Shown here: positions 1-64,000 of the stretch, in pieces | Numbering within the stretch: position 1 is the stretch's first letter | Layout of the letters: every line of letters begins with the position of its first letter | Assembly: GCA_024401695.1 (NCBI GenBank) | Contig: JAKSKN010000004.1 | Location: 1-64,000 of the forward strand | Length of the DNA stretch: 64,000 bases | Source of the DNA: Bacteroidales bacterium | Lineage (GTDB): Bacteria > Bacteroidota > Bacteroidia > Bacteroidales > UBA932 | Direction: 5' to 3' | Program-made: the position numbers and the translations under genes | Notes under the pieces: generated by a model | What the model saw: the letters and a program-made list of their open reading frames with translations, nothing else | What the model was told of the DNA's origin: nothing | Database searches by the model: none

Positions 1-115
1 CGAGGACCGCGACAGCCTGTGCGCGCAGCTTACCGGCGTGCTTCTCGGTGCCGGATTCACCGTGACCGAGTCGTTTGCCGGATGCAGTGCGTCTGAGCTG
101 ATTGTAAAGGCGTAA
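1..115 (+). CDS. C-terminal end of an unknown protein (partial)
   Basis: An open frame enters from the left edge (codons begin at base 2) and ends at TAA 113-115, leaving 37 residues. The tail contains EDRDSLCAQLTGVLLGAGF. This resembles the tail of the next gene (DEDRDKLLLVMTALSTGAA), so the two may be tandem paralogues. The stop lies 3 bases before the next start, as expected in an operon. Function is not recognised. Confidence 0.6.
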   Translation, partial: EDRDSLCAQLTGVLLGAGFTVTESFAGCSASELIVKA

Positions 116-118
116 GTT

Positions 119-616
119 ATGGGCAGCAGGCAGACGGTAAAGTTGGAGTTGTCGTACAACGACGACGACGGCACGGTGTTGACGGAGTATATTCAAACCC
201 GCAACATCAACGAGGTTGCTCGTATGTGCTCCTATGAGTACAAGCTGGATAGCAACAACCAGGCCGAGGTTCCAGTGCCTGTGCTTGCGTTCATGCTTGC
301 CGCTTACGAGGCTGTACATGTGCTGCGTCCCAGCAGGCCGATTCTGTCGGGCGACGATCCGTACTCCGGAGGCGATCCGTTCATTAGGGGAGCGGCGCCT
401 TCGGTGTACTGGAGGATAGACCCGAGCAGGTCTGCCTGGGAGCTTGAGCTATACAGCAAGTTGAGCTCTTACTTGCCGTACGTGGGGGATGAGAACGACG
501 ATTTCGACGTTCACTTCTTCAACAAGTGCGACGAGGACAGGGACAAGCTGCTGCTGGTAATGACCGCGTTGAGCACAGGTGCCGCCTCGCTGAAGGCGAC
601 CGTGTACTACGCGTGA
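119..616 (+). CDS. hypothetical protein, 165 aa
   Basis: The ATG follows the previous stop by 3 bases. The protein is acidic and soluble, with no signal peptide or membrane segment. The middle contains a proline/glycine-rich stretch around residues 62-90, and the C-terminus (DEDRDKLLLVMTALSTGAA) resembles that of the truncated upstream gene. It is the last gene before a large inverted repeat and a tRNA promoter, so it probably ends an operon. Function is not recognised. Confidence 0.75.
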   Translation: MGSRQTVKLELSYNDDDGTVLTEYIQTRNINEVARMCSYEYKLDSNNQAEVPVPVLAFMLAAYEAVHVLRPSRPILSGDDPYSGGDPFIRGAAPSVYWRIDPSRSAWELELYSKLSSYLPYVGDENDDFDVHFFNKCDEDRDKLLLVMTALSTGAASLKATVYYA

Positions 617-625
617 GATAGTTTT

Positions 626-709
626 GGAACGCGGCCTTCGTATGTGTTGCGAAGGAGAGAGGTTGTGTCAACGGCGTATTGCAAGGCCGCGTTCCATTCC
701 TTGTTTTTT
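626..709 (+). terminator. large inverted repeat followed by a T-run, possible terminator
   Basis: GGAACGCGGCCTT (626-638) is perfectly complementary to AAGGCCGCGTTCC (683-695). The arms flank a 44-base interior that holds a smaller CTTCG/CGAAG hairpin. A run of T (704-709) follows 8 bases after the outer stem. The position just after a gene and before a promoter fits termination, but the long loop and distant T-run make this less certain than the other terminators here. Confidence 0.45.
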
Positions 710-730
710 GGTTATTTGCCAACATTTTTG

Positions 731-759
731 TTGACATTAGTAGTGGGCTATGCAAAAAT
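731..759 (+). promoter_or_regulatory. sigma70-type promoter for the tRNA at 768
   Basis: TTGACA (731-736) is followed by a 17-base spacer ending in the extended -10 element TGC, then AAAAAT (754-759). Transcription would start about 767, right at the 5' end of the tRNA. The -35 is perfect and the -10 matches 4 of 6 positions. Confidence 0.55.
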
Positions 760-767
760 AGCCGCAT

Positions 768-854
768 GCCCCAGTGGCTCAGTGGTCGACAGCGCGGGAT
801 TTGTAATCCTGTTTCACGCAAGTGGACTCGTCCGTTCAAATCGGACCTGGGGCT
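768..854 (+). tRNA. class II tRNA with anticodon TGT (Thr by anticodon)
   Basis: The acceptor stem is GCCCCAG/CTGGGGC with discriminator T854. The anticodon stem CGGGA/TCCTG encloses loop TTTGTAA with anticodon TGT at 802-804, reading ACA. The T arm GTCCG-TTCAAAT-CGGAC is canonical. The 18-base variable region (812-829) folds as TTCAC-GCAA-GTGGA, a class II feature typical of Ser, Leu and Tyr and not of Thr. CCA is not encoded. Amino-acid identity is therefore uncertain. Confidence 0.85.
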
Positions 855-896
855 GCAGGGTACACCCTGCTGACATCGCCCGGAAAGACGGGCAGA
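855..896 (+). other. two small hairpins downstream of the tRNA
   Basis: GCAGGG-TACA-CCCTGC follows the tRNA directly, then GCCCG-GAAAGA-CGGGC. Neither is followed by a T-run, so they may be processing signals between the tRNA and the outer-membrane protein mRNA, or leader structures of that mRNA. Confidence 0.4.
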
Positions 897-945
897 CTGG
901 TGGAGTTAGACATCCTATTAAAAACAATACAAAAATATCATCACA

Positions 946-1656
946 ATGAAAGTTGCTAAATACATAGTAGCCATGGTGGCGGCAGTTATGGCCACCGCGT
1001 ACGCAGGTCAGTCCGTTATCGCCAACCCGGCTCCGCAGAGCACTAGCGGTACATGGGGAGTGGAAGTGGCCGCTGTCTATAACTGGGGTCTCAACCAGTA
1101 TATGAAGAGCGACGTCATCGGTAAGAAGAACCACATCAACACCGTTGGCGGCGATATCACCGGAGTGTACAACATCGACGACAACCAGGCAGTCACGCTT
1201 CGCGTAGGCTACGGTTACGGTCAGGACAAGTTTGCACTCGTGGACGACTCGTACTCCAACACCCTCCGCGACCCCAACTGGCATGCCAAGGAGGTGCTGC
1301 ACCAGTTCACCATCATGCCTGGTTACCGCTATACGTGGGATATCAACCAGTCGTGGTCCGTGTACGCCGGTGCAAATGTGGGCCTTGCCGCCAACGTGGC
1401 AAAGCTTGACGTTACCGAGGAGCTGGACCGCCGTTCCTCCTACACCGAGTCCGCGCACAAGTCCGCATGGGGCTTTGCATGGAGCGTGGAAGTTGGCGGC
1501 AAGTACCAGATCGACGAGCATTGGAACGCGTTTGCTGCCGTGTCCTATAGCGGCAACACCGCCCGTCCCAATATCAAGTATGACGGTTACAGCGTAGGCA
1601 AGGTCCGTACGCAGCAGTACATCGGCGTGCGCCTTGGCGTGGGTTACGAGTTCTAA
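946..1656 (+). CDS. outer-membrane beta-barrel protein
   Basis: This 236-residue protein starts with a signal peptide (residues 1 to about 20, KYIVAMVAAVMATAYA, cleavage near AYA-GQ). It continues as alternating aromatic/polar strands (WGVEVAAVYNWG, AVTLRVGYGYGQ, FTIMPGYRYTW, YIGVRLGVGYEF) and ends in phenylalanine, the usual barrel-assembly C-terminal signal. The length suits an 8-10 strand OmpA/OmpX-like barrel. It should be exported and inserted into the host outer membrane. It follows a tRNA and hairpins and may share their promoter. In a phage it could alter receptors or block superinfection; that role is inferred. Confidence 0.8.
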   Translation: MKVAKYIVAMVAAVMATAYAGQSVIANPAPQSTSGTWGVEVAAVYNWGLNQYMKSDVIGKKNHINTVGGDITGVYNIDDNQAVTLRVGYGYGQDKFALVDDSYSNTLRDPNWHAKEVLHQFTIMPGYRYTWDINQSWSVYAGANVGLAANVAKLDVTEELDRRSSYTESAHKSAWGFAWSVEVGGKYQIDEHWNAFAAVSYSGNTARPNIKYDGYSVGKVRTQQYIGVRLGVGYEF

Positions 1657-1975
1657 TCGACAGTATACTGAACTATTAACTACTAGATATCGTTGAAGTG
1701 TTCTTTGTGCTGGTAGCGATACCATGCAATGACTGTGGAATAGACACTGGCAACCGGAACTAGACGGGGAGGAGGGCGCGAGCACGTCTGCAACGGGTGC
1801 AAGTAAGCTTGCCGGTTCGTATTAGAACCGGCATTTCGGGTGTATTCCCCATCGGAGGTCTGTAAAACCTTTGTCTAAAAATAAGATGGGAAGTCGGACG
1901 AGTGGAGCGTTACCTCATACACCCATCCTCACGTTGTGAAACGTCGGGTTTAGTTTGGTAAATGAATGATACGGG
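1657..1975 (+). other. gene-free stretch with RNA-like structure
   Basis: No convincing gene lies here. The sequence holds a strong hairpin GCCGGTTC-GTATTA-GAACCGGC (1811-1832) followed by a short T-rich stretch, a distant pair GATGGG/CCCATC, and a small hairpin ACGTT-GTGA-AACGT. It leads directly into the pseudoknot at 1976. It could be a terminator plus long leader, or a non-coding RNA. No tRNA cloverleaf fits. Confidence 0.4.
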
Positions 1976-2003
1976 ACCCCTGGCAGACGGGTTAAAGTCT
2001 GCC
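1976..2003 (+). promoter_or_regulatory. H-type pseudoknot, divergent member of a five-copy family
   Basis: Stem 1 is ACCC (1976-1979) with GGGT (1989-1992). Its loop holds GGCAGAC (1982-1988), which pairs with GTCTGCC (1997-2003) to form stem 2, linked by TAAA. The layout matches the four closely similar elements at 10791, 12462, 19706 and 25251 although both stems differ in sequence. A run of seven T follows at 2009-2015, and the next gene begins at 2026. It probably acts on the mRNA 5' region as a translational operator, attenuator or riboswitch. Confidence 0.6.
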
Positions 2004-2025
2004 TTAAATTTTTTTGTAAACCGGT

Positions 2026-2397
2026 ATGAGCAATTCAGCAGACAATACAAATAAGATAGAGTGCAGCGACACGGATATGCCTGCGGATTACGGTACCAAG
2101 TCTGAATTGGGTCTTGGTATCGCTGCTATGGAGAACGCACTGCGTACTGCCAAATCAATAAAGCTGGACGGTTGTGCCGCCACTTACGGCGATGACGACG
2201 GAATACCGTTGGTGGCAAGCGTGGACAGGGGAGGTTTCAGTACCGTTGTGCTTCTGCATAATATATTCTGGCTGTCCACCAGGGGCAACAAGTACACTGT
2301 CAAGTGGTGGGTGGATCCTACGCATTACATATCCGGATCGGCTGTTATACAGGTAATCAACAAGGAGTCCAAGAAAGATGAGGACAAAGAAGTATAA
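2026..2397 (+). CDS. hypothetical protein, 123 aa
   Basis: The ATG at 2026 lies 22 bases after a pseudoknot. The protein is small and soluble, with a charged end (KESKKDEDKEV) and no recognised domain. Its 3' end overlaps the next gene by 20 bases in another frame, so the two are probably co-translated. Confidence 0.75.
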   Translation: MSNSADNTNKIECSDTDMPADYGTKSELGLGIAAMENALRTAKSIKLDGCAATYGDDDGIPLVASVDRGGFSTVVLLHNIFWLSTRGNKYTVKWWVDPTHYISGSAVIQVINKESKKDEDKEV

Positions 2398-3208
2398 AAA
2401 ACCGTTTGACCATGTAGTCATAAACCTGGAGGTCAGGTACAAAATGGATTGCAACCTGTGGGGCTTGCATATACTGCCTTCAGACAAGCGCGAGCTGGAC
2501 TTCGGCAGGTTCATGGCGCACAAGCCGTCTTGGTACTACCGTAATTGCGGTTATGCAGAGTCGGTGTGGATGGTAGGATCACGAATAATAAGGAATGGCA
2601 AGGCGGGTGCGAGGGAGAGCAGCTCGACGCTCAAGTGGAGCACGGATCCCATCGGCATTAGCGAGCTGGCGCGCGACGAGGTGCGGGATTCTGTAATGGA
2701 CGACATAGAGTCTGTCCTGTACAGGTCGGTGGCGCGCATAACGCACAGCACTTTCTGCTCAAAAAGGGACGACGAAGTAGGTACCGTGCTGGGCGCTGGA
2801 GAGCTTGTGCGGCAGCGCGCAAGGGTGGCGTTGGTAAAGTTCATACTGGACTTGAAGTGGCATGGAGTCCTGAGTCCCGATAAGATAAAACGCGAAGACG
2901 GGAAGGTTGTGCTGTCCAAGTGCCTGCACATAGGAGACTTTGACGGCAACGACAGTGTGGAGTTCGTGTTCAGCATCGAACCGCACTACGACGATGCGTA
3001 TATAAAGTCGTTTTCCGGCAGGTTTCGCAGGCGTCACGAGAAGGCCCAGTACAAGCGCCTTGCAAGGCGTTACAAGGAGCTGAGCGCCAAGTACAAGGAC
3101 ATGGAGACACAGCTCAAGTTCGCACGGGCACAGTACGAGTCCATGAGGTCCAGGTTTATGTCATGTCAAAAGTATTTGGGTGCCGTACAAAGCGACGACG
3201 ACACATGA
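2378..3208 (+). CDS. hypothetical protein with C-terminal coiled coil, 276 aa
   Basis: The N-terminal part is basic and mixed. Residues from about 218 to 270 form a long charged helix (RRHEKAQYKRLARRYKELSA and onward) that should make a coiled coil. There is no signal peptide or membrane segment. It overlaps the upstream gene by 20 bases and ends before the tRNA operon promoter. Function is not recognised. Confidence 0.75.
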   Translation: MRTKKYKKPFDHVVINLEVRYKMDCNLWGLHILPSDKRELDFGRFMAHKPSWYYRNCGYAESVWMVGSRIIRNGKAGARESSSTLKWSTDPIGISELARDEVRDSVMDDIESVLYRSVARITHSTFCSKRDDEVGTVLGAGELVRQRARVALVKFILDLKWHGVLSPDKIKREDGKVVLSKCLHIGDFDGNDSVEFVFSIEPHYDDAYIKSFSGRFRRRHEKAQYKRLARRYKELSAKYKDMETQLKFARAQYESMRSRFMSCQKYLGAVQSDDDT

Positions 3209-3313
3209 CGAGTAAGATCTTCAGTTATACTTGATATTGCCGCTGATGTATTGCAGTGCATCTGTTTTTCGCTTTTTCGATGTAGGAAAATGCAATTGGT
3301 GACAATTTAAGTA

Positions 3314-3342
3314 TTGACTGTCGCTAGGTAGTATACGATAAT
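3314..3342 (+). promoter_or_regulatory. sigma70-type promoter of the tRNA operon
   Basis: TTGACT (3314-3319), 17 bases, GATAAT (3337-3342). Transcription should start about 3349, exactly where a perfect 11-bp hairpin begins. Both hexamers match consensus at 5 of 6 positions, making it one of the best promoters in the window. Confidence 0.75.
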
Positions 3343-3348
3343 AGGTGC

Positions 3349-3377
3349 GGTCAGCCTCCAGGGTAAGGAGGCTGACC
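3349..3377 (+). other. perfect 11-bp leader hairpin before the tRNA array
   Basis: GGTCAGCCTCC and GGAGGCTGACC pair perfectly around loop AGGGTAA. The hairpin sits at the predicted transcript 5' end and 4 bases before the first tRNA. A 5'-end protecting or processing role is likely. Confidence 0.6.
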
Positions 3378-3381
3378 GCAG

Positions 3382-3455
3382 GGATTGGTAGCCCAATTGG
3401 CAGAGGCAAACGGCTCAAACCCGTTACAGTGTGAGTTCGAGTCTCACCCAATCCA
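3382..3455 (+). tRNA. tRNA-Leu (anticodon CAA), short variable loop
   Basis: Acceptor GGATTGG/CCAATCC with A73; D arm GCCC/GGC; anticodon stem AACGG/CCGTT with loop CTCAAAC (CAA at 3416-3418); T arm GTGAG-TTCGAGT-CTCAC. The variable region is only about 5 bases, whereas bacterial tRNA-Leu normally has a long variable arm, so charging as Leu is inferred from the anticodon alone. Confidence 0.85.
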
Positions 3456-3463
3456 CTAATCAT

Positions 3464-3543
3464 GCCCCGGTGGTGAAACTGGTAGACGCGCTGGAATAAG
3501 GATCCAGTCCGAAAGGGTGGGGGTTCGAGTCCCTCCCGGGGTA
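3464..3543 (+). tRNA. tRNA-Leu (anticodon AAG)
   Basis: Class II tRNA. Acceptor GCCCCGG/CCGGGGT (first pair G-T) with A73; anticodon stem CTGGA/TCCAG with loop ATAAGGA (AAG at 3498-3500); short variable arm TCC-GAAA-GGG; T arm GGGGG-TTCGAGT-CCCTC. It reads CTT, and more widely if A34 is deaminated to inosine. Confidence 0.85.
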
Positions 3544-3550
3544 TTATAAT

Positions 3551-3635
3551 GGGTGGTTACTTCCGGCGGCCCGGAACCCTGTCTTGAAAACAGGAGGAGG
3601 CTAACAACCTTGGGGATCGACACCTCAGCCACCCG
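3551..3635 (+). tRNA. tRNA-Ser (anticodon TGA)
   Basis: Acceptor GGGTGGT/GCCACCC with G73, the serine discriminator. Anticodon stem CCTGT/ACAGG with loop CTTGAAA (TGA at 3585-3587); long variable arm. The T loop reads ATCGACA, with A where T54 is expected. Confidence 0.85.
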
Positions 3636-3638
3636 TAC

Positions 3639-3729
3639 GGATGCCTAAGCCTAATTGGTAAGGCAGCGGTCCCGAAAACCGCCAGTAGGGGTGACGAGCC
3701 CCGTCCCGGTTCGAGTCCGGGGGCATCCG
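3639..3729 (+). tRNA. tRNA-Ser (anticodon CGA)
   Basis: Acceptor GGATGCC/GGCATCC with G73; anticodon stem GCGGT/ACCGC with loop CCCGAAA (CGA at 3673-3675); variable arm GGGG-TGACGA-GCCCC; T arm CCCGG-TTCGAGT-CCGGG. All parts are canonical for serine. Confidence 0.92.
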
Positions 3730-3860
3730 CTGGCCAGCCAGGCGCCTCTACCTGGACGGTGCCACTCCCGACCTAGAGTGGCAGGCTCCGGTGTACGGCC
3801 TAGAGAAGTGGAATCCCCACGGTACACAAGATACCCTGCAAGTCGACTGCAGGTATCGTT
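3730..3860 (+). ncRNA. structured non-tRNA segment inside the tRNA array
   Basis: A chain of stems fills the gap between two tRNA-Ser genes: CCAGG/CCTGG, TGCCACTC/GAGTGGCA, GTGTAC/GTACAC enclosing GTGG/CCAC, and GATACC/GGTATC enclosing CTGCA/TGCAG. No cloverleaf fits and no protein frame is convincing. Candidate stable RNA processed from the tRNA transcript, or a degraded tRNA remnant. Confidence 0.5.
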
Positions 3861-3946
3861 GGAACCTTGCCAGAGTGGTAATGGATCGGCTTGCTAAGCC
3901 GCAGTCGGCCTTCAAGGTCGCGCTGGTTCGAGTCCAGCAGGTTCCG
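3861..3946 (+). tRNA. tRNA-Ser (anticodon GCT)
   Basis: Acceptor GGAACCT/AGGTTCC with G73; anticodon loop TTGCTAA (GCT at 3893-3895); variable arm CGGCC-TTCAA-GGTCG; T arm GCTGG-TTCGAGT-CCAGC. The outermost anticodon-stem pair (T-C) is mismatched. Confidence 0.88.
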
Positions 3947-3952
3947 CTTAAT

Positions 3953-4027
3953 CCGAGGGTGGAGAAGTCTAGTCATCTCGTCAGGCCCATAACCTGAAGA
4001 TCACCGGGGCAGAGCCGGTCCCTCGAA
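3953..4027 (+). tRNA. initiator-like tRNA-fMet (anticodon CAT)
   Basis: The acceptor CCGAGGG/CCCTCGA has a C1-A72 mismatch, a hallmark of bacterial initiator tRNA, with A73. The D stem GAGA/TCTC gives the initiator-type A11-T24 pair. The anticodon stem TCAGG/CCTGA encloses CCCATAA (CAT); two of the usual three G-C pairs are present (A29-T41 replaces one). The T stem ACCGG/CCGGT is good, but its loop GGCAGAG lacks T54, T55 and A58. The overall layout follows E. coli tRNA-fMet closely. Confidence 0.85.
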
Positions 4028-4033
4028 CTCTTA

Positions 4034-4106
4034 GGGAAGTTAGCTCAGTTGGTAGAGCGGCTGTTTTACACGCAGCTGGTCGGCGGTTCGAGCCCGTCAC
4101 TTCCCA
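4034..4106 (+). tRNA. tRNA-Val (anticodon TAC)
   Basis: Acceptor GGGAAGT/ACTTCCC with A73; D arm GCTC/GAGC; anticodon stem GCTGT/GCAGC with loop TTTACAC (TAC at 4067-4069); T arm GGCGG-TTCGAGC-CCGTC. Canonical. Confidence 0.92.
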
Positions 4107-4201
4107 TTCGTTAGGTGCTGTACCACGTTAGTTGGTGTATTTGGTGTTCTCATTACCCAGTTTGCGGTCTGGGCGCGAAAGCGATATAAAACCGCATCCA
4201 A
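4107..4201 (+). other. spacer with a nested hairpin between tRNAs
   Basis: TGCGGT and ACCGCA enclose a smaller CGC-GAAA-GCG hairpin with a stable tetraloop. No tRNA fits. It is probably a processing spacer or another small stable RNA. Confidence 0.35.
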
Positions 4202-4272
4202 GGCTGGGTAGCCAAGCGGTAAGGCAGGGGACTGCAAATCCTCTATCGCAGGTTCGATTCCTGCCCCGGCCT
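4202..4272 (+). tRNA. tRNA-Cys (anticodon GCA)
   Basis: Acceptor GGCTGGG/CCCGGCC with T73, the cysteine discriminator; anticodon stem GGGGA/TCCTC with loop CTGCAAA (GCA at 4234-4236); T arm GCAGG-TTCGATT-CCTGC. It ends 4 bases before the next start codon. Confidence 0.92.
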
Positions 4273-4276
4273 CTCT

Positions 4277-4579
4277 ATGGAAAATACTGTGAAGATAGCT
4301 GCTGTATGTCCTCGTTGCGGAGCTGACAGGTTGTATGTAGGCACAACTGTGCTGCGCTGTATCCCGTTTTACTCCATAGCGAAGGAGAATGGACCTGACG
4401 GCAAGCCCTTGTACGGAGCGCACGACCTGGACCTGGACGACGACGACCTGGACTATTCGTATTCGGACGGCAAGGACTGGTATGCATGTTCCAACTGCGG
4501 TAGTAGCTGGGACAGCATAGGTGCACTGGCCAAAGAGTGCTTCGGCAGCAATAGGGTTATACGCGAGACTGGCATGTAA
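4277..4579 (+). CDS. zinc-ribbon protein, 100 aa
   Basis: Two cysteine pairs, CPRCG (residues 11-15) and CSNCG (about 72-76), form a four-cysteine zinc ribbon around an acidic insert (LDLDDDDLDYSYSD). The pattern, with WDSIGALAKEC after the second pair, matches the N-terminus of the macro domain protein at 7038 (WDDIDELREC), so the two are paralogous. It lies inside the tRNA operon, 4 bases after tRNA-Cys. It probably binds nucleic acid or protein; the exact role is unknown. Confidence 0.8.
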   Translation: MENTVKIAAVCPRCGADRLYVGTTVLRCIPFYSIAKENGPDGKPLYGAHDLDLDDDDLDYSYSDGKDWYACSNCGSSWDSIGALAKECFGSNRVIRETGM

Positions 4580-4581
4580 TT

Positions 4582-4860
4582 ATGTCGCGTAGTTACAAAA
4601 AGTTGAAACGCCATTTAGGAAGGCACAGCCGTTGCGTCGATCCGGCCAGGCTGAATCCCTATAATGGCAAGTTTACCGGGGCTGGCCTGAAATACGGCGA
4701 GCTTCGTCATATTCAGGGGTATAGGCAGATGCTCCGCGTCAAGAGCGCAGCCAGGGAGGACGCCAAGGAGTTCCGGGTCAGCGGTCGGGCGAGGGAGGTG
4801 CCTATACAGGTTTGGTACGACCTTTGGGTCGAGGGAAGAATTAAAACAGCATGGAGATAA
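4582..4860 (+). CDS. small basic protein, 92 aa
   Basis: The sequence is rich in Arg and Lys (MSRSYKKLKRHLGRHSR at the start), as in an RNA- or DNA-binding protein. No family is recognised. It starts 2 bases after the zinc-ribbon gene and ends 1 base before pth, so the three genes form a tight set inside the tRNA operon. An RNA-related role is inferred from context and charge only. Confidence 0.75.
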   Translation: MSRSYKKLKRHLGRHSRCVDPARLNPYNGKFTGAGLKYGELRHIQGYRQMLRVKSAAREDAKEFRVSGRAREVPIQVWYDLWVEGRIKTAWR

Positions 4861-4861
4861 T

Positions 4862-5425
4862 ATGGGAAAGTACAAGTTGATAGTAGGACTGGGTAATCCA
4901 GAGGAAAGGTTTAACGGAACAAGGCACAATTTCGGGTTCAGGGTTGTCGACAAGGCCGTCAGCACGGCCGGCCTGACGTGGTGTGTGGACGCGACCAGCA
5001 AGGCGCTTGTCGCGTGTGGCGGTCACGTCGTGTTTGTCAAGCCTTGCACATTCATGAACCTTGTTGGAGAGTGCGTTGGAAAGCTTGCCGACAGGCTTGG
5101 TGTGTCAGCGAATGAAATAATCATTGTGCATGACGACACCGCGTTCAAGCTCGGTACTATGAAGCTTAAGCACGGAGGAAGCGCCCACGGCCATAACGGC
5201 CTGGCGTCAATAGCGCTGCACCTGGGATCGGATGATACCGACAGGCTCAGGCTGGGTATAGGCCGGCCTGAGGGTGTTCCCATGGTATCGCACGTGCTTG
5301 GCAAGTTTTCAGATACAGAGGATCCTGTTGTAGACAAGGTCGTTGAGGCGGCAGCGTCTGCGCTGGTGTTGTACGAGATGCCGTTCGATAAGCTGGCATC
5401 AAAGTACAACGGTTCTGTATTGTAG
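4862..5425 (+). CDS. pth: peptidyl-tRNA hydrolase
   Basis: Pth cleaves the ester bond of peptidyl-tRNA released from stalled ribosomes and recycles the tRNA. At 187 residues the protein has the normal bacterial length and keeps the family motifs: LIVGLGNPEERFNGTRHNFG with the catalytic Asn (about 12) and His (about 22), KPCTFMNLVG, VHDD with the catalytic Asp (about 91), GGSAHGHNGL and RLRLGIGRP. It sits inside the tRNA operon, so tRNA supply and recycling are co-expressed. The start ATG at 4862 is 1 base after the previous stop. Confidence 0.95.
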   Translation: MGKYKLIVGLGNPEERFNGTRHNFGFRVVDKAVSTAGLTWCVDATSKALVACGGHVVFVKPCTFMNLVGECVGKLADRLGVSANEIIIVHDDTAFKLGTMKLKHGGSAHGHNGLASIALHLGSDDTDRLRLGIGRPEGVPMVSHVLGKFSDTEDPVVDKVVEAAASALVLYEMPFDKLASKYNGSVL

Positions 5426-5432
5426 GATTTAT

Positions 5433-5552
5433 GGGGAAGCCGGTGCTGGGTGGCCCACCTTCACCCTGATAGGGGTTGCACGGGCATCGCAGGGTATGTC
5501 CGGGCAGCCTGGCAGGTCGGTCGCGGGAGGTTCGACTCCTCCCCTTCCCCCA
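5433..5552 (+). ncRNA. tRNA-like RNA with extra internal sequence
   Basis: GGGGAAG (5433-5439) matches CTTCCCC near 5544-5550. The 3' part has a perfect T arm (GGAGG-TTCGACT-CCTCC) and ends CCCA. The 5' part can form a D arm (GGTG/CACC) and a stem CACCC/GGGTT around TGATAG. About 45 extra bases lie between these and the T arm and form their own hairpins (CGGGCAT/ATGTCCG). The total of 120 bases is too long for an ordinary tRNA. It could be an interrupted or decayed tRNA, or a tRNA mimic. The anticodon is unresolved. Confidence 0.45.
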
Positions 5553-5557
5553 CAGCC

Positions 5558-5629
5558 GGTCTCGTAGTTCAATGGATAGAACGGCCCTCTCCTAAAGGGC
5601 AGATGTGGGTTCGATTCCCGCCGGGACTA
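5558..5629 (+). tRNA. tRNA-Arg (anticodon CCT)
   Basis: Acceptor GGTCTCG/CGGGACT (G1-T72 wobble) with A73; D arm GTTC/GAAC; anticodon stem GCCCT/AGGGC with loop CTCCTAA (CCT at 5591-5593); T arm GTGGG-TTCGATT-CCCGC. It reads AGG, an arginine codon used very often in this window. Confidence 0.9.
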
Positions 5630-5781
5630 TCCTTCGGTTTGCCAGAAATGGGATTCCGTTGTGACTAAAAAAGAAATCTTTTGTGCGACGCGAGAGGGCC
5701 CTGCACTGGTGGCAGGGTTTGCGCGAGCGAGGTTTTTTGAGGGTTAGCCTGCAGGGAGTGGTAGCTCCCTGCAGGCAAATT
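5630..5781 (+). ncRNA. structured segment between tRNA-Arg and a tRNA-like element
   Basis: Two strong hairpins are visible: CCCTGC (5699-5704) with GCAGGG (5712-5717), and a perfect 12-bp stem GCCTGCAGGGAG (5747-5758) with CTCCCTGCAGGC (5765-5776) around loop TGGTAG. No T-run follows and no protein frame is convincing. Candidate stable RNA or processing structure. Confidence 0.45.
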
Positions 5782-5880
5782 GGCGGCGGCATGGGCCGCA
5801 CCGAGAGGGGACGCGTGTCTGTTTGCTGCTTGCACGCGTCTGCAAAGCCGGTGTTGAGGGTTCGAGTCCCTCGGCTGCCT
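5782..5880 (+). ncRNA. tRNA-like RNA with atypical central domain
   Basis: The 3' part is a perfect tRNA T arm (GAGGG-TTCGAGT-CCCTC) followed by acceptor strand GGCTGCC and T. GGCGGC at 5782 can pair with that strand. The middle is not a cloverleaf: an 8-bp stem GACGCGTG/CACGCGTC carries a 15-base loop, and GCGGC/GCCGC forms another hairpin. It could be a tRNA mimic, a decayed tRNA or an interrupted one. Confidence 0.4.
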
Positions 5881-5891
5881 TCCGTTGGACG

Positions 5892-5925
5892 GGCCAGTGC
5901 GGTGCGAGCCGCGCTGGCCTTTTTT
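5892..5925 (+). terminator. intrinsic terminator of the tRNA operon
   Basis: GGCCAGTGCGG (5892-5902) pairs with CCGCGCTGGCC (5909-5919) over 11 bp with loop TGCGAG, followed at once by six T. It closes the operon that starts at the 3314 promoter. Confidence 0.9.
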
Positions 5926-5964
5926 AATGTGTGCTAAATTTTTAGCATATAACAGTAAACAACC

Positions 5965-7035
5965 ATGATAGACAAAATAGAAATAGAAACAAGCAAGAGG
6001 ATACCTCCTGGACTTATGTTCAGCATGATATCCAAGCGCGAGCTGGATAACGACGACCTGTACTCGATGATACCGTCGACTCCAAGGTCCTTTGACGTGT
6101 GGACACCAATACCAGGAGGACACGTTCCGTGTTACGAGGCTGCATTGTTCATAAGGCTCCTGTCCGCTGTGTACTCGTCCGCCACCGGTTTCCCGGACCA
6201 GATGCTGGGCGGCACCCAGTGGCTGCAGTGTATCAACCGCCCGGACCGCAGTTACCCGTTATGCATAGTCGGCGAGGATATGTTGGACAAGGTCAGTTCG
6301 ATACTGGGAGCAGTCAGTGTCATGGGATTGTCCGGGTTCTTCCTGGAGGACCTCATGTACATGACGTACGTCATAGACAGCGGGCGGAGCCTGTCTCCGA
6401 TCAGGCACATGGTGTCGGCGCATAGCAACAGGAAAGCGCATGTGTGCCTGCAGTCCTACTTGAAGGGTATACAGCTGCGCGGTGTGGATATTGTCGGTGA
6501 AAAGGAGTTTTTAGGGCATGTGCTGTATAAGTTGGACAAGTTGTTGAAGGCTTGTATGCCCGCAGACACATACAGCAGCCCGACGTTCCTTGCGTCGGCA
6601 ACCAGGGGCGCCATGTCGAGCAGTGACGCCGCAAAGCTGGACGCTGAGGACGGTGCGGCAGACGAGCCTCCGCTCAAGTTTGCCACGCAGACGTTCAACA
6701 GGGTTCCGGTGCTTATAAGCGATGACCCGGAGGACACTATCATAGGCAATATGCCGGCAGAGTTCGTGTCTGCTGTCGAGCCTGTGCTTGACCGAATACG
6801 TGAACGCACCAAGCGGTCAGGGGAGTTGTTCGGGTATGGGGCATCCAAAGCCCAGGCGATGGTGCGTTTGGCCCAGAGCCTGTTCATGCATCTTGCGAGG
6901 GTTTTCGTGGGGCCCCCGCCGCATTCTATGGTTACATATGGAGTGCATGTATGCGGTGGCAACCAGCGCATACTGCCGCAAAGCATCGAGTGCGATTTGT
7001 TCCACGATATATTACCTAGAGAAATAACACAATAA
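5965..7035 (+). CDS. hypothetical protein, 356 aa
   Basis: First gene after the tRNA operon terminator. No signal peptide is seen. One moderately hydrophobic helix (about residues 112-133) may be internal. A low-complexity Ser/Asp/Ala segment near 220-240 separates two halves. The gene ends 2 bases before the macro domain gene, so they are probably one operon. Function is not recognised. Confidence 0.8.
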   Translation: MIDKIEIETSKRIPPGLMFSMISKRELDNDDLYSMIPSTPRSFDVWTPIPGGHVPCYEAALFIRLLSAVYSSATGFPDQMLGGTQWLQCINRPDRSYPLCIVGEDMLDKVSSILGAVSVMGLSGFFLEDLMYMTYVIDSGRSLSPIRHMVSAHSNRKAHVCLQSYLKGIQLRGVDIVGEKEFLGHVLYKLDKLLKACMPADTYSSPTFLASATRGAMSSSDAAKLDAEDGAADEPPLKFATQTFNRVPVLISDDPEDTIIGNMPAEFVSAVEPVLDRIRERTKRSGELFGYGASKAQAMVRLAQSLFMHLARVFVGPPPHSMVTYGVHVCGGNQRILPQSIECDLFHDILPREITQ

Positions 7036-7037
7036 AT

Positions 7038-8372
7038 ATGAATAAGAAATACAAGTTCTGCTGCCCGTATTGCGGCGGGTCGCGTATCATAAGGAAAAGC
7101 GTTAAGACTTTAGTCTCAAACGCACATGTAAAGTGTTTCGAGGAAGCCAACGACGGGTACATGTACTCGCTCGACGCAGCTTCCGTGGACGGTGAAGGCA
7201 GGGAAAGCTCCAGCGTGTATGTGTGCGACGGGTGCCTGCACGAGTGGGACGACATAGACGAGTTGCGCGAGTGCGGTGCCGTTGTGGCATGTACAGGGGA
7301 CGCAGCCTCCCGCGGTACCAGGGCGTTTTCCATCGCAAGGGGCAACGCCAACCTTGCCGCAGACTGCGTGGGAGACATATCCAAGGAGTTCACTGCCGAC
7401 AACACGTACTTCATCTACACTGATGCCGTCAACATACACGGCGCAGCGGGAGGCGGTATAGCCAGGGCGTACGCCGACAAGTATCCAAACATGGACGACG
7501 CGTATGTGGACTGGTGCCATTCCATAGAGATAGACAGGTATGCGTGCAAGACGTCGGGCGGCGTTCCGCAGGCCGCGCTTACGCAGACCGTGCTGTGCGA
7601 CCTTCCCGGGATGGAGGATATGTGGGACGAGTACAAGACCGAATGGGTGGAGGACGGTTTCGAGGAGGTGACCATCCCCTATTCCGGACGCTACATGGGT
7701 ATGTACTCGGGGCGTGGGAAGTTTAACGACGACCTTTGCCTTAACGGCGATCCCGACGATGTCGAGGCCGCGATGTCCGAGGCGGCCGAGAGGAGCGCGT
7801 GCGGATACCCGGACGAATCCGACTGGTGGGACGACTTCGACGGCGGACTGCCCGAAGGAGGACTGGACGCGCCTGCAAAGGTGTACAAGCCGTCTGTCCC
7901 TCATCCGTCTGCAGCCAAGCAGCGCCAGCCTTGGGACACTATAGGCAAGGTCGGTGCACAGCGTGCACAGGTCCCTGCCATCCCAAGGAAGATCAAGCGG
8001 CCGAAGTACAGGATGGAGCAGACCCTGATCCGCAAGGGAACCACCCACCAGGCAATGTTCATCATGAACACGATGCCCGCCGTAGAGTACGGTATACGTA
8101 CGTCCTATGAGGCCATAGTGGCGTCTCTGGAAGGGTTTGCACATACGCGCTACCGCTACAGCAACTCCGAGGACCAGGTGCACAAGGTGCTTGTGATACC
8201 TGCCGTGGGGTGCGGCATAGGCGGTTGCGCCTGGGAGGTGGTAAGGCCCCTGTTGGAGTATTATGCCTCCATAATAGTGGCCAACAGGTCTGTCACGCAG
8301 ATAGACCACGTAATAATAGTGGAACCGTCATGCAAAGACACAAACATGGAAACGCTGGAAATAGTCCAGTAA
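7038..8372 (+). CDS. zinc ribbon fused to a split macro domain
   Basis: Macro domains bind ADP-ribose and many remove it from proteins or nucleic acids. Residues 1-75 form a zinc ribbon (CPYCGG and CDGC) like the protein at 4277. Residues about 95-165 carry the first half of a macro domain, with a glycine loop (AVNIHGAAGGGIARAYADKY). The second half lies near residues 385-435 (IPAVGCGIGGCAWEVVRPLL), like the family motif IPRIGCGLGG-DW. About 200 residues of acidic, probably flexible sequence are inserted between. With the nicotinamidase two genes downstream it suggests ADP-ribose/NAD+ metabolism or counter-defence, which is inferred. Catalysis is unproven. Confidence 0.75.
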   Translation: MNKKYKFCCPYCGGSRIIRKSVKTLVSNAHVKCFEEANDGYMYSLDAASVDGEGRESSSVYVCDGCLHEWDDIDELRECGAVVACTGDAASRGTRAFSIARGNANLAADCVGDISKEFTADNTYFIYTDAVNIHGAAGGGIARAYADKYPNMDDAYVDWCHSIEIDRYACKTSGGVPQAALTQTVLCDLPGMEDMWDEYKTEWVEDGFEEVTIPYSGRYMGMYSGRGKFNDDLCLNGDPDDVEAAMSEAAERSACGYPDESDWWDDFDGGLPEGGLDAPAKVYKPSVPHPSAAKQRQPWDTIGKVGAQRAQVPAIPRKIKRPKYRMEQTLIRKGTTHQAMFIMNTMPAVEYGIRTSYEAIVASLEGFAHTRYRYSNSEDQVHKVLVIPAVGCGIGGCAWEVVRPLLEYYASIIVANRSVTQIDHVIIVEPSCKDTNMETLEIVQ

Positions 8373-8377
8373 CAGGA

Positions 8378-8719
8378 ATGTTCGCCGCACCCGGTGGAGA
8401 CAAGAGGTTCAGGCTTGTGCCTGTTGTGTCCGGAGTGTGTCGGACAAGGGCCGGAGGAGATGTCGAAAGCGGAACCGTGGAGTTCGACATATATGACGGC
8501 ACTGTAGACAAGTACAACGCTATAGACAGGCAGAGGTGGCATTACGAGAACGGTGAGTGGTCGCAGGTCTCGCTGTACGAGTCTCCGGACCGTGAGCACG
8601 ACTTGTGTGCCATGCTGTCTCCGGCCAACTGCGGCCAGGCATTCCTGGCACTGCTTCTGGGCGAGCTCCTGGATCGCCCGGATGTCAAGCTTAATCCGGG
8701 AGACTACGACGTAATATAG
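8378..8719 (+). CDS. hypothetical protein, 113 aa
   Basis: The ATG at 8378 follows the macro domain gene by 5 bases; an alternative ATG at 8330 would overlap that gene by 43 bases. The protein is soluble, with a conserved-looking end (HDLCAMLSPANCGQ then hydrophobic residues). It ends 1 base before the nicotinamidase gene. Function is not recognised. Confidence 0.7.
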   Translation: MFAAPGGDKRFRLVPVVSGVCRTRAGGDVESGTVEFDIYDGTVDKYNAIDRQRWHYENGEWSQVSLYESPDREHDLCAMLSPANCGQAFLALLLGELLDRPDVKLNPGDYDVI

Positions 8720-8720
8720 T

Positions 8721-9359
8721 ATGGAAGAAAACAATGAACACGAGATTGTGCCGCCAGTTTGTGTGGCGGTGGATGTGCAGAACGACTTCATCGCGGGTTC
8801 CCTCGGCAGCGAATGGGCTGCCGAGGTTGCCCCGAACATAGTCGATTTCTGCCGGAAGGCCATGGAACTGTACAACGCGCGGCTCATCTGCACTAAGGAC
8901 ACCCATGGCATAAACTACATGGACACGAGAGAGGGAAAGGTGTTGCCTGTATCCCACTGCATAGGCGGCTCCGAAGGGTGGAAGCTGTATGAAGGTATGG
9001 ACTCCCCAAGGGCATACGACGTGGAAAAATACACGTTTATGTCCGACCCTCAGGAAATGGGACGCGCGTTGCAGGACAGGCTGGGCCTTTCCGGGTGCGA
9101 TGTGTTTCACCACAAGGGAAACGTGTTCGTGTACGGTTTCTGCACAAGCATCTGCGTTGTGGCGAATGCGCTGCTGCTCAGGGGTCTTATGCCTGAAGCC
9201 AACATAATGGTGGTAGCCGACCTTTGCGCCGACATCGACGGAGAGTCGCATGCGGCGGCGTTGAGGGTGATGGCAAACAATCACATACCTTCTGTCAGCG
9301 CCGACGAGGCGCTGGAGATGCTGCGGGAACAGGACGCCGCAGGTGGAGAACTGTCCTGA
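8721..9359 (+). CDS. pncA: nicotinamidase (isochorismatase-family hydrolase)
   Basis: Nicotinamidase converts nicotinamide to nicotinate and ammonia in NAD+ salvage. The 212-residue protein shows the family triad: Asp in VDVQNDF (about residue 15), Lys in VEKYTF, and Cys in YGFCTSICVVANAL. The metal-site signature is also present: D-x-H in TKDTHG and the later His in SHCIGGSEG. These support nicotinamidase over other isochorismatase-type enzymes, but substrate is not proven. Its product or substrate could feed the NAMPT-NadE fusion at 22653. Confidence 0.85.
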   Translation: MEENNEHEIVPPVCVAVDVQNDFIAGSLGSEWAAEVAPNIVDFCRKAMELYNARLICTKDTHGINYMDTREGKVLPVSHCIGGSEGWKLYEGMDSPRAYDVEKYTFMSDPQEMGRALQDRLGLSGCDVFHHKGNVFVYGFCTSICVVANALLLRGLMPEANIMVVADLCADIDGESHAAALRVMANNHIPSVSADEALEMLREQDAAGGELS

Positions 9360-9380
9360 AAACAAAACAAGCAGTAAAAC

Positions 9381-10457
9381 ATGAGTAGATACGATACAAG
9401 CAAGTACGATACGGCGGAGCAGATCCGCCGCAAGTCAGTGACCATGCCGTTCCTGGGAGTGATAGCCTTCGTGGTGTTGTTCCTCCTGGCGTTCGTATGG
9501 GGAAACATGGACAACCATTCCGTTGACGGTGGGTACGTGGCATACGTGTACTCCGAGCCGTTGATGGGCAAGAAGGAGTACAAGGGAATCATCAACGGCC
9601 CTGGCGGCACCGGATGGGTGTGGCGTCAGGAGAAGGTTGACATATCGGTGACTCCCTGGACTATGGCCGAGACGTTCACCGACATTCAGGCCAAGGACAA
9701 CCTGATCATGAAGGCACACGCCTCGCTGGTGTTCCGCGTGAACCGGGCGCTGGTCAAGGAGTTCGTGGAGGAGTACGGCGCGATGTCCGAGGTTGACCGC
9801 AAACCGGAGGCTATCATCAAGGATGCCTACGAGTCGTTCATACAGCAGCATTTCCGCAGTATTGTACGATCCGAGGTTTCCAAGTACAACGCACTTGAGG
9901 CGTCCTCCAGCATACCCAAGATCACAGACAATGTAACGGCGGCACTCAAGGCTCGTCTTGCCAACACTCCGTTCGTCGTGGAGTCTGTGACAATAGGCTA
10001 CACCATCCCTCCCGATAGTGTTATCGAGGGTATCACCAAGAAGGTGGCCACCACCCAGACGTACGAGCGCCAGGCCATTGAGCGCGACATCGCTCTCCGC
10101 TCCGAGGAGATCAAGGAGGCAGAGGGCCGTGCCGACGCCAAGAAGGCCGAGCAGACTGCAATGGGTGAGCGCAAGGCCGCCGAGCAGCGTGCAGACGCCG
10201 AGAAGTACAAGGCCATAGCAGCGGCCCAGGCCGAGGCTGAGGCTGTCAGGCTCAAGGCCGAGGCTGATGCGCTCGCAATCGAGAAGGTCGGAAAGGCCAA
10301 GGCCGAGGCGATCCGCCTTCAGGCCGAGGCTATCAACCGCAACTACATCGACCTGCAGATGACCGAGTCCGTCAAGGACATCAAGTGGCCTTCCACCTAT
10401 GTCGGCGGAGGTGTAGTTCAGGACCTGCTCAGGCAGGTTCTCGGAAACCGCAGCTGA
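9381..10457 (+). CDS. SPFH/band-7 membrane protein
   Basis: SPFH proteins (stomatin, prohibitin, HflK/C) form membrane-attached rings that organise membrane patches and proteases. Residues about 24-42 are one transmembrane helix (FLGVIAFVVLFLLAFVWG). Residues about 50-220 form the SPFH domain. Residues about 220-330 are an Ala/Glu/Lys-rich coiled coil (repeats of the AEAxRLKAEA type) as in HflK and prohibitins. At 358 residues the size is normal. It probably sits in the host inner membrane. The phage role is unknown; membrane remodelling or protection of phage proteins from FtsH-type proteolysis are options. Confidence 0.88.
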   Translation: MSRYDTSKYDTAEQIRRKSVTMPFLGVIAFVVLFLLAFVWGNMDNHSVDGGYVAYVYSEPLMGKKEYKGIINGPGGTGWVWRQEKVDISVTPWTMAETFTDIQAKDNLIMKAHASLVFRVNRALVKEFVEEYGAMSEVDRKPEAIIKDAYESFIQQHFRSIVRSEVSKYNALEASSSIPKITDNVTAALKARLANTPFVVESVTIGYTIPPDSVIEGITKKVATTQTYERQAIERDIALRSEEIKEAEGRADAKKAEQTAMGERKAAEQRADAEKYKAIAAAQAEAEAVRLKAEADALAIEKVGKAKAEAIRLQAEAINRNYIDLQMTESVKDIKWPSTYVGGGVVQDLLRQVLGNRS

Positions 10458-10462
10458 CAACC

Positions 10463-10786
10463 ATGATGGAGACGGTGTTCGTAGTAACGTCCCGCCAGGT
10501 GTGGGAGGAGCTTGTGGATGGCGAATGGGTTCACGTAAGGGACGCAGACGACACCACGGCTGTGGAGCTGGTGAGTACGGTACGGCCGTCCATGGATAAG
10601 CTGGCCTCCATATGTATACATAGGGAGGATAATGCCATGACGGCCTTGAAACTCGGAAACGACAGCGCAGCCGAGGCGACAGCCGAGATAGTCACGGACA
10701 ACATCTACATGAGGGAGTCCCTGTTGACTTGCGGCTCGACTCGCGTGTTCACATCCGTGGAGTCTGATTCGCACGTGGTCCAATGA
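10463..10786 (+). CDS. hypothetical protein, 107 aa
   Basis: The ATG at 10463 is chosen because longer forms run deep into the SPFH gene; a second ATG follows directly. The protein is soluble and acidic. Its stop lies 4 bases before a pseudoknot. Function is not recognised. Confidence 0.7.
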   Translation: MMETVFVVTSRQVWEELVDGEWVHVRDADDTTAVELVSTVRPSMDKLASICIHREDNAMTALKLGNDSAAEATAEIVTDNIYMRESLLTCGSTRVFTSVESDSHVVQ

Positions 10787-10790
10787 CCAA

Positions 10791-10817
10791 CGACCTGGGC
10801 ATGTCGGTAAACTGCCC
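10791..10817 (+). promoter_or_regulatory. H-type pseudoknot (family member 2)
   Basis: Stem 1 CGAC (10791-10794) pairs with GTCG (10803-10806). GGGCA (10797-10801) in its loop pairs with TGCCC (10813-10817), joined by GTAAAC. It lies 4 bases after a stop codon. A possible 27-codon frame starts at 10830, and the next clear gene at 10888. Confidence 0.65.
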
Positions 10818-10829
10818 AATACGTATAAT

Positions 10830-10913
10830 ATGAAATACATATTCAAAACACGATTCTTGGAACTCGGAGTAAACAACAACCGGTATTATGGATATAGCGC
10901 AATGGGTGCATGA
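10830..10913 (+). CDS. possible 27-aa leader peptide or small gene
   Basis: An ATG 12 bases after the pseudoknot opens a frame beginning MKYIFKTRFLELG and ending in TGA at 10911-10913, overlapping the start of the next gene. The spacing to the pseudoknot resembles that at 19745. It may be a real small gene or leader peptide, or chance. Confidence 0.3.
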   Translation: MKYIFKTRFLELGVNNNRYYGYSAMGA

Positions 10914-11841
10914 CACTATAGAGCGATGGGCGACGTACGACGGCTGCCCTTGCAGTAAAGCCAGAAGGTCTCACGCGGAGTTCATGGCCGATCAGTTGTC
11001 CAAGGAGAAGACTCCAGACATAACCGAGCCGTTTGGCGGACTGGGACCGACCAAGTCGGGTGCAGATTTCGAGTACCAGGCCGTTGCGGTGCTAGGCATT
11101 ATGAAAAGGGTGGCGGAGCGTATGCAGGGCAGTATATTCGGCCTATTGCCGAAACTGGCGGAGTACGCGCGTCACGTTCCAAACGGAGCGACATGGACCG
11201 ACGCCGATGAAGAGTTGTATAAGCATATGCTGTGGGAAAGGGCCCGTGGAACCGTAATCTATGAAGGTGCGCCGTTCATAGATCCGGTACGCGTCGAAGA
11301 TGCTCTGTTCAAGCTGTCGGCAAGGCGTTCGGCAGCTATGAATAACATTATCGAGATATTGGGAGAGAGCACCGTCAATATAGTTGGAAAGGTCGAGTTG
11401 CTGGACAGGGAGAAGTTCGACAAGTGGTTTGGAGACATCAAGGAAGCCGTGTCTGTACTCCACAAGGAGGACAAGACTACGGACGACATACTGGCAGCCA
11501 GCACCAGGTTGGCCGAACTGTTGAACACGGAGCCCACCAAGGCGTTCCTGCGGATGTTGGATTCAGGCCTGTTCGACTCAATAGCCGACAAGGTGGACAA
11601 GGTGGAGAAAGGTATTGTCGACGAGCCGGAGAAGGCTGCAGCCGACGAGCCTGAGAAGGCTGCAGTCGACGAGCCTGAGAAGGCTGCAGTCGACGAGCAG
11701 AAGAAGTCCGGTGTCGCGTACACCTCGTTTGGTGGGTTTATGCATTATACAGGAAGGCCGCAACCGGTTGACGCGGGTGTGCGGCGTACGATGGCCGAGC
11801 TTGCCTGGCCGGTTGTGCTGGGGTTGGAAAAAGAGGCTTGA
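10888..11841 (+). CDS. hypothetical protein with DEPEKAA repeats, 317 aa
   Basis: The body is mostly helical and soluble. Residues about 248-275 hold three tandem copies of DEPEKAA(A/V), encoded by near-identical 24-base DNA repeats (about 11623-11700) that could expand or contract. The short globular end after the repeat contains GGFMHYTGRPQPV. No domain is recognised. Confidence 0.8.
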   Translation: MDIAQWVHDTIERWATYDGCPCSKARRSHAEFMADQLSKEKTPDITEPFGGLGPTKSGADFEYQAVAVLGIMKRVAERMQGSIFGLLPKLAEYARHVPNGATWTDADEELYKHMLWERARGTVIYEGAPFIDPVRVEDALFKLSARRSAAMNNIIEILGESTVNIVGKVELLDREKFDKWFGDIKEAVSVLHKEDKTTDDILAASTRLAELLNTEPTKAFLRMLDSGLFDSIADKVDKVEKGIVDEPEKAAADEPEKAAVDEPEKAAVDEQKKSGVAYTSFGGFMHYTGRPQPVDAGVRRTMAELAWPVVLGLEKEA

Positions 11842-11872
11842 GAAACTATAAAATAAACTGAAATAACACATT

Positions 11873-12457
11873 ATGAAAATAATAATCGAAGGGCCCGACG
11901 GGGCTGGAAAGTCTACGCTTGCCGATGCAATTTCAAGGAAGACAGGGTTTCCTGTTGTTCACTTGACCAATGTGGATGCTGACAAGATGGACACCCAGTT
12001 CAAGAACGCCCTGGCTTTGGACAACGTGATATTGGACAGGTACATATTATCCAACCTGGCCTATAATAATGCCTGCGGCGCTGCAAAGGTGTCCGACGAC
12101 GTAAAGGATGCCTGTTGCCGAGACATGGAGGACCCCAACATTGTGGTGCTCTGCCTCCCAGGCTACTGTAACAGGCATTCTTGCGGTTGCGACATGTATA
12201 TCGCGCATTTCTCCAAACTCAAGGATAAGCGTCATGAGGAGTTTACAAACGAGGAAGAGCTGAGAAAGGTGTGGGAGTACATGTCGGACGCCGGAGACGC
12301 CATGACGGTAAGCGGCAGGCAGCAGCCGATAGCCTACGACTTGTTCCTAGGCAGGAATAGTGAAAAGTATTTCGGCGACACTGTATCCCTCGTGCTCCAA
12401 GAGCTTGACGAGTACGAGGCCGAGCGCCGTATTAGGCAGGACCAAGATCATGACTGA
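11873..12457 (+). CDS. thymidylate-kinase-like P-loop kinase
   Basis: The N-terminus carries a P-loop, GPDGAGKST (residues 6-14), in the form seen in dTMP kinases. ILDRYILSNLAYN near residue 53 matches the DRY-type substrate motif of the family. At 194 residues it is close to family length. It probably phosphorylates dTMP or another deoxynucleoside (mono)phosphate. ThyX (16193) and dUTPase (30104) in the same window support a thymidylate role. A CHC-rich segment near residues 100-107 is unusual. Confidence 0.8.
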   Translation: MKIIIEGPDGAGKSTLADAISRKTGFPVVHLTNVDADKMDTQFKNALALDNVILDRYILSNLAYNNACGAAKVSDDVKDACCRDMEDPNIVVLCLPGYCNRHSCGCDMYIAHFSKLKDKRHEEFTNEEELRKVWEYMSDAGDAMTVSGRQQPIAYDLFLGRNSEKYFGDTVSLVLQELDEYEAERRIRQDQDHD

Positions 12458-12461
12458 GCAA

Positions 12462-12489
12462 ACGACCTGGGCATGTCGTTAAACTGCCC
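12462..12489 (+). promoter_or_regulatory. H-type pseudoknot (family member 3)
   Basis: Stem 1 ACGAC (12462-12466) pairs with GTCGT (12475-12479); stem 2 GGGCA (12469-12473) pairs with TGCCC (12485-12489); linker TAAAC. It begins 4 bases after the kinase stop codon and precedes the gene at 12519. Confidence 0.7.
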
Positions 12490-12518
12490 AACTTAAGCAC
12501 AAAGGTAGAAAGTACACT

Positions 12519-12809
12519 ATGAAGAGCCAGAAAGATTTTTCCAAAGAGTTCCTTTATCAGGAGAAAACTATCACCATTGATGAGCTTATTGCTTATCTCC
12601 ATGGCGTTCGTATGTCTCACGGCAATCTGCCTGTTCTCAGTCTTAGTATGCACCCCGATGGTTCCGTGGCCTACTGGACTATCAAAAACGAACCGAACTT
12701 TGCGGTCGCCAATCCTGATGCCAAGGAAATCGGCGGTGTCAATGACGTCATTCACAAATGCGCTGAGAACGAACTTCCCAAGAACAAGAAATATCTCATT
12801 ATCGACTAG
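12519..12809 (+). CDS. hypothetical protein, 96 aa, AT-richer than neighbours
   Basis: This gene and the next use more A/T-ending codons (for example GCT, CTT, GAA, ATT) than the flanking genes, suggesting recent acquisition. The protein is soluble, with a beta-rich middle (VLSLSMHPDGSVAYWTI). It follows a pseudoknot by 29 bases. Function is not recognised. Confidence 0.78.
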   Translation: MKSQKDFSKEFLYQEKTITIDELIAYLHGVRMSHGNLPVLSLSMHPDGSVAYWTIKNEPNFAVANPDAKEIGGVNDVIHKCAENELPKNKKYLIID

Positions 12810-12818
12810 CAATGTATT

Positions 12819-12998
12819 ATGGATAAAGAATATAGAACAAGGTTGAAGCGCATACTCACATGGAAAGTAATCCGTGAGAAGATGCGCATAGCTAAGGCCG
12901 TAAAGGATAAAATTCCGAGTGAGGAAATTGAAGAATACATTGAAGCCATTAGGAATGGACACCATAAGATTAAAATAGGGAACATTAACGTAAAGTGA
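12819..12998 (+). CDS. small helical basic protein, 59 aa
   Basis: An ATG at 12819 opens a 59-codon frame starting MDKEYRTRLKRILTWKVIRE and ending TGA 12996-12998. Lys/Arg-rich helices suggest nucleic-acid or protein binding. It shares the AT-rich composition of the gene before it, so the pair probably moved together. Confidence 0.6.
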   Translation: MDKEYRTRLKRILTWKVIREKMRIAKAVKDKIPSEEIEEYIEAIRNGHHKIKIGNINVK

Positions 12999-13000
12999 GT

Positions 13001-13708
13001 ATGAAAGATACTATAAAAGACGAATCGACATACGTCGTGCACGTTCTGTGCAGCAGGATTGGCGACTCTGGAGCCTTCGAGCTTAAGTGCGCATTGTACA
13101 AGGACATGCCTGACCGAATGGAGTGCGGCATACCGTGCTCAAAATGGGAGGACTACCTGGTGCTGGAGACGGTTTTGAACTACTACACGCTGGCACCGAT
13201 GGCTGGCGAGGCGGACATGCTTGCATACCTGGTTGAACGCGGTTTCGATGCAGATGCGGTTAAGCACGCCGTTGGGCGTGATAGCGGCGACTGCACCAGG
13301 TTGGTTCACGGTAGGCACGACGTGCGTTCATACAGGATGCCCGTCGATCCCTCCAAGTTCGTCGAGTGGGCGTCCAGGGCGCGTAAGTGCGGTAACCTCG
13401 AGCTTGCGGACGTGGACAACGGAGATAGGTACATACCGCAGAGCTGGATGGAGGAGGCAAAAGGATTGCACGGCAGTGAGATAAGCTGGGTGGCGAGAAC
13501 CGGTGCCGGAAGTTTTGAGGTATTCAAGGCGGAGGATATAGCCGGAGCCAAGGCGGTCACCATGGTGGTAAGCACTGTTGCCGACCGGATAGACCTGATA
13601 GAGATAGAACTGCGTGACGGCAGCGTAAGGGCGTTCAAGCCGTACAGCGTCGCGTACAACGACATATGCTACGGCGACTACGGCATGTGCTCCTGCAGGC
13701 TACTGTGA
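13001..13708 (+). CDS. hypothetical protein, 235 aa
   Basis: The ATG at 13001 follows the previous stop by 2 bases; a GTG at 12995 is an alternative. The protein is soluble with mixed alpha/beta character and no recognised motif. Composition returns to the window norm here. Confidence 0.75.
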   Translation: MKDTIKDESTYVVHVLCSRIGDSGAFELKCALYKDMPDRMECGIPCSKWEDYLVLETVLNYYTLAPMAGEADMLAYLVERGFDADAVKHAVGRDSGDCTRLVHGRHDVRSYRMPVDPSKFVEWASRARKCGNLELADVDNGDRYIPQSWMEEAKGLHGSEISWVARTGAGSFEVFKAEDIAGAKAVTMVVSTVADRIDLIEIELRDGSVRAFKPYSVAYNDICYGDYGMCSCRLL

Positions 13709-13729
13709 CACTAGAAAGGAAAACAACAA

Positions 13730-14068
13730 ATGAAAGAGTTAATGCATTTTTTGAAGTTTTTGAAGACATGCTGGGCTCCGCTCTTGGCGTCGACTGTGCT
13801 TGTATGCCTTTTGGCTCTGATAGTGGGCGGAATAGTCTCCATGGTCAGCGACGTCCGTCACCTCAGTGAGGAGACTGCAAGGCTGGAGCTGAAGTACAGG
13901 TACTCCATAAGTCATCACCATGCCGGCAAGTGCTCGTACGATACGAGGTACTACACTGATGTGGTGGAGACTGAAGGCAGCCTGATCAAGTTCGTCGACC
14001 AGGATGGCAAGCCCAGGCTCATAACGGGAGACGTGACGGTAACAGAAAACGGCACACCCAGGGGATAA
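13730..14068 (+). CDS. membrane-anchored hypothetical protein, 112 aa
   Basis: One transmembrane helix at residues about 17-37 (PLLASTVLVCLLALIVGGIV) follows a short basic N-terminus. A short helix and a hydrophilic domain follow, probably periplasmic. Function is not recognised. Confidence 0.75.
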   Translation: MKELMHFLKFLKTCWAPLLASTVLVCLLALIVGGIVSMVSDVRHLSEETARLELKYRYSISHHHAGKCSYDTRYYTDVVETEGSLIKFVDQDGKPRLITGDVTVTENGTPRG

Positions 14069-14073
14069 GCGTT

Positions 14074-14352
14074 ATGTCTGAACAGCATTTGCATGTTAGT
14101 GTCGAGGGCTACGATAATGATATATGTACGCTGACAGGTACATACTCAGGTACGTATGCCCCGGCCTCTGTAAAGGTTGGGCCTGGCAACCCTACAAGGT
14201 ACGAGTACAAAACCGTCAGGGTGAGAGAGGTATCCTCAGACTTCTTGATGGACGACTGGTATGCTAAAGGCTGGGAGCCTATGTTCGCAGTTGCTACTGG
14301 AGAGTTCCACGAGATGTTGGTATTTACACTGCGCAGGCCTGTATACAAGTAA
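14074..14352 (+). CDS. hypothetical protein, 92 aa
   Basis: Small soluble protein, beta-rich at the start and ending FTLRRPVYK. The segment YEYKTVRVREV followed by WYAKGWEPMFAV resembles small DUF4177-like proteins (a YEYK-V... LN-xGxEGW pattern), but the match is weak. It lies between a membrane protein and the glycosyltransferase fusion. Confidence 0.7.
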   Translation: MSEQHLHVSVEGYDNDICTLTGTYSGTYAPASVKVGPGNPTRYEYKTVRVREVSSDFLMDDWYAKGWEPMFAVATGEFHEMLVFTLRRPVYK

Positions 14353-14364
14353 CAAATTGATGAT

Positions 14365-15744
14365 ATGGACGTAAGGTTATCGGGCCAGGTTGGAAACTGG
14401 CTGTTTCACACGGCTGCGGCCGTAAAGGAGTTTGGCAAGGATGCCTTGACTGGAGCCGTAAGCTGTGCCAAAAGGGAGCGGTTTGAAAGATCCAAGGCGG
14501 TGTTCTGCTCGCTGTGCGACTGGCTGCCTGTCAAGCGCGGCAAGAAGGAGGACTGCTCCGCAGAGGCCAACCGAAGGGCGGCAAGGTCAAACTGGCAGTC
14601 GCTCGGCTGCATACCTACCAGGGCGGAGTGCATGAACCTGTTCAGGGTGAAGAGGAGGACCGACATTACGTATCCAGTGATACATGTGCGCGGCACCGAC
14701 TACTTCACTTATTTCAAGGAAGGGGGCGTGGTTCTGGGCGCTTCGCACATAAAGGCGTGCGCCGCCGCCCTGGGGTTCAAGGTGGAGGAGTGTGCCATAG
14801 TCACAGACGACCCTGCATATGTAGGGTCGTTGGGGCTGAAGCCGAAGAGCGTTATAAGCGGCACCGCAGTTGACGACTTCGGCATAATGGCCAACGCAAG
14901 GCACCTTGTAATGTCTCCGTCCACGTTTTCGTGGTGGGCCGGGTTCATAGGCTATCACGACAAGGTCGTCATGCCTGTGGGAGTCGGTCCTTGGGACGCC
15001 GGCGTAATGAAAAAAGACCTCATCAGCGCGCAAAGCAACGCAGAGCTGTGCTGGGGAGACGAGTGTATAACCGCGCCTGGGGCCTGTCGGGAGGATGTGG
15101 CGTTGCTGACAATATGCACTGGACGGTACGTTGACCTGTTCAAGGGATTCTACGATTCGTTCAAGAAACATGTGAAGGGCAGCGTCAAGCTGTACGTGCT
15201 CACCGACGATCCGGACAGGGTGCGCGTGCAGAGCAACGGGGAGGCTGTGGCGGTGCGGATTGAGCACAGCAAGTGGCCTGGCGTTGTGATGCGGAAGTAC
15301 GACTACATACTTTCTGCAAAGGATCTTCTCGACAGGCATACAGCCATAGAGACGGTCCAGGTCAATGCCAGGTTTGTAAAGGACGTCGATTTCAGCACAT
15401 TGATCGGGGACAAGATTCTGTTTTGCCACCACCCGTACAACAAGCCTGGGTCGAAGTATGTGTGCGGAGGCGTCGTGGGAGGTCCGACCGGCAAGTTCAT
15501 GGAGATGGCAGTATGGATGTCAAGGTACCTGAACGATGCCGTTTCGTCTGGAAACATTCCGAAGTGGCACGACGAGACCGCGTTGAACCTGTACAAGGAT
15601 TCGCAGGCGACCGACTACGATGCGCTGCCAAGCGAGTTTACATACGCAGAGGAGAGGCCTTCCATGAAGACCGCCGCCTCTGTTGTCATGTTCAAGGACA
15701 AGGACAAGTTCTTCGGCTGTAGAAAGTCGGAGTATGCATCTTAA
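14365..15744 (+). CDS. GT11-GT6 glycosyltransferase fusion (fucosyltransferase + ABO-type)
   Basis: Residues 1-235 resemble GT11 alpha-1,2-fucosyltransferases: GQVGNWLFHTAAA at the start (family GGLGNQLFQ-A), HVRGTDYF near 107 (family H-R-GDY), VTDDPAYV near 151, and SPSTFSWWAGF near 186 (family S-SSFSWW). Residues about 245-459 resemble GT6 (ABO blood-group) transferases: LYVLTDDP near 277, SKWPGVVMRKYDYI, VNARF near 334 where animal enzymes have DVD and bacterial ones NXN, CGGVVGG, and WHDETALN near 401 (family WHDES-LN). GT11 would make Fuc-alpha1,2-Gal, the acceptor GT6 enzymes use to add alpha1,3-Gal or GalNAc. Substrates are inferred. Confidence 0.8.
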   Translation: MDVRLSGQVGNWLFHTAAAVKEFGKDALTGAVSCAKRERFERSKAVFCSLCDWLPVKRGKKEDCSAEANRRAARSNWQSLGCIPTRAECMNLFRVKRRTDITYPVIHVRGTDYFTYFKEGGVVLGASHIKACAAALGFKVEECAIVTDDPAYVGSLGLKPKSVISGTAVDDFGIMANARHLVMSPSTFSWWAGFIGYHDKVVMPVGVGPWDAGVMKKDLISAQSNAELCWGDECITAPGACREDVALLTICTGRYVDLFKGFYDSFKKHVKGSVKLYVLTDDPDRVRVQSNGEAVAVRIEHSKWPGVVMRKYDYILSAKDLLDRHTAIETVQVNARFVKDVDFSTLIGDKILFCHHPYNKPGSKYVCGGVVGGPTGKFMEMAVWMSRYLNDAVSSGNIPKWHDETALNLYKDSQATDYDALPSEFTYAEERPSMKTAASVVMFKDKDKFFGCRKSEYAS

Positions 15745-15770
15745 ACAATATAATTTATACCGGTTTGTAT

Positions 15771-16136
15771 ATGGAATATTACAGCATAACTTACGAAGAG
15801 GCCCTCAATATAGTTGAAGGAACCAACAGTGGAGGTGGAAACAGGCAGACGTTCGTGGTGGATTCGTCATGCTCTGGTAGCAACTTTGTATACGTGGAGG
15901 GAGGAAGCCTTTGCGTTTCAGCGTGGGATTGCGAGGAGACGCTCCTGTCTGTGCGCAAGGTAAAGTCCAGTGCATGGTACATAGGCGTCCTGGATGACGG
16001 CGACTGCGTTCTGGAGGCTCGTAACAAGAAGGGCGACGTTGCGTGGAGAGGGACCGTGCTGGTCCGTCCGGAAACTCCAGCCTGCGTGTTGTCCCTGCTG
16101 GCGGAAGATTGTAATAGGAGTAACTTAGGTCAATAG
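15771..16136 (+). CDS. hypothetical protein, 121 aa
   Basis: The ATG at 15771 is preferred to an upstream TTG. The protein starts MEYYSITYEEALNIVEG and is soluble and beta-rich, with three cysteines. A TATAAT-like element lies at 15749-15754, but no -35 is visible. Function is not recognised. Confidence 0.7.
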   Translation: MEYYSITYEEALNIVEGTNSGGGNRQTFVVDSSCSGSNFVYVEGGSLCVSAWDCEETLLSVRKVKSSAWYIGVLDDGDCVLEARNKKGDVAWRGTVLVRPETPACVLSLLAEDCNRSNLGQ

Positions 16137-16192
16137 TACGCCACCGTACATTGGCTAAACCTTAAAACATAGAAAGTACAACAGAGTAACAT

Positions 16193-16888
16193 ATGACAGA
16201 CATAGGATATGAGTTCGTGTCTCCGACGGTGCGTATAGTCACCCCGGAGTCTGAATTGAAAGCGGCGGTATCACGTATCGCCGAGATGGGCAGGATCTGT
16301 TACCAGAGCGTGCCGAAGGGAGATGCGGATGCAGACGAGAAGTTTGTACGCGCCCTTATAGACCGGCAGCATGAAAGCGTGCTTGAGCACGGGTGCATGA
16401 CTGTCGTTATGGTGACGGGAAGGACGGTTACGCACCAGCTGGTGCGGCACCGCCTCGCGTCGTATTCCCAGGAGTCGCAGAGGTACTGCAACTACAGCCT
16501 TGGGAAGTTCGACTCCACCATCAAGTTCGTGCCTCCTGCGTCGTTCTCGTCTTGGGATGAAGAACACAAGGAGTTGTTCGAGAAACTGGTGGAGGAGTCG
16601 TGCGCGGCCTACGGAAGGCTGCTTGACGGTGGAGTAAAGCCGGAGGACGCCAGGGGAGTGCTGCCGCAGTGCGTAAAGACCCAGATAGCAGTCACGGCCA
16701 ACTTCAGGGAATGGCGCACGATAGCCAAGCTCAGGTGCGCGAAGAACGCACAGGCCGACATACGTGCGCTTGTCAATGCCGTCGTAAAGGCTACGACGCC
16801 CGTATTGGGTTCGATATGGGGCGGAATAGACATGTACGACGACGACATAGCCGACTACGAGGTGCCGGTGGTGCCTGGTGGTCTATAA
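16193..16888 (+). CDS. thyX: flavin-dependent thymidylate synthase
   Basis: ThyX makes dTMP from dUMP using methylene-tetrahydrofolate, FAD and NADPH. At 231 residues it has the normal length. It shows the signature RHR-LAS-YSQE-SQR near residues 84-96 (family RHR-x2-S-x4-S-x-R), preceded by HESVLEHGC (family HxSxxEH) and followed by the C-terminal NFREW---KLR segment that holds the dUMP-binding residues. With the kinase at 11873 and dUTPase at 30104 it forms a phage dTTP supply pathway. A 56-base gap precedes the start. Confidence 0.95.
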   Translation: MTDIGYEFVSPTVRIVTPESELKAAVSRIAEMGRICYQSVPKGDADADEKFVRALIDRQHESVLEHGCMTVVMVTGRTVTHQLVRHRLASYSQESQRYCNYSLGKFDSTIKFVPPASFSSWDEEHKELFEKLVEESCAAYGRLLDGGVKPEDARGVLPQCVKTQIAVTANFREWRTIAKLRCAKNAQADIRALVNAVVKATTPVLGSIWGGIDMYDDDIADYEVPVVPGGL

Positions 16889-16909
16889 CAAAAAAACATA
16901 GTTGGAAAC

Positions 16910-17860
16910 ATGAGTGTACTTGGAATAGTGGCCGCATGCGCGGCCGGAGCGTTTGGCGGGGCGCTGGGATCCTCGCTGGCAAAGTCGGACTTCGACTTCG
17001 ACTCTGGCGGTATGGGATATGACGACTCCAGGCTTATAGATGCCATCGGGGAGTTGAACTACAGCGTCAACAGGATAAACAGGTCTTTAGAGAAGATCTC
17101 CGATGACTTGGAGCTTGAGGTGACCTTGTCGTTGGACGACTACAACGCCTACAAGGTGCATGAGGCGGCGGCTGCCGATCTGATGGCGGTGTCCAGGCTG
17201 CTGGCGCATGCCGTTGAGAAGACTGGGATAGCCGCAATGCGATGCTCTGGAAGGGCTAGTATTATTGACGAGTACAGGTACAACTCGTGTACGCCGCCGT
17301 CTGCTTGCGAGTTGCTTGGCTACGGCGATCCGCCGGCAGTCAGGGCTATACTTGAGATGCTGTATGTGTCCAGGTTGATACACGAGAGCGTGTCCCAGGC
17401 GCCAAAGTTCTGCGAGACGACACATTGGGACGGAAATGGTACCAGTGTGAAGTTGCGCGGAGCCAGGGCCGAGAAGTACCTGTCGCACAAGTATGTAATC
17501 CTCAACATTCAAGACCTGCTTCCCCTGTTGCGGCAATGTTCCATTGTAGTCGACAAACGCGAAGGGTCTTGGGATGAAGAATACTTTACACCTGTGCAGC
17601 AGCCGTTGCTGGAGTATGTGGCAGACAGGCGAAACAGCTGGGACGCTCCCAGGTTGCCGTCGTCGTTTGCCCTGTCTCCGGCCAAGCGTGTCGACTTGAA
17701 GTTCCTGCACGTGGACGGCGGTTACCTGGACATGTATAGCCCTGGTAGGTCGTGGGTAGGCAAGTACGGAGACGACGGCGATAGGTTCAAGTTGGACATG
17801 GACACATTGCAGTCCATGTTCGGCTCTAAAAATAAATTGGAAAACAACAACATATTATGA
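16910..17860 (+). CDS. hypothetical protein with N-terminal glycine-zipper helix, 316 aa
   Basis: The first 24 residues (GIVAACAAGAFGGALGSSLA) form a small-residue-rich hydrophobic helix that could insert in a membrane or pack as a glycine zipper. The rest is soluble with mixed helices. It ends overlapping the next start by 4 bases. Function is not recognised. Confidence 0.78.
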   Translation: MSVLGIVAACAAGAFGGALGSSLAKSDFDFDSGGMGYDDSRLIDAIGELNYSVNRINRSLEKISDDLELEVTLSLDDYNAYKVHEAAAADLMAVSRLLAHAVEKTGIAAMRCSGRASIIDEYRYNSCTPPSACELLGYGDPPAVRAILEMLYVSRLIHESVSQAPKFCETTHWDGNGTSVKLRGARAEKYLSHKYVILNIQDLLPLLRQCSIVVDKREGSWDEEYFTPVQQPLLEYVADRRNSWDAPRLPSSFALSPAKRVDLKFLHVDGGYLDMYSPGRSWVGKYGDDGDRFKLDMDTLQSMFGSKNKLENNNIL

Positions 17861-18465
17861 GTGAAGAGAACAAATACAGCATATCCGCCCTGGCAGAGCG
17901 TTCTGCCAGGTGCAAGGCGGCTATTGACAAGGAATACAGCGAGTACTTCGAGTCTATCAAGGTTTGGATACGGTCGTGCTACGACAGGCTGCGCGCCGTA
18001 GAGCCCGACATATCGGCAGTATTGACGCTGACCAAGAATATGGTTGGCCTGGGCCTGGTGTCCGCTATGAACACAGAGGAGCTGACGTACGGCGAAGTTC
18101 TGCCTGGATCTTTTGCAAAAGGAGTGTGCACGACATACAGGTACAAGATTGCACTGCACTTGAAGGGATTCGTGCTCGACGGTTGTGGCGACGGCGCCAG
18201 AGGGAAAACAAGGCTGTTTTGCCAGTACAGGGCCCACACCAACAACCCGTCCACGTTCTTTGGGGGCTTGTTGACGTACACTCCCGACGACTACGACTTG
18301 GATAAGTATGCCAGGCACCTGCTTAACGACGACATAGTCATAAGGAAGTCAAGGGAACGTATGAACGAATACATGGCCAGTGTCGACAACGTCATAGACA
18401 ACGGCCTTCCGGCCTTTATACAGAAACTGTGCGAGTTCGCAGACAAGCATATAGCCAACGAATAG
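17857..18465 (+). CDS. hypothetical protein, 202 aa
   Basis: It starts within the previous stop (ATGA overlap), so translation is probably coupled. The protein is soluble, mainly helical, with no recognised motif. The thioredoxin-like gene follows after 7 bases. Confidence 0.78.
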   Translation: MSEENKYSISALAERSARCKAAIDKEYSEYFESIKVWIRSCYDRLRAVEPDISAVLTLTKNMVGLGLVSAMNTEELTYGEVLPGSFAKGVCTTYRYKIALHLKGFVLDGCGDGARGKTRLFCQYRAHTNNPSTFFGGLLTYTPDDYDLDKYARHLLNDDIVIRKSRERMNEYMASVDNVIDNGLPAFIQKLCEFADKHIANE

Positions 18466-18472
18466 AATTACC

Positions 18473-19681
18473 ATGAAGACAATATACATGATTACTACGA
18501 GGACATGTTCAAAGTGTCCGTTTGAGAAGATGCAGGCCACCAAGCTCATCGACCAGTTGCCTGACGTCGAGCTGGAGGTGGTCGATGCATTCGAGCCCGG
18601 AGGTATGGGAGAGGCTCTCGTAAGGGAGTTCAATGTGAAGTCCACGCCTACGTTTGTAGACAAGGAAGTCGGTATAGTCGGCAACTATGCCTACGAACTA
18701 AAGGGGTACCTGGACAGCCTGGGTTCCAAGGAGGAGCCTGCACCTGAGCCCGCACCGGAACCCGCACCGGAGCCTGAACCTGAAACAGGCGACGGGGAGG
18801 ACGGTGAGGAGGACTGCAGCCGCCACGACGGGCAGGCCGTGGTACACCTGCTGTTGAGGCACGGCGGAAACGAGTCGGCCGAGACCAGGAAGGCCGCGGA
18901 GGAAAGGTTCTCCAAGGAGCCGCGCGTAGTCCTGCACATCGTTGACGAGGTGGACAATGCCGAGGAGTTCAAGGAAATGTCGGAGAGGCTCGATATAGAC
19001 GTACTGCCGGCATTTGTACTGCAGAACTCCAAGGTGTTCCTGCACCTGGACGAGCTGGAGCAGGATCTGTATTCAAATCCTGTGTTCGTGTGCGCCCATT
19101 GCGGCGGTACCGAGCTGACCGTTGTACGCATGATGAAGGAGGTGGCCCCTGTGGTCGGCTTCAGCCCGAGCGGGGAATGCAACTTCGCCATGGACTACAT
19201 GGAGAGCGTGTACGACAGCGAGTACTACATCTGCAAGAAGTGCGGGAAGGTTATTCCTCAGCTTGAGATAGGCAAGCACCTCGTCCGTACCATACTTATT
19301 CCAGGATCGGACAGGAACGAGCATGTGCTTACGCTGGACTACAGGATCTCGACAGACGGAGACTTCCGACTGGACGGTTTCGAGAGGTTCGGTGCCGTAT
19401 TGACCGAATACGGTGTCTACGAGGGTCGTATGACGTTCGTGGGAGAGAACAGGTTCATGAATGCCAGGACGTTCCTGTACGACATGCTGTTCGACGGCAT
19501 GAGCTTCAGCTCTGCAAGGCCGTACTGCATGGAGGAGTTCTACGACATGGTCAAGCAGCTTATAGACGACATGTACTCCGCCGTGAAGGACACTTCGACC
19601 GGCGAGCTCATGATGTACCCTGTACGCGGATCCATGTACGGCAACTACGACGGCACCGACTTCGTGCTCAGTGACAGATAG
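18473..19681 (+). CDS. double thioredoxin-fold protein with zinc ribbon
   Basis: Residues 1-85 form a thioredoxin/glutaredoxin fold with redox motif CSKC (12-15) and cis-proline loop STPTF (about 62-66). A Pro-Glu linker (PAPEPAPEPE, about 85-102) follows. A second, degenerate thioredoxin fold (about 118-200) lacks the CxxC but keeps LPAF. Residues about 205-257 form a zinc ribbon (CAHCGG and CKKCG), and an unassigned domain ends the protein. It probably acts as a redox or disulphide-handling adaptor, perhaps for ribonucleotide reductase; no reductase is in the window. It ends 25 bases before a pseudoknot. Confidence 0.72.
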   Translation: MKTIYMITTRTCSKCPFEKMQATKLIDQLPDVELEVVDAFEPGGMGEALVREFNVKSTPTFVDKEVGIVGNYAYELKGYLDSLGSKEEPAPEPAPEPAPEPEPETGDGEDGEEDCSRHDGQAVVHLLLRHGGNESAETRKAAEERFSKEPRVVLHIVDEVDNAEEFKEMSERLDIDVLPAFVLQNSKVFLHLDELEQDLYSNPVFVCAHCGGTELTVVRMMKEVAPVVGFSPSGECNFAMDYMESVYDSEYYICKKCGKVIPQLEIGKHLVRTILIPGSDRNEHVLTLDYRISTDGDFRLDGFERFGAVLTEYGVYEGRMTFVGENRFMNARTFLYDMLFDGMSFSSARPYCMEEFYDMVKQLIDDMYSAVKDTSTGELMMYPVRGSMYGNYDGTDFVLSDR

Positions 19682-19705
19682 TTTCTAGCCTGGTTGCAAA
19701 AAAAA

Positions 19706-19733
19706 ACGACCTGGGCATGTCGTTAAACTGCCC
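19706..19733 (+). promoter_or_regulatory. H-type pseudoknot (family member 4)
   Basis: Stem 1 ACGAC (19706-19710) pairs with GTCGT (19719-19723); stem 2 GGGCA (19713-19717) pairs with TGCCC (19729-19733); linker TAAAC. It ends only 11 bases before the ATG at 19745, so the fold would cover or border the ribosome landing site. Confidence 0.7.
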
Positions 19734-19744
19734 TTCACAATGTT

Positions 19745-20074
19745 ATGAACTACTTTATAGAACTGAACGAGGGAGTGTTCGTAAACGCCGCCTACGTCGT
19801 CCGTATGAGGAGGCTCGACGCCGAGGACCTGAAGTACCTGAGCGTTGCAGACATGAAAAGGCTGGGCAGTGCATTGAGAGGTACAGGTATATGCGCCGAA
19901 AGCTTCTACATGCACAGTGACGCCGGAGGCTACAACGAGGCATACAAGGCCAGGGATTCAATGAGCATAGCGAACGATCTCCCGGAGCTGTACACGGTGC
20001 TGTTGCACGGCGGTGTGTACATGTACGCGCTTGCAAAGACCTGCAAGCAGATAACAGGCGTCAAGCAGTTGTAA
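19745..20074 (+). CDS. hypothetical protein, 109 aa
   Basis: The ATG lies 11 bases after a pseudoknot; translation control by that fold is plausible. The first residues (NYFIELNEGVFVNAAYVVRM) suggest a beta-rich start. Function is not recognised. Confidence 0.72.
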   Translation: MNYFIELNEGVFVNAAYVVRMRRLDAEDLKYLSVADMKRLGSALRGTGICAESFYMHSDAGGYNEAYKARDSMSIANDLPELYTVLLHGGVYMYALAKTCKQITGVKQL

Positions 20075-20085
20075 GATTACAAGTT

Positions 20086-20262
20086 ATGAATGGAGGAAAC
20101 GACATGTATTACGGAGGAAGCGCATTGCGCGACCTCGTAGCGGAGACGGACGGCGTGGCCAGGGCTGCAGCCGCCGTATCCATCGTGGCACTGGGGCTGG
20201 GCGTCGCCGCATTGTGCTACTTTGCATTCAAGAACGCCAGGACGAAGGGAGTGCCTAGATGA
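20086..20262 (+). CDS. single-pass membrane protein, 58 aa
   Basis: A short frame with ATG at 20086 and TGA at 20260-20262 that overlaps the next start (ATGA). One transmembrane helix (AVSIVALGLGVAALCYFAF) is followed by a basic tail (KNARTKG), suggesting the C-terminus is cytoplasmic. Function is not recognised. Confidence 0.65.
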   Translation: MNGGNDMYYGGSALRDLVAETDGVARAAAAVSIVALGLGVAALCYFAFKNARTKGVPR

Positions 20263-20921
20263 GTACTGGAAAGGTTGTACTTGTGCAGGTGGATGAGATG
20301 TCGTTCACTCCCGAGACGGTGTACGGCATACGCAGGGACACCCAGACGGCGCACGGCATAGTGCACGTGGAGGCGTTCGACAGCCTGGCGTTCACGCTGG
20401 ACTGCGTTGAAAACCTGCTGCTGGAGATGGCCAAGTCCTACGGGAGGTACGTCAAGCAGCAGGTCGACGGCAATCCGTACTCCGTGGAGCGTATGGACGA
20501 CTGCATGGTTCTGGTGCTGCACACCTACGTCGGTACGAAGCTGAAACTCACCGCAAGGTGGGAGCAGCGCGACCTGAAGGGTCAGGACAGCGTGCCGTGC
20601 ATACTTCGAGACGCGGAGTATGCGGTGGTCAACGGCGATGTGTCGTACAAGCAGGCCGGTGAGGCGTTGGAGCGCGCGAGCGCCAACTCCATACCGTTCA
20701 CCAATGCCGTGTGGGAGCTGGGGTATGTCAAGGCAGACTACAATCCCGACATGGAAAGAGAGTTTTTCCGCTGTGTGGCGGAGATGGGGCGCAAGGCACT
20801 GGACAAGTCATCCTTCAAGGAGCTGGTCCAGAGGGTTATGGACGCATGCAACGTAAAACCCGCCCCAGGTTGTCTGGAAGCCTATGTTAAGCGCATGCTC
20901 AAGAAAGAAGATAAAAAATGA
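20259..20921 (+). CDS. hypothetical protein, 220 aa
   Basis: Coupled to the upstream membrane protein by a 4-base overlap, and to the next gene the same way. Soluble, helical, with no recognised motif and a lysine-rich end. Confidence 0.77.
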   Translation: MSTGKVVLVQVDEMSFTPETVYGIRRDTQTAHGIVHVEAFDSLAFTLDCVENLLLEMAKSYGRYVKQQVDGNPYSVERMDDCMVLVLHTYVGTKLKLTARWEQRDLKGQDSVPCILRDAEYAVVNGDVSYKQAGEALERASANSIPFTNAVWELGYVKADYNPDMEREFFRCVAEMGRKALDKSSFKELVQRVMDACNVKPAPGCLEAYVKRMLKKEDKK

Positions 20922-21751
20922 TAGAACATACTATGACAACGGCCTTCAGGGGATACAAGCTTGTAATCCCCGATGCGGCGGAGGCTGAAATAAAGCGCCG
21001 TATAGAGACAGCCAAGAACGACTTGGTCAATGTCGCGAAGTGGAAGCCGTACAGCACCGTGTCTGTGGCTATAGACGACATGACGGGAGACGCCATGATG
21101 ATCTTCCCGGTGTTGTACGAGGCAGGAAGGTTCCCGTCCGACGAGGCGGTCACCAAGCTGTACGCCGACAACTTCTGGGAGTCCTACTGCAACCCGCGCA
21201 TATGGGGGTTGGTCAGGTACGACAAGATAGACGGAGTGTTCGACGTGAGCGTGTTCATTGCCTACGACGCGCATCCAGACTATGCCGACTCTGACGCCGC
21301 CGTGGTGGAGGGACTGACGGAGTTTTGCGAGTCAAGCTCCCCGGTGGCTTCCACGATAGGTAGGCTCAAGTTGGAGTTCGGGCTTGTCCCCGACGGTATG
21401 TTCACGCTTTCCGACATGCTTACGTACGGCATAGACGCTGTCGATCCGGACAGCGGTGTCGACTACAAGGGCGTGCAGGAGTTCAACGTGGACGTTACGC
21501 CGGAGGACACCGACTACGCCTACTGGGCGGTCACCTCGTACCTCAAGGCCCTGAAGGAAGACGCTATCGTGTTCAATTTCGACAGCTTCAAACTTGAGAG
21601 CCTTTTCTATTCGGCATTCGGCAAGCTGCAGGACTTCGCCAAGGAGGTTGGCGAGAATCCTCCGTCCGAGCCCACTGAAATCAAAGTGGAGTTCGACGGC
21701 AGGTACTCCGGAACCTATTTCAAACTCGCATTCACACCGTACAACAAGTGA
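20918..21751 (+). CDS. hypothetical protein, 277 aa
   Basis: Starts in the ATGA overlap of the previous gene. Soluble acidic protein with alternating strands and helices and no recognised domain. A second ATG five codons in (MTTAFRGYKL) is an alternative start. Confidence 0.77.
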   Translation: MIEHTMTTAFRGYKLVIPDAAEAEIKRRIETAKNDLVNVAKWKPYSTVSVAIDDMTGDAMMIFPVLYEAGRFPSDEAVTKLYADNFWESYCNPRIWGLVRYDKIDGVFDVSVFIAYDAHPDYADSDAAVVEGLTEFCESSSPVASTIGRLKLEFGLVPDGMFTLSDMLTYGIDAVDPDSGVDYKGVQEFNVDVTPEDTDYAYWAVTSYLKALKEDAIVFNFDSFKLESLFYSAFGKLQDFAKEVGENPPSEPTEIKVEFDGRYSGTYFKLAFTPYNK

Positions 21752-21770
21752 GGGAATCGCTGCACGTGCT

Positions 21771-22286
21771 ATGAACAGGACATTCTTCACTGCCGACCAG
21801 CATTTCGGGCACGCCAACGTCATCAAGTACGACGACAGGCCGTTCGACAATGTGAACGAGATGGACAGGGAGATGATCTCCAGGTGGAACAAGGCCGTCA
21901 AGAAGAACGACGTCGTGTGGCTGCTTGGGGACTTGTGCCTGTCCACAAACTCGCAGTACATAAACACCCTGGTCAAGAAGTTGAACGGGAGGAAGTACCT
22001 TGTCATGGGCAACCATGACGCCAAGTCCGTACGCTTCTACTACGAGGCTGGATTTGAAAGGGTTTACGACCATCCCGTCATGCTGCTTGACTACTTTATA
22101 TTGAGTCACGCGCCCGTGTTCTTGCCGGAGGGTTCTCCCTTCTTCAACATACACGGGCATGTCCACAACCACGAGCTGTACCCTACGGAGTCGGAGCGTA
22201 GTTGCTGTATATCGTGTTGCCGGTGGAACTACGAGCCAGTGAGGCTGCCGGTGTTCGAGAACTACAACTCACAGGCTGAGAAATAA
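21771..22286 (+). CDS. calcineurin-like metallophosphoesterase
   Basis: The 171-residue protein carries the metallophosphoesterase motifs in order: D-x-H (ADQHFGH, residues 8-14), GDLC (GDxx), GNHD, SHAP (family H residue) and HGHVH. These residues bind two metals for phosphate-ester cleavage. The short length and TADQHFGHAN start match the small phage/bacterial MPE group often annotated as hydrolases of unknown substrate. The start at 21771 is chosen over longer forms that overlap the previous gene. Confidence 0.88.
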   Translation: MNRTFFTADQHFGHANVIKYDDRPFDNVNEMDREMISRWNKAVKKNDVVWLLGDLCLSTNSQYINTLVKKLNGRKYLVMGNHDAKSVRFYYEAGFERVYDHPVMLLDYFILSHAPVFLPEGSPFFNIHGHVHNHELYPTESERSCCISCCRWNYEPVRLPVFENYNSQAEK

Positions 22287-22296
22287 CATTACAACT

Positions 22297-22656
22297 ATGA
22301 ATTACCTAACAAAACTTGTAACGATGGTTGCCGTGGCGTCTGTAGCACAGGCGTGCCCGGCATCCGTGCTCCCTGGGCCTGTAAACGTCCAGGGTATACC
22401 GGCGAAGTCCTCGGAGCCCTCCAAGGACGACGTCAGCATACGCGAGTACGAGGAGTGGATACACGCCCTCATGTACCGCAGGGAACGCGCAGTCAAGGAG
22501 TACAACGCCAACAGGTACGGCCTTCCCGGCAGGAACGCCTGCGAGGGTTCCGACCTGCTTGAGGAGATACTGGAGATTGACGAGCGCGTCAAGAAACTCA
22601 AGGACAAGGTTGAACGCCTCAAGAAGGAGGCAAACGGGAAAGGAGGCAAGGCATGA
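22297..22656 (+). CDS. secreted or lipid-anchored coiled-coil protein, 119 aa
   Basis: The first 19 residues form a signal peptide (LTKLVTMVAVASVAQA) ending in AQAC, a possible lipobox. A charged coiled coil (about 72-112) follows. It is probably a periplasmic or outer-membrane-anchored small protein. Its end overlaps the NAMPT-NadE start by 4 bases and provides a strong AAAGGAGG ribosome site for it. Confidence 0.7.
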   Translation: MNYLTKLVTMVAVASVAQACPASVLPGPVNVQGIPAKSSEPSKDDVSIREYEEWIHALMYRRERAVKEYNANRYGLPGRNACEGSDLLEEILEIDERVKKLKDKVERLKKEANGKGGKA

Positions 22657-25223
22657 CTGGTGTTGGAAACGTCAATCCGTTCCTGATAACGGACTTTTAC
22701 AAGCTGTGCCACATGATGCAGTATCCGGACGGCCTCACTTCGATGACCTCGTACATGGTGCCGAGGCTCTCCAGGCTGGCCGGTCATTTCGGCATAGACC
22801 ACGTCACGTTGTTCGGCATAACAGAGTATGTCAACAGCTTCGTGTTCAAGGAGTTCAACGAGAACTTCTTCGACAGGAAGTGGGAGGATGTGGAGAGGGA
22901 GATAGAGGCCGTGCTCCGCCAGGGGCTGTCCTATCCGTCTCAGCTCATAACGGACACGCTCAACAAGATAAAGAAGCTCCATGCCAAGAGGTATCTTCCG
23001 GTGTGCATACACGGCCTTCCGGAGGGCGCCGACGTGCCCATGGGCTGTCCGTGCATAGAGGTTACGACCACCGACCCCGAACTCCCGTGGGTTGGGCAGG
23101 TGCTCGAGGCCTCCATGTCCGCCGCCCTTTGGCATCCGATGGTGTCCGCCACAATAGCCAGGCACTACAGGGTGATAGCCGAGGTGTTCTACGACAAGAC
23201 CGTGGACAACGGGGATCCGAGGATGGCCATGTGCGACTTCTCCATGCGCGGCCAGGAGTCTGTGGAGTCTGCTGTTGCGTCCTCCGCAGGATGGTTGACA
23301 GCAATGTTCAACTCGTCCACGGTGGCCGCCAGGCACTACCTGTCTGCAAACTACTCCGACGGGGACAGTGCCCCTGTGTACGGTCTGACGTCCACCGAGC
23401 ACAGCGTCATGTGCGCGCATGCGGCTGTCGGACAGGAGGAGGATGCCTTCAAGCACCTGTTCTCCGTGTACAAGGACATATCGTTTGCGGCGGTGTGCGA
23501 CAGCTACAACTTCTGGAACGTGCTTGTCAACATCCTTCCAAAGTTCAAGGATGTCATCGACGAGCGCGGACGCAGGGGCAAGTTCATCGGCGTGAGGCAC
23601 GATTCGGCGGATCCCGTGGAGGCTGTGTGCGGAATACCGTACATAGACAACGCGGAGTTCGATAGCGTCAAGGCTTCACCGCCGACAACGTTCAATAAGT
23701 GCTACCTCGTCGAGGAGAAGAAGATTGCCGAGTGGAACCCGCTCACGGAGAACTGGAACACGAGGTACAGCGAGCCGACAGCGCAGGAGAAGGGTATCGT
23801 GCAGGTTCTGTACGAGAAGTTCGGAGGCTATGTGAACTCCAAGGGATACAAGGTCCTGAACCCGGGTGTGAAGGCCGTGTACGGCGACTCCATAACCGTG
23901 TCGAGGGCGATGCAGATATACAGGCAGTTGGAGGCCAAGGGTTTCGCGGCCAACAACGTCAGCCTGGGTGTCGGCTCGTTCTCGTTCCAGTGCATAGAGG
24001 ACATAGACGGCAACCTGTACCCGTTCACCAGGGACACGTTCTCCATAGCCATGAAGTGTACCGCCGCCAAGCGTGTCGGTGACGACGGAACCGAGACGTC
24101 GGTGAAGGTGTACAAGGATCCGTACGGGTTCTCCGAGAAGAAGTCCCTCAGGGGACTGTGCCGTGTGGACTGGGACGATAGTTCCGGAAAGGTGATCGGA
24201 TGGGAGGACCAGCTGGACGACAACGACGAGAAGGCTGAGCAGACAATGCCTGTGCTGTACTTCATAGACGGACGCCCGGAGGAACGGAAGTTTGCCGATG
24301 TGCGCGCCGTTGTGGACAAGTCTGTCGGAAGGCAGCTGGCCCTCAGGAGGTCCATAGGCAGGGGAGCCCAGTATTTCAACACGATCAGGACGCACATGAT
24401 GGAATGGGCGGCAAGCACCAAGGCCAACAACTTTGTCGTGGGATTGTCCGGCGGCAAGGACTCGACCGTGGTGGCCATGCTCATCTCCAAGATATTCGGC
24501 CCGTCCAGGCTGTACGGAGTGCTGCTCCCTGTCCAGAGGATGCCCAGGGCGGCGAGGAAGCCGAACGACGACACCGAGGTTGCATGGGACGTTGCCAGGT
24601 TGTGCGGCATAGCGTCGCCCAACTTCAACCAGTACAACAGGCACGTGTACGAGATACCCATAGAGTCCCCGCTCTCCAGCATCACGATGTGGACCGGCAG
24701 GGGCTTCACTCCGGCGTCCGTGGCGTGCAACGAGGCAATGAGGATCAACCTGCCCGCGCGTATAAGGATGGCTTGCCTGTTCGCCGTCGGGCAGCAGGTG
24801 GACGGGCGTGTGATAAACACGTCCAACCTGTCCGAGGACACTGTAGGGTACGCCACGCAGTTCGGTGACAACGCCGGCTGCTACGCTCCGCTGCAGGACA
24901 TGACGGTAACAGAGGTGAGGGAGCTGGGTATGTGGTTGGCCGTCTGCGCGTTCGGTCTCTCGGAGGCCGAGGCGAAGAGGCTCATATTCAGGACTCCGGC
25001 AGACGGTCTGCAGGAGAAATCCGACGAGGACCGCCTGGGCTTCACTTACAGCGAGCTGGACGACTTCATCAGGCACGACAAGGGGTCTGACGAGTTCAAG
25101 GCGCGCATAGTGGCGCTGTACAAGGCAAACAAGTTCAAGACGGACATCGTTCAGATGCCCAAGCCGCTGATGACGCTTCCGAACTATGTGAAGTCCGCCG
25201 CAGAGCTTGACGACGAGGACTGA
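22653..25223 (+). CDS. NAMPT-NadE fusion: nicotinamide phosphoribosyltransferase + NAD synthetase
   Basis: Residues 1 to about 480 are nicotinamide phosphoribosyltransferase (NadV/NAMPT, nicotinamide + PRPP to NMN): LITDFYKLCHMMQYP at the start, HGLPEGADVPMGCPCIEV, DFSMRGQES near 196, TSTEHS, VCDSYNF and RHDSADP near 316. Residues about 560-856 are NadE-type amidating NAD synthetase: P-loop SGGKDS near 599, NTSNLSEDTVGYATQFGD, and PADGLQEKSDEDRLG near 783. No glutaminase domain is present, so ammonia would be the nitrogen donor. The two reactions are not consecutive in standard NAD+ pathways, which makes the fusion odd. A strong AAAGGAGG lies 6 bases before the ATG. Confidence 0.87.
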   Translation: MTGVGNVNPFLITDFYKLCHMMQYPDGLTSMTSYMVPRLSRLAGHFGIDHVTLFGITEYVNSFVFKEFNENFFDRKWEDVEREIEAVLRQGLSYPSQLITDTLNKIKKLHAKRYLPVCIHGLPEGADVPMGCPCIEVTTTDPELPWVGQVLEASMSAALWHPMVSATIARHYRVIAEVFYDKTVDNGDPRMAMCDFSMRGQESVESAVASSAGWLTAMFNSSTVAARHYLSANYSDGDSAPVYGLTSTEHSVMCAHAAVGQEEDAFKHLFSVYKDISFAAVCDSYNFWNVLVNILPKFKDVIDERGRRGKFIGVRHDSADPVEAVCGIPYIDNAEFDSVKASPPTTFNKCYLVEEKKIAEWNPLTENWNTRYSEPTAQEKGIVQVLYEKFGGYVNSKGYKVLNPGVKAVYGDSITVSRAMQIYRQLEAKGFAANNVSLGVGSFSFQCIEDIDGNLYPFTRDTFSIAMKCTAAKRVGDDGTETSVKVYKDPYGFSEKKSLRGLCRVDWDDSSGKVIGWEDQLDDNDEKAEQTMPVLYFIDGRPEERKFADVRAVVDKSVGRQLALRRSIGRGAQYFNTIRTHMMEWAASTKANNFVVGLSGGKDSTVVAMLISKIFGPSRLYGVLLPVQRMPRAARKPNDDTEVAWDVARLCGIASPNFNQYNRHVYEIPIESPLSSITMWTGRGFTPASVACNEAMRINLPARIRMACLFAVGQQVDGRVINTSNLSEDTVGYATQFGDNAGCYAPLQDMTVTEVRELGMWLAVCAFGLSEAEAKRLIFRTPADGLQEKSDEDRLGFTYSELDDFIRHDKGSDEFKARIVALYKANKFKTDIVQMPKPLMTLPNYVKSAAELDDED

Positions 25224-25250
25224 TAGCGGATGGCCTCCATGGTAAAGGCC

Positions 25251-25277
25251 GGACCCGGGCAAGTCCTTAAACTGCCC
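25251..25277 (+). promoter_or_regulatory. H-type pseudoknot (family member 5, compensatory change)
   Basis: Stem 1 GGAC (25251-25254) pairs with GTCC (25263-25266), where three relatives have CGAC/GTCG: the outer pair is swapped and pairing kept. Stem 2 GGGCA (25257-25261) pairs with TGCCC (25273-25277); linker TTAAAC is conserved. The next gene starts at 25309. Confidence 0.68.
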
Positions 25278-25308
25278 GTTATGACAAACAAAACCAATTA
25301 AATATATT

Positions 25309-26088
25309 ATGTCCAGGAAATCAACAGACAGAGAGGCGGCCGAGCAGACGCTCGAGCTGATAACCAAGTTCATTTACGAATCCAACAACTCTGTGGACGA
25401 CATGCCGGCCTTCTTCGACCCGGAGCTCATGCCGTTCATAGCGCTCATGGAGTATGGCGAAGACTTGAAGGACAAGTGTTCCGACGTGCCTTCCGTGAGC
25501 AACTACCGCACCAAGGCGGCGAAGGATGCGGCTATGCTCCTGCGCTACCGAGGCGAGGTCGACGAGATGGAGTATGCCGCACTGCTGCTTTCGTGCAGCA
25601 AGCCCGAGTACGACGTTCTGCCGATGGCGTTGCGCCAGTTGACGGACAACTCCGGCAAGCTCAAGGATGCTGTCCAGCTCATAGACAGCGCCAGGATGGC
25701 GGGCATGGGAGGCTGCGGCTGGCCTGTCACTGCCTTGGATGAAGACGACCCTGCAAGCGTGGAGAAGATACTGCGCCTGCACTACGAGGTCGGCTGCGAG
25801 CTGCGCGAGGCCATGCTGTCCGTACTGGACGGAAGGGGTCACCGCTATTGCTATGCAGTGCAGGCCGGTTTGCAGGAGCTTATCGACATAGACGGCTACT
25901 CCGAGGACCACCCGGAGGAGGAAGAGGAGGAGGAAGAGGAGGAGCCCGAGGACGACGGCGCAGCCGACGACCAGGACACTGCCCCCGAGGCCGAGCCTGA
26001 GGACTCCGACGATGTCGACACCGGAGACGATGTTGACTGTCCCAAGTTCCTCTGCACCGAGGAGGACGGCAACGACAACCAGCAGTAA
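25309..26088 (+). CDS. hypothetical protein with very acidic C-terminus, 259 aa
   Basis: A helical body (residues 1-200) is followed by a long Glu/Asp run (residues about 203-250) that would be disordered and strongly negative, possibly a DNA mimic or a partner-binding tail. Function is not recognised. Confidence 0.8.
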   Translation: MSRKSTDREAAEQTLELITKFIYESNNSVDDMPAFFDPELMPFIALMEYGEDLKDKCSDVPSVSNYRTKAAKDAAMLLRYRGEVDEMEYAALLLSCSKPEYDVLPMALRQLTDNSGKLKDAVQLIDSARMAGMGGCGWPVTALDEDDPASVEKILRLHYEVGCELREAMLSVLDGRGHRYCYAVQAGLQELIDIDGYSEDHPEEEEEEEEEEPEDDGAADDQDTAPEAEPEDSDDVDTGDDVDCPKFLCTEEDGNDNQQ

Positions 26089-26091
26089 GCC

Positions 26092-26622
26092 ATGGGAGTA
26101 GAGCAGCTGTTCCAAGAGGTGCTGGCCGGCAGGGCCATCTGCTATCTAGCCACAACATTCCTGGCGCTGTCCTTTGTCCTTGTCGTAGTGTACCTGGCCT
26201 GCGCAGCGTTCAATCCCAGCTTCAAGGGTGCGGCGCTGTCTGCTCTCGGCAACTACAAGGTGGACAAGGACGAGGAAGCTGCAGCCAACGCCAAGTTCTG
26301 GGAGTTCACCAAGCTCTGGCTGATACGGGCGATTTTCCCGCTCGTGCTGGTCGGAGTGTGCCTCAGGGCTGTGTCGAAGCTGTTTCCCACCAGCGAGGAC
26401 ATGAAGGTCATAGGCTCCTACAGGGCGGTCAAGGAGTTCGGGGACTCTGCAGCATTCAACGCCGCATTGTCCTCCCTCCTGGACTCGTGGGCGGTGAAAG
26501 AGATACTCGGAGACAGACATGAGGAATTGCAAAAAACAGAGGCAGGCTGTGGAGCGGTACCTGAGGAAGGGAGCGAAGCAGGCCAGGACGGTCAACAACC
26601 TGTCAACGGCGCTGACAGGTAG
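26092..26622 (+). CDS. two-helix membrane protein, 176 aa
   Basis: Transmembrane helices at about residues 17-38 (LATTFLALSFVLVVVYLACA) and 79-98 (IRAIFPLVLVGVCLRAV). The last 34 residues overlap the next gene in another frame and look low-complexity (EEGSEAGQDGQQPV), so the true domain may end near residue 142. Function is not recognised. Confidence 0.72.
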   Translation: MGVEQLFQEVLAGRAICYLATTFLALSFVLVVVYLACAAFNPSFKGAALSALGNYKVDKDEEAAANAKFWEFTKLWLIRAIFPLVLVGVCLRAVSKLFPTSEDMKVIGSYRAVKEFGDSAAFNAALSSLLDSWAVKEILGDRHEELQKTEAGCGAVPEEGSEAGQDGQQPVNGADR

Positions 26623-26743
26623 GAATGCCGTCATAAACAGGTTGAAAAAAGAGATAGTTCGCCTGAAGGCGGAGATAGGCAGGCTCAACCGCGAGCTTGC
26701 CTCCTCCGCCGGAGGGAGCGCCGTTACAAATACAAACAAGTAA
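26519..26743 (+). CDS. small coiled-coil protein, 74 aa
   Basis: It overlaps the upstream gene by 104 bases in the +1 frame. Basic N-terminus (RNCKKQRQAVERYLRKGAK) and a heptad-like coiled coil (INRLKKEIVRLKAEIGRLNR). The strong heptad pattern makes this frame credible. It may be separate, or joined to the upstream frame by frameshifting at the A-run near 26528. Confidence 0.6.
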   Translation: MRNCKKQRQAVERYLRKGAKQARTVNNLSTALTGRNAVINRLKKEIVRLKAEIGRLNRELASSAGGSAVTNTNK

Positions 26744-26757
26744 ATAGACAAGACAAT

Positions 26758-27198
26758 ATGAAAGATACACCAGAAACAGAAACAGGAGCCGTAGGCCTGG
26801 TAACCTCGGCGGCGTGCGACGTGGTAGTGACCGAGCAGTCCGGAGGCATGTCGCTTGTGCATATGTCGGCTGCGGTCTCGTTCGACAAGGACGTCAAGGC
26901 CAGGCTGGACAAGGCCGCATCCATCCTTAAGGAGGACAAGGACGTGGCCATGCACGGCATAGAGGTGCGGTACGACTGCAACTCCTTTACAGCCACCGAC
27001 ACGTGCGAGGACGGCGGCAGCCGGCTGGCAGTGAGCAGGCTGCGCGTGGAGCGCACGTACTACAACGGCAAGCCCGGTATAAGCGTGCTGTTCGACGCCG
27101 TGCACTCTATCCACTCTCCAATACGGGCCGTACACGACCACATACCGCCGTCCGAGACCCCTGAGCGGTTCACGTACATCGTCCAATACACCAAGTGA
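26758..27198 (+). CDS. hypothetical protein, 146 aa
   Basis: Soluble, beta-rich (ACDVVVTEQSGGMSLVHMSA). The next gene follows after 4 bases. Function is not recognised. Confidence 0.76.
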   Translation: MKDTPETETGAVGLVTSAACDVVVTEQSGGMSLVHMSAAVSFDKDVKARLDKAASILKEDKDVAMHGIEVRYDCNSFTATDTCEDGGSRLAVSRLRVERTYYNGKPGISVLFDAVHSIHSPIRAVHDHIPPSETPERFTYIVQYTK

Positions 27199-27202
27199 CG
27201 CC

Positions 27203-27835
27203 ATGGAACGCGTGCTGCTGATGGCTGCGGACAAGCAGGAATGGCATTACAGCGTGTCTGTGGTGACAGAGACCGGCATGCAGTGTAGCTCCAAGTTCGA
27301 GAGTCGCCCCATGTTCCCGGTCACCGGATATATATCCAGGGTGAGCAGTCTTCACGACCCTTACGCCGAGTGGCTGCTTGAAAGGTATATAGACGGCCGC
27401 GTTGCCGGGAGGTTCGACTGGAGGAACGTGCAGGTGCTCCAGCTGATGGCCGAGGATGCCATGTCGTTCTACGACAAGTGCTCATCCGTGGTCGAGGCTG
27501 TGGCCGCGTGCAACGGGATAACCGGCTTGAAGCTGGGGTCCATTGCCTCGCACGAGTGGATACCGTCGTTCATAAACGACAGCGGTTCCGATGACTACAA
27601 GGCCGTGTGCTCCGTTATTCCCGGGGTTGTCATGGACTCTGCGTCATCGTTTTGTGCGGCGCACAAGGACTGCGGCCTCACGCCGTTGCGTGTGGCTGCG
27701 GTATCCTGCGCCGGAGTGCTTAGGAGGGCCGACGTGCTCAACAAGAACACGTACAGGAACGGAATAGGCATTGCAAGGGGAGTGGACTACTCGTCCCCTA
27801 CATTCGTAAACATAGAATTCTACTTAATAGTATGA
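27203..27835 (+). CDS. hypothetical protein, 210 aa
   Basis: The start MERVLLMAADKQEWHYSVSV is beta-like; the rest is mixed. It overlaps the next gene by 4 bases. No motif is recognised. Confidence 0.76.
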   Translation: MERVLLMAADKQEWHYSVSVVTETGMQCSSKFESRPMFPVTGYISRVSSLHDPYAEWLLERYIDGRVAGRFDWRNVQVLQLMAEDAMSFYDKCSSVVEAVAACNGITGLKLGSIASHEWIPSFINDSGSDDYKAVCSVIPGVVMDSASSFCAAHKDCGLTPLRVAAVSCAGVLRRADVLNKNTYRNGIGIARGVDYSSPTFVNIEFYLIV

Positions 27836-28368
27836 CATTTGTATTTATATTGATAGTTGTAATCCTCGTGGCCTGCTTCACCGCCCTGTTCAAGAGCATT
27901 GGAGGTGACAGTCTGTTCGGGCATTCGCCCGTGGAAATAAGGTATGCACTGTCCGAGCTTTCTGAAGAGGGAGGCGACATAGTGCTGTTCAAGCACGACT
28001 CAGGCAACAACGAGGTGCTTGCCGACATTACCGACTGCAGGGAGCTTGACGACCTTCCCGACGGGAGGTACATCATGGTCGTCAAGCGCTCGTGGTCCGC
28101 ACTGGAGGCGGGCAGGCCATACGACTATGTCGAGGTCGTGGGCCGCAGGTCCGACCCTGGAATACACATAGTGTTCACCAAGGTCGGCCGTGAGCTGTAC
28201 ATATCGGACGCCTGTAGCGGTATAATGAGCCCAAGGTACCACGGGGTATACATGGCAGACGCCAAGTGCAGGCATTTCATATCTGCACTGTACGCGTCTT
28301 TCGCACATAGCCATTACATATGCATAAGCGCAACACCTATAGACAACAATGATAATAAAACCATCTAG
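27832..28368 (+). CDS. membrane-anchored hypothetical protein, 178 aa
   Basis: One N-terminal transmembrane helix (residues 2-20, FVFILIVVILVACFTALF) anchors a soluble beta-rich domain. It overlaps the nucleotidyltransferase gene by 20 bases. Function is not recognised. Confidence 0.75.
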   Translation: MTFVFILIVVILVACFTALFKSIGGDSLFGHSPVEIRYALSELSEEGGDIVLFKHDSGNNEVLADITDCRELDDLPDGRYIMVVKRSWSALEAGRPYDYVEVVGRRSDPGIHIVFTKVGRELYISDACSGIMSPRYHGVYMADAKCRHFISALYASFAHSHYICISATPIDNNDNKTI

Positions 28369-29278
28369 TACAATATCGGAAAATCCCGGTATAGACGTGT
28401 TTCACGCTCTCCGGGAGATAGAGGACCATCACAATATCCGCGTAATACAGGCGTGCATAGTGGGGTCCAGGGCACACGGCATTGACAACAGGGAGACCGG
28501 GCGTTCCGACTGGGACGTCAGGTTTGTGTTCGTCAACAGGCCGGACGACTACGTGTCGATAAACTCCAAGACATCCAGCGTCGGTCTCGGCAGCCCCAAG
28601 TCGCTGACGGGAAAGTCGAAGCTCGACGTTTACGGTTGGGAACTGGGTACGTTCCTGAACTGCCTAAAGCTGTCCAAGTTCAACCAGTGCGAGCTTATGT
28701 ACTCGCCGATGCTGATTCCGGAGTTCACAGACATGGAGCTGCTCAAGAAGATGAAGGACCTCGCCGACAGGTCCATGAACCCGGCAACGCTGCTTTACAG
28801 CGTGTACGGGTTCATGCGCCACTACGAGGCGGCCCATGTAAGCAAGGGAAACAACGGCGGTGCCAACGTGTACAAGCGCCTTCTGAATATGCAGAGGCTG
28901 TATGTGACGGCGTCGTTCATAGTGGACTATGCGTCGTCAGGGCACGTGGGGTATCCTCCGGTGAATATGTCGGAGTGCCTCGAAGTGCAGAAGTACGCCA
29001 TCAAGTCGGAGGACCTGGCATGGGTTGCAGTCGGCAAGGGAAAGACCGCCATAGAGGTCGAGACCGCGTTCCTGGACAAGTACATGCCCAACGTGGAGAA
29101 GTGGTGCAAGTTTGTAAAGTCCAGGGATGACCTGGTCCCCAAGCTGCCCTCCGATCCAGAGTTCGACGCCATGTACAGGGAGGCCGTGTTCAAGGAGCAG
29201 ATAGAGTACGGTCCCGGTAGGGAAGCCATGCTCAAGATGCTCGAGGACTACAAGAAGGAAGGAGAGCCCAATGGGTAG
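28349..29278 (+). CDS. predicted nucleotidyltransferase (pol-beta superfamily)
   Basis: GSRAHG (about residues 39-44) followed by SDWDVRFVF (about 53-61) is the G-S-x(n)-S-D-x-D active-site pattern of pol-beta-type nucleotidyltransferases, here most like the COG3541/YcgL predicted group. The helical C-terminal part (309 residues in all) fits that group. It transfers a nucleotide to an unknown acceptor; RNA repair, tRNA end modification or antibiotic-type modification are possible. Confidence 0.82.
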   Translation: MIIKPSSTISENPGIDVFHALREIEDHHNIRVIQACIVGSRAHGIDNRETGRSDWDVRFVFVNRPDDYVSINSKTSSVGLGSPKSLTGKSKLDVYGWELGTFLNCLKLSKFNQCELMYSPMLIPEFTDMELLKKMKDLADRSMNPATLLYSVYGFMRHYEAAHVSKGNNGGANVYKRLLNMQRLYVTASFIVDYASSGHVGYPPVNMSECLEVQKYAIKSEDLAWVAVGKGKTAIEVETAFLDKYMPNVEKWCKFVKSRDDLVPKLPSDPEFDAMYREAVFKEQIEYGPGREAMLKMLEDYKKEGEPNG

Positions 29279-29513
29279 CATAAAGGATGCAATGTCCAGG
29301 AAGAGGCCTCCGATGCTGCTCGTTGCCATGACGGCAGTAACGCTGTCTGGGCTGTCTTTCCTGGAGGGTGTCATAGTGGCGTCCGGCTGTTTCTCCTGTA
29401 TGGAGATCGTATTGCTGTCCATACTGCTCGGTCTGGGTGCCGGCGTTTTGGTTGTCATACTGCTGGACGTGTACAGGGCCTCTTCGGCACACTCGTTCCA
29501 TAAAAACGGTTGA
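29271..29513 (+). CDS. two-helix membrane protein, 80 aa
   Basis: Preceded by a good ribosome site (GGAAGGAGAG). Two hydrophobic segments (PMLLVAMTAVTLSGLSFL and EIVLLSILLGLGAGVLVVIL) make a small hairpin-type membrane protein. It overlaps the previous gene by 8 bases. Holin-like size and topology, but no family match. Confidence 0.7.
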   Translation: MGSIKDAMSRKRPPMLLVAMTAVTLSGLSFLEGVIVASGCFSCMEIVLLSILLGLGAGVLVVILLDVYRASSAHSFHKNG

Positions 29514-29519
29514 CCTGTC

Positions 29520-29729
29520 ATGAGCGACGAACTTAAGGAGGCGTGCCGCAACCTGGGTCCGCTGTATATGCTTATGGCCGGGCCTGTGCTGTTCATAGCC
29601 CTGTTCGGACTGTTCTTCATGGACGGCCCGAAAGAAGACGACAGCGCGGATAGGATCAGGGAATTGGAGCAGGACGCAAGGTACCTAGAGATGGAACTCG
29701 ACTTTGTAAGGAACCTGCATGGAATCTGA
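29520..29729 (+). CDS. single-pass membrane protein with coiled-coil tail, 69 aa
   Basis: One transmembrane helix (LYMLMAGPVLFIALFGLFFM) followed by a charged helical tail (DRIRELEQDARYLEMELDFV). Adjacent to another small membrane gene. Function is not recognised. Confidence 0.7.
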   Translation: MSDELKEACRNLGPLYMLMAGPVLFIALFGLFFMDGPKEDDSADRIRELEQDARYLEMELDFVRNLHGI

Positions 29730-29745
29730 TAAATAATAAATTGTT

Positions 29746-30141
29746 ATGAGAAACGACACATTGTACATGTGCAACGACGGAGAGCTGCTGCCGCCAGGCG
29801 CGTTTCCCGGCGTTGCCCGCGAAAGGCTGTATGGCTCTATAAGGCTGGCTGACGACAGCTCGCTGCATATTGACATCAGAATCGTCATGAGCTCCGGAAA
29901 GGCTGTAGCCTCTGTGGAGTTCGTGAAGGACATTATAGGGCTTGGCGAGGACGCCGAGCCCGAGGTGTCCAGGTGCCTGGTGCCGGCCACTCCCGAACTT
30001 ATCATCGGGGTGGTGAACGGCAAGTTCGATAAGGAATACAGGTATCTCTCCGCCGAGGAGTGCCTGGATCACGTATACGGCGTAAACACAGAAGAAACAG
30101 AAAATGACAAAAATGATACCGACTATAAAGATAATGCTTGA
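29746..30141 (+). CDS. hypothetical protein, 131 aa
   Basis: Soluble, mixed alpha/beta, with a highly charged C-terminus (NTEETENDKNDTDYKDN). The final 38 bases overlap the dUTPase start in another frame. Confidence 0.72.
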   Translation: MRNDTLYMCNDGELLPPGAFPGVARERLYGSIRLADDSSLHIDIRIVMSSGKAVASVEFVKDIIGLGEDAEPEVSRCLVPATPELIIGVVNGKFDKEYRYLSAEECLDHVYGVNTEETENDKNDTDYKDNA

Positions 30142-30718
30142 CGACGGAGCGTTCATGCCTGCAAAGGCTCACGAGTGGGATCACGGTATCCCAGGGGACG
30201 CAGGGTATGACGTGAAGGTCTTGTCCGTGGAGACCACAAGGATAGATCCCATAGCAGGAAGCCACATAGGCTGGGTTCGCGTAAAGATCGACACGGGAGT
30301 GCATGTGGAGCCCACCAGGGGATTCCGCATCATGGCCGTGCCCAATTCCAGGGTGACGAAGACCGGGTTCTCCCTGCCCAACTCGCCCGGCACCATAGAC
30401 GCCAACTACAGGGGCTCGATAAAGTTCGTGTACCTGTACCCGTTCAATGTCTGGAAGGGAATAGAGGAGGTGATGCCGCAGCATACTGGCGGACTGTTGC
30501 CTGCCATTCCCCGCAGGGTGGTTGTGGAGAAGAGCGACTACGAGAACGTCAAGTCCTACGCCGAGTCCTTCTGGGCTCCCGGCACGGTTTGCGGTCAGCT
30601 CATAGTCGTCCCGGACTACGACTCCAGGCTCGAGGTTGTCGAGTCCCTTTCTGAGACTTCGAGGGGAGACGGCGGTTTCGGTTCCACCGACGGAAAGGAG
30701 ACCGTGGATGGCAAGTGA
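30104..30718 (+). CDS. dut: dUTP diphosphatase (trimeric type)
   Basis: dUTPase hydrolyses dUTP to dUMP, keeping uracil out of DNA and supplying ThyX. All five family motifs are visible: PGDAGYDV (about 30-37), PNSRVTKTGF (about 82-91), GTIDANYRGSIKFV (about 97-110), GQLIVVP (about 164-170) and the P-loop-like GDGGFGST (about 188-195). At 204 residues it is longer than most (about 150); the extra is an insert between motifs 3 and 4. Motif 2 has R-V-T where S-S/G-L is usual. Confidence 0.9.
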   Translation: MTKMIPTIKIMLDDGAFMPAKAHEWDHGIPGDAGYDVKVLSVETTRIDPIAGSHIGWVRVKIDTGVHVEPTRGFRIMAVPNSRVTKTGFSLPNSPGTIDANYRGSIKFVYLYPFNVWKGIEEVMPQHTGGLLPAIPRRVVVEKSDYENVKSYAESFWAPGTVCGQLIVVPDYDSRLEVVESLSETSRGDGGFGSTDGKETVDGK

Positions 30719-31370
30719 GTGCACTTTGAAGAAGGGCGAACTGGTTACACTGGTGCCGGACGCTGAAGGGCGCATCAACGGCCACATGTCGTGGGGACTG
30801 AAGGTGCGTATAAACTCCTGGCTTATAGGGACGGTGGGCACGGTTTCGTGCCCACTGATCAAAAGCGGGGACGTCAGGGTGAACCTGCTTCCGATATGCC
30901 ACGGCATTGTCGACAGCCGTGGAGAGCCAATGGATCCAGTATATGTGTCTCCAGAATGCGTCAAGCCCGTGGAGGGAGTCGCCTTCGTGTGCAAGACGGT
31001 GGACTCGTACGCCGTATTCGACAGGAAGGACGTCAAGAATCCGGTTGCCATGTTCTCGACTGCCCTCGGCGAGGCAAAGCAGCTGGCAGAACGCCTGTGC
31101 AGCGACATCGTCGCCGGTCGGGTGTCTGGCACAACCAAGGCTTGGAGTAAGGACAGGTTCACCATAGAGCGCAACAACTACAACATCTCGGTTATAGACA
31201 ACAGCATACCTGAGCACAACGTAATCCTTTGTCTTACAAACGATTACAAAGCCGGTACGCTGGATGCCGAGACCATAGCCAACTCTCTTTGCGCCATGCT
31301 CAACGCGGGTTGCGGCGAAGTGTCGGATGCGTTTGTGTCCATGGTTGGAGGAAAGAAAGGCAACCCGTGA
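30708..31370 (+). CDS. hypothetical protein, 220 aa, paralogue of the next gene
   Basis: The ATG at 30708, overlapping the dUTPase stop by 11 bases, is preferred to an upstream ATG at 30636. An SH3-like start (KKGELVTLVPDAEGR) and an end with ANSLCAMLNAG parallel the next protein (VKAGDKLVLTASAD and GLACAACNKMNEDG), so the two are probably diverged duplicates. Function is unknown. Confidence 0.7.
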   Translation: MASECTLKKGELVTLVPDAEGRINGHMSWGLKVRINSWLIGTVGTVSCPLIKSGDVRVNLLPICHGIVDSRGEPMDPVYVSPECVKPVEGVAFVCKTVDSYAVFDRKDVKNPVAMFSTALGEAKQLAERLCSDIVAGRVSGTTKAWSKDRFTIERNNYNISVIDNSIPEHNVILCLTNDYKAGTLDAETIANSLCAMLNAGCGEVSDAFVSMVGGKKGNP

Positions 31371-31385
31371 TACATTGTACATATT

Positions 31386-32030
31386 ATGACAGAAGAAGAA
31401 TTCAAGAGTGTAAAGGCCGGTGACAAGCTTGTGCTTACGGCCTCGGCGGACTACGCACCGTACCCCGGAGGAGGTAAGCACATAGGATATGTCGCCACCA
31501 CCTACGGCAAACTGACCCTTGAGGCGATAGACAACCTGGAGCTTGTCAAGGTTGACAGGCGCCTGCCCGACTACCAGCACGTGTTCAAGGTGGGCGAGCG
31601 TGTAAAGGTTGTAGGCTTCAAGGGCCTTGTGTTCGGAGGAGGAGTCGACCTGACGCTGTTCAAGGACATGATCGGTGTTGTGAGCGAACGCAACACCGAT
31701 CCCAACGACAAGGACAAGTATATGCTCTCCGAAGGCATATTCACGTCCGAGGTGTACGTGGACTTCGACGACCACAAGGAGCTCCTTGTGGCACCTTGCT
31801 GCCTGGTCAAGGCAGGAGTCAGGTATGCCGTGAGCAGTGACGCCGACGAGTACATAGTGGTTGACAGGGACGACAGTTCCTACAAGGCGCTGTGCAGCTT
31901 CAGCAGGTCCATACCAAACGCGTACGGACTTGCGTGCGCCGCGTGCAACAAGATGAACGAGGACGGCATAAGGGAGTTCGAGGAAGAGTATAGAAAGAGA
32001 ACGGAAGATGTACAACCGCATAACTGTTGA
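31386..32030 (+). CDS. hypothetical protein with SH3-like start, 214 aa
   Basis: Beta-rich, with two KOW/SH3-like turns (VKAGDKLVLTA and VGERVKVVGFKG), suggesting a barrel that may bind nucleic acid or protein. Similar in layout to the upstream gene. The last 23 bases overlap the next gene. Confidence 0.72.
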   Translation: MTEEEFKSVKAGDKLVLTASADYAPYPGGGKHIGYVATTYGKLTLEAIDNLELVKVDRRLPDYQHVFKVGERVKVVGFKGLVFGGGVDLTLFKDMIGVVSERNTDPNDKDKYMLSEGIFTSEVYVDFDDHKELLVAPCCLVKAGVRYAVSSDADEYIVVDRDDSSYKALCSFSRSIPNAYGLACAACNKMNEDGIREFEEEYRKRTEDVQPHNC

Positions 32031-32667
32031 CGCCGAGATCGACGCGTCTAGGCTGCAGAGCGTGGCCTACGTGCTTTCCAGGCACCGTAGCATACCGGCC
32101 TCGTGCCTTAGGTACGCAGGAGAGGTGGACGGCCTGCGCCTTGTGCGCGAATGGGCCAAGGCCGACAGGGAGTCGTTCTCCCGCATAATGGGAGTGCGCA
32201 TGTCCCCGTTCGACAACGAATCCCTGTACAGGTCCTACATAACCCAGTCCTACTCGTTCATGGCGCCGTTCATGGCCAACCCTGCACTGGCACTGCCGGG
32301 CAGGAGGGAGACCGTGCGCCTCAGCGAGATTGTGAATGCAGTCCTCTCCAGCTGCGAGGGCGGCATTCACGGCCAGGATGCGGACCTGCTGCGTTTCGTG
32401 TACATGTTCAAGCCGCACGTAGAGGTGGTGAGGAACGTGTTCTACGAATGCTGCCGCATTGGAGGAGTGGTGCAGCCGTCGTGCAAGTTGAACGTGACGA
32501 GGATGGAGATCCTTTCGGAAACGTACAGCCTGCACCTGGACGCAACCGCGTACAGCGATACCGACGAGTCCGAACTGGAGGACGTGTTGATCGAGCTGCA
32601 GCTGGAGGCCTGCCGGTCGGCCGGAGAGGAACCGGATGAACACAATATACGACTACACCGAAAATGA
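32008..32667 (+). CDS. hypothetical protein, 219 aa
   Basis: Soluble, helical, with several arginine-rich helices and no recognised motif. Overlaps both neighbours slightly (23 and 4 bases). Confidence 0.74.
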   Translation: MYNRITVDAEIDASRLQSVAYVLSRHRSIPASCLRYAGEVDGLRLVREWAKADRESFSRIMGVRMSPFDNESLYRSYITQSYSFMAPFMANPALALPGRRETVRLSEIVNAVLSSCEGGIHGQDADLLRFVYMFKPHVEVVRNVFYECCRIGGVVQPSCKLNVTRMEILSETYSLHLDATAYSDTDESELEDVLIELQLEACRSAGEEPDEHNIRLHRK

Positions 32668-33029
32668 GAAAGGCAGCATACATAGGATGTGACCCGGGAA
32701 GCGATCCCGGAAAGAACGCACTGGCCAGGCAGCAAGCCTTCGACGGCCAGTTGAAGGAAAGGCCGGTAGGCAGGGTCCGGGTTTCCATGCCCGGAACCCG
32801 CTACTCGCCTGAGGAGTTCGCCGACAGGATGGACAGTTTCTCGTCCTGGGCGGTGCGCCATCCCGGAAGCCCCGAACTGGCCAGGAGGCTGGCCGAGGTT
32901 TCCAGGCTGGCAGAGGAGAATCCGGAAATGTTCGCCGAATACTCGGCGGCGAGGGGAGGGCTCGGATCGGGCCCTCTCGCCCTGGTCGAGGCGTGCATAC
33001 CGGCAACAGCAGTTTCACCTACAATATGA
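32664..33029 (+). CDS. hypothetical protein, 121 aa
   Basis: Starts in an ATGA overlap. Contains repeated Pro/Gly-type turns (GCDPGSDPGKN, VSMPGTRYSP) and a helical middle (ELARRLAEVSRLAEENPEMF). It ends in an ATGA overlap with the ankyrin gene. Function is not recognised. Confidence 0.7.
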   Translation: MRKAAYIGCDPGSDPGKNALARQQAFDGQLKERPVGRVRVSMPGTRYSPEEFADRMDSFSSWAVRHPGSPELARRLAEVSRLAEENPEMFAEYSAARGGLGSGPLALVEACIPATAVSPTI

Positions 33030-35113
33030 ACGATTACAAATACGCATCGGGAAAGAGGTTTCCAGACAGCCTGGAAGAGGAGAAGGAGAGGGATGCCATG
33101 TGGCTTGAGGACCGTGGACTGGAAAGGTCCCGGCAGAGGGTGTACGAATTCAACGGCGAGCTGACGGAAACGTATTACGGTCCTGCGCCCGCCGCCCAAG
33201 CTGCACCCAAGGTGACTGGAAAGGGCTATCCCACGTTCGTGGTGTACCCGGACTACGTCGAGGTCGAGACGGTCCCTGTAGGAAAGGGACAGAAGAAGGA
33301 GGAGGACATAAGGAACGCGTGGATAGGGTTCATGGCGTTCTGTGGAAAGCAGGACCAGCAGGACCATGACTGCGGCAACAAGACAATGAACTACATGATG
33401 GACGGGCTGGCCGACCTCGGAAAGGCCGGGTTGACCACGGCCCTTGCCTACGCCGCCACCGGACAGATACTGTACGAGTCCGCCATCCCTCTCCTGCTGG
33501 ACATGGGAGCGGATCCCAACGGAGTGGTGTTCGTGGCCGGCTCCGGCTACACCACGCCGCTGCTGGAGGCCGTCAGGGGACTGTCGTCCACCTGCTGCTA
33601 CAGCATGGACAAGATGGAGTACGGCATCGACGGACGCATGTTCTTCAAGTCCACGGCATGCGGCCGTACGCTGGACATACTGCTTGAGGCAGGAGGCAAC
33701 CCGTTCAAGGCGGTCATACGCCCGAAACTGGTCAACCTGTACGGAAGGGGCTACACTGCAGCCTCGACGTATGTCAACACATGCTCGGCTGTATCCATAC
33801 TGGACATGCTGTGCAATATGGTGACCAAGGGTTCGGAGTGCACCGGCAGGGCTGGAAGGACGTGCGACGTGCAATCCTCCAGGGGATCGTACGCGCTGTC
33901 GGCGGTTGTGGACAGGATAGCCGGAAGGGACTCGAGGTTCATCGAGTTCCTGCATTGCGGGGCGTTCAGCGGAGGAGCGGCAGTGGACCGAATCCCCAGG
34001 TACTACCCAGGAGAGCTCGGTACAAGGATCTATGCAGCCGGCGACTCCATGCTCACCGCCTATGCGTCCATGTTGGGGCTTGTCCCGAGGACGGCCGACA
34101 TATACGGTCCCGGATGCTATACCGATGTTCCGACACCGAGCGAGGTAAGGAGGTTCGGGGAGGTGGACGCCGAGTTCTCCGGCAAGGCCACAGCCCTGTT
34201 CCACGCCGGACTGCCGTTCGAGTGGGACGGACGCTGGGGAATGGACATGTCCGGCTCCCAGGAGATGGGAGAGCTGTGTCCGTCCCTTGGACACCGTACC
34301 GGGAGCGATCCGGGAATGGAGGAGATCGGAGACCTGGGTTCGTCACTCAGGTGGATGTCCGGAAGGTCGTACACATCGTGCCAGTGGCTTGACCGCAACC
34401 TGCTCGACACCGCTGTGGCCTTAGGGGCCAACGTGGACGGCTGCAGGGTGCACACCACGGGTACGGGTACGGTCGACTCCGTGTGTCCTGACGACAAGGC
34501 GTTCATAAGCGAGGTGTTCAGGGAGTGCGACTGGGACTCCGTGGCAGCCAAGAGCGGTCCGCACGGCATAGCCGGAGGACGCACATCCGTAGCCACCGCG
34601 TTCGCACTGCTGGACATGGGAGCCGATCCCGACACAAGGTCCGGTACACACAGGGACACCGCCCTGATATCCCTGGCCAAGGCCTTTGCCAGCCGCTACT
34701 CCACATGCTCCACCAGGGATTCCATGCTGGATGCATTGAGGAGGCTGCTGGAGCACGGGGCCGACGTGAACGTGACCAACAGGGAAGGAGAGGACGCCCT
34801 GAGGGTGCTGGTAAGGGAAACGAACAGTTCCCTGTGGGGAGACATGTTCAACGAGAAGGGAAGGGCCAAGCAGCTGATGGAGTTCGCACAGGAGCTGATG
34901 GAGGCCGGCCTGGACCTCAACAGGACGTTTACCCTGGAGGCGGACGGTTCAGGCAAGAAGGCGGTCAAGCTGGTACCGCACGAACACGGCCTGGACCATG
35001 TGTTGTCGCATTTCATAGCGGCGGCCAGGAAAAGGTTGAACGGGATAGACGACGATATCCGCAAGGAACGCGAAAGGCTTGAGGCCGAAGCTTCCAAGGA
35101 TTCCAAGTCCTAG
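33026..35113 (+). CDS. ankyrin-repeat protein, 695 aa
   Basis: Ankyrin-type units are clear: AIPLLLDMGADPNGV (about residues 149-163), TLDILLEAGGNPFK (about 214-227), FALLDMGADPDTRS (about 525-538) followed by DTALISLAKAF, and LRRLLEHGADVNVTNREGED (about 572-591). Intervening segments look like diverged or long-loop repeats. There is no signal peptide. Ankyrin repeats bind proteins. In Wolbachia and sponge-symbiont phages they are linked to interaction with eukaryotic hosts, but they could equally bind bacterial proteins. The ATG at 33026 (ATGA overlap) is preferred to 32993. The gene ends 11 bases before a terminator hairpin. Confidence 0.82.
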   Translation: MNDYKYASGKRFPDSLEEEKERDAMWLEDRGLERSRQRVYEFNGELTETYYGPAPAAQAAPKVTGKGYPTFVVYPDYVEVETVPVGKGQKKEEDIRNAWIGFMAFCGKQDQQDHDCGNKTMNYMMDGLADLGKAGLTTALAYAATGQILYESAIPLLLDMGADPNGVVFVAGSGYTTPLLEAVRGLSSTCCYSMDKMEYGIDGRMFFKSTACGRTLDILLEAGGNPFKAVIRPKLVNLYGRGYTAASTYVNTCSAVSILDMLCNMVTKGSECTGRAGRTCDVQSSRGSYALSAVVDRIAGRDSRFIEFLHCGAFSGGAAVDRIPRYYPGELGTRIYAAGDSMLTAYASMLGLVPRTADIYGPGCYTDVPTPSEVRRFGEVDAEFSGKATALFHAGLPFEWDGRWGMDMSGSQEMGELCPSLGHRTGSDPGMEEIGDLGSSLRWMSGRSYTSCQWLDRNLLDTAVALGANVDGCRVHTTGTGTVDSVCPDDKAFISEVFRECDWDSVAAKSGPHGIAGGRTSVATAFALLDMGADPDTRSGTHRDTALISLAKAFASRYSTCSTRDSMLDALRRLLEHGADVNVTNREGEDALRVLVRETNSSLWGDMFNEKGRAKQLMEFAQELMEAGLDLNRTFTLEADGSGKKAVKLVPHEHGLDHVLSHFIAAARKRLNGIDDDIRKERERLEAEASKDSKS

Positions 35114-35124
35114 TTGAAAAAGCT

Positions 35125-35165
35125 GCGCCGGTTTGCCGCATGGCGGCATTCCGGCGCTTTTTTTT
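35125..35165 (+). terminator. intrinsic terminator after the ankyrin gene
   Basis: GCGCCGG (35125-35131) pairs with CCGGCGC (35151-35157), with an inner GCCGC/GGCGGC stem, followed by eight T. It separates the metabolic/unknown operon from the virion-type block. Confidence 0.92.
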
Positions 35166-35182
35166 AGCTGCCATATGATGTA

Positions 35183-35211
35183 TTGACAATAGCACAGGTA
35201 AATAGGATAAT
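35183..35211 (+). promoter_or_regulatory. sigma70-type promoter, leaderless configuration
   Basis: TTGACA (35183-35188), 17 bases, GATAAT (35206-35211). The start codon of the next gene begins at 35218, 7 bases after the -10, which is where transcription should begin. Confidence 0.8.
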
Positions 35212-35217
35212 ATCCTT

Positions 35218-38200
35218 ATGCCTAATATTTTTAAGAATCCGGCTACGGCCGCCATCACAGGAGGCGTGGCGCTTCCGTTTGGAATGGACTGGTTGCAGCA
35301 CGAGGATGTGAAGGTGCCCGTGGTCGATTCGGTGCTGGATATGACACGCGGCAAGTTCGACAAGTTCAGGGCCGGCAACTTCGCCTTGAACTCCATGATC
35401 GGTGCCGCTTCCGGCGGACTTATGGCAAAACCCAAGACGCTTGTGCAGGGTGCCTCGCTGGCCGCCCTGGCACCTGCGAAGGACCTGCTCCTGAACATGC
35501 AGGGAACGCCGGAGAAGGTGAACAAGGTGCTGGACGAGATGCCCGAGGTCACCAAGGCAATGAAGGATGCCGGCAACAGGTCCAACATATTGATGGGTAT
35601 ACTCGGGGCGGGCGCCCTCGGTATCGGAGGTGCCGCCCTGTGGAAGTACCTGAAGAAGAGGGACGATATCCCCGGTGAGAACGGAACCATACAGTACATA
35701 ATGAAGGGCAAGGAGGGCGATCCCGAGACGGATGCTCTCGTCACCGTTCCCATCAACAACCCCGCCGTGTCCCAGAGCGTGGCGGAGGATATGAACATAA
35801 GCGTGAGGCGTGGACTGGGCAAGGCCGTGAAGTGGAACTCCAGCAGGAGGGATCCGAACACCGGCAAGCTCATACCTTATGCGGTATGGAACAACCTTTA
35901 CGGGCACAAGGACGAGTCAGAGCCTGCCAAGGCGCCCAACAGCGACTACGACGCCAAGTCGGGAGACAACGATCCAAAGGGAATGAACAAGGACGCAGCT
36001 AAAAAGAAGGACAAGAAGAAGGGCAAGTCCCGCAAGGGCGGCTTGCACAGCACCGCCGGAATGATAGGCGGAAGCACGATTGGAGCGCTCAAGAGTATGG
36101 CGCTCGGCGGGGGTCTTATACCCGGTGCACTGTCCGGTGCCAAAGCAGGCATGGAAGTGGACACGCTTAGGAACCTGAACGACTCGCTCAAGCCGAAGGA
36201 CAGGAAGAACGGCGGAATGATAACCGGCGGTATCCTCGGAGGACTCGGAGGAGGAGCACTCGGCGCACTGACTGCCCCGGAGAACAAGGCGGTCAGCGTA
36301 CCGATCGGCGCCATACTCGGTGCACTGGCCGGCGGAAGCACCGGTATAGACATAGACTCCTACAGGGCTTCGGGAGCCGTGGCCGACAAGATTTCCAAGA
36401 AGAGGAAGGGCAAGGAGCACTCCAACAGGTTCGGCACCACACTGGCCGGTGCATTGACCGGTGCAGGGCTGGGAGGACTGGTTGGAAGCCTCAAGAGGGA
36501 CGCGATGGGCAACGCCGGGTTAGGCCTTGGTGCCGGCACTGGAATAGGTGCCGGAATTGGTGCGCTATCCGGAGGCCTGCTCGGAAGCAAGATTGACGAG
36601 TATAGGAACATAACTGATGCAAACGAGATGCTCGGCAACGGAAGGAGCCACAAGGCTCCGGCCATAGGTGCCGGTGCCGGCGGTCTGCTCGGAGCCATAC
36701 TCGGCGGAATCGGTGCAGGCCCCGGAGGAGCCGTGGGCGGCGCGCTGGCCGGTGCGGGCGGTGGCGCCCTTCTCGGCACGGGTGTCGGATCCTACCTCAA
36801 GTCCAACGACATAGTCAACGAGGAGGAGGAACCGGAGAAGAACGCCGCAGCCGAGGGCTTCAACGCAATGGCCTACAACAGCGGAAGCGGTGCCCCCGAG
36901 GGAGTGCTCAAGGCCGTCAACAGGTTCACCCGCCCGGCAGGCACCGAAAGGAAGGACGACCATTCGTACACTGAGGGATCTCACAATACCAACTCTGCCG
37001 GCCTGGGACTGAACGATGCAGGCGGCAACGCCGGTATCAACAAGTCCGCCTCGGAGGTTGATCCGGGCGACATGCGCAACAGGTTCATCGGTATGGTCGG
37101 CAACACAATGTCCAACGCCGCCAATTCGGCGTACGGAGCCGCCTCCGATGCTGCAAGGTGGACTGGAAGGCAGGTCGGTAACGCCGCGCGCTCGGCGTAC
37201 GGAGCAGCTTCCAAGGCACTGGACTGGACAAGTTCACAGGTGGGCAACGCCGTGCGCGCCATGGAGGATGCCGACAAGGCCAGGGTGAACGGGCAGACGT
37301 TGAGTTCCTACAGGAGGGACAGGGCCAGCAGGCAGAGGGAAGACCTCCGCAACACGGCTGAGTCGGTCGTGAACAGGTTCAGGGCGTACGGAACGCCCCT
37401 GACCGATGCCGATAGGGCCGCCATAAGGACCAACGACAAGATGAACGAATTCGACAGGCTCTACAACGCAGGCAGGCAGGCCGGCACCATCAAGGCTGTC
37501 AACTACGGCAACAGGAAGGACGTGCTGAAGGACGTCAGCGACGCGTACGACAGGGAGATGGGACGCGGTCCGATAGATGCCGCCAATACAAGGGCGGAAC
37601 TGGGAGACACCGGAACCGTCAAGAAGGCGTCCAGGGAGTTCGCAGAGGGAGCCGGCACCGTAAGCTCTGGACTGGTAGGAGGCGCCCTTGGAGGCGCAGG
37701 CGGTGCAGCGGTTGCATCCGGCCTTGGCAAGGATCCCGTTATAGGCGGTACGGCCGGAGCATTGCTCGGAGCCCTCGTACCCAACATGGTAGGATACCTT
37801 GCAGGCAAGACGGCCGGCCCTCGACCCGACGGGGCACTTGAACAGCACGACAGCCACGCCGACATGGCAGAGTACGTCGTTCCCGGTTACGCATCTTACC
37901 AGTACGCAAGGAGGATGGAGACCGAGGACGCCGCGGCCAAGGCCAAGGAGGACACCATGAAGTCTTACCTTGCCACGGGTGCCATGCCTGGAGGACAGGA
38001 CGGCATACCGTCCAACCTGGAATCCGACGACGAGGAGGAGGACTACGGAAATTTTAAGTCGGCTGCTGTACAGGGAGCGTACCCTGGGCAGCAGCCTGCA
38101 TCCTCGACACATCCAGCCATCCGCAACCTCAACGGTGCGTTGAACAACAACAGGCAGAATGCCAATACGCAGAACACCCGGCAGCAGGGGCAGCAGGCCG

Positions 38201-39498
38201 GGCAGCAGATGCAGTCCCAGAGGGATTACAACGAGCAGACCAGGATAGCCACCGACATGCAGATGTACGGCTACGCCAGGGTCAGGGGAGCGGACGGAAA
38301 GCTCTACCATCCGCAACAGCAGCAGGGGCAGCAGGCGCAGCAGGGGCAGCAGCAGACTCAACAGCAGCCACAGCAGCAACAGCAGGCCGGCACCTCCGGT
38401 ATACAGGTTGCAAACACCACTCTGCCGGCAGCCGGCGGAGCCAATGCCACCAGCACGCAGAACCCTGCTCCAAGGACTGGTAACGGCAACGCGCCGCTGA
38501 CAATGAACTCCACTCCGGTCGTAGTGCAGGACAACGGGCAGAGGGAGCTTCAGTCTGTCGGCGAGGACGCTGCAAACTCCGAATACGACAGGAGGCTCAA
38601 CATGTACAGGCAGCACGGCTACAAGGGAGACGGCTCCGACATAACCGGCCTGGGTCCAAGGGACAAGTTCGTCGCCGACTACAACAAGAGGCGCAGCGAG
38701 GCAGCCCCTCCTCCCATGACACCCGAGCAGAAGGCGGCAGACGAGGCACAGAGGGCCAGTACGGCCGCTACAACCAGAAGCCAGCTAAGGTCTGATATAG
38801 CCAGGGAGCGCACGATCACCAACATGAACGGCACCAGCCAGACTATAGACAGCAAGACTACTCCGGAACAGTACCTTATGGACAATATGTTCAATAACGG
38901 GTCTTCCACATCGTCCACCACAGGTTTGGACGCCAACGGCGTGTACCATGCCAAGGCCAGGAGGATAAACTCTGCCGGCCTGGCGGAGACCGTGGACATG
39001 GACTCCGACACAGTGGACACGGCAAATCTCAGGAAGTCTCTGGGAGACATGAGGAACGGCATGCAGAAGAAGCTTGGGGTCGATCCAAACTCTATGAACT
39101 TCTGGAACCTCAACAGCAGGGACGACTACGACAACGCCGCAAAGTGGATGAAAGAGTACGGAGCCGGCCAGGACCAGATCGACGCGCTTAACAAGGACAG
39201 AACGGCAAGGTATGGAAGGGACAGCGTAAACTCGTGGTACCTGGACAATGACAGGAAGGTACAGGCAAACAGTTCTGTAGGCGTAAGGAACATGTTGTCC
39301 AGCTACGGAGACGCAGGCAAGCAGTCGTGGGCCAATCTGCGTAGTCCGAACGACTACTACCAGGCTCGCTCATGGCTACTGAGCAACGGCACCGCCACCG
39401 GGCGTACGAGGGGTGACATCAATACAGCGCTGAAGAGGCTGGAGGCCGACTACAACACAAGGTTCGGCAACCAGACCGAGTACAACCCGCAGCAGTAG
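35218..39498 (+). CDS. giant glycine-zipper virion-type protein, 1426 aa
   Basis: The first half holds many Gly/Ala-rich amphipathic stretches (GALGIGGAALWKYLKK, GGGALGALTAP, GAGTGIGAGIGALSGG, GAGGGALLGTGVGS), a pattern seen in membrane-penetrating or ejected virion proteins and lysis/toxin glycine zippers. A Gln-rich linker (about 1035-1060) follows, and the C-terminal part is soluble. Four K-x-A sites (K541, K609, K803, K947) divide the chain. It probably is a structural or ejected internal protein delivered with DNA; this is inferred from size, composition and neighbours. It starts a new transcription unit with no leader. Confidence 0.75.
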   Translation: MPNIFKNPATAAITGGVALPFGMDWLQHEDVKVPVVDSVLDMTRGKFDKFRAGNFALNSMIGAASGGLMAKPKTLVQGASLAALAPAKDLLLNMQGTPEKVNKVLDEMPEVTKAMKDAGNRSNILMGILGAGALGIGGAALWKYLKKRDDIPGENGTIQYIMKGKEGDPETDALVTVPINNPAVSQSVAEDMNISVRRGLGKAVKWNSSRRDPNTGKLIPYAVWNNLYGHKDESEPAKAPNSDYDAKSGDNDPKGMNKDAAKKKDKKKGKSRKGGLHSTAGMIGGSTIGALKSMALGGGLIPGALSGAKAGMEVDTLRNLNDSLKPKDRKNGGMITGGILGGLGGGALGALTAPENKAVSVPIGAILGALAGGSTGIDIDSYRASGAVADKISKKRKGKEHSNRFGTTLAGALTGAGLGGLVGSLKRDAMGNAGLGLGAGTGIGAGIGALSGGLLGSKIDEYRNITDANEMLGNGRSHKAPAIGAGAGGLLGAILGGIGAGPGGAVGGALAGAGGGALLGTGVGSYLKSNDIVNEEEEPEKNAAAEGFNAMAYNSGSGAPEGVLKAVNRFTRPAGTERKDDHSYTEGSHNTNSAGLGLNDAGGNAGINKSASEVDPGDMRNRFIGMVGNTMSNAANSAYGAASDAARWTGRQVGNAARSAYGAASKALDWTSSQVGNAVRAMEDADKARVNGQTLSSYRRDRASRQREDLRNTAESVVNRFRAYGTPLTDADRAAIRTNDKMNEFDRLYNAGRQAGTIKAVNYGNRKDVLKDVSDAYDREMGRGPIDAANTRAELGDTGTVKKASREFAEGAGTVSSGLVGGALGGAGGAAVASGLGKDPVIGGTAGALLGALVPNMVGYLAGKTAGPRPDGALEQHDSHADMAEYVVPGYASYQYARRMETEDAAAKAKEDTMKSYLATGAMPGGQDGIPSNLESDDEEEDYGNFKSAAVQGAYPGQQPASSTHPAIRNLNGALNNNRQNANTQNTRQQGQQAGQQMQSQRDYNEQTRIATDMQMYGYARVRGADGKLYHPQQQQGQQAQQGQQQTQQQPQQQQQAGTSGIQVANTTLPAAGGANATSTQNPAPRTGNGNAPLTMNSTPVVVQDNGQRELQSVGEDAANSEYDRRLNMYRQHGYKGDGSDITGLGPRDKFVADYNKRRSEAAPPPMTPEQKAADEAQRASTAATTRSQLRSDIARERTITNMNGTSQTIDSKTTPEQYLMDNMFNNGSSTSSTTGLDANGVYHAKARRINSAGLAETVDMDSDTVDTANLRKSLGDMRNGMQKKLGVDPNSMNFWNLNSRDDYDNAAKWMKEYGAGQDQIDALNKDRTARYGRDSVNSWYLDNDRKVQANSSVGVRNMLSSYGDAGKQSWANLRSPNDYYQARSWLLSNGTATGRTRGDINTALKRLEADYNTRFGNQTEYNPQQ

Positions 39499-39526
39499 GT
39501 AACCACACAACAATACATACATACAA

Positions 39527-39820
39527 ATGAACGAAGAACTGTTGAAGGCCGCAAAGGCCGCATTGAACGAAATCAGGAAGGCTGCAGCTGGAGGTCCTCC
39601 TCCTGCAGGCCCACAGGGCCCTCCTCAGCCTCCTCCTCCTCCACCCACTATACCTGGAGGAGGCAAGGGCGCCCCTGTTCCTCCAAGTTCGCAGGCCCAG
39701 CCTGCCCAGCCCGCAACCGCGCAGCCCGGAGTGCAGACCGGGGTACAGGCTGCCAACGGGTTGCTGGCGTGGCTTAACAACAACAAGGGCAAGTCGGTCG
39801 TTCCGCCTGCCAACCACTGA
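39527..39820 (+). CDS. proline-rich small protein, 97 aa
   Basis: A short helix (NEELLKAAKAALNEIRKAAA) precedes a long Pro/Gly/Ala-rich disordered middle with a run of Pro (about residues 32-40), ending in a second short helix. It may be a virion linker or adaptor. Function is not recognised. Confidence 0.72.
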   Translation: MNEELLKAAKAALNEIRKAAAGGPPPAGPQGPPQPPPPPPTIPGGGKGAPVPPSSQAQPAQPATAQPGVQTGVQAANGLLAWLNNNKGKSVVPPANH

Positions 39821-39821
39821 C

Positions 39822-40244
39822 ATGGACTTCTACGCCATACAGTACATAGCCAGGCTTCCGGAGCTTGACAAGTCGGCCGCCACGAGGGACGAGGCGGCCG
39901 GCATCATGGACAGCATATACAACGAGGAGCCTAAGTGGTGGCCATACGGATGGACTCCGGAGGGACACGAGAGCGTGTACGTCGTCAAGGAGGCGTCCAC
40001 CGGCAACAGGTGCGGCGTGGTGGGCTGGCAGCAGTTCAAGAGGGACGGCAAGACCATAGGCACGTACTCGGTAGGCATACTCCCGGAATACAGGGGCAAC
40101 GGCTTCGCCAAGGAGGCGCTGGCCAAGCTGCTCAGGGAGAAGTCTGCCGGCGTGGACGAGGTGAGGGCGTACGTCATAGACGGCAACGCCCCGTCACAGA
40201 GGCTGGCCAAGTCCATGGGCATAGAGGTGTACAACAAGTTCTGA
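39822..40244 (+). CDS. GNAT-family N-acetyltransferase
   Basis: GNAT enzymes transfer an acetyl group from acetyl-CoA to an amine. The CoA-binding loop is visible in VGILPEYRGNGFAKEALAKL (about residues 86-105; family Q/R-x-x-G-x-G/A), followed by VIDGNAPSQRLAKSMGIEVY, the usual N-x-x-S-x-x-L...G-F/I ending. At 140 residues the length is typical. Its place among virion genes is unusual; the target may be a virion or host protein. Confidence 0.85.
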   Translation: MDFYAIQYIARLPELDKSAATRDEAAGIMDSIYNEEPKWWPYGWTPEGHESVYVVKEASTGNRCGVVGWQQFKRDGKTIGTYSVGILPEYRGNGFAKEALAKLLREKSAGVDEVRAYVIDGNAPSQRLAKSMGIEVYNKF

Positions 40245-40245
40245 T

Positions 40246-40704
40246 ATGGAAAAGAGGGCGCTGGCCAAATGGAAGCTGATGGGTATACTCGGCAAGTATG
40301 CCAAGGATTACGGTATACGCACGTCCAACGGGCTGCCCAGGACGTTCAGCCCCAAGCTCCGTCCCTACGACCCCGACGAGTTCAGCGAGATAGGCTCCTA
40401 CCTGTCCAAGAACCCTGCCATAGCCGGCAAGCTGAACAGGCTGATAGGCAACATAGCCGCTTCCGGAAGGGACATGTCCACGTCTTACGGCAGGCTGGCC
40501 GGCCTGGCGGATATGAGGGAGACCATGAACGGAGTCGGGTTCCTTGGAAGGTTCTTCGGAGTCGGCAAGCCGTATATGGCCAGGCCCTACTCCATGGCAC
40601 CGTACAAGTTCAGGAGGAGGGACTATTCAAAGGAATACGAGCTGAACAGGCTGTTCAACCACGTGCCTTCGGGTTATAATACTGCCGGAGGTACTACAGT
40701 TTAA
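40246..40704 (+). CDS. hypothetical basic protein, 152 aa
   Basis: Starts MEKRALAKWKL, sharing the K-x-A N-terminal pattern of other virion-block proteins. Basic and helical, with a Tyr/Arg-rich C-terminus. One base after the GNAT gene. Probably a virion component; not recognised. Confidence 0.72.
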   Translation: MEKRALAKWKLMGILGKYAKDYGIRTSNGLPRTFSPKLRPYDPDEFSEIGSYLSKNPAIAGKLNRLIGNIAASGRDMSTSYGRLAGLADMRETMNGVGFLGRFFGVGKPYMARPYSMAPYKFRRRDYSKEYELNRLFNHVPSGYNTAGGTTV

Positions 40705-40706
40705 CT

Positions 40707-40976
40707 ATGATAAGACTACGGGACAAGAACGGCAAGGCGTACAAGACTCCGGCCGGCATAACGGCCCTGGAGGTGTGCGACATAGACGGGAAGCCTGCGC
40801 TGGTGTTCGTGCTCAACCCGGACGGCTCCATCGACATGCACAGCAGCGGAGAGCCTGCGTTCAACCGCTATTGCAAGCGGTACGGGCTTGACAAGGCGGA
40901 AGTTGTCGGTATAACTGACGAGGACGTTTGGAAGGGCGGCGAGAGGCGCGGCCCTGTTGTGGTAACAAAGAATTGA
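40707..40976 (+). CDS. hypothetical protein, 89 aa
   Basis: A small beta-rich protein (MIRLRDKNGKAYKTPAGI). Two bases after the previous stop. Function is not recognised. Confidence 0.68.
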   Translation: MIRLRDKNGKAYKTPAGITALEVCDIDGKPALVFVLNPDGSIDMHSSGEPAFNRYCKRYGLDKAEVVGITDEDVWKGGERRGPVVVTKN

Positions 40977-40980
40977 TTTT

Positions 40981-41175
40981 ATGAAGGCATTGTCATTGGG
41001 AGAGTTTTTGGCGGCCTGCGGTGACGCCGGGGCCGATTGCATCAACTCCGGCGCGCAGTTCGACGACGCCCTGCGTGCAAGGGTGGATGAGAGGTACGCC
41101 AAGGAGGAGTATACCAAGCCTGACGTGGACAGGCTTATAAAAAACATGGGAATGTCAAATTTTCGCACTAAATGA
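40981..41175 (+). CDS. hypothetical protein, 64 aa
   Basis: Small helical acidic protein whose stop overlaps the start of the giant fibre gene (ATGA). Function is not recognised. Confidence 0.65.
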   Translation: MKALSLGEFLAACGDAGADCINSGAQFDDALRARVDERYAKEEYTKPDVDRLIKNMGMSNFRTK

Positions 41176-44100
41176 GCTATAATATACCTATAACGCTTTT
41201 CAGGGACCTGCCGGTGTATTCCGGAGCTCTGCCTCCGGATGGAGTGCAGCTTGTAGTGGTCGAGGGCAACAACGGACTGTACAGGGCCGGGCTTTCATCC
41301 ATACTGGAGGGTACGGCCACGGTGGCTGAGGGCGTGCCGGCGTATCCCGGCGACACCCTGTCCGGCGAGCTGGCCTGGGAGGACGGTGCGTTCTATGTGA
41401 ACACCGAGTCCGGTTGGGAAAAGATGGCTGTGTACTCGGAGCACTGGGACGACATAGTCCCCGGTACGAGGTTCTTGCGCGTCGACGCCCCTATGTCGCT
41501 CTCTGCGTCCGAGATAGGTAACGCATTGATTTCGCTTGACATAACGGAGGCTACACCGTCCCATATGGGACTGGTTTATATAGCAGAATCCATAGACGAC
41601 TTGAACAAGGTGGCCACGGCCGGGCTTGTCAAGTCTTATGTCGCCACGTTCAGGGACAGGATAGAGGAAGTGTACACTTATGTACAGGAAGCGGCAACAG
41701 AGATAGCCGGCGACCTGGCCATAGTCGACGCCGCCCTGGAGGAGATACGCGACATAGGCTCAAGCGTGGAGTCTGCCAAGTCGTATGTCGATGATGTGAA
41801 GGACGATGTCGACCTGTTGGCCTCTTCGGCCGCGTCGTCGGCCGGCAGGGCCGAGCTGGCCGCAGAGCGCGCCGAGCAGGCCTCCGGCGCACTACCCGGA
41901 TTCGACGAGATACCCACTGCTGACAGTAGGAATGTCGTCAGGTCCGGAGGCATAAAGCTGTGGGGAGACACTTCGTTCGTTCCTCTGTCGCATGTAGAGG
42001 ATATAGGTACGGGATATTCCGAGCCGCACGTGTCCGACGACGACAGGGAGCGGTGGGACGCGGCCGCCGGAGGCACCATTCCCGATAGGTACATGGAGGT
42101 GCTGGCAAGCCTGGCGGACGACGGTGCGATAACCGGGCCGGACATAAAAATAGGCGTCTCGGAGGATGATACCATCATTTGGGCCAGGGACATCGGCGTG
42201 GACGGTAAGACTGCGCTCACGCTCACGGCCGACAGCCTGTCCGTGGTGGCCGGCGACGGCGCAGACATAACAGGAGACACACATATTGAAGGCGACCTGG
42301 ACGTGTCCGGGACAGTCACGTCGGGAGGGCACGCCGTGGTGACGGTGAACGACGCCGGTGCGTTCCCGACAGGCGGCAGCCTGGTCGACGGATACGCCGG
42401 AGTGGCGGATGCAGTCGAATACATAGCGACTGTCGAGACGTCAATAAAGGACTATGTGGCCGCAAACTACTCCAGGGTGCCCGTGGAGGGAGGATATGCC
42501 GAGAGGGCCGGCGACAACACCATGACCGGAAGCAACGTGTTCACCGGAGAGGTGATGTTCACCGGTCCTGTGTCAGTCGATGGGCACGTTTTGTCGTGCG
42601 GAGGCGGACTGTCGGTGGACGGAGGCGACATAGACCTCGGCACCGGATGGTCCATCAACGCACCCGACGCCAATATAACCACTATATCGGCCGACCTGGT
42701 CGACATCGGTACCGGCGGAAGCCTGCGAGTGGACGGAGACACCAATGTGGTTGACATAGGCATAGGCGGAGACGCCCGCATACACGGTACCGCCGTTGTG
42801 GACGGCACGCTGACTGTTGGAGGAGACTTCTCCGTGGACGGAATCACCACTTTCGGCGACATTATAGACAGCGACGTCATAATAGGTCACGGACCGATAG
42901 GAAAGGTTAAGGCGCAGGCCGACCTGCACATAGGCGACCCGTCTGCTCCAGGCACAATAAGGTACAACAACTACACCTACACGGTGGACGCAGGCGTTCC
43001 GACGCAGGCCACCGGTCAGGTGGAGCTGGTTAATCCGATGGTGCCGTGCCTGATAACCATAGGAGACAACGATCCGCTGTACATAGAGCCCGAGAGGGCT
43101 TCGTTCAGCCTGCCGCGCGTCACATTGGCGGCCGCCCCGGTGACATACGCGTCGTTGGGAGCGGGAGCCGGAACGGCAGCCTCTGTCACCATAGGACCGT
43201 CTGCGCTCGATCCGTCCAGCGATGTGCAGGACTATAGCAAGGTCGGCGCATACTCTTCCATAAGCCTTTACTACAACGGCGAGAAGATATACGAGTTCCC
43301 GTCCACGTACGGGTGGACCGTAGGCTCGATGGTGTACGGCAACAAGTCATTGTGCAACATATGGGCTGCCCTGGATCCTGAACAGGCACAGGCCGGTGTT
43401 ACCAGTCCAGTACTGCAGTATATGCTAGGTGCGAGTGTGCCTGTACCGCCTCGCATACCTGAGGGAGCCACAGTTCCATACTTCAACGAGGTGCAGGTGT
43501 CGCTGTATGCCAAGCACGGCGGCGCATCCGGCAATGCCTTTTCCGTGGCTGCCCCAGGTGCTACCATAGGAACCCAAGGCTCAGGCACCAAAACAAAAAG
43601 CATACCTGAGACGAGCCTTGCCGGCGGCGGAGGTGTACAGGAGGCTGTATGCGCCATAGGTGTCCTTAGGGCAAAGGACAAGTCCACAGGAAACTACAGG
43701 CTTATTACCAATTCAGATGTAGCCTCCTTTGCAGACGGCGCGCGCCTGTATTTCAGGACAGGGTCATACATAAGGGCCTATATGGGCTCGGAGCTAGTAA
43801 TCGACCAGTCCATGGGAAGCACGGCAAAGACGTTCACGGAGCTGTGCACGTATATACCTGAACTGCTGGCATCTATAATGCCTATAGAGATGTATCAGGT
43901 GCACCAGTGTTGGGGCAGCGCGAAGGTAACAACTATGCACTGCAAGGCCGCCAATGCCGGAGCAGCAGGCAACGACTTGAGGATAGAGATATACACTGGA
44001 GACACTTCTTCCGTAGGAAACTACGCCGAGTATTTCAAGATAGACATGTTCGGCGGTGTCGACGGTGTCGACCCAGGCACCGACACGGATCCAGGCACGG

Positions 44101-47100
44101 ACACCACTCCAGGACACTTCTCAGGCTGCACCATAGGGCCGTCCACAAACGAGGGATTCTACGACAACGGTGTAGGCATAGCGTGGCTCGGAGACGGAAT
44201 TCCGTGGGAATCGGAAATCTCCGATGAAGACAAGGTGGTGTACCTGCTGCCGCATATAGGGGCAGGCACATCGCCTATGATAGACGACTTCAGGGCGCTG
44301 ACGTCGGAATTCAGCCCTGTTTTCGCAGAAAGGCTTACCTCGTCGCTAGTGTCAGGGACTACAGCGGACCCTGAAACGCTGGTGTACGAGGTGGAGGCCA
44401 CGCATGGCGGCGATGTGGATAACGGCTTTGCTGCGGTGGCCCTGGATGCAACCGACAGTTCGCACAGCCTGATCCAACAACTGTCAGGAGGATCTGAGAC
44501 AGAGCAGGCTGCCACAAGGGCCATAGGTGCGCTTTTTAATGATGCCCACGGCTATTACGCTACAACTCCAGTAGTAGTATCTGACCCAGATGCCATCTTT
44601 CGTCCTGGAGATTTGTTGACGATATTCCTTTACGACAATACGCCCGGTGGAGAGAGAACAATAAAGTACGTAGAAGTGACAGTCGACATCACCATGCGTG
44701 ACTTTGTCGACATAGTCAACTCAGAGTTTGGCGACTATGTGACTGCATACCTTGTACTTGCCTACGATCCAGACTCAGGTTCAAATGGGTATACGGTGCA
44801 TTGCAGGGCGGTAGAACCTGGAGCGCGCACCAACAACTATTCTATAGATATAGGATACAGACCTGGTTTCTCCATGACGTTTGCGCGTATGCCGTTGTTC
44901 GGTGGCGCCGACGCCTACGACCCCGGAACCGGCTCCAAGTCCACTTCCACGTCGTCTTCGGACGTGCCCGTGGTGCATCCCCTTACGCCACAGCAGATAG
45001 CCGACCTCATAAGCACACTGCCGGACTACACCGCTTCGGTTCACGAAACCGGAAGCAACCTTGTCGACATCACAGCCAAGCTGCCTGGAGCAAGGTTCAA
45101 CGCGGACACATACGCTGCAGGCGGTGTCGACGTGGTAACGCCGGTGTCTGGCGGCTCAGACAACAGGGATGCCGGAGGATTGGCGGCTCTGCTGAGCGAT
45201 GTGGACATCTTCGACGTCAGGGCGGAAGTGGTGTATCCTGATGTTATCGAGCTTACAGCCAAGCAGGCAGGCGGCTACAACAACGACAAGCCTATAGAGT
45301 GCACAGGCTGCTTCGGAACGGGAACTGTACTGATGGGCTCCAAGACAGCCGGTGCAGACGGTGTGGATCCCACTCACTACAACCTGGTGCTGAACGGCGA
45401 ACATATCACGCCCGGAGGAGGCGGTGGCGGATCCGTGACGCTGGATCCAATCCCCGTGTCCGGTTCTACCGACACGGCCGTGTCAAGCGCAGGCGTGTAC
45501 GACGCTACATTCGTCCGCACTTCGGGAGGCGACCCCGTATGGGCCGGCCCTGGCCTTCTGGCCCACGAAAGCGACAACAATATACACACTACGCAGCCCG
45601 CCAAGAAAAACTGGAACGATGCGGTCAATGCACACCTTGTGCTGAAGTTCACGCCGTTCGGGTCAGAGAACAGGGAGGCGCACTACTTCGTACTGGCGGC
45701 GTCCAATACATACAGGGGATTCCTTAAGGCAATATCCATAAGGGGAGCGTCGGCCGGCACTGTGCACGCGCCGTTCTACATCGGCGTGTTCGAGAAGCCG
45801 GAAGGCGGAAGTTCCGACCCGTCGACCTGGAACCTCATGGGCGTAAGCAATGAGCCCGGCCAGGAGGAGATAGGTAGGTCTCACTCATGGGACTTCGACA
45901 GCGTGGAGCTGGCAGGCGGCCGTGACATAGCAATTTGCGCCATGACTAGTCCTGGGCAGGGTTGGAACACGTCCACTCCGTTCAACGTCAGGGTTGGAAG
46001 CAGGCCGTCCGGTGACACGTCCAGCAACGTGGACGGAGTAGCCGGCCTGGTGCAGTGTACGCTGTCCACCATGGTAATGTCCGGAGAGATGATTGTATCC
46101 CACGCGGCAGACGCATCTGTCCACCTCGACGCTTTCGAGCGCAACCTGATGAACAACCTTGACGCCGGCTGGCTGTGGTATCCAAACCAAACCGGAAGCG
46201 TTACTGTCGCCGGCGACTCCAGCGGCAATCCAAACGGTGTGTCCATACAGTCCACCAACGCATACGGAAGGATCGAGATACAGGATTACGGGGTTGTGAT
46301 AACAGCCACCAGGAATCCGCAATGGCTGGATGCCTCGACCACGTCGTATGCGTTCTACGACATACTGACCACCAAGGACTTCAATCCGTCTTCCGTGCCT
46401 GCCTTGTCCAGCAGGGTGACGGCGGTCGAGGGAGGCGTAGCAGCCCTTGAAGCCAACTCGCACAATATGCGTACAATAACGTATGCAGACAAGCACGGCG
46501 AGGTGCAGGTAGTGGCGTACTTCGGCGACAGCGCTGCCGATTTCCTTGGAGTGTGCTTCCCCAACGGCTTCACGATAGCCGGCAAGACCTGGTACATGAT
46601 GTCGAAGAACGAGTTCGACTCGCTGGCCGCTGCATCAGGAGACAAGAGGACAATCACTTCTGCGGACGGCGACGTGGTGTTCTACGAGCCGACCGCCACG
46701 GGAGGCAACGCCATATTCAGGGTTGACTCGAGGTACAACGGCGTGCAGGGCGGTGTGACACCCAGCTGGACTGTATCTGTCAACTACGGATCCATAACAG
46801 TGTCGCAGCCGGCGGCGTACGCGTTGCCGCCGGCGCAGGAGGCCGCCAGGGTAAGGATGGTCGATGTAGCGGCCAATGCGTCGGACAGGAGGGCCGACAG
46901 GCTTGAGAGGGTTGTATCAAACCTTGGCAACGGCCTGCTCACCCTCACAGAGGACGACATATACTTCGCCTCACCGGACATCAACAACAACGGCGCGTAC
47001 AGCCTGGCAGACGGCACGCTGTCCATGTCAGGAGGCGGAGGATACAGCATGGTGATGCTGCACAAGGCGGCAAGGCACTTCGAGGCGACCACGACGGCCG

Positions 47101-47534
47101 GACAGCAGTTCGCCATAATGGTGGCTTGCAAGCCCGGCGACAATACAGGCGGCGTGGGCGTGTTCATATCTGGTGCCAACAATGTGTTTGTATGCGACAA
47201 GTCGGCCCACAACCTCACTGACAGGAATCCCGTGACAGGATACACCAAGCTGTCCTCGGTGCCTGCTGGAAAGGTGGTTGTAGACATTATAGACATGTCG
47301 GCGTCCCCACAGGAGGGCACAGGCTATACCAGGAGGGTTGTGTTCAGCGTAGGAGGGTCCAAGGTGCTGGACACCTACATAGACGGCGGACTCGGCTCGA
47401 AGACGGCGTACACAGAACCCAGGATAGGCATCCTCGGAAACTGGAGCAGCAGCGGAAGGTGGACACTGACCGACTGCAAGGTGTCGTACGGGCAGCAGAT
47501 GTTCCCGTCGTCCAACGTAGCGGCGTCTGAGTAA
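41172..47534 (+). CDS. giant tail-fibre/adhesin-like protein, 2120 aa
   Basis: The N-terminal 250 residues end in a coiled coil (RAELAAERAEQASGALPG) and then PTADSRNVVRSGGI, a turn typical of phage fibre trunks. Residues about 440-620 are repetitive beta (NTMTGSNVFTGEVMFTGPVS). From about 770 to 1420 a module with the pattern V-x-L/T-A-x(3)-G-x(3)-N recurs, usually closed by DGVDPG or DPGTDT. VSGSTDTAVSSAGVYDATFV near 1430 marks another trunk boundary, and the C-terminal 700 residues look like a lectin-type head (lectin role inferred). It is most likely a host- or mucus-binding fibre. Confidence 0.8.
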   Translation: MSYNIPITLFRDLPVYSGALPPDGVQLVVVEGNNGLYRAGLSSILEGTATVAEGVPAYPGDTLSGELAWEDGAFYVNTESGWEKMAVYSEHWDDIVPGTRFLRVDAPMSLSASEIGNALISLDITEATPSHMGLVYIAESIDDLNKVATAGLVKSYVATFRDRIEEVYTYVQEAATEIAGDLAIVDAALEEIRDIGSSVESAKSYVDDVKDDVDLLASSAASSAGRAELAAERAEQASGALPGFDEIPTADSRNVVRSGGIKLWGDTSFVPLSHVEDIGTGYSEPHVSDDDRERWDAAAGGTIPDRYMEVLASLADDGAITGPDIKIGVSEDDTIIWARDIGVDGKTALTLTADSLSVVAGDGADITGDTHIEGDLDVSGTVTSGGHAVVTVNDAGAFPTGGSLVDGYAGVADAVEYIATVETSIKDYVAANYSRVPVEGGYAERAGDNTMTGSNVFTGEVMFTGPVSVDGHVLSCGGGLSVDGGDIDLGTGWSINAPDANITTISADLVDIGTGGSLRVDGDTNVVDIGIGGDARIHGTAVVDGTLTVGGDFSVDGITTFGDIIDSDVIIGHGPIGKVKAQADLHIGDPSAPGTIRYNNYTYTVDAGVPTQATGQVELVNPMVPCLITIGDNDPLYIEPERASFSLPRVTLAAAPVTYASLGAGAGTAASVTIGPSALDPSSDVQDYSKVGAYSSISLYYNGEKIYEFPSTYGWTVGSMVYGNKSLCNIWAALDPEQAQAGVTSPVLQYMLGASVPVPPRIPEGATVPYFNEVQVSLYAKHGGASGNAFSVAAPGATIGTQGSGTKTKSIPETSLAGGGGVQEAVCAIGVLRAKDKSTGNYRLITNSDVASFADGARLYFRTGSYIRAYMGSELVIDQSMGSTAKTFTELCTYIPELLASIMPIEMYQVHQCWGSAKVTTMHCKAANAGAAGNDLRIEIYTGDTSSVGNYAEYFKIDMFGGVDGVDPGTDTDPGTDTTPGHFSGCTIGPSTNEGFYDNGVGIAWLGDGIPWESEISDEDKVVYLLPHIGAGTSPMIDDFRALTSEFSPVFAERLTSSLVSGTTADPETLVYEVEATHGGDVDNGFAAVALDATDSSHSLIQQLSGGSETEQAATRAIGALFNDAHGYYATTPVVVSDPDAIFRPGDLLTIFLYDNTPGGERTIKYVEVTVDITMRDFVDIVNSEFGDYVTAYLVLAYDPDSGSNGYTVHCRAVEPGARTNNYSIDIGYRPGFSMTFARMPLFGGADAYDPGTGSKSTSTSSSDVPVVHPLTPQQIADLISTLPDYTASVHETGSNLVDITAKLPGARFNADTYAAGGVDVVTPVSGGSDNRDAGGLAALLSDVDIFDVRAEVVYPDVIELTAKQAGGYNNDKPIECTGCFGTGTVLMGSKTAGADGVDPTHYNLVLNGEHITPGGGGGGSVTLDPIPVSGSTDTAVSSAGVYDATFVRTSGGDPVWAGPGLLAHESDNNIHTTQPAKKNWNDAVNAHLVLKFTPFGSENREAHYFVLAASNTYRGFLKAISIRGASAGTVHAPFYIGVFEKPEGGSSDPSTWNLMGVSNEPGQEEIGRSHSWDFDSVELAGGRDIAICAMTSPGQGWNTSTPFNVRVGSRPSGDTSSNVDGVAGLVQCTLSTMVMSGEMIVSHAADASVHLDAFERNLMNNLDAGWLWYPNQTGSVTVAGDSSGNPNGVSIQSTNAYGRIEIQDYGVVITATRNPQWLDASTTSYAFYDILTTKDFNPSSVPALSSRVTAVEGGVAALEANSHNMRTITYADKHGEVQVVAYFGDSAADFLGVCFPNGFTIAGKTWYMMSKNEFDSLAAASGDKRTITSADGDVVFYEPTATGGNAIFRVDSRYNGVQGGVTPSWTVSVNYGSITVSQPAAYALPPAQEAARVRMVDVAANASDRRADRLERVVSNLGNGLLTLTEDDIYFASPDINNNGAYSLADGTLSMSGGGGYSMVMLHKAARHFEATTTAGQQFAIMVACKPGDNTGGVGVFISGANNVFVCDKSAHNLTDRNPVTGYTKLSSVPAGKVVVDIIDMSASPQEGTGYTRRVVFSVGGSKVLDTYIDGGLGSKTAYTEPRIGILGNWSSSGRWTLTDCKVSYGQQMFPSSNVAASE

Positions 47535-47539
47535 CAGCC

Positions 47540-47568
47540 TTGCACCTACTCAATTACCCTGATATAAT
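47540..47568 (+). promoter_or_regulatory. possible promoter before the first fibre cassette
   Basis: TTGCAC (47540-47545), 17 bases, TATAAT (47563-47568). The ATG at 47583 would have a leader of about 8 bases. The -10 is perfect, the -35 partial. Confidence 0.5.
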
Positions 47569-47582
47569 AAGTCAAGCAAATT

Positions 47583-49118
47583 ATGGCGGTTTATCATACA
47601 GTTGACGGGCAGCCGTACTCGGTGACGGCTGGAACAGATGTGACTGTCACGGACGCTGACGGCCTCATCCTCGGCGTGTCTGCCGGCGGACAGGGCTCGT
47701 TCGTCGGTAACGGCGGAGACGTGACTATCACCGGAGATCACCATTTCGTCCAGATAAAGGGCGGTGGAGGCGGAGGCAACGGAGGAGGCGGTGGAGGCGG
47801 TGAGCCTTTCGACGGCAACCTTCCGAACAACGACCTCAGGGTAGGCGAGCTAGGAGGAGATAAGAAGATCTACCTGAACGGCCTGGAGATAATGCAGGAG
47901 TCCACGGTGATAGTGGATGTCGTGGAGGCGAACAATGCCAACGCGGTGACAAGTAATGCCGTGTTCAACTCGTTGCAGGAGAAACAGGACACCCTGACGG
48001 CTGGAGCCAACATTACAATAGAGAACAATGTAATTTCTGCCTCAGGAGGGGAGCCTTTCGACGGCAACCTGGACGCCGATCTGCATGTCGGACTACAGCC
48101 CAAGACCAAGGCCACTGGAAGCGTGCAGATATTGGACTCGCAGGCGGCAGGCGTGCTGAAGATAGGAGACAATCCTGAAATATCTATTCCTAAGTGGAAC
48201 GGAGTGCAGGCTTATGTAGACGTCACTCCTGCAGCAGAGGCATATTATTACTCTGATTGGCGTACGCAATATATGTCAATAACTGTGCCAAAGGTAGGTT
48301 CAAAACCGCTAACCATGTTTGCCTGGATGAAGCCCAGCAGCTCGTTAGAGGTCAGAACACCTGCGGACTTGGTTGACGCTATAAACGGCAAGAATAGCCA
48401 GGGGGCGTGGTCAGGAGTTAGGGCGCTTGCGGCAGAGTTGTTGCCTAACGGAAATATAAGGCTGACTAATAAGCGTGACAATGGTGCGGCAGGTAATGTG
48501 AAACTGACGGTTGCGGCAACTTTGTTTAAGGAAGGTACCTCCGTCACGTTGGCTAACGGGGATGACTCTCCGCGCACAGTTGATGCTGTACTGTCGCAGT
48601 TAAATGCCGGAGCTGCGTCTTGTCTTGATACATCTAAGACTTATTATGACGAGGCTACAGGTATCGTGTCGCTAGAGGCACTGGAGTACGGTGTTAACGA
48701 CACAATATCTGTAGTGTCGGGAGACTTGTTTGCGAATCCTACCGGCATGTCTGGAGGCTTCTCCGGACGTAAGATATACCTCAACGAGCAGGTGCTGGAC
48801 ATAGGAGGTCCACCTAATATAGTAATACCTGAGACTGCTTTGCCGGCAGACAACAAGCTGCAGAACGGTCATATATACATCGTCACTGCCAACAGCGTAG
48901 ATGGTACAAACCTCAGCTCGCTGGAGCTCCCGGCTTTCGCCAAGGCCGATATTTGGCTGGAATACGTGTCAGGTTCCGTGTCCTGGTCCCCAAACTGGAG
49001 CTGGGTGGATGATATGGTGCCTGAAGGTCTTGCCTCCGGTACACGATACTTTATAGAGGTGTTCTCCGACGGTGTTGCAGAAATAGCTAAACTCAAATAC
49101 TCTTACACTCATGCCTGA
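47583..49118 (+). CDS. tail-fibre protein, cassette A, 511 aa
   Basis: Residues 1-60 (MAVYHTVDGQPYSVTAG... VGNGGDVTITG) are closely similar to the start of the protein at 52336. A poly-glycine hinge (about 61-75) follows, then a trunk with ANNANAVTSNAVFNSLQEKQ and TLTAGANITIENNVISA, common in gut-phage fibres. The middle contains the G-A-A-G-N module also seen in the giant fibre. The C-terminus overlaps the DUF285 repeat gene by 8 bases, so the two are probably made as partners. Confidence 0.8.
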   Translation: MAVYHTVDGQPYSVTAGTDVTVTDADGLILGVSAGGQGSFVGNGGDVTITGDHHFVQIKGGGGGGNGGGGGGGEPFDGNLPNNDLRVGELGGDKKIYLNGLEIMQESTVIVDVVEANNANAVTSNAVFNSLQEKQDTLTAGANITIENNVISASGGEPFDGNLDADLHVGLQPKTKATGSVQILDSQAAGVLKIGDNPEISIPKWNGVQAYVDVTPAAEAYYYSDWRTQYMSITVPKVGSKPLTMFAWMKPSSSLEVRTPADLVDAINGKNSQGAWSGVRALAAELLPNGNIRLTNKRDNGAAGNVKLTVAATLFKEGTSVTLANGDDSPRTVDAVLSQLNAGAASCLDTSKTYYDEATGIVSLEALEYGVNDTISVVSGDLFANPTGMSGGFSGRKIYLNEQVLDIGGPPNIVIPETALPADNKLQNGHIYIVTANSVDGTNLSSLELPAFAKADIWLEYVSGSVSWSPNWSWVDDMVPEGLASGTRYFIEVFSDGVAEIAKLKYSYTHA

Positions 49119-51408
49119 TCCACATACAAAAGTAACTGTATCCTCGTACGGAGGCTCCAAACCGGGCGAGCTCTCGTTCATGCAGCCGGGAGGAAAGAAG
49201 CTGGTCATGTTTAATTTGGAGTATAGTTCTGGAGATTACAGGTTTTATAAGGGAAAAATCGAATCTTGGGACTTTGATTTGCCAAATCTGACCTCGGGTA
49301 GTCATATGTTTGACAATAATGCAACGATGGTTTCATTCAGCGGAGATTTATCTGCGCTTGCCACAGGAGATAGCATGTTCTACAATTGTTCAAGATTGAC
49401 ATCGTGGACTGCTGACCTTCCCAACCTTAAGAACGGCTCCAACATGTTCTACAACTGCATAAGTCTGACCTCGTGGACAGCGGAGCTCCCCAACCTCACG
49501 AACGGATCCCACATGTTCGACTGCTGCACCGGCCTTACCTCGTGGACAGCGGAGCTCCCCAGCCTCACGAACGGCGCCTACATGTTCGACTACTGCATAG
49601 GCCTGACAGAGTGGACTGTTGACCTTCCCAACCTAACGGACGGCTCTTACATGTTCTTTGATTTGCACATAAGAGAGTTTACTATTGATTTGCCTAAACT
49701 TGTAAATGGAACAAATATGTTTGCATATGGCTTAGGTTATGATAGTTATTTTACAAGATTTTCATCAAATACTCCGGAGTTGGTAAATGGGGAGTACATG
49801 TTCTATTGTAGGTCCCATATGACTTCGTTTTCGTCGAATTTGCCAAAATTAGAGAATGGGTCATATATGTTCTACGCCTGCGGCCTGGACTCATGGACAG
49901 TGGAACTCCCGAACCTCACGAACGGCAACCAAATGTTCTATAACTGCAGTAAACTTACAGAATGGACAGTGGAACTCCCGAACCTCACTAACGGATCCAT
50001 GATGTTCTACGGCTGCTCAGGACTTACAGAATGGACTGTGGCCCTGCCGCGCGATGCTGTTGTAGACTATATGTTTAGCGGTACACAATTGACTAGCTGG
50101 GACTTGGATATATCCGACAGAACTTCTTGCAAAGGGATGTTTGGAGGATGCAAGAAGTTGACTACAGTTAATTCTGAATTTACTAGTATGGTAGACGGGT
50201 CTTATTTATTCTCGGGATGTGAAAGTATTACTGAATTTAATAAGGAACTGCCAGTACTACGTAATGCAGATTATATGTTCAAAAACTCAGGGCTGGCTTC
50301 GTGGACTAACGATATATTTAGACAGCTGACCACGTTCGAGGGTATGTTTGAGGGGTGTAAGAATTTAACAAGTTGGTCTATTGACATATCACACATAGCT
50401 GAGGCTCCACACTTATTCTACGGCTGCTCCGGCCTGACCTCGTGGACTGTGGAGCTACCGAACCTTGAGAACGGCGCATACATGTTCTACCAGTGTTCCG
50501 GCCTGACCTCGTGGACTGTGTCGCTTCCGCAGCTCGATAATGGTAACTGGATGTTCGGCGACTGCACAGGCTTTACAGAATGGACTGTTGCCCTTCCGAA
50601 CCTCGCAGACGGCCAAGGCATGTTCGCTAGATGCACGGGACTGACCTCGTGGACTGTGGCGCTTCCTAACCTCACATACGGCTACTTCATGTTCAACAGC
50701 TGCAGAGGTCTGACATCGTGGACTGTTGACCTACCAAACCTTACTGACGGAAGCAGTATGTTCAGCAGCTGCACCGGTCTTACAGAATGGGCTGCAACAC
50801 TTCCCAACCTCACGAACGGCCGCAACATGTTCTCCGGCTGTACAGGACTAACAGAATGGACTGCAGAGCTACCAGAGTTGCAGAGTGCGGGAGATATATC
50901 AATTGGATCGTCTGGTTATGGTATGTTTTACGGCTGTACAGGTCTAGGTTCGTGGACTGTTGACCTTCCCAAATTGATAGATGGTACTTCTATGTTTAGT
51001 GGATGTACTAGCCTGGCTTCATTCAACGGAGACCTGTCCAGTCTATCAGGTTCTGTAGGAAAAAGCTATATAGGAGGGTACAGAATGTTCTACAACTGTA
51101 CAAGCCTGGAGACGTTTGGTTCAGTATTACCTTCATTGATTGAAGGTAAAGAAATGTTCTACGGATGTAAGCTGGACGCTACTTCTGTACTCAACATACT
51201 GAACTCCATTCCAACCCATACAGACGGGAAAACGCACTCGCTCCACCTCGGTAAGAGAACTAACTTCCTGAACTCCACTGACGTGGCAGCCAAGCTCCGC
51301 ACATCCAGCGGAGGAACCGTGTCCACTCCAATAACGTCCGGATCATCCTACAAGTGCGTAGACGACGACGGCAACGACAAGGGCTGGACCATAACCATCA
51401 CAGTATAA
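49111..51408 (+). CDS. BspA/DUF285-type repeat adhesin, 765 aa
   Basis: Almost the whole protein is about 26 tandem units of 23 residues with consensus MF-x-C-x-G-L-T-S-W-T-V-x-L-P-N-L-T-x-G-x-x. This is the BspA-like leucine-rich (DUF285/TIGR02167) repeat of bacterial surface proteins. Units differ in base composition: GC-rich stretches alternate with AT-rich ones (about 49200-49410, 49660-49860, 50080-50400, 50890-51150). The C-terminal 90 residues (LDATSVLNILNSIPTHT onward) are shared with the protein at 53796 and probably cap or anchor the solenoid. Likely role: tail-tip receptor or mucus binding. Confidence 0.88.
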   Translation: MPDPHTKVTVSSYGGSKPGELSFMQPGGKKLVMFNLEYSSGDYRFYKGKIESWDFDLPNLTSGSHMFDNNATMVSFSGDLSALATGDSMFYNCSRLTSWTADLPNLKNGSNMFYNCISLTSWTAELPNLTNGSHMFDCCTGLTSWTAELPSLTNGAYMFDYCIGLTEWTVDLPNLTDGSYMFFDLHIREFTIDLPKLVNGTNMFAYGLGYDSYFTRFSSNTPELVNGEYMFYCRSHMTSFSSNLPKLENGSYMFYACGLDSWTVELPNLTNGNQMFYNCSKLTEWTVELPNLTNGSMMFYGCSGLTEWTVALPRDAVVDYMFSGTQLTSWDLDISDRTSCKGMFGGCKKLTTVNSEFTSMVDGSYLFSGCESITEFNKELPVLRNADYMFKNSGLASWTNDIFRQLTTFEGMFEGCKNLTSWSIDISHIAEAPHLFYGCSGLTSWTVELPNLENGAYMFYQCSGLTSWTVSLPQLDNGNWMFGDCTGFTEWTVALPNLADGQGMFARCTGLTSWTVALPNLTYGYFMFNSCRGLTSWTVDLPNLTDGSSMFSSCTGLTEWAATLPNLTNGRNMFSGCTGLTEWTAELPELQSAGDISIGSSGYGMFYGCTGLGSWTVDLPKLIDGTSMFSGCTSLASFNGDLSSLSGSVGKSYIGGYRMFYNCTSLETFGSVLPSLIEGKEMFYGCKLDATSVLNILNSIPTHTDGKTHSLHLGKRTNFLNSTDVAAKLRTSSGGTVSTPITSGSSYKCVDDDGNDKGWTITITV

Positions 51409-51429
51409 CACATCAACCATTCTTTATCT

Positions 51430-52017
51430 ATGACTAAGACATACGCTAAACTGACAGAGTTCGGAACCCTCCAAATGATGGGGCGCCTACCGAACATATC
51501 AAACCCTACGGAAGAGCAGAGAGCTGCATACGCTGCAGCCAACGGCTACAAGGAGCTGGTGCACACGCCGGCACCGGGCCGCTACTACAACGTCGGCTAC
51601 ACGGAAGACGACACCACCATCACGGAGGTGTGGAACCCGTGGGAGCTCGACGCCGCCAAGAGGGACGCCCTCAACCTGGTGCAGGCGGAGCGCGACCGCG
51701 GTATGAACAACGTCGTGATACCGTGCGAGGCCCTGCCTAACGGCATCCTCTTCAACACCGAGTCCATGGTGTACGCCCTGGGCCTGTCGGCATCTCCGTC
51801 GCTTGAGGGAGAGACCTGGACGGACGCCGCCGACGAGACGCACGACCTCACCACTCCAATGCTCGCCTCCATAGCCGTGGCCATGAAGACGCACATCAGC
51901 GAGGTCCAGGCGGCTGCAAGGCCGAAGAGGGACGCCATCCGCACGGCAGAGACGGTTGACGAGGTGGAGGCTGCCCTGCATGGTAGGATCCCGAACGCTG
52001 ACGGTCTTGCCGAATGA
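51430..52017 (+). CDS. tail-fibre assembly-like protein (DUF4376-like), 195 aa
   Basis: The layout is that of fibre-assembly accessory proteins: a short N-terminal domain (LVHTPAPGRYYNVGYTEDDT), then a helical DUF4376-like domain (AKRDALNLVQAERDRG and a conserved N-G-x-x-F-N-T-E-S segment). It lies directly after a fibre/adhesin cassette, fitting a chaperone or assembly role. Confidence 0.7.
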   Translation: MTKTYAKLTEFGTLQMMGRLPNISNPTEEQRAAYAAANGYKELVHTPAPGRYYNVGYTEDDTTITEVWNPWELDAAKRDALNLVQAERDRGMNNVVIPCEALPNGILFNTESMVYALGLSASPSLEGETWTDAADETHDLTTPMLASIAVAMKTHISEVQAAARPKRDAIRTAETVDEVEAALHGRIPNADGLAE

Positions 52018-52035
52018 CGGTAACGGGTGTATAAT
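52007..52035 (+). promoter_or_regulatory. sigma70-type promoter, leaderless configuration
   Basis: TTGCCG (52007-52012), 17 bases, TATAAT (52030-52035). ATG 52042 begins 7 bases after the -10, so a leaderless start is expected. The promoter lies across the end of the previous gene. Confidence 0.65.
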
Positions 52036-52041
52036 GCCTGC

Positions 52042-52296
52042 ATGCTTAAAAACCGCGCAGAGGAATTAACGGAATCAACCTACATGGGAGAATACATTAT
52101 GGACAGGAAAGATATACGCGAGAAGGAGGACAGGGCGCTGGAGACGACGAAGGCGCAGAAGTGGAAGTCCTGGGTCAAGAACCTGGTTGCCGCCGCAATC
52201 GGCGCCATCGCTGCCGTGCTGTGGATGCACGCGGACGATGTGAAGGATGCAGCCTGCAGCCTGTTGGACGAGGATACCGCAGTGCATGCCGAGTAA
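52042..52296 (+). CDS. small membrane protein, holin-like, 84 aa
   Basis: The start at 52042 is chosen because it coincides with the predicted transcription start; ATG 52099 (MDRKDIREKEDRAL) is the main alternative. A charged helix precedes one transmembrane segment (NLVAAAIGAIAAVLWMH), and the tail is acidic. The layout (charged helix, one helix, short tail) is seen in some phage holins and superinfection or anchor proteins. Family unproven. Confidence 0.62.
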   Translation: MLKNRAEELTESTYMGEYIMDRKDIREKEDRALETTKAQKWKSWVKNLVAAAIGAIAAVLWMHADDVKDAACSLLDEDTAVHAE

Positions 52297-52308
52297 GCCG
52301 GCATGCAC
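52282..52308 (+). other. 10-bp hairpin at the end of a gene
   Basis: GTGCATGCCG (52282-52291) pairs with CGGCATGCAC (52299-52308); the stop codon lies in the loop. No T-run follows, so it is more likely an mRNA 3'-end or translational structure than an intrinsic terminator. Confidence 0.5.
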
Positions 52309-52335
52309 ACCTGTAACAGCAATTAAACAAAGACT

Positions 52336-53790
52336 ATGGCTACATACCATACAGTCGACGGACAGTCGTATTCGGTTACTGCCGATGGGGCGGAGGTGAC
52401 GGTATCGAACGCCTCCGGCCTCAACCAGACCGTCAAGGCCGGCACACAATACTCGTTCGTAGGCAACGGAGGAGACGTAACCGTCGCCGGCCCGCACCAC
52501 TTCGTCCAGCTCAAGGCGCCGTTCGGCTCCGGAGGAGGCAACGGAGGCGGAGGCGGTGGTGGAGGAGACGTCTACAAGGCACGCGACAACGACTTCACCG
52601 GCACCAACACGTTTGCAGGCGGTACAGTGTTTACAGGGCCTGTTACGTTGGACACGGACCTGGAGATAGGTAACGCCAGTTACGGAGAGCACGCAGAGTG
52701 GCTGCTGTATCTTGGCGACCCAAGGCACCAGGGAGAGTTCCACGAGGAGACGACAGGCATTATATGCAGCAAGGGGCCGGACGTGCATCATACTGTGGAT
52801 GATATCCTTGAGGCCCTGAACGTGCAGAGCCAGTTCAGGGATATAGTAACCGCCACCAAGGTGTCAGACTACGTGGTCAAGCTGACTGCGAATGAGGCCG
52901 GGGAGGGTCCGAACGCGTACAGGTTCTCCGGAGAGGATGGAAGCGACCCAGAACACCCGGTAGACAACCCGTGCTTCGGACTGGGTGGTGTCGGTATTGT
53001 CCAGACGGTTATCGGCTCGTCCACAACTGCAAGCGCCACCGCATATACCGCAGAGCGCAACGGGGACGCCATGCTGGCACTGCCGGACGTGGACCAGGAG
53101 GTACGCATGTACAGTCCGTGGCCTGTCAGCTCAGGATCGGTTGCCAGGAAGGTGGACGCATTGGAGACTGATATAAGGACAAAGCAGGATAAGCTGACCT
53201 TCGACAAATACCCCAAGCTCGGCAGTACAAATCCTGTGGTTTCCACCGGATTGTATCCTACTCCGCTTAATGTGGTGAAGGGAGGTGTGATCTCGTTCGA
53301 TGAGTCGCCGGACCCGATGGATCCAGCCCACCCCAAGTGCTTCATGCATCCCAACACGCTGTACATAGTGTGGGACAACGACCTGGATGACAGGGAGGTC
53401 GTGTCGGTACTGCCCGACAACCTGATGCCGGACTATTTCACTACGGCGGAGTTGCACATATTCAACCATGCGGACACTCCAATATCCGTACAGTGGCCCT
53501 CAACCTGGCACTGGTACGACAAGTCCAGCGACAGCTACAAGAAGGATGCCGACGGTCAAGTGTACAGCCCGGAGTTGACAGGTAGGAGCTGCATGTGCAT
53601 TATTGTAAGGTGCTCGGTGTTCGAGTCGACGCACTTCACACCGACGATGCGAATAGACCCGTTCATTATGGCCGAGGTGGCGTACGTACACCAGATGCAT
53701 GACGAGGATCCAGGTACAGATACTGATCCTGGTACAGATACTGATCCAGGTACAGATACTGATCCAGGTACAGATACTTCAGCGTACTAA
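52336..53790 (+). CDS. tail-fibre protein, cassette B, 484 aa
   Basis: Residues 1-60 (MATYHTVDGQSYSVTADGAE... VGNGGDVTVAG) are a diverged copy of the fibre at 47583, again followed by a poly-glycine hinge. The trunk contains YKARDNDFTGTNTFAGG, an ANEAGEGPN module like those in the giant fibre, and STNPVVSTGLYPT. It ends in four DPGTDT hexapeptides encoded by near-perfect 18-base repeats (53707-53780). The DUF285 protein follows after 5 bases. Confidence 0.8.
   Translation: MATYHTVDGQSYSVTADGAEVTVSNASGLNQTVKAGTQYSFVGNGGDVTVAGPHHFVQLKAPFGSGGGNGGGGGGGGDVYKARDNDFTGTNTFAGGTVFTGPVTLDTDLEIGNASYGEHAEWLLYLGDPRHQGEFHEETTGIICSKGPDVHHTVDDILEALNVQSQFRDIVTATKVSDYVVKLTANEAGEGPNAYRFSGEDGSDPEHPVDNPCFGLGGVGIVQTVIGSSTTASATAYTAERNGDAMLALPDVDQEVRMYSPWPVSSGSVARKVDALETDIRTKQDKLTFDKYPKLGSTNPVVSTGLYPTPLNVVKGGVISFDESPDPMDPAHPKCFMHPNTLYIVWDNDLDDREVVSVLPDNLMPDYFTTAELHIFNHADTPISVQWPSTWHWYDKSSDSYKKDADGQVYSPELTGRSCMCIIVRCSVFESTHFTPTMRIDPFIMAEVAYVHQMHDEDPGTDTDPGTDTDPGTDTDPGTDTSAY
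53707..53780 (+). repeat. four 18-base tandem repeats encoding DPGTDT
   Basis: The unit GATCCAGGTACAGATACT is repeated about four times with single-base changes at the end of the fibre gene. The same hexapeptide occurs inside the giant fibre near 44070-44100. Copy number could change by slippage and vary the length of the fibre tip. Confidence 0.8.
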
Positions 53791-53795
53791 AAGTT

Positions 53796-54512
53796 ATGCC
53801 TATACCATATAGTTTCAATCCTACTGGGAGACCTAGGAGCGTTAGCGGTTCGTCAGGGATGTATTTGGAAGGTACAGCATTGAAGGGCAGGCTCTGCAAC
53901 CCATCCACAGCAACGACCGTAGGCGAAGGCGCAGATGGAAGCACCCTGACAGACGGCTCCTACATGTTCTACAGCTCCGGCCTGACCTCGTGGACTGTGG
54001 ACATGCAGAACCTCACGAGCGGCGACCACATGTTCAGCAACTGCTACAGTCTGACTTCGTTCGCAGGTGACTTGTCGAGTCTCACGAACGGTAACTACAT
54101 GTTCAGCGGCTGCTACGGTATGACCTCGTTCTCAGGTGATCTTTCCAGCCTCACGAGCGGCAACTGGATGTTCTACAGTTGCAACCTGACCTCGTTCACT
54201 GGAGACCTCCCGAACCTCACGAACGGTTCCGACATGTTCTACGACTGCCGCGCCCTGACATCGTTCAACTCGACATTACCGAAATTAGAATCTGGGCAGG
54301 AAATGTTCGTGGCCTGCAAACTGGACGCTACTTCTGTACTCAACATACTGAATTCTATTCCGACATACACGAGCGGAATCCACAAACTACACCTCGGCAA
54401 TCGAAAGAACTACCTGGACTCAACCGATGTTGCAGAATTGCTAGGCACTACCACTCCTATTGCTGGTAAAAACTACAGCTACAAGGGCTGGTCAATTACA
54501 GTCACCGCATAA
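53796..54512 (+). CDS. short BspA/DUF285-type repeat adhesin, 238 aa
   Basis: A unique N-terminus of about 50 residues is followed by about six 23-residue units of the same kind as in the protein at 49111 (GLTSWTVDMQNLTSG, MTSFSGDLSSLTSG). The C-terminal cap is nearly the same (LDATSVLNILNSIPTYT). It is a shortened or ancestral version of that adhesin. With the fibre before it, it forms a second copy of the cassette. Confidence 0.85.
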   Translation: MPIPYSFNPTGRPRSVSGSSGMYLEGTALKGRLCNPSTATTVGEGADGSTLTDGSYMFYSSGLTSWTVDMQNLTSGDHMFSNCYSLTSFAGDLSSLTNGNYMFSGCYGMTSFSGDLSSLTSGNWMFYSCNLTSFTGDLPNLTNGSDMFYDCRALTSFNSTLPKLESGQEMFVACKLDATSVLNILNSIPTYTSGIHKLHLGNRKNYLDSTDVAELLGTTTPIAGKNYSYKGWSITVTA

Positions 54513-54560
54513 AGCGCTACATATTCTGAAAACAGCCTGAATACAGGGTTATATATACAT

Positions 54561-54577
54561 GACGGCACGGTGCCGTC
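54561..54577 (+). other. GACGGCAC/GTGCCGTC palindrome
   Basis: An almost uninterrupted 8-bp inverted repeat just before the terminator. It may add to transcription termination or be a protein-binding site. Confidence 0.4.
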
Positions 54578-54582
54578 GAATC

Positions 54583-54605
54583 CGGCCGCTTCAGCGGCCG
54601 TTTTT
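54583..54605 (+). terminator. intrinsic terminator after the fibre region
   Basis: CGGCCGC (54583-54589), loop TTCA, GCGGCCG (54594-54600), then five T. It ends the tail-fibre transcription unit. Confidence 0.9.
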
Positions 54606-54631
54606 ATTAACAATAAACCATTAGATAAACA

Positions 54632-54982
54632 ATGATGCTACTATTGCTAATATTGCTGTTTGCGTGTGCGCTATACGCACTGCGCAAGACCAATGTACAA
54701 CCGCCGGCGCCCGAGGACAAGCCCAAAGGGCCCAGGAAGCCACCCGAGTGGTGTTACGTCGGAGGAATCATCGACAACGTGCACAAGACGGCTACGGCCT
54801 TCTTCCACGACTTCGCCAACAACGATGACCGGGAACTGGAGATGTCGTACGTCGACTCCGTAAGCGGAGACGGCCTGGAGATGTCTGCCAGGGCGGTGTG
54901 CAACAGGTGGAACATGGAGGAGGCGGAAGCCCTCCGTAACACCGGGAGTATAGGAGCCGGGAATCCGCCTGGCACTAAGTGA
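54632..54982 (+). CDS. membrane-anchored protein, 116 aa
   Basis: An N-terminal transmembrane anchor (residues 2-17, MLLLLILLFACALYAL) is followed by a Pro/Lys-rich spacer (PPAPEDKPKGPRKPPEW) and a small soluble domain. The topology resembles inner-membrane spanins, which would pair with a lipoprotein such as that at 56901, but no family match is visible. Confidence 0.68.
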   Translation: MMLLLLILLFACALYALRKTNVQPPAPEDKPKGPRKPPEWCYVGGIIDNVHKTATAFFHDFANNDDRELEMSYVDSVSGDGLEMSARAVCNRWNMEEAEALRNTGSIGAGNPPGTK

Positions 54983-55180
54983 AACTGTACCCAGCTTTCC
55001 ATATGGGGGACGTAATAAGTATACTAAAGTATACATAGTAGTCGGGTATACTAAAGTATACCCTCCTACAAACAATAAAGAGGGGCTGCCGCCCCTGCGA
55101 CCCCGCATACGGTATGTAGGGTACAGTGTCAAAGGTTGTCCCAAAGGATGGCCTTTTTTTATCTGCCGTACGGTTTTTCC
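54983..55180 (+). promoter_or_regulatory. regulatory intergenic region with paired palindromes
   Basis: Two copies of the palindrome GTATACTAAAGTATAC (55019-55034 and 55046-55061) lie 27 bases apart. A hairpin AGGGGC-TGCC-GCCCCT (55081-55096), the short inverted repeat CATACGGTATG and the terminator at 55134 follow. The paired palindromes look like repressor or activator operators. No gene is visible here. Confidence 0.6.
55134..55160 (+). terminator. intrinsic terminator
   Basis: GGTTGTCC (55134-55141) pairs with GGATGGCC (55146-55153), including G-T pairs, across loop CAAA, followed by seven T. It lies directly before the promoter at 55181. Confidence 0.75.
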
Positions 55181-55209
55181 TTGACTGCCAACCGATCCCT
55201 GCATATAAT
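55181..55209 (+). promoter_or_regulatory. near-consensus sigma70-type promoter
   Basis: TTGACT (55181-55186), exactly 17 bases, TATAAT (55204-55209). The ATG at 55219 lies 10 bases after the -10, leaving a leader of about 0-3 bases. Confidence 0.85.
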
Positions 55210-55218
55210 GGCGTCGTT

Positions 55219-55497
55219 ATGAGCGATACGTCAAACGAAGTGGAGTACGAGTACGTCCCAGGATGCACTATCAGCGACAAGGCTGAGTTCACTGTAGGAG
55301 CCCTCCAGGAGCTTGTCGAAATGAAGTGCCGGGAGAATATGGTCAGATCTTTGTTCAAAGAGATTAACAAGCAGGAGGAGTCCAAGTGGAGTGTGTACGA
55401 CACGTTGACCAAGGCGCCGCTGTTCCTGGTGGTAGACCACCCGTTGGCGGTGCGTTTCTCTATTGGAAACGAGAATGTGGAGTTCTCGTCAAACTGA
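55219..55497 (+). CDS. hypothetical protein, 92 aa
   Basis: ATG 55219 is chosen because the promoter at 55181 excludes the longer frame from 55126, which would begin before the transcript. The protein is acidic at the start and helical in the middle (ELVEMKCRENMVRSLFKEIN). First gene of the unit that contains the sialylation pair. Function is not recognised. Confidence 0.75.
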   Translation: MSDTSNEVEYEYVPGCTISDKAEFTVGALQELVEMKCRENMVRSLFKEINKQEESKWSVYDTLTKAPLFLVVDHPLAVRFSIGNENVEFSSN

Positions 55498-55515
55498 TAA
55501 CAACCCATATACGAT

Positions 55516-56022
55516 ATGTTTAACCTGGACTTGAGTGGAAAGAGGGTGCTGGTGATAGGCAGCGGAGCCGACCTCAACGGGAGGAAGATGGCGGCGGAGG
55601 TAGACAACCCGGATGGAAAGTGGGACTTCGTCATCCGCTGCAACAGGTACTTCGGTGACCCTGAGGATGTAGGCTCTCGTATGGACCTGCTGATGGTGCG
55701 CTACTTCGCCTGGAGGAGGAACTTCCCGGAAGACATGCTGGAGAAGTCCCGCTGCATGGCTATATACGAGGGAGGGTTCACGCACGAGGAGCTGGTGTCC
55801 ATAGCCGAGGAGTGCAATATACGGAAGGCGTCGTGCGGCCTGCTGGCCTGTTGGTGGGCGCTGCAGATGGGAGCGGAGTCTGTGACTGTCATAGGGTTCG
55901 GCTACGGAGACGGCAAGTGGGCGGAGTTCAAGGTGTACCCGGACGGTACGAAGGACAACAACCCGATGTACGACTGGGACAAGGAGCACGAGTGGATGGA
56001 GTCGCACGTTCAGCTTATATAG
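55516..56022 (+). CDS. sialyltransferase-like glycosyltransferase
   Basis: The start has the layout of GT29/GT42 sialyltransferases: KRVLVIGSGADLNG (nucleotide-sugar loop), then WDFVIRCNRYF (family D-x-V-x-R-x-N), an M-D-L segment, and CGLLACWWALQMGAESVTVIG near residues 108-128, like the S-T-G-L-x-A-L...G-x-x-x-V-x-x-I-G stretch of these enzymes. They transfer sialic acid from CMP-sialate. The adjacent CMP-sialate-synthetase-like gene supports this. At 168 residues it is short, so acceptor-binding parts may be reduced or supplied by another protein. Confidence 0.65.
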   Translation: MFNLDLSGKRVLVIGSGADLNGRKMAAEVDNPDGKWDFVIRCNRYFGDPEDVGSRMDLLMVRYFAWRRNFPEDMLEKSRCMAIYEGGFTHEELVSIAEECNIRKASCGLLACWWALQMGAESVTVIGFGYGDGKWAEFKVYPDGTKDNNPMYDWDKEHEWMESHVQLI

Positions 56023-56025
56023 CGT

Positions 56026-56622
56026 ATGGTACACATATTCACGTCGCACAAGGAGTCGTCCAGGTTTCCCGGCAAGAACGCCGTGCTGCTGCCTTACACG
56101 GTGTCCTGGCTTGACAGGGCGGTACCGCTGCTCGGAGAGCAGAGCAGGGTGTACTGTGCCGGCGACAGGCTTGGAGGAATACCCAAGGACTGGAAATTCG
56201 TGCCGGCAGACACGTCCATAGGACACCTGGGAGTGCTGCGCGCCGCCGAGTGTGCGGCCGGCCCTGTAGAAGGCGACGTTTGTGTACTGGTGCAGTTCAC
56301 TCAACCGCTCAGGGAGCCCAGCCTGCTTAGGAGGTCCGTGGAGCTGTGTCGCTGTACCGGAAAGACTGTGGTGTCCGCTACCGAGATGCCGGACCCTGAA
56401 TGGCGCAGGATGGGGGCTGACGGTACATGGGCTAATTACAAGTCACACGACCGTGTACTGTACCACGACGGCCGCATATACGCCTGGCAACCTGGGCATG
56501 TCGCCGACATATTCGACAGCTCGGCAGAGCACGCTGTCGTTTTGACCTCGCTTCCGTTCATAGTAGACGTTGGAGACCCTGAGGACTGGCCGGTGGAGTT
56601 GCAGTCTATTGTGGCAAGATGA
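56026..56622 (+). CDS. neuA: CMP-sialic acid synthetase-like cytidylyltransferase
   Basis: The family activates sialic or other nonulosonic acids as CMP-sugars. The N-terminus has SHKESSRFPGKNAVLLP (family R-G-G-S-K-R-x-P-x-K-N), then VLVQFTQPLREPSLLRRSVE (family LQPTSPLR), and the ending VDVGDPEDWP matches the D-I-D-x-P-E-D-W closing motif. The 198-residue length is somewhat short for NeuA. R-G-G-S is replaced by KESS, so the triphosphate-loop chemistry deserves care. It starts 3 bases after the sialyltransferase-like gene. Confidence 0.75.
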   Translation: MVHIFTSHKESSRFPGKNAVLLPYTVSWLDRAVPLLGEQSRVYCAGDRLGGIPKDWKFVPADTSIGHLGVLRAAECAAGPVEGDVCVLVQFTQPLREPSLLRRSVELCRCTGKTVVSATEMPDPEWRRMGADGTWANYKSHDRVLYHDGRIYAWQPGHVADIFDSSAEHAVVLTSLPFIVDVGDPEDWPVELQSIVAR

Positions 56623-56643
56623 TTTTAACTTATTCTATATACG

Positions 56644-56868
56644 ATGAAGAAACTTACAAATGCAGACAAGTGGAGGCTAAGGACGGAGATGAGGCGCAGG
56701 CATGCGCCGGACATCGGCTTTACGGACTACTACGACCTTAGCGACGACTGGATGTACAGCCGTAACCGCAACCTCCTGTTCATGACTTCCAGGGTGTCGT
56801 CGGCCATGGACAGGATAATGGACACTGTCAGGGTCAGCAACAGGAGGCACGCTGTTACAAACTGTTGA
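56644..56868 (+). CDS. small basic protein, 74 aa
   Basis: Rich in Arg and Met (KWRLRTEMRRRHAPDIGF). No motif is recognised. Its stop overlaps the -35 of the next promoter. Confidence 0.65.
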   Translation: MKKLTNADKWRLRTEMRRRHAPDIGFTDYYDLSDDWMYSRNRNLLFMTSRVSSAMDRIMDTVRVSNRRHAVTNC

Positions 56869-56893
56869 CAACGCCTCACTGTTGTGTGAAAAT
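56865..56893 (+). promoter_or_regulatory. sigma70-type promoter, leaderless configuration
   Basis: TTGACA (56865-56870), 17-base spacer ending with extended -10 TGT, then GAAAAT (56888-56893). GTG 56901 begins 8 bases after the -10, at the expected transcription start. Confidence 0.6.
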
Positions 56894-56900
56894 AATTTCC

Positions 56901-57155
56901 GTGAAGACGATATTTGCAATTATAGCCGTATCCGCGTCATTGGTCTCGTGCTCTACGGTCAAGAAGATGAACACGGATGACTGGAACAAGCTGATCGACC
57001 TCGGCCAGAAGATTGTCCAGGACGCCCGTGCTATGGGCGCCGATGTGAACGAGGTAAAGGCCGCCATAGACGAGGTAAAGGCCCGCGAGGAGGCAGAGGC
57101 AAAGGACTCTGCCGTAACAGAGCCGGAAGCTGTAATTATAACTGGAGGAAAGTAA
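56901..57155 (+). CDS. small outer-membrane lipoprotein, 84 aa
   Basis: From GTG 56901 the protein begins with a signal peptide (KTIFAIIAVSASLVSCS). LVSC is a lipobox with Cys 15 (counting from this start) as the lipidated residue. A helical, charged rest follows (NEVKAAIDEVKAREEAEAK). Upstream starts are less likely because they precede the promoter. It could be the outer partner of a spanin pair or a host-surface modifier. Confidence 0.7.
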   Translation: MKTIFAIIAVSASLVSCSTVKKMNTDDWNKLIDLGQKIVQDARAMGADVNEVKAAIDEVKAREEAEAKDSAVTEPEAVIITGGK

Positions 57156-57156
57156 C

Positions 57157-57750
57157 ATGTACAAGCGGGCTCACGGCTACGGCGGCATGGCTAAAGTGCT
57201 GGAGCCGCTGTATTCGGCTTTCAAAAAAGATCTGTACTGGGAGAGGGGAGGCTATACGCCTCTTAACCCTGACTATTTGTTCTTCAAGCGCAAGCACCCC
57301 AGGCTGGCCTCGTTGCTTTCTGAAAGGCAGGCCATGGCTGAATCGGCACAAAACCTTGGAGAGGTGCCTGCGCTGTATGCAGACACGTTCCTGAAAACAC
57401 GTGGACCTGGTCCTGGACCAGGCACAAACTTACTGTTCGGAGAATTGTTGCCTGGCGGTGGGAATAGCTCTGCACGCAAGTACCTGGCAGGGTCGCTACT
57501 GCATGACACTCCTGACTACGACATGGCCAGAAGGGTTGCTAAAACGCTTGTCGATAGAGGAGGAGGATTTGCCTATAAGCAGGCGTTGGATAATACAGAT
57601 TCTATGCTTCGCGGCATAGTCAACGGTTCATCCGGTAAACCTGCTGACGTCTCTGTGGACAGCGGGACTCTGCTGCGCAGGTTGTGGAGCAGTTTCCGCA
57701 ATTCTCATCCTATGTCTGAGGGAAAGCTCGGTAGGTTGTATAATATATAG
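57157..57750 (+). CDS. hypothetical virion-block protein, 197 aa
   Basis: Preceded by a good Shine-Dalgarno (GGAGGAAA). Starts MYKRAHGYGGMAKVLEPLYS and contains a Gly/Pro run (GPGPGPG). Helical and basic at the end. Its neighbours are glycine-zipper virion-type proteins. Function is not recognised. Confidence 0.72.
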   Translation: MYKRAHGYGGMAKVLEPLYSAFKKDLYWERGGYTPLNPDYLFFKRKHPRLASLLSERQAMAESAQNLGEVPALYADTFLKTRGPGPGPGTNLLFGELLPGGGNSSARKYLAGSLLHDTPDYDMARRVAKTLVDRGGGFAYKQALDNTDSMLRGIVNGSSGKPADVSVDSGTLLRRLWSSFRNSHPMSEGKLGRLYNI

Positions 57751-57763
57751 AGTTTAGTGTACT

Positions 57764-60508
57764 GTGGATATTGACGACTTAAAGAATAATGTAGTGGGTC
57801 TCGGCCTAATGGGAGCCGGAGCCACAGGTTTTGGCACATCCATGGCCGCAAGGGGTTTTCATAAGGTGCTTGGATCCCCTCAGGTGGATATGTCCAGTTT
57901 GCGTAACAGCATAAAGGATATAGGCGAGGCAGCCGCTGCTCCTGACGCGCAGTTCGCTCAGAAGTACGTGGAGAGCCTTAGCAACATAGCCAAGGTACCT
58001 GTAAACTACACAACGCCTGCAGGAGACAAGGTGCGCGGCTCCGTCTCGGACTACATGCTCGACTTGGAGAGAAGGGGCGCAAAGCTGCTGACAGACGAAA
58101 GCGGCAACATAGAAGGCACTAGGATTGGCCGCGCGTTGAAGAGGGTCCTTCCTGCTGAGATGTTTGAGGGAGCCAAGTCGTTCGCAGATCATATATATAA
58201 GAATGTAACTAATCCAGCCGAGACTGAGGCTGCTGTGGAGCATTATAAAGAATTTGCCAAAGGCGAGGCTAATGCATACAGGCAGCTGATGAAGGAGCTC
58301 AACCACGTCGAGTTTGTACACCTGCTCGGCGACGGCTCCGTGGCTCCGGCATCACATGAGAAGGGCTTGCTTAGTGTATGGTCAAACGCATTGACCAAGG
58401 CCGATAAGGACATTAACAAATATGTCACTGGCAGGATCGGATTCAATGGTCCGGATTATACACCGTTCTTCAAGGAGCTTAGAAGCAACTACGGAATAAC
58501 CAGCAAGATGACTCCGCAGCAGGTGCAGGACAGGTTGCTGGAAAAATTGTTCTACTATGGATCGCCGGCAAACCTTGCGGAGAACGCCGAAAGGGAGATG
58601 TTGGCGTATGTTGCAAAGCGTGACGGTATAATGCGCGATGGCGAGAACATAGTTGATGTGCTGGCCAAAGACAAGACCGGAGAGCTTAGGAAGATGCTCA
58701 ATGAAAGAGCCAACGGGTTGAGCATGGCCGACATACAGTACAAGATAAACAATCCTATATCCAAGTTCTCCAGGCTTCTGATCAAGGGTGCGTACGGAGG
58801 TGCGTCGAACTACTACTCCAACTTGACAAATATAGTGGACAAGCTGAACGGCCTTCGTAGCATCAAACCGCTCGCACTGGCAAGCGCGCTGACGGGTGCA
58901 GGACTGTACAACGTGTACAACACCGGCATAGGGCCTATGCTGAAGAACGCATCAGCAGATGGTGACATGATAGGCGAGGTCCTGGATGAAGACGTGACTC
59001 CCAGCGGAAGGGTGGCCTTGGAGCTGGCAGGCGCTGTACCAGGCTATTTAGGCACTAGTAACGCTATTGATATTTATAAGAGGAGGGGATGGAGAAAGCT
59101 CAATCCGTTTGCTCCTGTAAAGGGTGTTGTATTCGGAGGCAACATCAATCCTCTCGGCAAGGGAAGCGGCTCTTTCACCAACCAGTCCAACGCTCTTGTC
59201 AAGGCGTTGACTCAGGGCGACGCGATAGAAGCCGAAAGGATTCCTGCGTATAACGAGCCGTTGAATATAGACGTTGTCAAGGACGGCAAGAAATTCAGGG
59301 TGATGGACGGCGACTGGTCCGCCAGGGAGATCGGCGACATGCTGTCTCCAAAGAACCTTAGGGACCTTGATTTCGTGGCACAGGTGGGATACCATCCTGG
59401 CGAGACCGCTATAGAGCGCGCCATGAAGAACGGCGACATAGCAAGGTACAGGTCGCTGTCTGACTTCAAGGAGGGTAATTTCCTGCAGCCCGACGAATGG
59501 CTTGGCGCCAACCAGATGAAGGTGTTCGGCGACAACAACGGGTACACCAGGTTCATAGTTCCCGGAGGCGATATAAAGCAGCATGGTCGCAAGGGAAACA
59601 TAGTTGTGCCGAATATAGCTGTATCCGACATATTCAGGAAAACCAATTTCAATTCTGACATGTCCAAGCCTCTGGGCGTCATGTCTATAGGAGGCGGTTC
59701 TGCAAATGTGTTCCCGTTCACCGATATACACGGTGATGACGGCTTCTCGTTCAAGACTGACGAGAAGGGCAACGTGGTACGCAATATAATAGACGACTTT
59801 GCCGAGGTGTTCAGGAACAAGCACAAGGGGGCTGGCGAGCTTCATGTGCATCTTGGCAACTCGTTGGACTACGACACGCCTACAGGCAACATGCTCGGCG
59901 CGTTGAAGAAGCAGCACGAGAACGAGGCGAAACTTATAGCGGCAGGCAAGCTGAAGCCAGAGGAGGCCAGGTTCAAGGGACTGAACATGGTGTTTGACAC
60001 GCTCATGCCGCAGAAGTCCATGGTAAACCAGTTTGCAAATGCCACTGACCTGCTCCTGCTTCCAGGGTCAACGTCTGCAGAGCTGGCCGCTATGGGAGGA
60101 GACAAGCTGCCGGCCATAGTGTCAATGCTTCCGGATACCACCAAGGCGTGGGTGCCTGGCCACTGGGAGGGTAATGCCGATTATTTGTCGACCATCCTAG
60201 GCTCCAAGAAGGTTGGAGTCAACGACCCGAACAGGCTTAATGCCCTTACCGCCGCGTTCGCAACGCCGTCCAAGAGGCAGGCTCCTCCTGTATGGCTTGA
60301 GGGACAGAACATACAGGATACCATAATGAAAGATGTCAAGCTTGACAGGCTCAAGGGTCTCGGCAAGATGCTCGGTCATGGTGCGATGGGTGCGCTGGGT
60401 ATTGGTATGGCGGCAAAGGGTGCCGTTGATGCAATGAACGGTGTAGGTGTAGATAAAAAGTCGGTTATAGATGCCGCTATTGACAAATTCAACAGGTTTT
60501 GGGTATAA
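57764..60508 (+). CDS. large virion-type protein, 914 aa
   Basis: A GTG start gives MDIDDLKNNVVGLGLMGAGA, with a glycine-zipper helix at residues 9-30 and another near 370-385 and 880-895, as in the 1426-residue protein. The central part is helical. The segment around residues 760-800 (DLLLLPGSTSAELAAMGG) looks like the donor-binding loop of GT-B glycosyltransferases, but the rest of that fold is not evident. It is probably a structural or ejected protein in the same block as the RNA polymerase fragment. Confidence 0.72.
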   Translation: MDIDDLKNNVVGLGLMGAGATGFGTSMAARGFHKVLGSPQVDMSSLRNSIKDIGEAAAAPDAQFAQKYVESLSNIAKVPVNYTTPAGDKVRGSVSDYMLDLERRGAKLLTDESGNIEGTRIGRALKRVLPAEMFEGAKSFADHIYKNVTNPAETEAAVEHYKEFAKGEANAYRQLMKELNHVEFVHLLGDGSVAPASHEKGLLSVWSNALTKADKDINKYVTGRIGFNGPDYTPFFKELRSNYGITSKMTPQQVQDRLLEKLFYYGSPANLAENAEREMLAYVAKRDGIMRDGENIVDVLAKDKTGELRKMLNERANGLSMADIQYKINNPISKFSRLLIKGAYGGASNYYSNLTNIVDKLNGLRSIKPLALASALTGAGLYNVYNTGIGPMLKNASADGDMIGEVLDEDVTPSGRVALELAGAVPGYLGTSNAIDIYKRRGWRKLNPFAPVKGVVFGGNINPLGKGSGSFTNQSNALVKALTQGDAIEAERIPAYNEPLNIDVVKDGKKFRVMDGDWSAREIGDMLSPKNLRDLDFVAQVGYHPGETAIERAMKNGDIARYRSLSDFKEGNFLQPDEWLGANQMKVFGDNNGYTRFIVPGGDIKQHGRKGNIVVPNIAVSDIFRKTNFNSDMSKPLGVMSIGGGSANVFPFTDIHGDDGFSFKTDEKGNVVRNIIDDFAEVFRNKHKGAGELHVHLGNSLDYDTPTGNMLGALKKQHENEAKLIAAGKLKPEEARFKGLNMVFDTLMPQKSMVNQFANATDLLLLPGSTSAELAAMGGDKLPAIVSMLPDTTKAWVPGHWEGNADYLSTILGSKKVGVNDPNRLNALTAAFATPSKRQAPPVWLEGQNIQDTIMKDVKLDRLKGLGKMLGHGAMGALGIGMAAKGAVDAMNGVGVDKKSVIDAAIDKFNRFWV

Positions 60509-60509
60509 T
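60480..60509 (+). promoter_or_regulatory. consensus sigma70-type promoter inside the upstream gene's end
   Basis: TTGACA (60480-60485), 18 bases, TATAAT (60504-60509): both hexamers perfect. The ATG at 60522 lies 13 bases after the -10, leaving a leader of about 6 bases. Confidence 0.8.
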
Positions 60510-60521
60510 TAACTAGCAGTT

Positions 60522-61040
60522 ATGTATTACGAGAAATTGTTTGGCAACTATTCGATGACTAAAAAGGCTGGATGGGCTGATACGATGCTGAAAGCTATGG
60601 ATAGCCACCCGTATGCGGTAATGACTGCTCCAGGCGCTGTTGCAGGTGCGTCGGCCGGAGCAATAGGAGGGGCTGACGGGAATAAGCTTCTTGATTCAGG
60701 AGTTGGTGCAGCCGCTGGAACACTTGGAGGTGTCGGAGGATTTTACGGGACTTATAATATGGCCGTGAAGTCTATGATGAACGAAGCTTCATCGGCTAAT
60801 CGCGCTATAGAGAAGTTGCTGGAAGCTGGCGATCTTGAAGGCGCTACTAAATTGGGCGAGAAAGTACGTAACAAGTGGCTGGCGTTGCTGGCTACAGTCC
60901 CAGCGCTGACAGGCGCTGCAACAGGTTTGGGTGCTGCAAAATTGACAGATAATATTACTGGAAAATCTAAGCCAAGTATGGCAGAAAAAGGCAAGGACTT
61001 TTGGAATGCTCTGTTAAGCAAGGTTAATATGGGTGGTTAA
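60522..61040 (+). CDS. glycine-zipper protein, 172 aa
   Basis: Two Gly/Ala-rich helices (GAVAGASAGAIGGADG near 38-53 and GVGAAAGTLGGVGGFYG near 61-77) and a third hydrophobic one (LLATVPALTGAATGLGAA). Starts with TKKAGWADTML, a K-x-A site. It is probably a membrane-active or packed virion protein, made from its own strong promoter. Function is not recognised. Confidence 0.75.
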   Translation: MYYEKLFGNYSMTKKAGWADTMLKAMDSHPYAVMTAPGAVAGASAGAIGGADGNKLLDSGVGAAAGTLGGVGGFYGTYNMAVKSMMNEASSANRAIEKLLEAGDLEGATKLGEKVRNKWLALLATVPALTGAATGLGAAKLTDNITGKSKPSMAEKGKDFWNALLSKVNMGG

Positions 61041-61049
61041 ATTTTTAAT

Positions 61050-61124
61050 TGCAGGTGAAGCGGACAGTTAAGCGGTTGGTCTCATAAGCCGACAGACAGG
61101 GTGCAACTCCCTGACCTGCTACCA
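61050..61124 (+). tRNA. tRNA with anticodon CAT (Met or AUA-reading Ile2), CCA encoded
   Basis: Acceptor TGCAGGT/ACCTGCT with a T1-T72 mismatch, A73 and an encoded CCA, unlike the array tRNAs. Anticodon stem TTGGT/GCCGA with loop CTCATAA (CAT at 61083-61085); T arm CAGGG-TGCAACT-CCCTG. The D arm is weak and position 8 is G. It could be elongator Met, Ile2 (lysidine-modified, reading ATA), or partly degraded. Confidence 0.72.
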
Positions 61125-61128
61125 TTTC

Positions 61129-61154
61129 ATGCCGGAGGGTTTCCTCCGGCATTT
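61129..61154 (+). terminator. intrinsic terminator after the CAT tRNA
   Basis: ATGCCGGAGG (61129-61138), loop GTTT, CCTCCGGCAT (61143-61152), then a T-rich stretch. It closes the unit begun at 60480. Confidence 0.85.
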
Positions 61155-61157
61155 CTA

Positions 61158-61186
61158 TTGACTATGAGTGTGCAGCAATGTAAAAT
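61158..61186 (+). promoter_or_regulatory. sigma70-type promoter, leaderless configuration
   Basis: TTGACT (61158-61163), 17 bases, TAAAAT (61181-61186). ATG 61194 begins 8 bases after the -10, at the predicted transcription start. Confidence 0.8.
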
Positions 61187-61193
61187 ACACCGT

Positions 61194-61805
61194 ATGAGAC
61201 CTGGTATGGAGAAGAGGGCGTTTCTATTTGAGAAGTGGCTGCAGGAGCATGGTCTTGGAGCTGTTTTGGAAAATCCGTCTAAATGGAATATTATAAAGAC
61301 GGTGCATGCCTTGAAAAGGAAAGGGGCCAAGGCTAAGATCTTTGATCCTATGGCAACAGTGTCGTCCACACCTCAGGCTATGTACGATCCTGCCACTAAA
61401 GGTTATCTTGCCACCGTTCTAAAAGCCCTTGGAATGGGTTCAGGCGTTGGTGCCGGAACAGGAGCGTTGACCTCTGTTGCATCAGATATGAATGACAGCG
61501 GGGTTATAGACGGCGCAAAGGCGTTGAGGGCTGCAGGGATTGGCGCCGGGATAGGCTCTGTATCGCCGTTTATAGGAGGCGAGCTTGGGGCGTTTATAAA
61601 CAAGCTTACCACTAAAAGTAAAATGGGAAAGGCATCGGACGCACCTATATTGCGGAACTTAAAGAACACTGGTGTTGACTACACTGTAGGAGGCGGATAT
61701 AACGCAGGAGTGTACGCAGCTCCGGTGTTGGCAGGGCTTATAGCTGGAATGAATCCAAATATGCTTATGTCGCGTGTAGCTAAACCGGATAAAGCAGGCA
61801 AGTAA
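61194..61805 (+). CDS. glycine-zipper protein, 203 aa
   Basis: ATG 61194 is chosen from the promoter position; the longer frame from 61101 would run through the tRNA. ATG 61206 (MEKRAFLFEKWLQEHG) is an alternative. Gly/Ala helices occur around residues 76-96 (GMGSGVGAGTGALTSV) and 112-128 (GIGAGIGSVSPFIGG). It resembles the protein at 60522 in design. Its stop overlaps the RNA polymerase gene start. Confidence 0.75.
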   Translation: MRPGMEKRAFLFEKWLQEHGLGAVLENPSKWNIIKTVHALKRKGAKAKIFDPMATVSSTPQAMYDPATKGYLATVLKALGMGSGVGAGTGALTSVASDMNDSGVIDGAKALRAAGIGAGIGSVSPFIGGELGAFINKLTTKSKMGKASDAPILRNLKNTGVDYTVGGGYNAGVYAAPVLAGLIAGMNPNMLMSRVAKPDKAGK

Positions 61806-63736
61806 TGAGCAACGCAATCAAAGATAACAAGATCCAGGAGGTGAAGGACTCGGAGATAGACTTCGAGCTCCCTTCGTTTTCCAGGCTGAACGGCTCTCAC
61901 ACGAATGTGGTGCCGATGTATTCCAACACACAGACCGCCCGTATGTTCTACGGCTCCAGGTTCGCCAACCAGGCTATGCCGATAGAGTACAGGGAGGCCC
62001 CGCTGGTGCAGGCTCTGGACCCTGAGAGCACAGATGGAAAGTCGTTCGAGGAGGAGTACGGAGAGCGCATGGGCGCCAGGTACTGGAGGTCTGACAAGCC
62101 AGGAGAGGTGGTGTCGGTGAAGCCTGACGAGATACGTGTCAAGACTGCGGACGGCAAGGTGGAGAAGGTTGACCTGTACAACAACTTCCAGTTCAACAGG
62201 AAGACCTACCTTCACAACAAGCCGCTAGTGGCCAAGGGAGACAAGATAAACCCTGGGCAGTTGCTGGCGTCTTCCAACTTTACGGATGACAACGGCACGA
62301 TGAGCATGGGACGCAACGCCCGCATGGCCCTGGTGGCCTACAAGGGCTATTCCATGGACGACGCCGTTGTGGTGTCTGAGAGCTTCGCCAAGAAGATGAC
62401 CTCACAGCACAACTACGAGCACGAGGTTGCCAAGGACGACGGAACAAAGTTCGGAAAGGTGCATTTCTCGTCTGTGTTCCCAAGGAAGTTCACCAAGGAG
62501 CAGCTTGAGATGGTCGATGACGAGGGTATGGTGAAGCCGGGCACTGTACTGCACTATGGCGACCCGATAATCCTGGCCACCAGGCCGAAGCCGATATACA
62601 GCAACGCGGAGCACCTTGGCAAGCTCGGGAAGGCGTTCAGGAGCATCAGGAGTGACGCTTCGGAGATTTGGGAGCACGACTACCCTGGAACCGTTGTGGA
62701 CGTCGTGGACGGCAAGAGCGGGCGCAGGGCGTTCGTTACGGCCAAGGCTCCTCTGCAGGTTGGTGACAAGCTGATCACATCGCGAGTGGGTAACAAGGGT
62801 ATCGTGTCGAAGATAATACCAGACCACCAGATACTGCGTTCGATGGACGGCAAGCCGTTCGATGTCCTTCTCAATCCGCTTTCACTTCCGTCTCGAGTCA
62901 ACACGGCCACCCTGTTCGAGCTGGCCCTGGGCAAGATAGCGGCAAAGACCGGACAACCGTACAAGGTGCCGGCCTTTACAGACAAGGGAGTGTCCAGGCT
63001 GGACATGGTCAAGGGAGAGCTGAAGAAGCATGGAGTCGACAATACCGAGGAGGTGTACGACCCTGTGCTGGGTCGCAAGCTGGCCCAGCCGGTCACAACC
63101 GGCTTCGGATATACCTACAAGCTCCATCACGTCGTTGAGAGCAAGGAGAGCTCGCGCGGCCAGGGAAGCTACGACCAGAACATGCAGCCGTTGAAGGGCG
63201 GTAGCGACGCGGCGCAGGCCAAGCGCATGGGAGGCCTGGAGACGACGGCGTTGATGGCCAAGGGCGGCTACAACGTGATACGAGAGGGTTCCACTATCAA
63301 GGGTACCAGCAACGATGACTACTGGAGGCTTATACGAGAGGGATACAGGCCTGCCGAGCCTGGCGTACCGTTCGTGTTCACCAAGTACCTGGCGCTGCTC
63401 AACGGTGCCGGCATGAACGCGCGTGACCTCGGCAAGGGCACTTTGAGGCTTGAGCCTATGACAGACCGTACTCTGGAGGGAAGGAAGCCGATGGAGGTGA
63501 AGAACAACAAGACCGTCAAGTCGGACACGCTTGAGCCTGAGGAGGGCGGTCTGTTCGACCCGACGATGGTCGCGCTGGACAGGTGGGGCAAGATAACGCT
63601 GCCATCCAAGATGCCGAACCCTGCAATGGAGGGATCTATATGCACTGTTCTGGGTATCCGTGAGAAGGACTTGAGAAGCGTGCTGGCCGGCGACATGACG
63701 TTGAAGGAGGCACAGGAGGCTAACCACAAGAAGTAG
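61805..63736 (+). CDS. RNA polymerase beta subunit, C-terminal-half fragment
   Basis: This is the catalytic C-terminal half of a multisubunit RNA polymerase beta chain. Matching segments, in order, are NQAMPIEYREAPLV (about residue 56), MGRNARMALVAYKGYSMDDA (about 168-187), VGDKLITSRVGNKGIVSK (about 319-336) with both active-site lysines kept, VLLNPLSLPSRVN (about 355-367), and RGQGSYDQNMQPLKGG near 455. The 643 residues cover only about half of bacterial beta (about 1340), so the N-terminal half must be another gene outside the window. That split is known from phiKZ- and AR9-like jumbo phages. It could be a virion or an intracellular polymerase; virion-type neighbours favour the first. Confidence 0.9.
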   Translation: MSNAIKDNKIQEVKDSEIDFELPSFSRLNGSHTNVVPMYSNTQTARMFYGSRFANQAMPIEYREAPLVQALDPESTDGKSFEEEYGERMGARYWRSDKPGEVVSVKPDEIRVKTADGKVEKVDLYNNFQFNRKTYLHNKPLVAKGDKINPGQLLASSNFTDDNGTMSMGRNARMALVAYKGYSMDDAVVVSESFAKKMTSQHNYEHEVAKDDGTKFGKVHFSSVFPRKFTKEQLEMVDDEGMVKPGTVLHYGDPIILATRPKPIYSNAEHLGKLGKAFRSIRSDASEIWEHDYPGTVVDVVDGKSGRRAFVTAKAPLQVGDKLITSRVGNKGIVSKIIPDHQILRSMDGKPFDVLLNPLSLPSRVNTATLFELALGKIAAKTGQPYKVPAFTDKGVSRLDMVKGELKKHGVDNTEEVYDPVLGRKLAQPVTTGFGYTYKLHHVVESKESSRGQGSYDQNMQPLKGGSDAAQAKRMGGLETTALMAKGGYNVIREGSTIKGTSNDDYWRLIREGYRPAEPGVPFVFTKYLALLNGAGMNARDLGKGTLRLEPMTDRTLEGRKPMEVKNNKTVKSDTLEPEEGGLFDPTMVALDRWGKITLPSKMPNPAMEGSICTVLGIREKDLRSVLAGDMTLKEAQEANHKK

Positions 63737-63738
63737 TT

Positions 63739-64000
63739 ATGATAGATGAACCAAAGATAGGGTGTTTTGAGAAGCAGGCTGCACCGGTGTGGGCAAAGTA
63801 TTTGCGAGGCTTGCTGGGAAGGGGCAACACAGCTGGAGTAAACAGGTTTCTTGAAAAAGCCGCTCCTCATACTTATTTGAGTAGCGCCAGCGCCGCAGTA
63901 CCTGGTGCAAAGTTGTTTAGGAGCCTGGAAGGCGACATGGCCGCATCTGGTATATATAAAATGCAGGGCGGGAAATTGTATAGAGACGCCGCAGGTAGGC
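63739..64000 (+). CDS. N-terminal part of a virion-block protein (partial)
   Basis: ATG 63739 opens a frame that runs off the right edge (87 codons visible), starting MIDEPKIGCFEKQAAPVWAK. The FEKQAA site resembles the K-x-A starts of neighbouring virion-type proteins. Function is not recognised. Confidence 0.65.
   Translation, partial: MIDEPKIGCFEKQAAPVWAKYLRGLLGRGNTAGVNRFLEKAAPHTYLSSASAAVPGAKLFRSLEGDMAASGIYKMQGGKLYRDAAGR

Follow-up and report, generated by a model that had tools for sequence, protein, structure and literature searches.

Diverged GT11-like and GT6-like glycosyltransferase halves joined in one intact reading frame of a jumbo phage

Can a single phage gene carry out two successive glycosyl transfers, and if so, on which glycan? 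The question is raised by an open reading frame (ORF) in a 64-kb stretch of DNA (hereafter the window), in which a first-pass annotation recognized a phage-encoded fusion and a possible synthase of blood group antigens. The window is the first 64,000 bases of contig C33, which is 203,138 bases long and belongs to a 2.65-Mb, 97%-complete MAG. The contig ends carry a 55-base direct terminal repeat, and it is therefore read as what is probably a circular genome. C33 encodes TerL, RNA polymerase beta-like subunits, a primase, helicases and a rIIA-like protein; with these hallmark genes and a genome above 200 kb it can be classified from its sequence as a jumbo phage, which agrees with the phage origin proposed for the gene. 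In the phage collection, the RNA polymerase subunits closest to those of C33 belong to Salmonella phage Arash and Vibrio phages D69, D181 and D148, at 32-34% identity. There are nine tRNA genes in the window, and the leaders of its ORFs are A-rich, with Shine-Dalgarno-like 4-mers before only 10 of 61. Such leaders with few Shine-Dalgarno sites are a Bacteroidota-like trait. The MAG is considered a candidate host only. RNA polymerase was discarded as a link to the host, since the query matched 313 of the 398 genomes of the MAG's family, and these matches were read as cellular RNA polymerase.

Several other genes of the window deserve mention in their own right. A second two-enzyme fusion is encoded by an 856-aa ORF (22653-25223), in which a match to nicotinamide phosphoribosyltransferase (aa 6-558) is followed by one to NAD synthetase (aa 574-830). 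A 765-aa protein (49111-51408) contains leucine-rich repeats of BspA type in seven stretches (LRR_5, E 2.6e-48); it is a possible host-binding protein and adjoins a tail-protein match (51430-52017, E 4.5e-6). A 706-aa protein (32993-35113) has weak ankyrin-repeat matches, and a 358-aa protein (9381-10457), prohibitin-like by eye, matches PHROG 200 ('lipoprotein', E 2.5e-37). The products of 41172-47534 (2120 aa) and 35218-39498 (1426 aa) had no PHROG match and no Pfam match over the cut-off.

The ORF in question (Table 1) starts 12 bases after the end of the previous one and contains every motif quoted in the first-pass annotation. In the cyanophages Bellamy, S-PRM1, SynMITS9220M01 and DSL-LC03 a GT11 gene is followed head-to-tail by a separate GT6 gene (families assigned by HMM) and the two overlap by 1 to 4 bases, which would favor an artefact, namely that two adjacent genes were merged through an assembly or sequencing error. 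However, all nine successive 150-base blocks tested in the ORF prefer the same frame, with no frame change at the junction. The mean log codon scores of the two halves (-3.90 and -3.88) are those of the other ORFs of the window (-3.90), the GC3 value is 0.72 vs. 0.68 (sd 0.09) for 61 plus-strand ORFs picked by length, and the GT11 and GT6 alignments are connected by a short linker. Since codon usage and frame match across both halves, the fusion is not a pair of genes merged by an obvious frameshift, and an error of this kind is barely credible.

Table 1. Positions of the fusion gene and its parts in the 64-kb window.
Feature	Position	Strand	Basis or remark
GT11-GT6 fusion protein, 459 aa	14365..15744	+	single ATG ORF; one frame preferred throughout
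GT11-like half, GT-B type, aa 1-236	14365..15072	+	HMM, PF01531, PHROG 2644; C-terminal nucleotide-binding domain clearest, aa 102-205
GQVGNWLF, N-terminal GT11 motif (GxLGNQMF in many relatives)	14383..14406	+	Asn11 in 82/82 rows
HVRGTDYF, motif I (HxRR in most relatives)	14683..14706	+	R109 kept, second Arg replaced by Gly
STFSWWAGF, C-terminal GT11 motif	14920..14946	+	within PF01531 match, aa 166-201
Short linker, aa 237-243	15073..15093	+	between GT11 alignment end and GT6 start; boundaries approximate
GT6-like half, GT-A fold, aa 244-459	15094..15741	+	HMM, PHROG 3317, predicted model, BoGT6a match
QVN, aa 332-334, at the DxD/NxN position	15358..15366	+	ungapped alignment
Missing-loop site (BoGT6a loop 1)	15433..15462	+	12 residues from HP to GG vs. 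31-45 in 117 relatives
WHDE, aa 401-404, including GT6 catalytic Glu404 (BoGT6a E192)	15565..15576	+	alignment
Lys446, equivalent of BoGT6a Lys231 (UDP leaving group)	15700..15702	+	alignment

The descent of the two halves was followed with HMMs built from alignments from which the window row had been removed. After filters on E value, length, strand and start, and removal of rows more than 75% alike, 81 of 112 GT11 rows and 37 of 97 viral GT6 rows were retained; the latter, in which two human faecal records are counted as viral, make up 117 GT6 relatives together with 80 bacterial rows. The whole protein, searched among 1001 sequences, matched the GT11 HMM with an E value of 1.2e-21 (main stretch aa 102-205) and the GT6 HMM with 3.9e-35 (aa 244-447, profile positions 120-143 skipped), while 0 of the 1000 shuffles in the search reached E 10 with either. 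Both profiles being significant within one intact ORF, the claim that a single protein joins a fucosyltransferase-like and an ABO-type half passed the profile check that had been suggested for it. The protein thus descends from GT11 in its N-terminal half and from GT6 in its C-terminal half.

The GT11 assignment can be said to rest mainly on the nucleotide-binding domain. With a narrower HMM built on 6 rows the E value was just 6.2e-5, Pfam Glyco_transf_11 (PF01531) scored 24.5 bits against a cut-off of 23.9 and covered aa 166-201 only, and PHROG 2644 matched with 1.3e-6. Asn11 of GxxGN, Arg109 of motif I and Ser186 of the SFSWW motif are invariant in all 82 GT11 rows, the window included. At the second position of motif I these rows have Arg in 65 cases and Gly in 11, and GxxGN and motif I are 100 aa apart, slightly less than in the other rows (102-169). 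The two halves were modelled apart; a joint whole-protein alignment (37 GT6 and 50 GT11 rows) had been discarded, all 50 GT11 rows having stacked on the GT6 half. The GT11 model has a pLDDT of 77 overall, with block means of 77-97 over the well-modelled aa 81-200. Foldseek found no PDB match at E 0.001. All matches were weak: POFUT2 was the best (E 2e-3, TM 0.32) and took the first three places, followed by FUT8, POFUT1, other GT-B enzymes and some unrelated folds. The structure check proposed in the first-pass annotation gave a mixed outcome for this half: the C-terminal nucleotide-binding domain is well modelled, whereas aa 32-65 have pLDDT below 50 and the PDB matches are weak, so that a complete GT-B fold with its acceptor domain is putative.

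For the GT6 half, a narrower HMM of 9 rows gave 1.3e-27 and PHROG 3317 matched with 6.9e-18. The NCBIfam family-6 model (NF041524) scored 80.6 bits, under its cut-off of 250, and a Pfam search of the fusion protein listed none of the GT6 families up to E 10. The predicted model (pLDDT 88.9) matches BoGT6a, the metal-independent CAZy GT6 enzyme of Bacteroides ovatus (PDB 4ayj, 4cj8), with a TM of 0.80, an rmsd of 2.6 and an E value of 5e-16 for 4ayj (23% identity in the best Foldseek row), and it also matches human GTA/GTB. Neither a single unrelated fold nor a loss of the nucleotide-sugar pockets was obtained here; the model is BoGT6a-like. Residues Tyr255, Trp304, Asn334, His356, Gly369, Trp401-His-Asp-Glu404 and Lys446 are kept, corresponding to Tyr13, Trp66, Asn97, His122, Gly157, Trp189, His190, Asp191, Glu192 and Lys231 of BoGT6a, for which residue roles are given in PMC3961637. 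Changes of a conservative kind are Asn95 to Gln332 and Arg73 to Lys311. Ala96, Asn69 and Thr70 are all replaced by Val, and the last of these positions is Thr in 105 of the 117 relatives. According to the same paper, Asn95 of BoGT6a contacts the substrate and Asn97 does not (PMC3961637); as Asn95 has become Gln and the kept Asn334 equals Asn97, the substrate-contacting Asn is the one replaced.

The DxD position was given in the first-pass annotation as NAR, which was thought to bring the enzyme close to metal-independent bacterial GT6. In the ungapped alignment the position is occupied by Q332-V333-N334, and NAR, which starts two residues downstream, was rejected as a metal site by the alignment columns. 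The closeness to bacterial enzymes is nevertheless favored by QVN and by the tree, though not by way of NAR. QVN has amide residues at both ends, as has the NAN of BoGT6a, the first being Gln where a strict Asn-X-Asn would have Asn. Among the 37 viral rows the position reads DAD, DVD or DID in 34, DVC in one and NAN in two, both of them the human faecal records; among the 80 bacterial rows it reads NAN or NSN in 71, DAD or DVD in seven, NAD in one and NGT in one. In the GT6 tree the window half falls on the bacterial NXN side of a 97/88 branch, where 65 bacterial rows and both faecal records also lie, and away from the phage DXD enzymes. Its terminal branch is very long (3.32 vs. a median of 0.24), so its place is unsure. 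With that reservation, we infer that the GT6 half descends from bacterial metal-independent GT6 and not from the cyanophage DxD type. The two faecal 'bacteriophage' records (MT838506.1 and MT836157.1, L012 and L014) are likely bacterial contigs, because their GT6 genes group with those of Gemmiger and Subdoligranulum.

Both halves are, judged by their sequences, strongly diverged. The stretch corresponding to loop 1 of BoGT6a is shorter by at least 19 residues than in every one of the 117 relatives, and Thr134 of BoGT6a falls in the part that is missing. In BoGT6a loop 1 comprises residues 126-150 and becomes ordered upon substrate binding (PMC3961637). The protein may accordingly have been repurposed, with one of the two domains inactive, or with both using other donors or acceptors, and with the H-to-A/B sequence of steps lost. 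The loss of most of loop 1, the replacement of Thr70 and Asn69 by Val and the branch of 3.32 speak for such a course, as do the lost second Arg of motif I and the weak N-terminal region of the GT11 half. On the other side stand the kept Glu404, Lys446, Trp401, His402 and Asp403 and the kept Arg109 of the GT11 half, the intact ORF with ordinary codon usage, and the Gly at the second motif I position, which is shared by 10 of the 81 other GT11 rows. Repurposing is a tenable, if somewhat improbable, explanation, and the donor supply discussed below also bears on it.

No close relative of the fusion emerged from the collections searched. Among 50,697 phage records 67 match the protein, none over 80% of it in one place, and exact peptide seeds found no close relatives of it in the viral and genome contig collections. 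Seeds of two other C33 phage proteins likewise found no relatives in the viral contig collection. Of 101 relatives, 398 family and 395 class genomes of the MAG (sets that overlap in part), 5, 3 and 19 matched, its own included; among the matches listed, all but the window cover one half or little more.

The pairing of the two families is nevertheless found elsewhere. The four cyanophages named above share both families, their order and their immediate adjacency with the window gene. They differ in having separate genes, a DxD-type GT6 with a full loop, and neighboring genes for an NAD-dependent epimerase or for GDP-fucose; in DSL-LC03 annotated GDP-mannose dehydratase and GDP-fucose synthase genes lie beside the pair. 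The window gene, by comparison, stands alone. Two genes lie between GT11 and GT6 in P-SSM2, and one in ACG-2014f. In the best 80 of at least 370 confirmed viral GT6 loci, a GT11 ORF was present in the locus in 38 and lay within 1.5 kb upstream in 26 (10 overlapping) and downstream in 6, and none was fused. Conversely, GT6 was present in 8 of 57 viral GT11 loci among the matches listed, again with no fusion.

Fusions do occur in bacteria. Among the best 80 of 176 bacterial GT6 loci, 4 encode a fusion and another 30 contain a GT11 ORF. The order is GT6-GT11 in L200 (Kuenenia MAG), L223 (Planctomycetota MAG) and L248 (Hoeflea MAG), and GT11-GT6, as in the window, in L214 (Gastranaerophilales MAG). 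The first three share a starred clade of the tree, while L214 belongs to another, the other rows of which are unfused in their loci; at least two fusion events in bacteria are therefore likely, and the phage fusion, with its unsure place in the tree, may be a further independent one. Like the window gene, these four have both domains in one ORF. However, three of them have the reverse order, all four retain NAN, WHDE and a full loop and lie on contigs of bacterial assemblies, and their GT6 halves are less diverged; the tree does not settle their kinship to the GT6 half of the window. The architecture is thus not unique. No description of a GT11-GT6 fusion was found in the open-licence literature, which leaves most subscription journals outside. 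The recurrence of the fusion supports the reading of consecutive steps, and so the earlier observation that GT11 followed by GT6 matches two such steps is supported, given the same order in the four cyanophages and bacterial fusions in both orders.

The supply of donors is less favorable. Searches of the phage contig gave no GT11 match besides the fusion itself and no match to GT2 or of GDP-mannose-dehydratase type; the fusion gene is thus isolated, in contrast to the cassettes of the cyanophages. Across the assembly as a whole (97% complete, with the phage contig), no gmd was found over the cut-off and FKP had no match, in a search where 1 of 14 controls exceeded the cut-off. The GDP_Man_Dehyd matches in the MAG were rejected as gmd, being galE on C23, rmlD at a second locus of C4, a gene on C4 that by eye resembles dTDP-glucose dehydratase, and an unassigned sugar dehydratase on C1; none of them was over the gmd cut-off. 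The galE gene scores 381.5 bits, over its cut-off, and a supply of UDP-Gal in the MAG is possible. Within the genus of the MAG gmd is over the cut-off in 9 of 37 genomes (its own included, some incomplete), compared with 25 of 61 in the whole search, and GDP-fucose is thus a patchy trait there. If the host is without GDP-fucose, the GT11 half has to be silent or draw on a different donor. The absence of gmd over the cut-off and of FKP from MAG and phage counts in favor of repurposing.

How then could the protein act? We give about an even chance to a two-domain, two-step glycosyltransferase of a jumbo phage that acts on a surface glycan of the host. The N-terminal GT-B domain, of GT11 descent, would attach a deoxyhexose to a terminal residue resembling galactose, the likeliest sugar and donor being L-fucose and GDP-fucose; the C-terminal GT-A domain, of GT6 descent and probably metal-independent, would then add an alpha-linked hexose or HexNAc to the same residue with configuration retained. 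The acceptor would most likely be a cytoplasmic precursor of the host surface glycan, and the altered glycan of the infected cell could, for example, stop further adsorption. Phages often alter host glycans to block superinfection. Modification of the virion is a weaker alternative. Counted for the two-step reading are both profiles, the BoGT6a-like model, the kept residues, the link between GT11 and GT6 elsewhere, and galE; counted against it are loop 1, the changes at Thr70, Asn69 and Asn95, the long branch, the weak GT11 model, the absence of gmd and FKP, and the isolated gene. The descent and order of the domains, the intact frame and the kept catalytic residues of the GT6 half are established by the analysis, whereas we infer the activity, location, donors, acceptor and biological role of the protein. 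Since donor, acceptor and the activity of each half belong to the latter group, and loop 1 has been lost for the most part, confidence in the two-step reading is moderate.

A true histo-blood-group A or B synthase would be a special case, in which Fuc-alpha1,2-Gal is made and then extended with alpha1,3-linked GalNAc or Gal, so that a mammalian-like epitope appears on host cells or virions. The two families and their order are those of such a synthase, and the nearest solved structure is the A-type synthase of B. ovatus, whose action on 2'-fucosyllactose yields A-like products without a metal requirement (PMC3961637). Positions 266 and 268 of human ABO, with roles described in PMC4202792, correspond in our reading of the alignment to Cys367 and Gly369, which do not decide between A and B. 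The equivalent of Thr134 is missing with loop 1, and donor supply is unproven, with no gmd over the cut-off, no FKP, and gmd in so few genomes of the genus, some of them incomplete. The A/B epitope foreseen in the first-pass annotation is thus undermined by the loop that is mostly missing, the GT6 branch of 3.32 and the missing gmd and FKP, and it is highly unlikely; display on virions and glycan mimicry would be speculative.

Compared with known systems, the two-step glycosyltransferase that we favor has partial counterparts. With BoGT6a it shares the GT-A fold, WHDE, the C-terminal Lys and the amide residues at the DxD position, and it differs in its low identity, its short loop 1, the replacement of Asn95 by Gln and of Asn69 and Thr70 by Val, and the fused GT11 domain. 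WbwK (GT11) and WbnI (GT6) of Escherichia coli O86 belong likewise to one pathway, that of the blood-group-B-like O antigen, though as two bacterial enzymes; the acceptor of WbnI is Fuc-alpha2-Gal (PMC4202792). PgtA of Dictyostelium and Toxoplasma, a cytoplasmic bifunctional beta1,3-galactosyltransferase/alpha1,2-fucosyltransferase (PMC8439653), similarly performs two glycosyl transfers in one protein, one of them an alpha1,2-fucosylation, but it is eukaryotic and its partner reaction is another one. GT11 and GT6 in one pathway, and a bifunctional protein in which one step is a fucosyl transfer, are thus already known.

The boldest form of the proposal is that one phage protein performs a fucosylation and then a metal-free addition of alpha-Gal/GalNAc type, passing the substrate between the fused domains, and during infection thereby puts a branched trisaccharide of blood-group-like type on the surface glycan of a Bacteroidota-like host; the fusion would have arisen several times in bacteria and phages and have been selected for this coupling. 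Taken as a whole, it is speculative and rather unlikely. If active, the fusion would be a one-gene tool for branched Fuc/Gal structures and evidence of phages coupling two glycosylation steps through gene fusion, as well as a natural test of GT6 function without the substrate-ordered loop 1. The repeated pairing and fusion of GT11 and GT6 in phages and distant bacteria is a testable sign of a selected two-step unit outside vertebrates.
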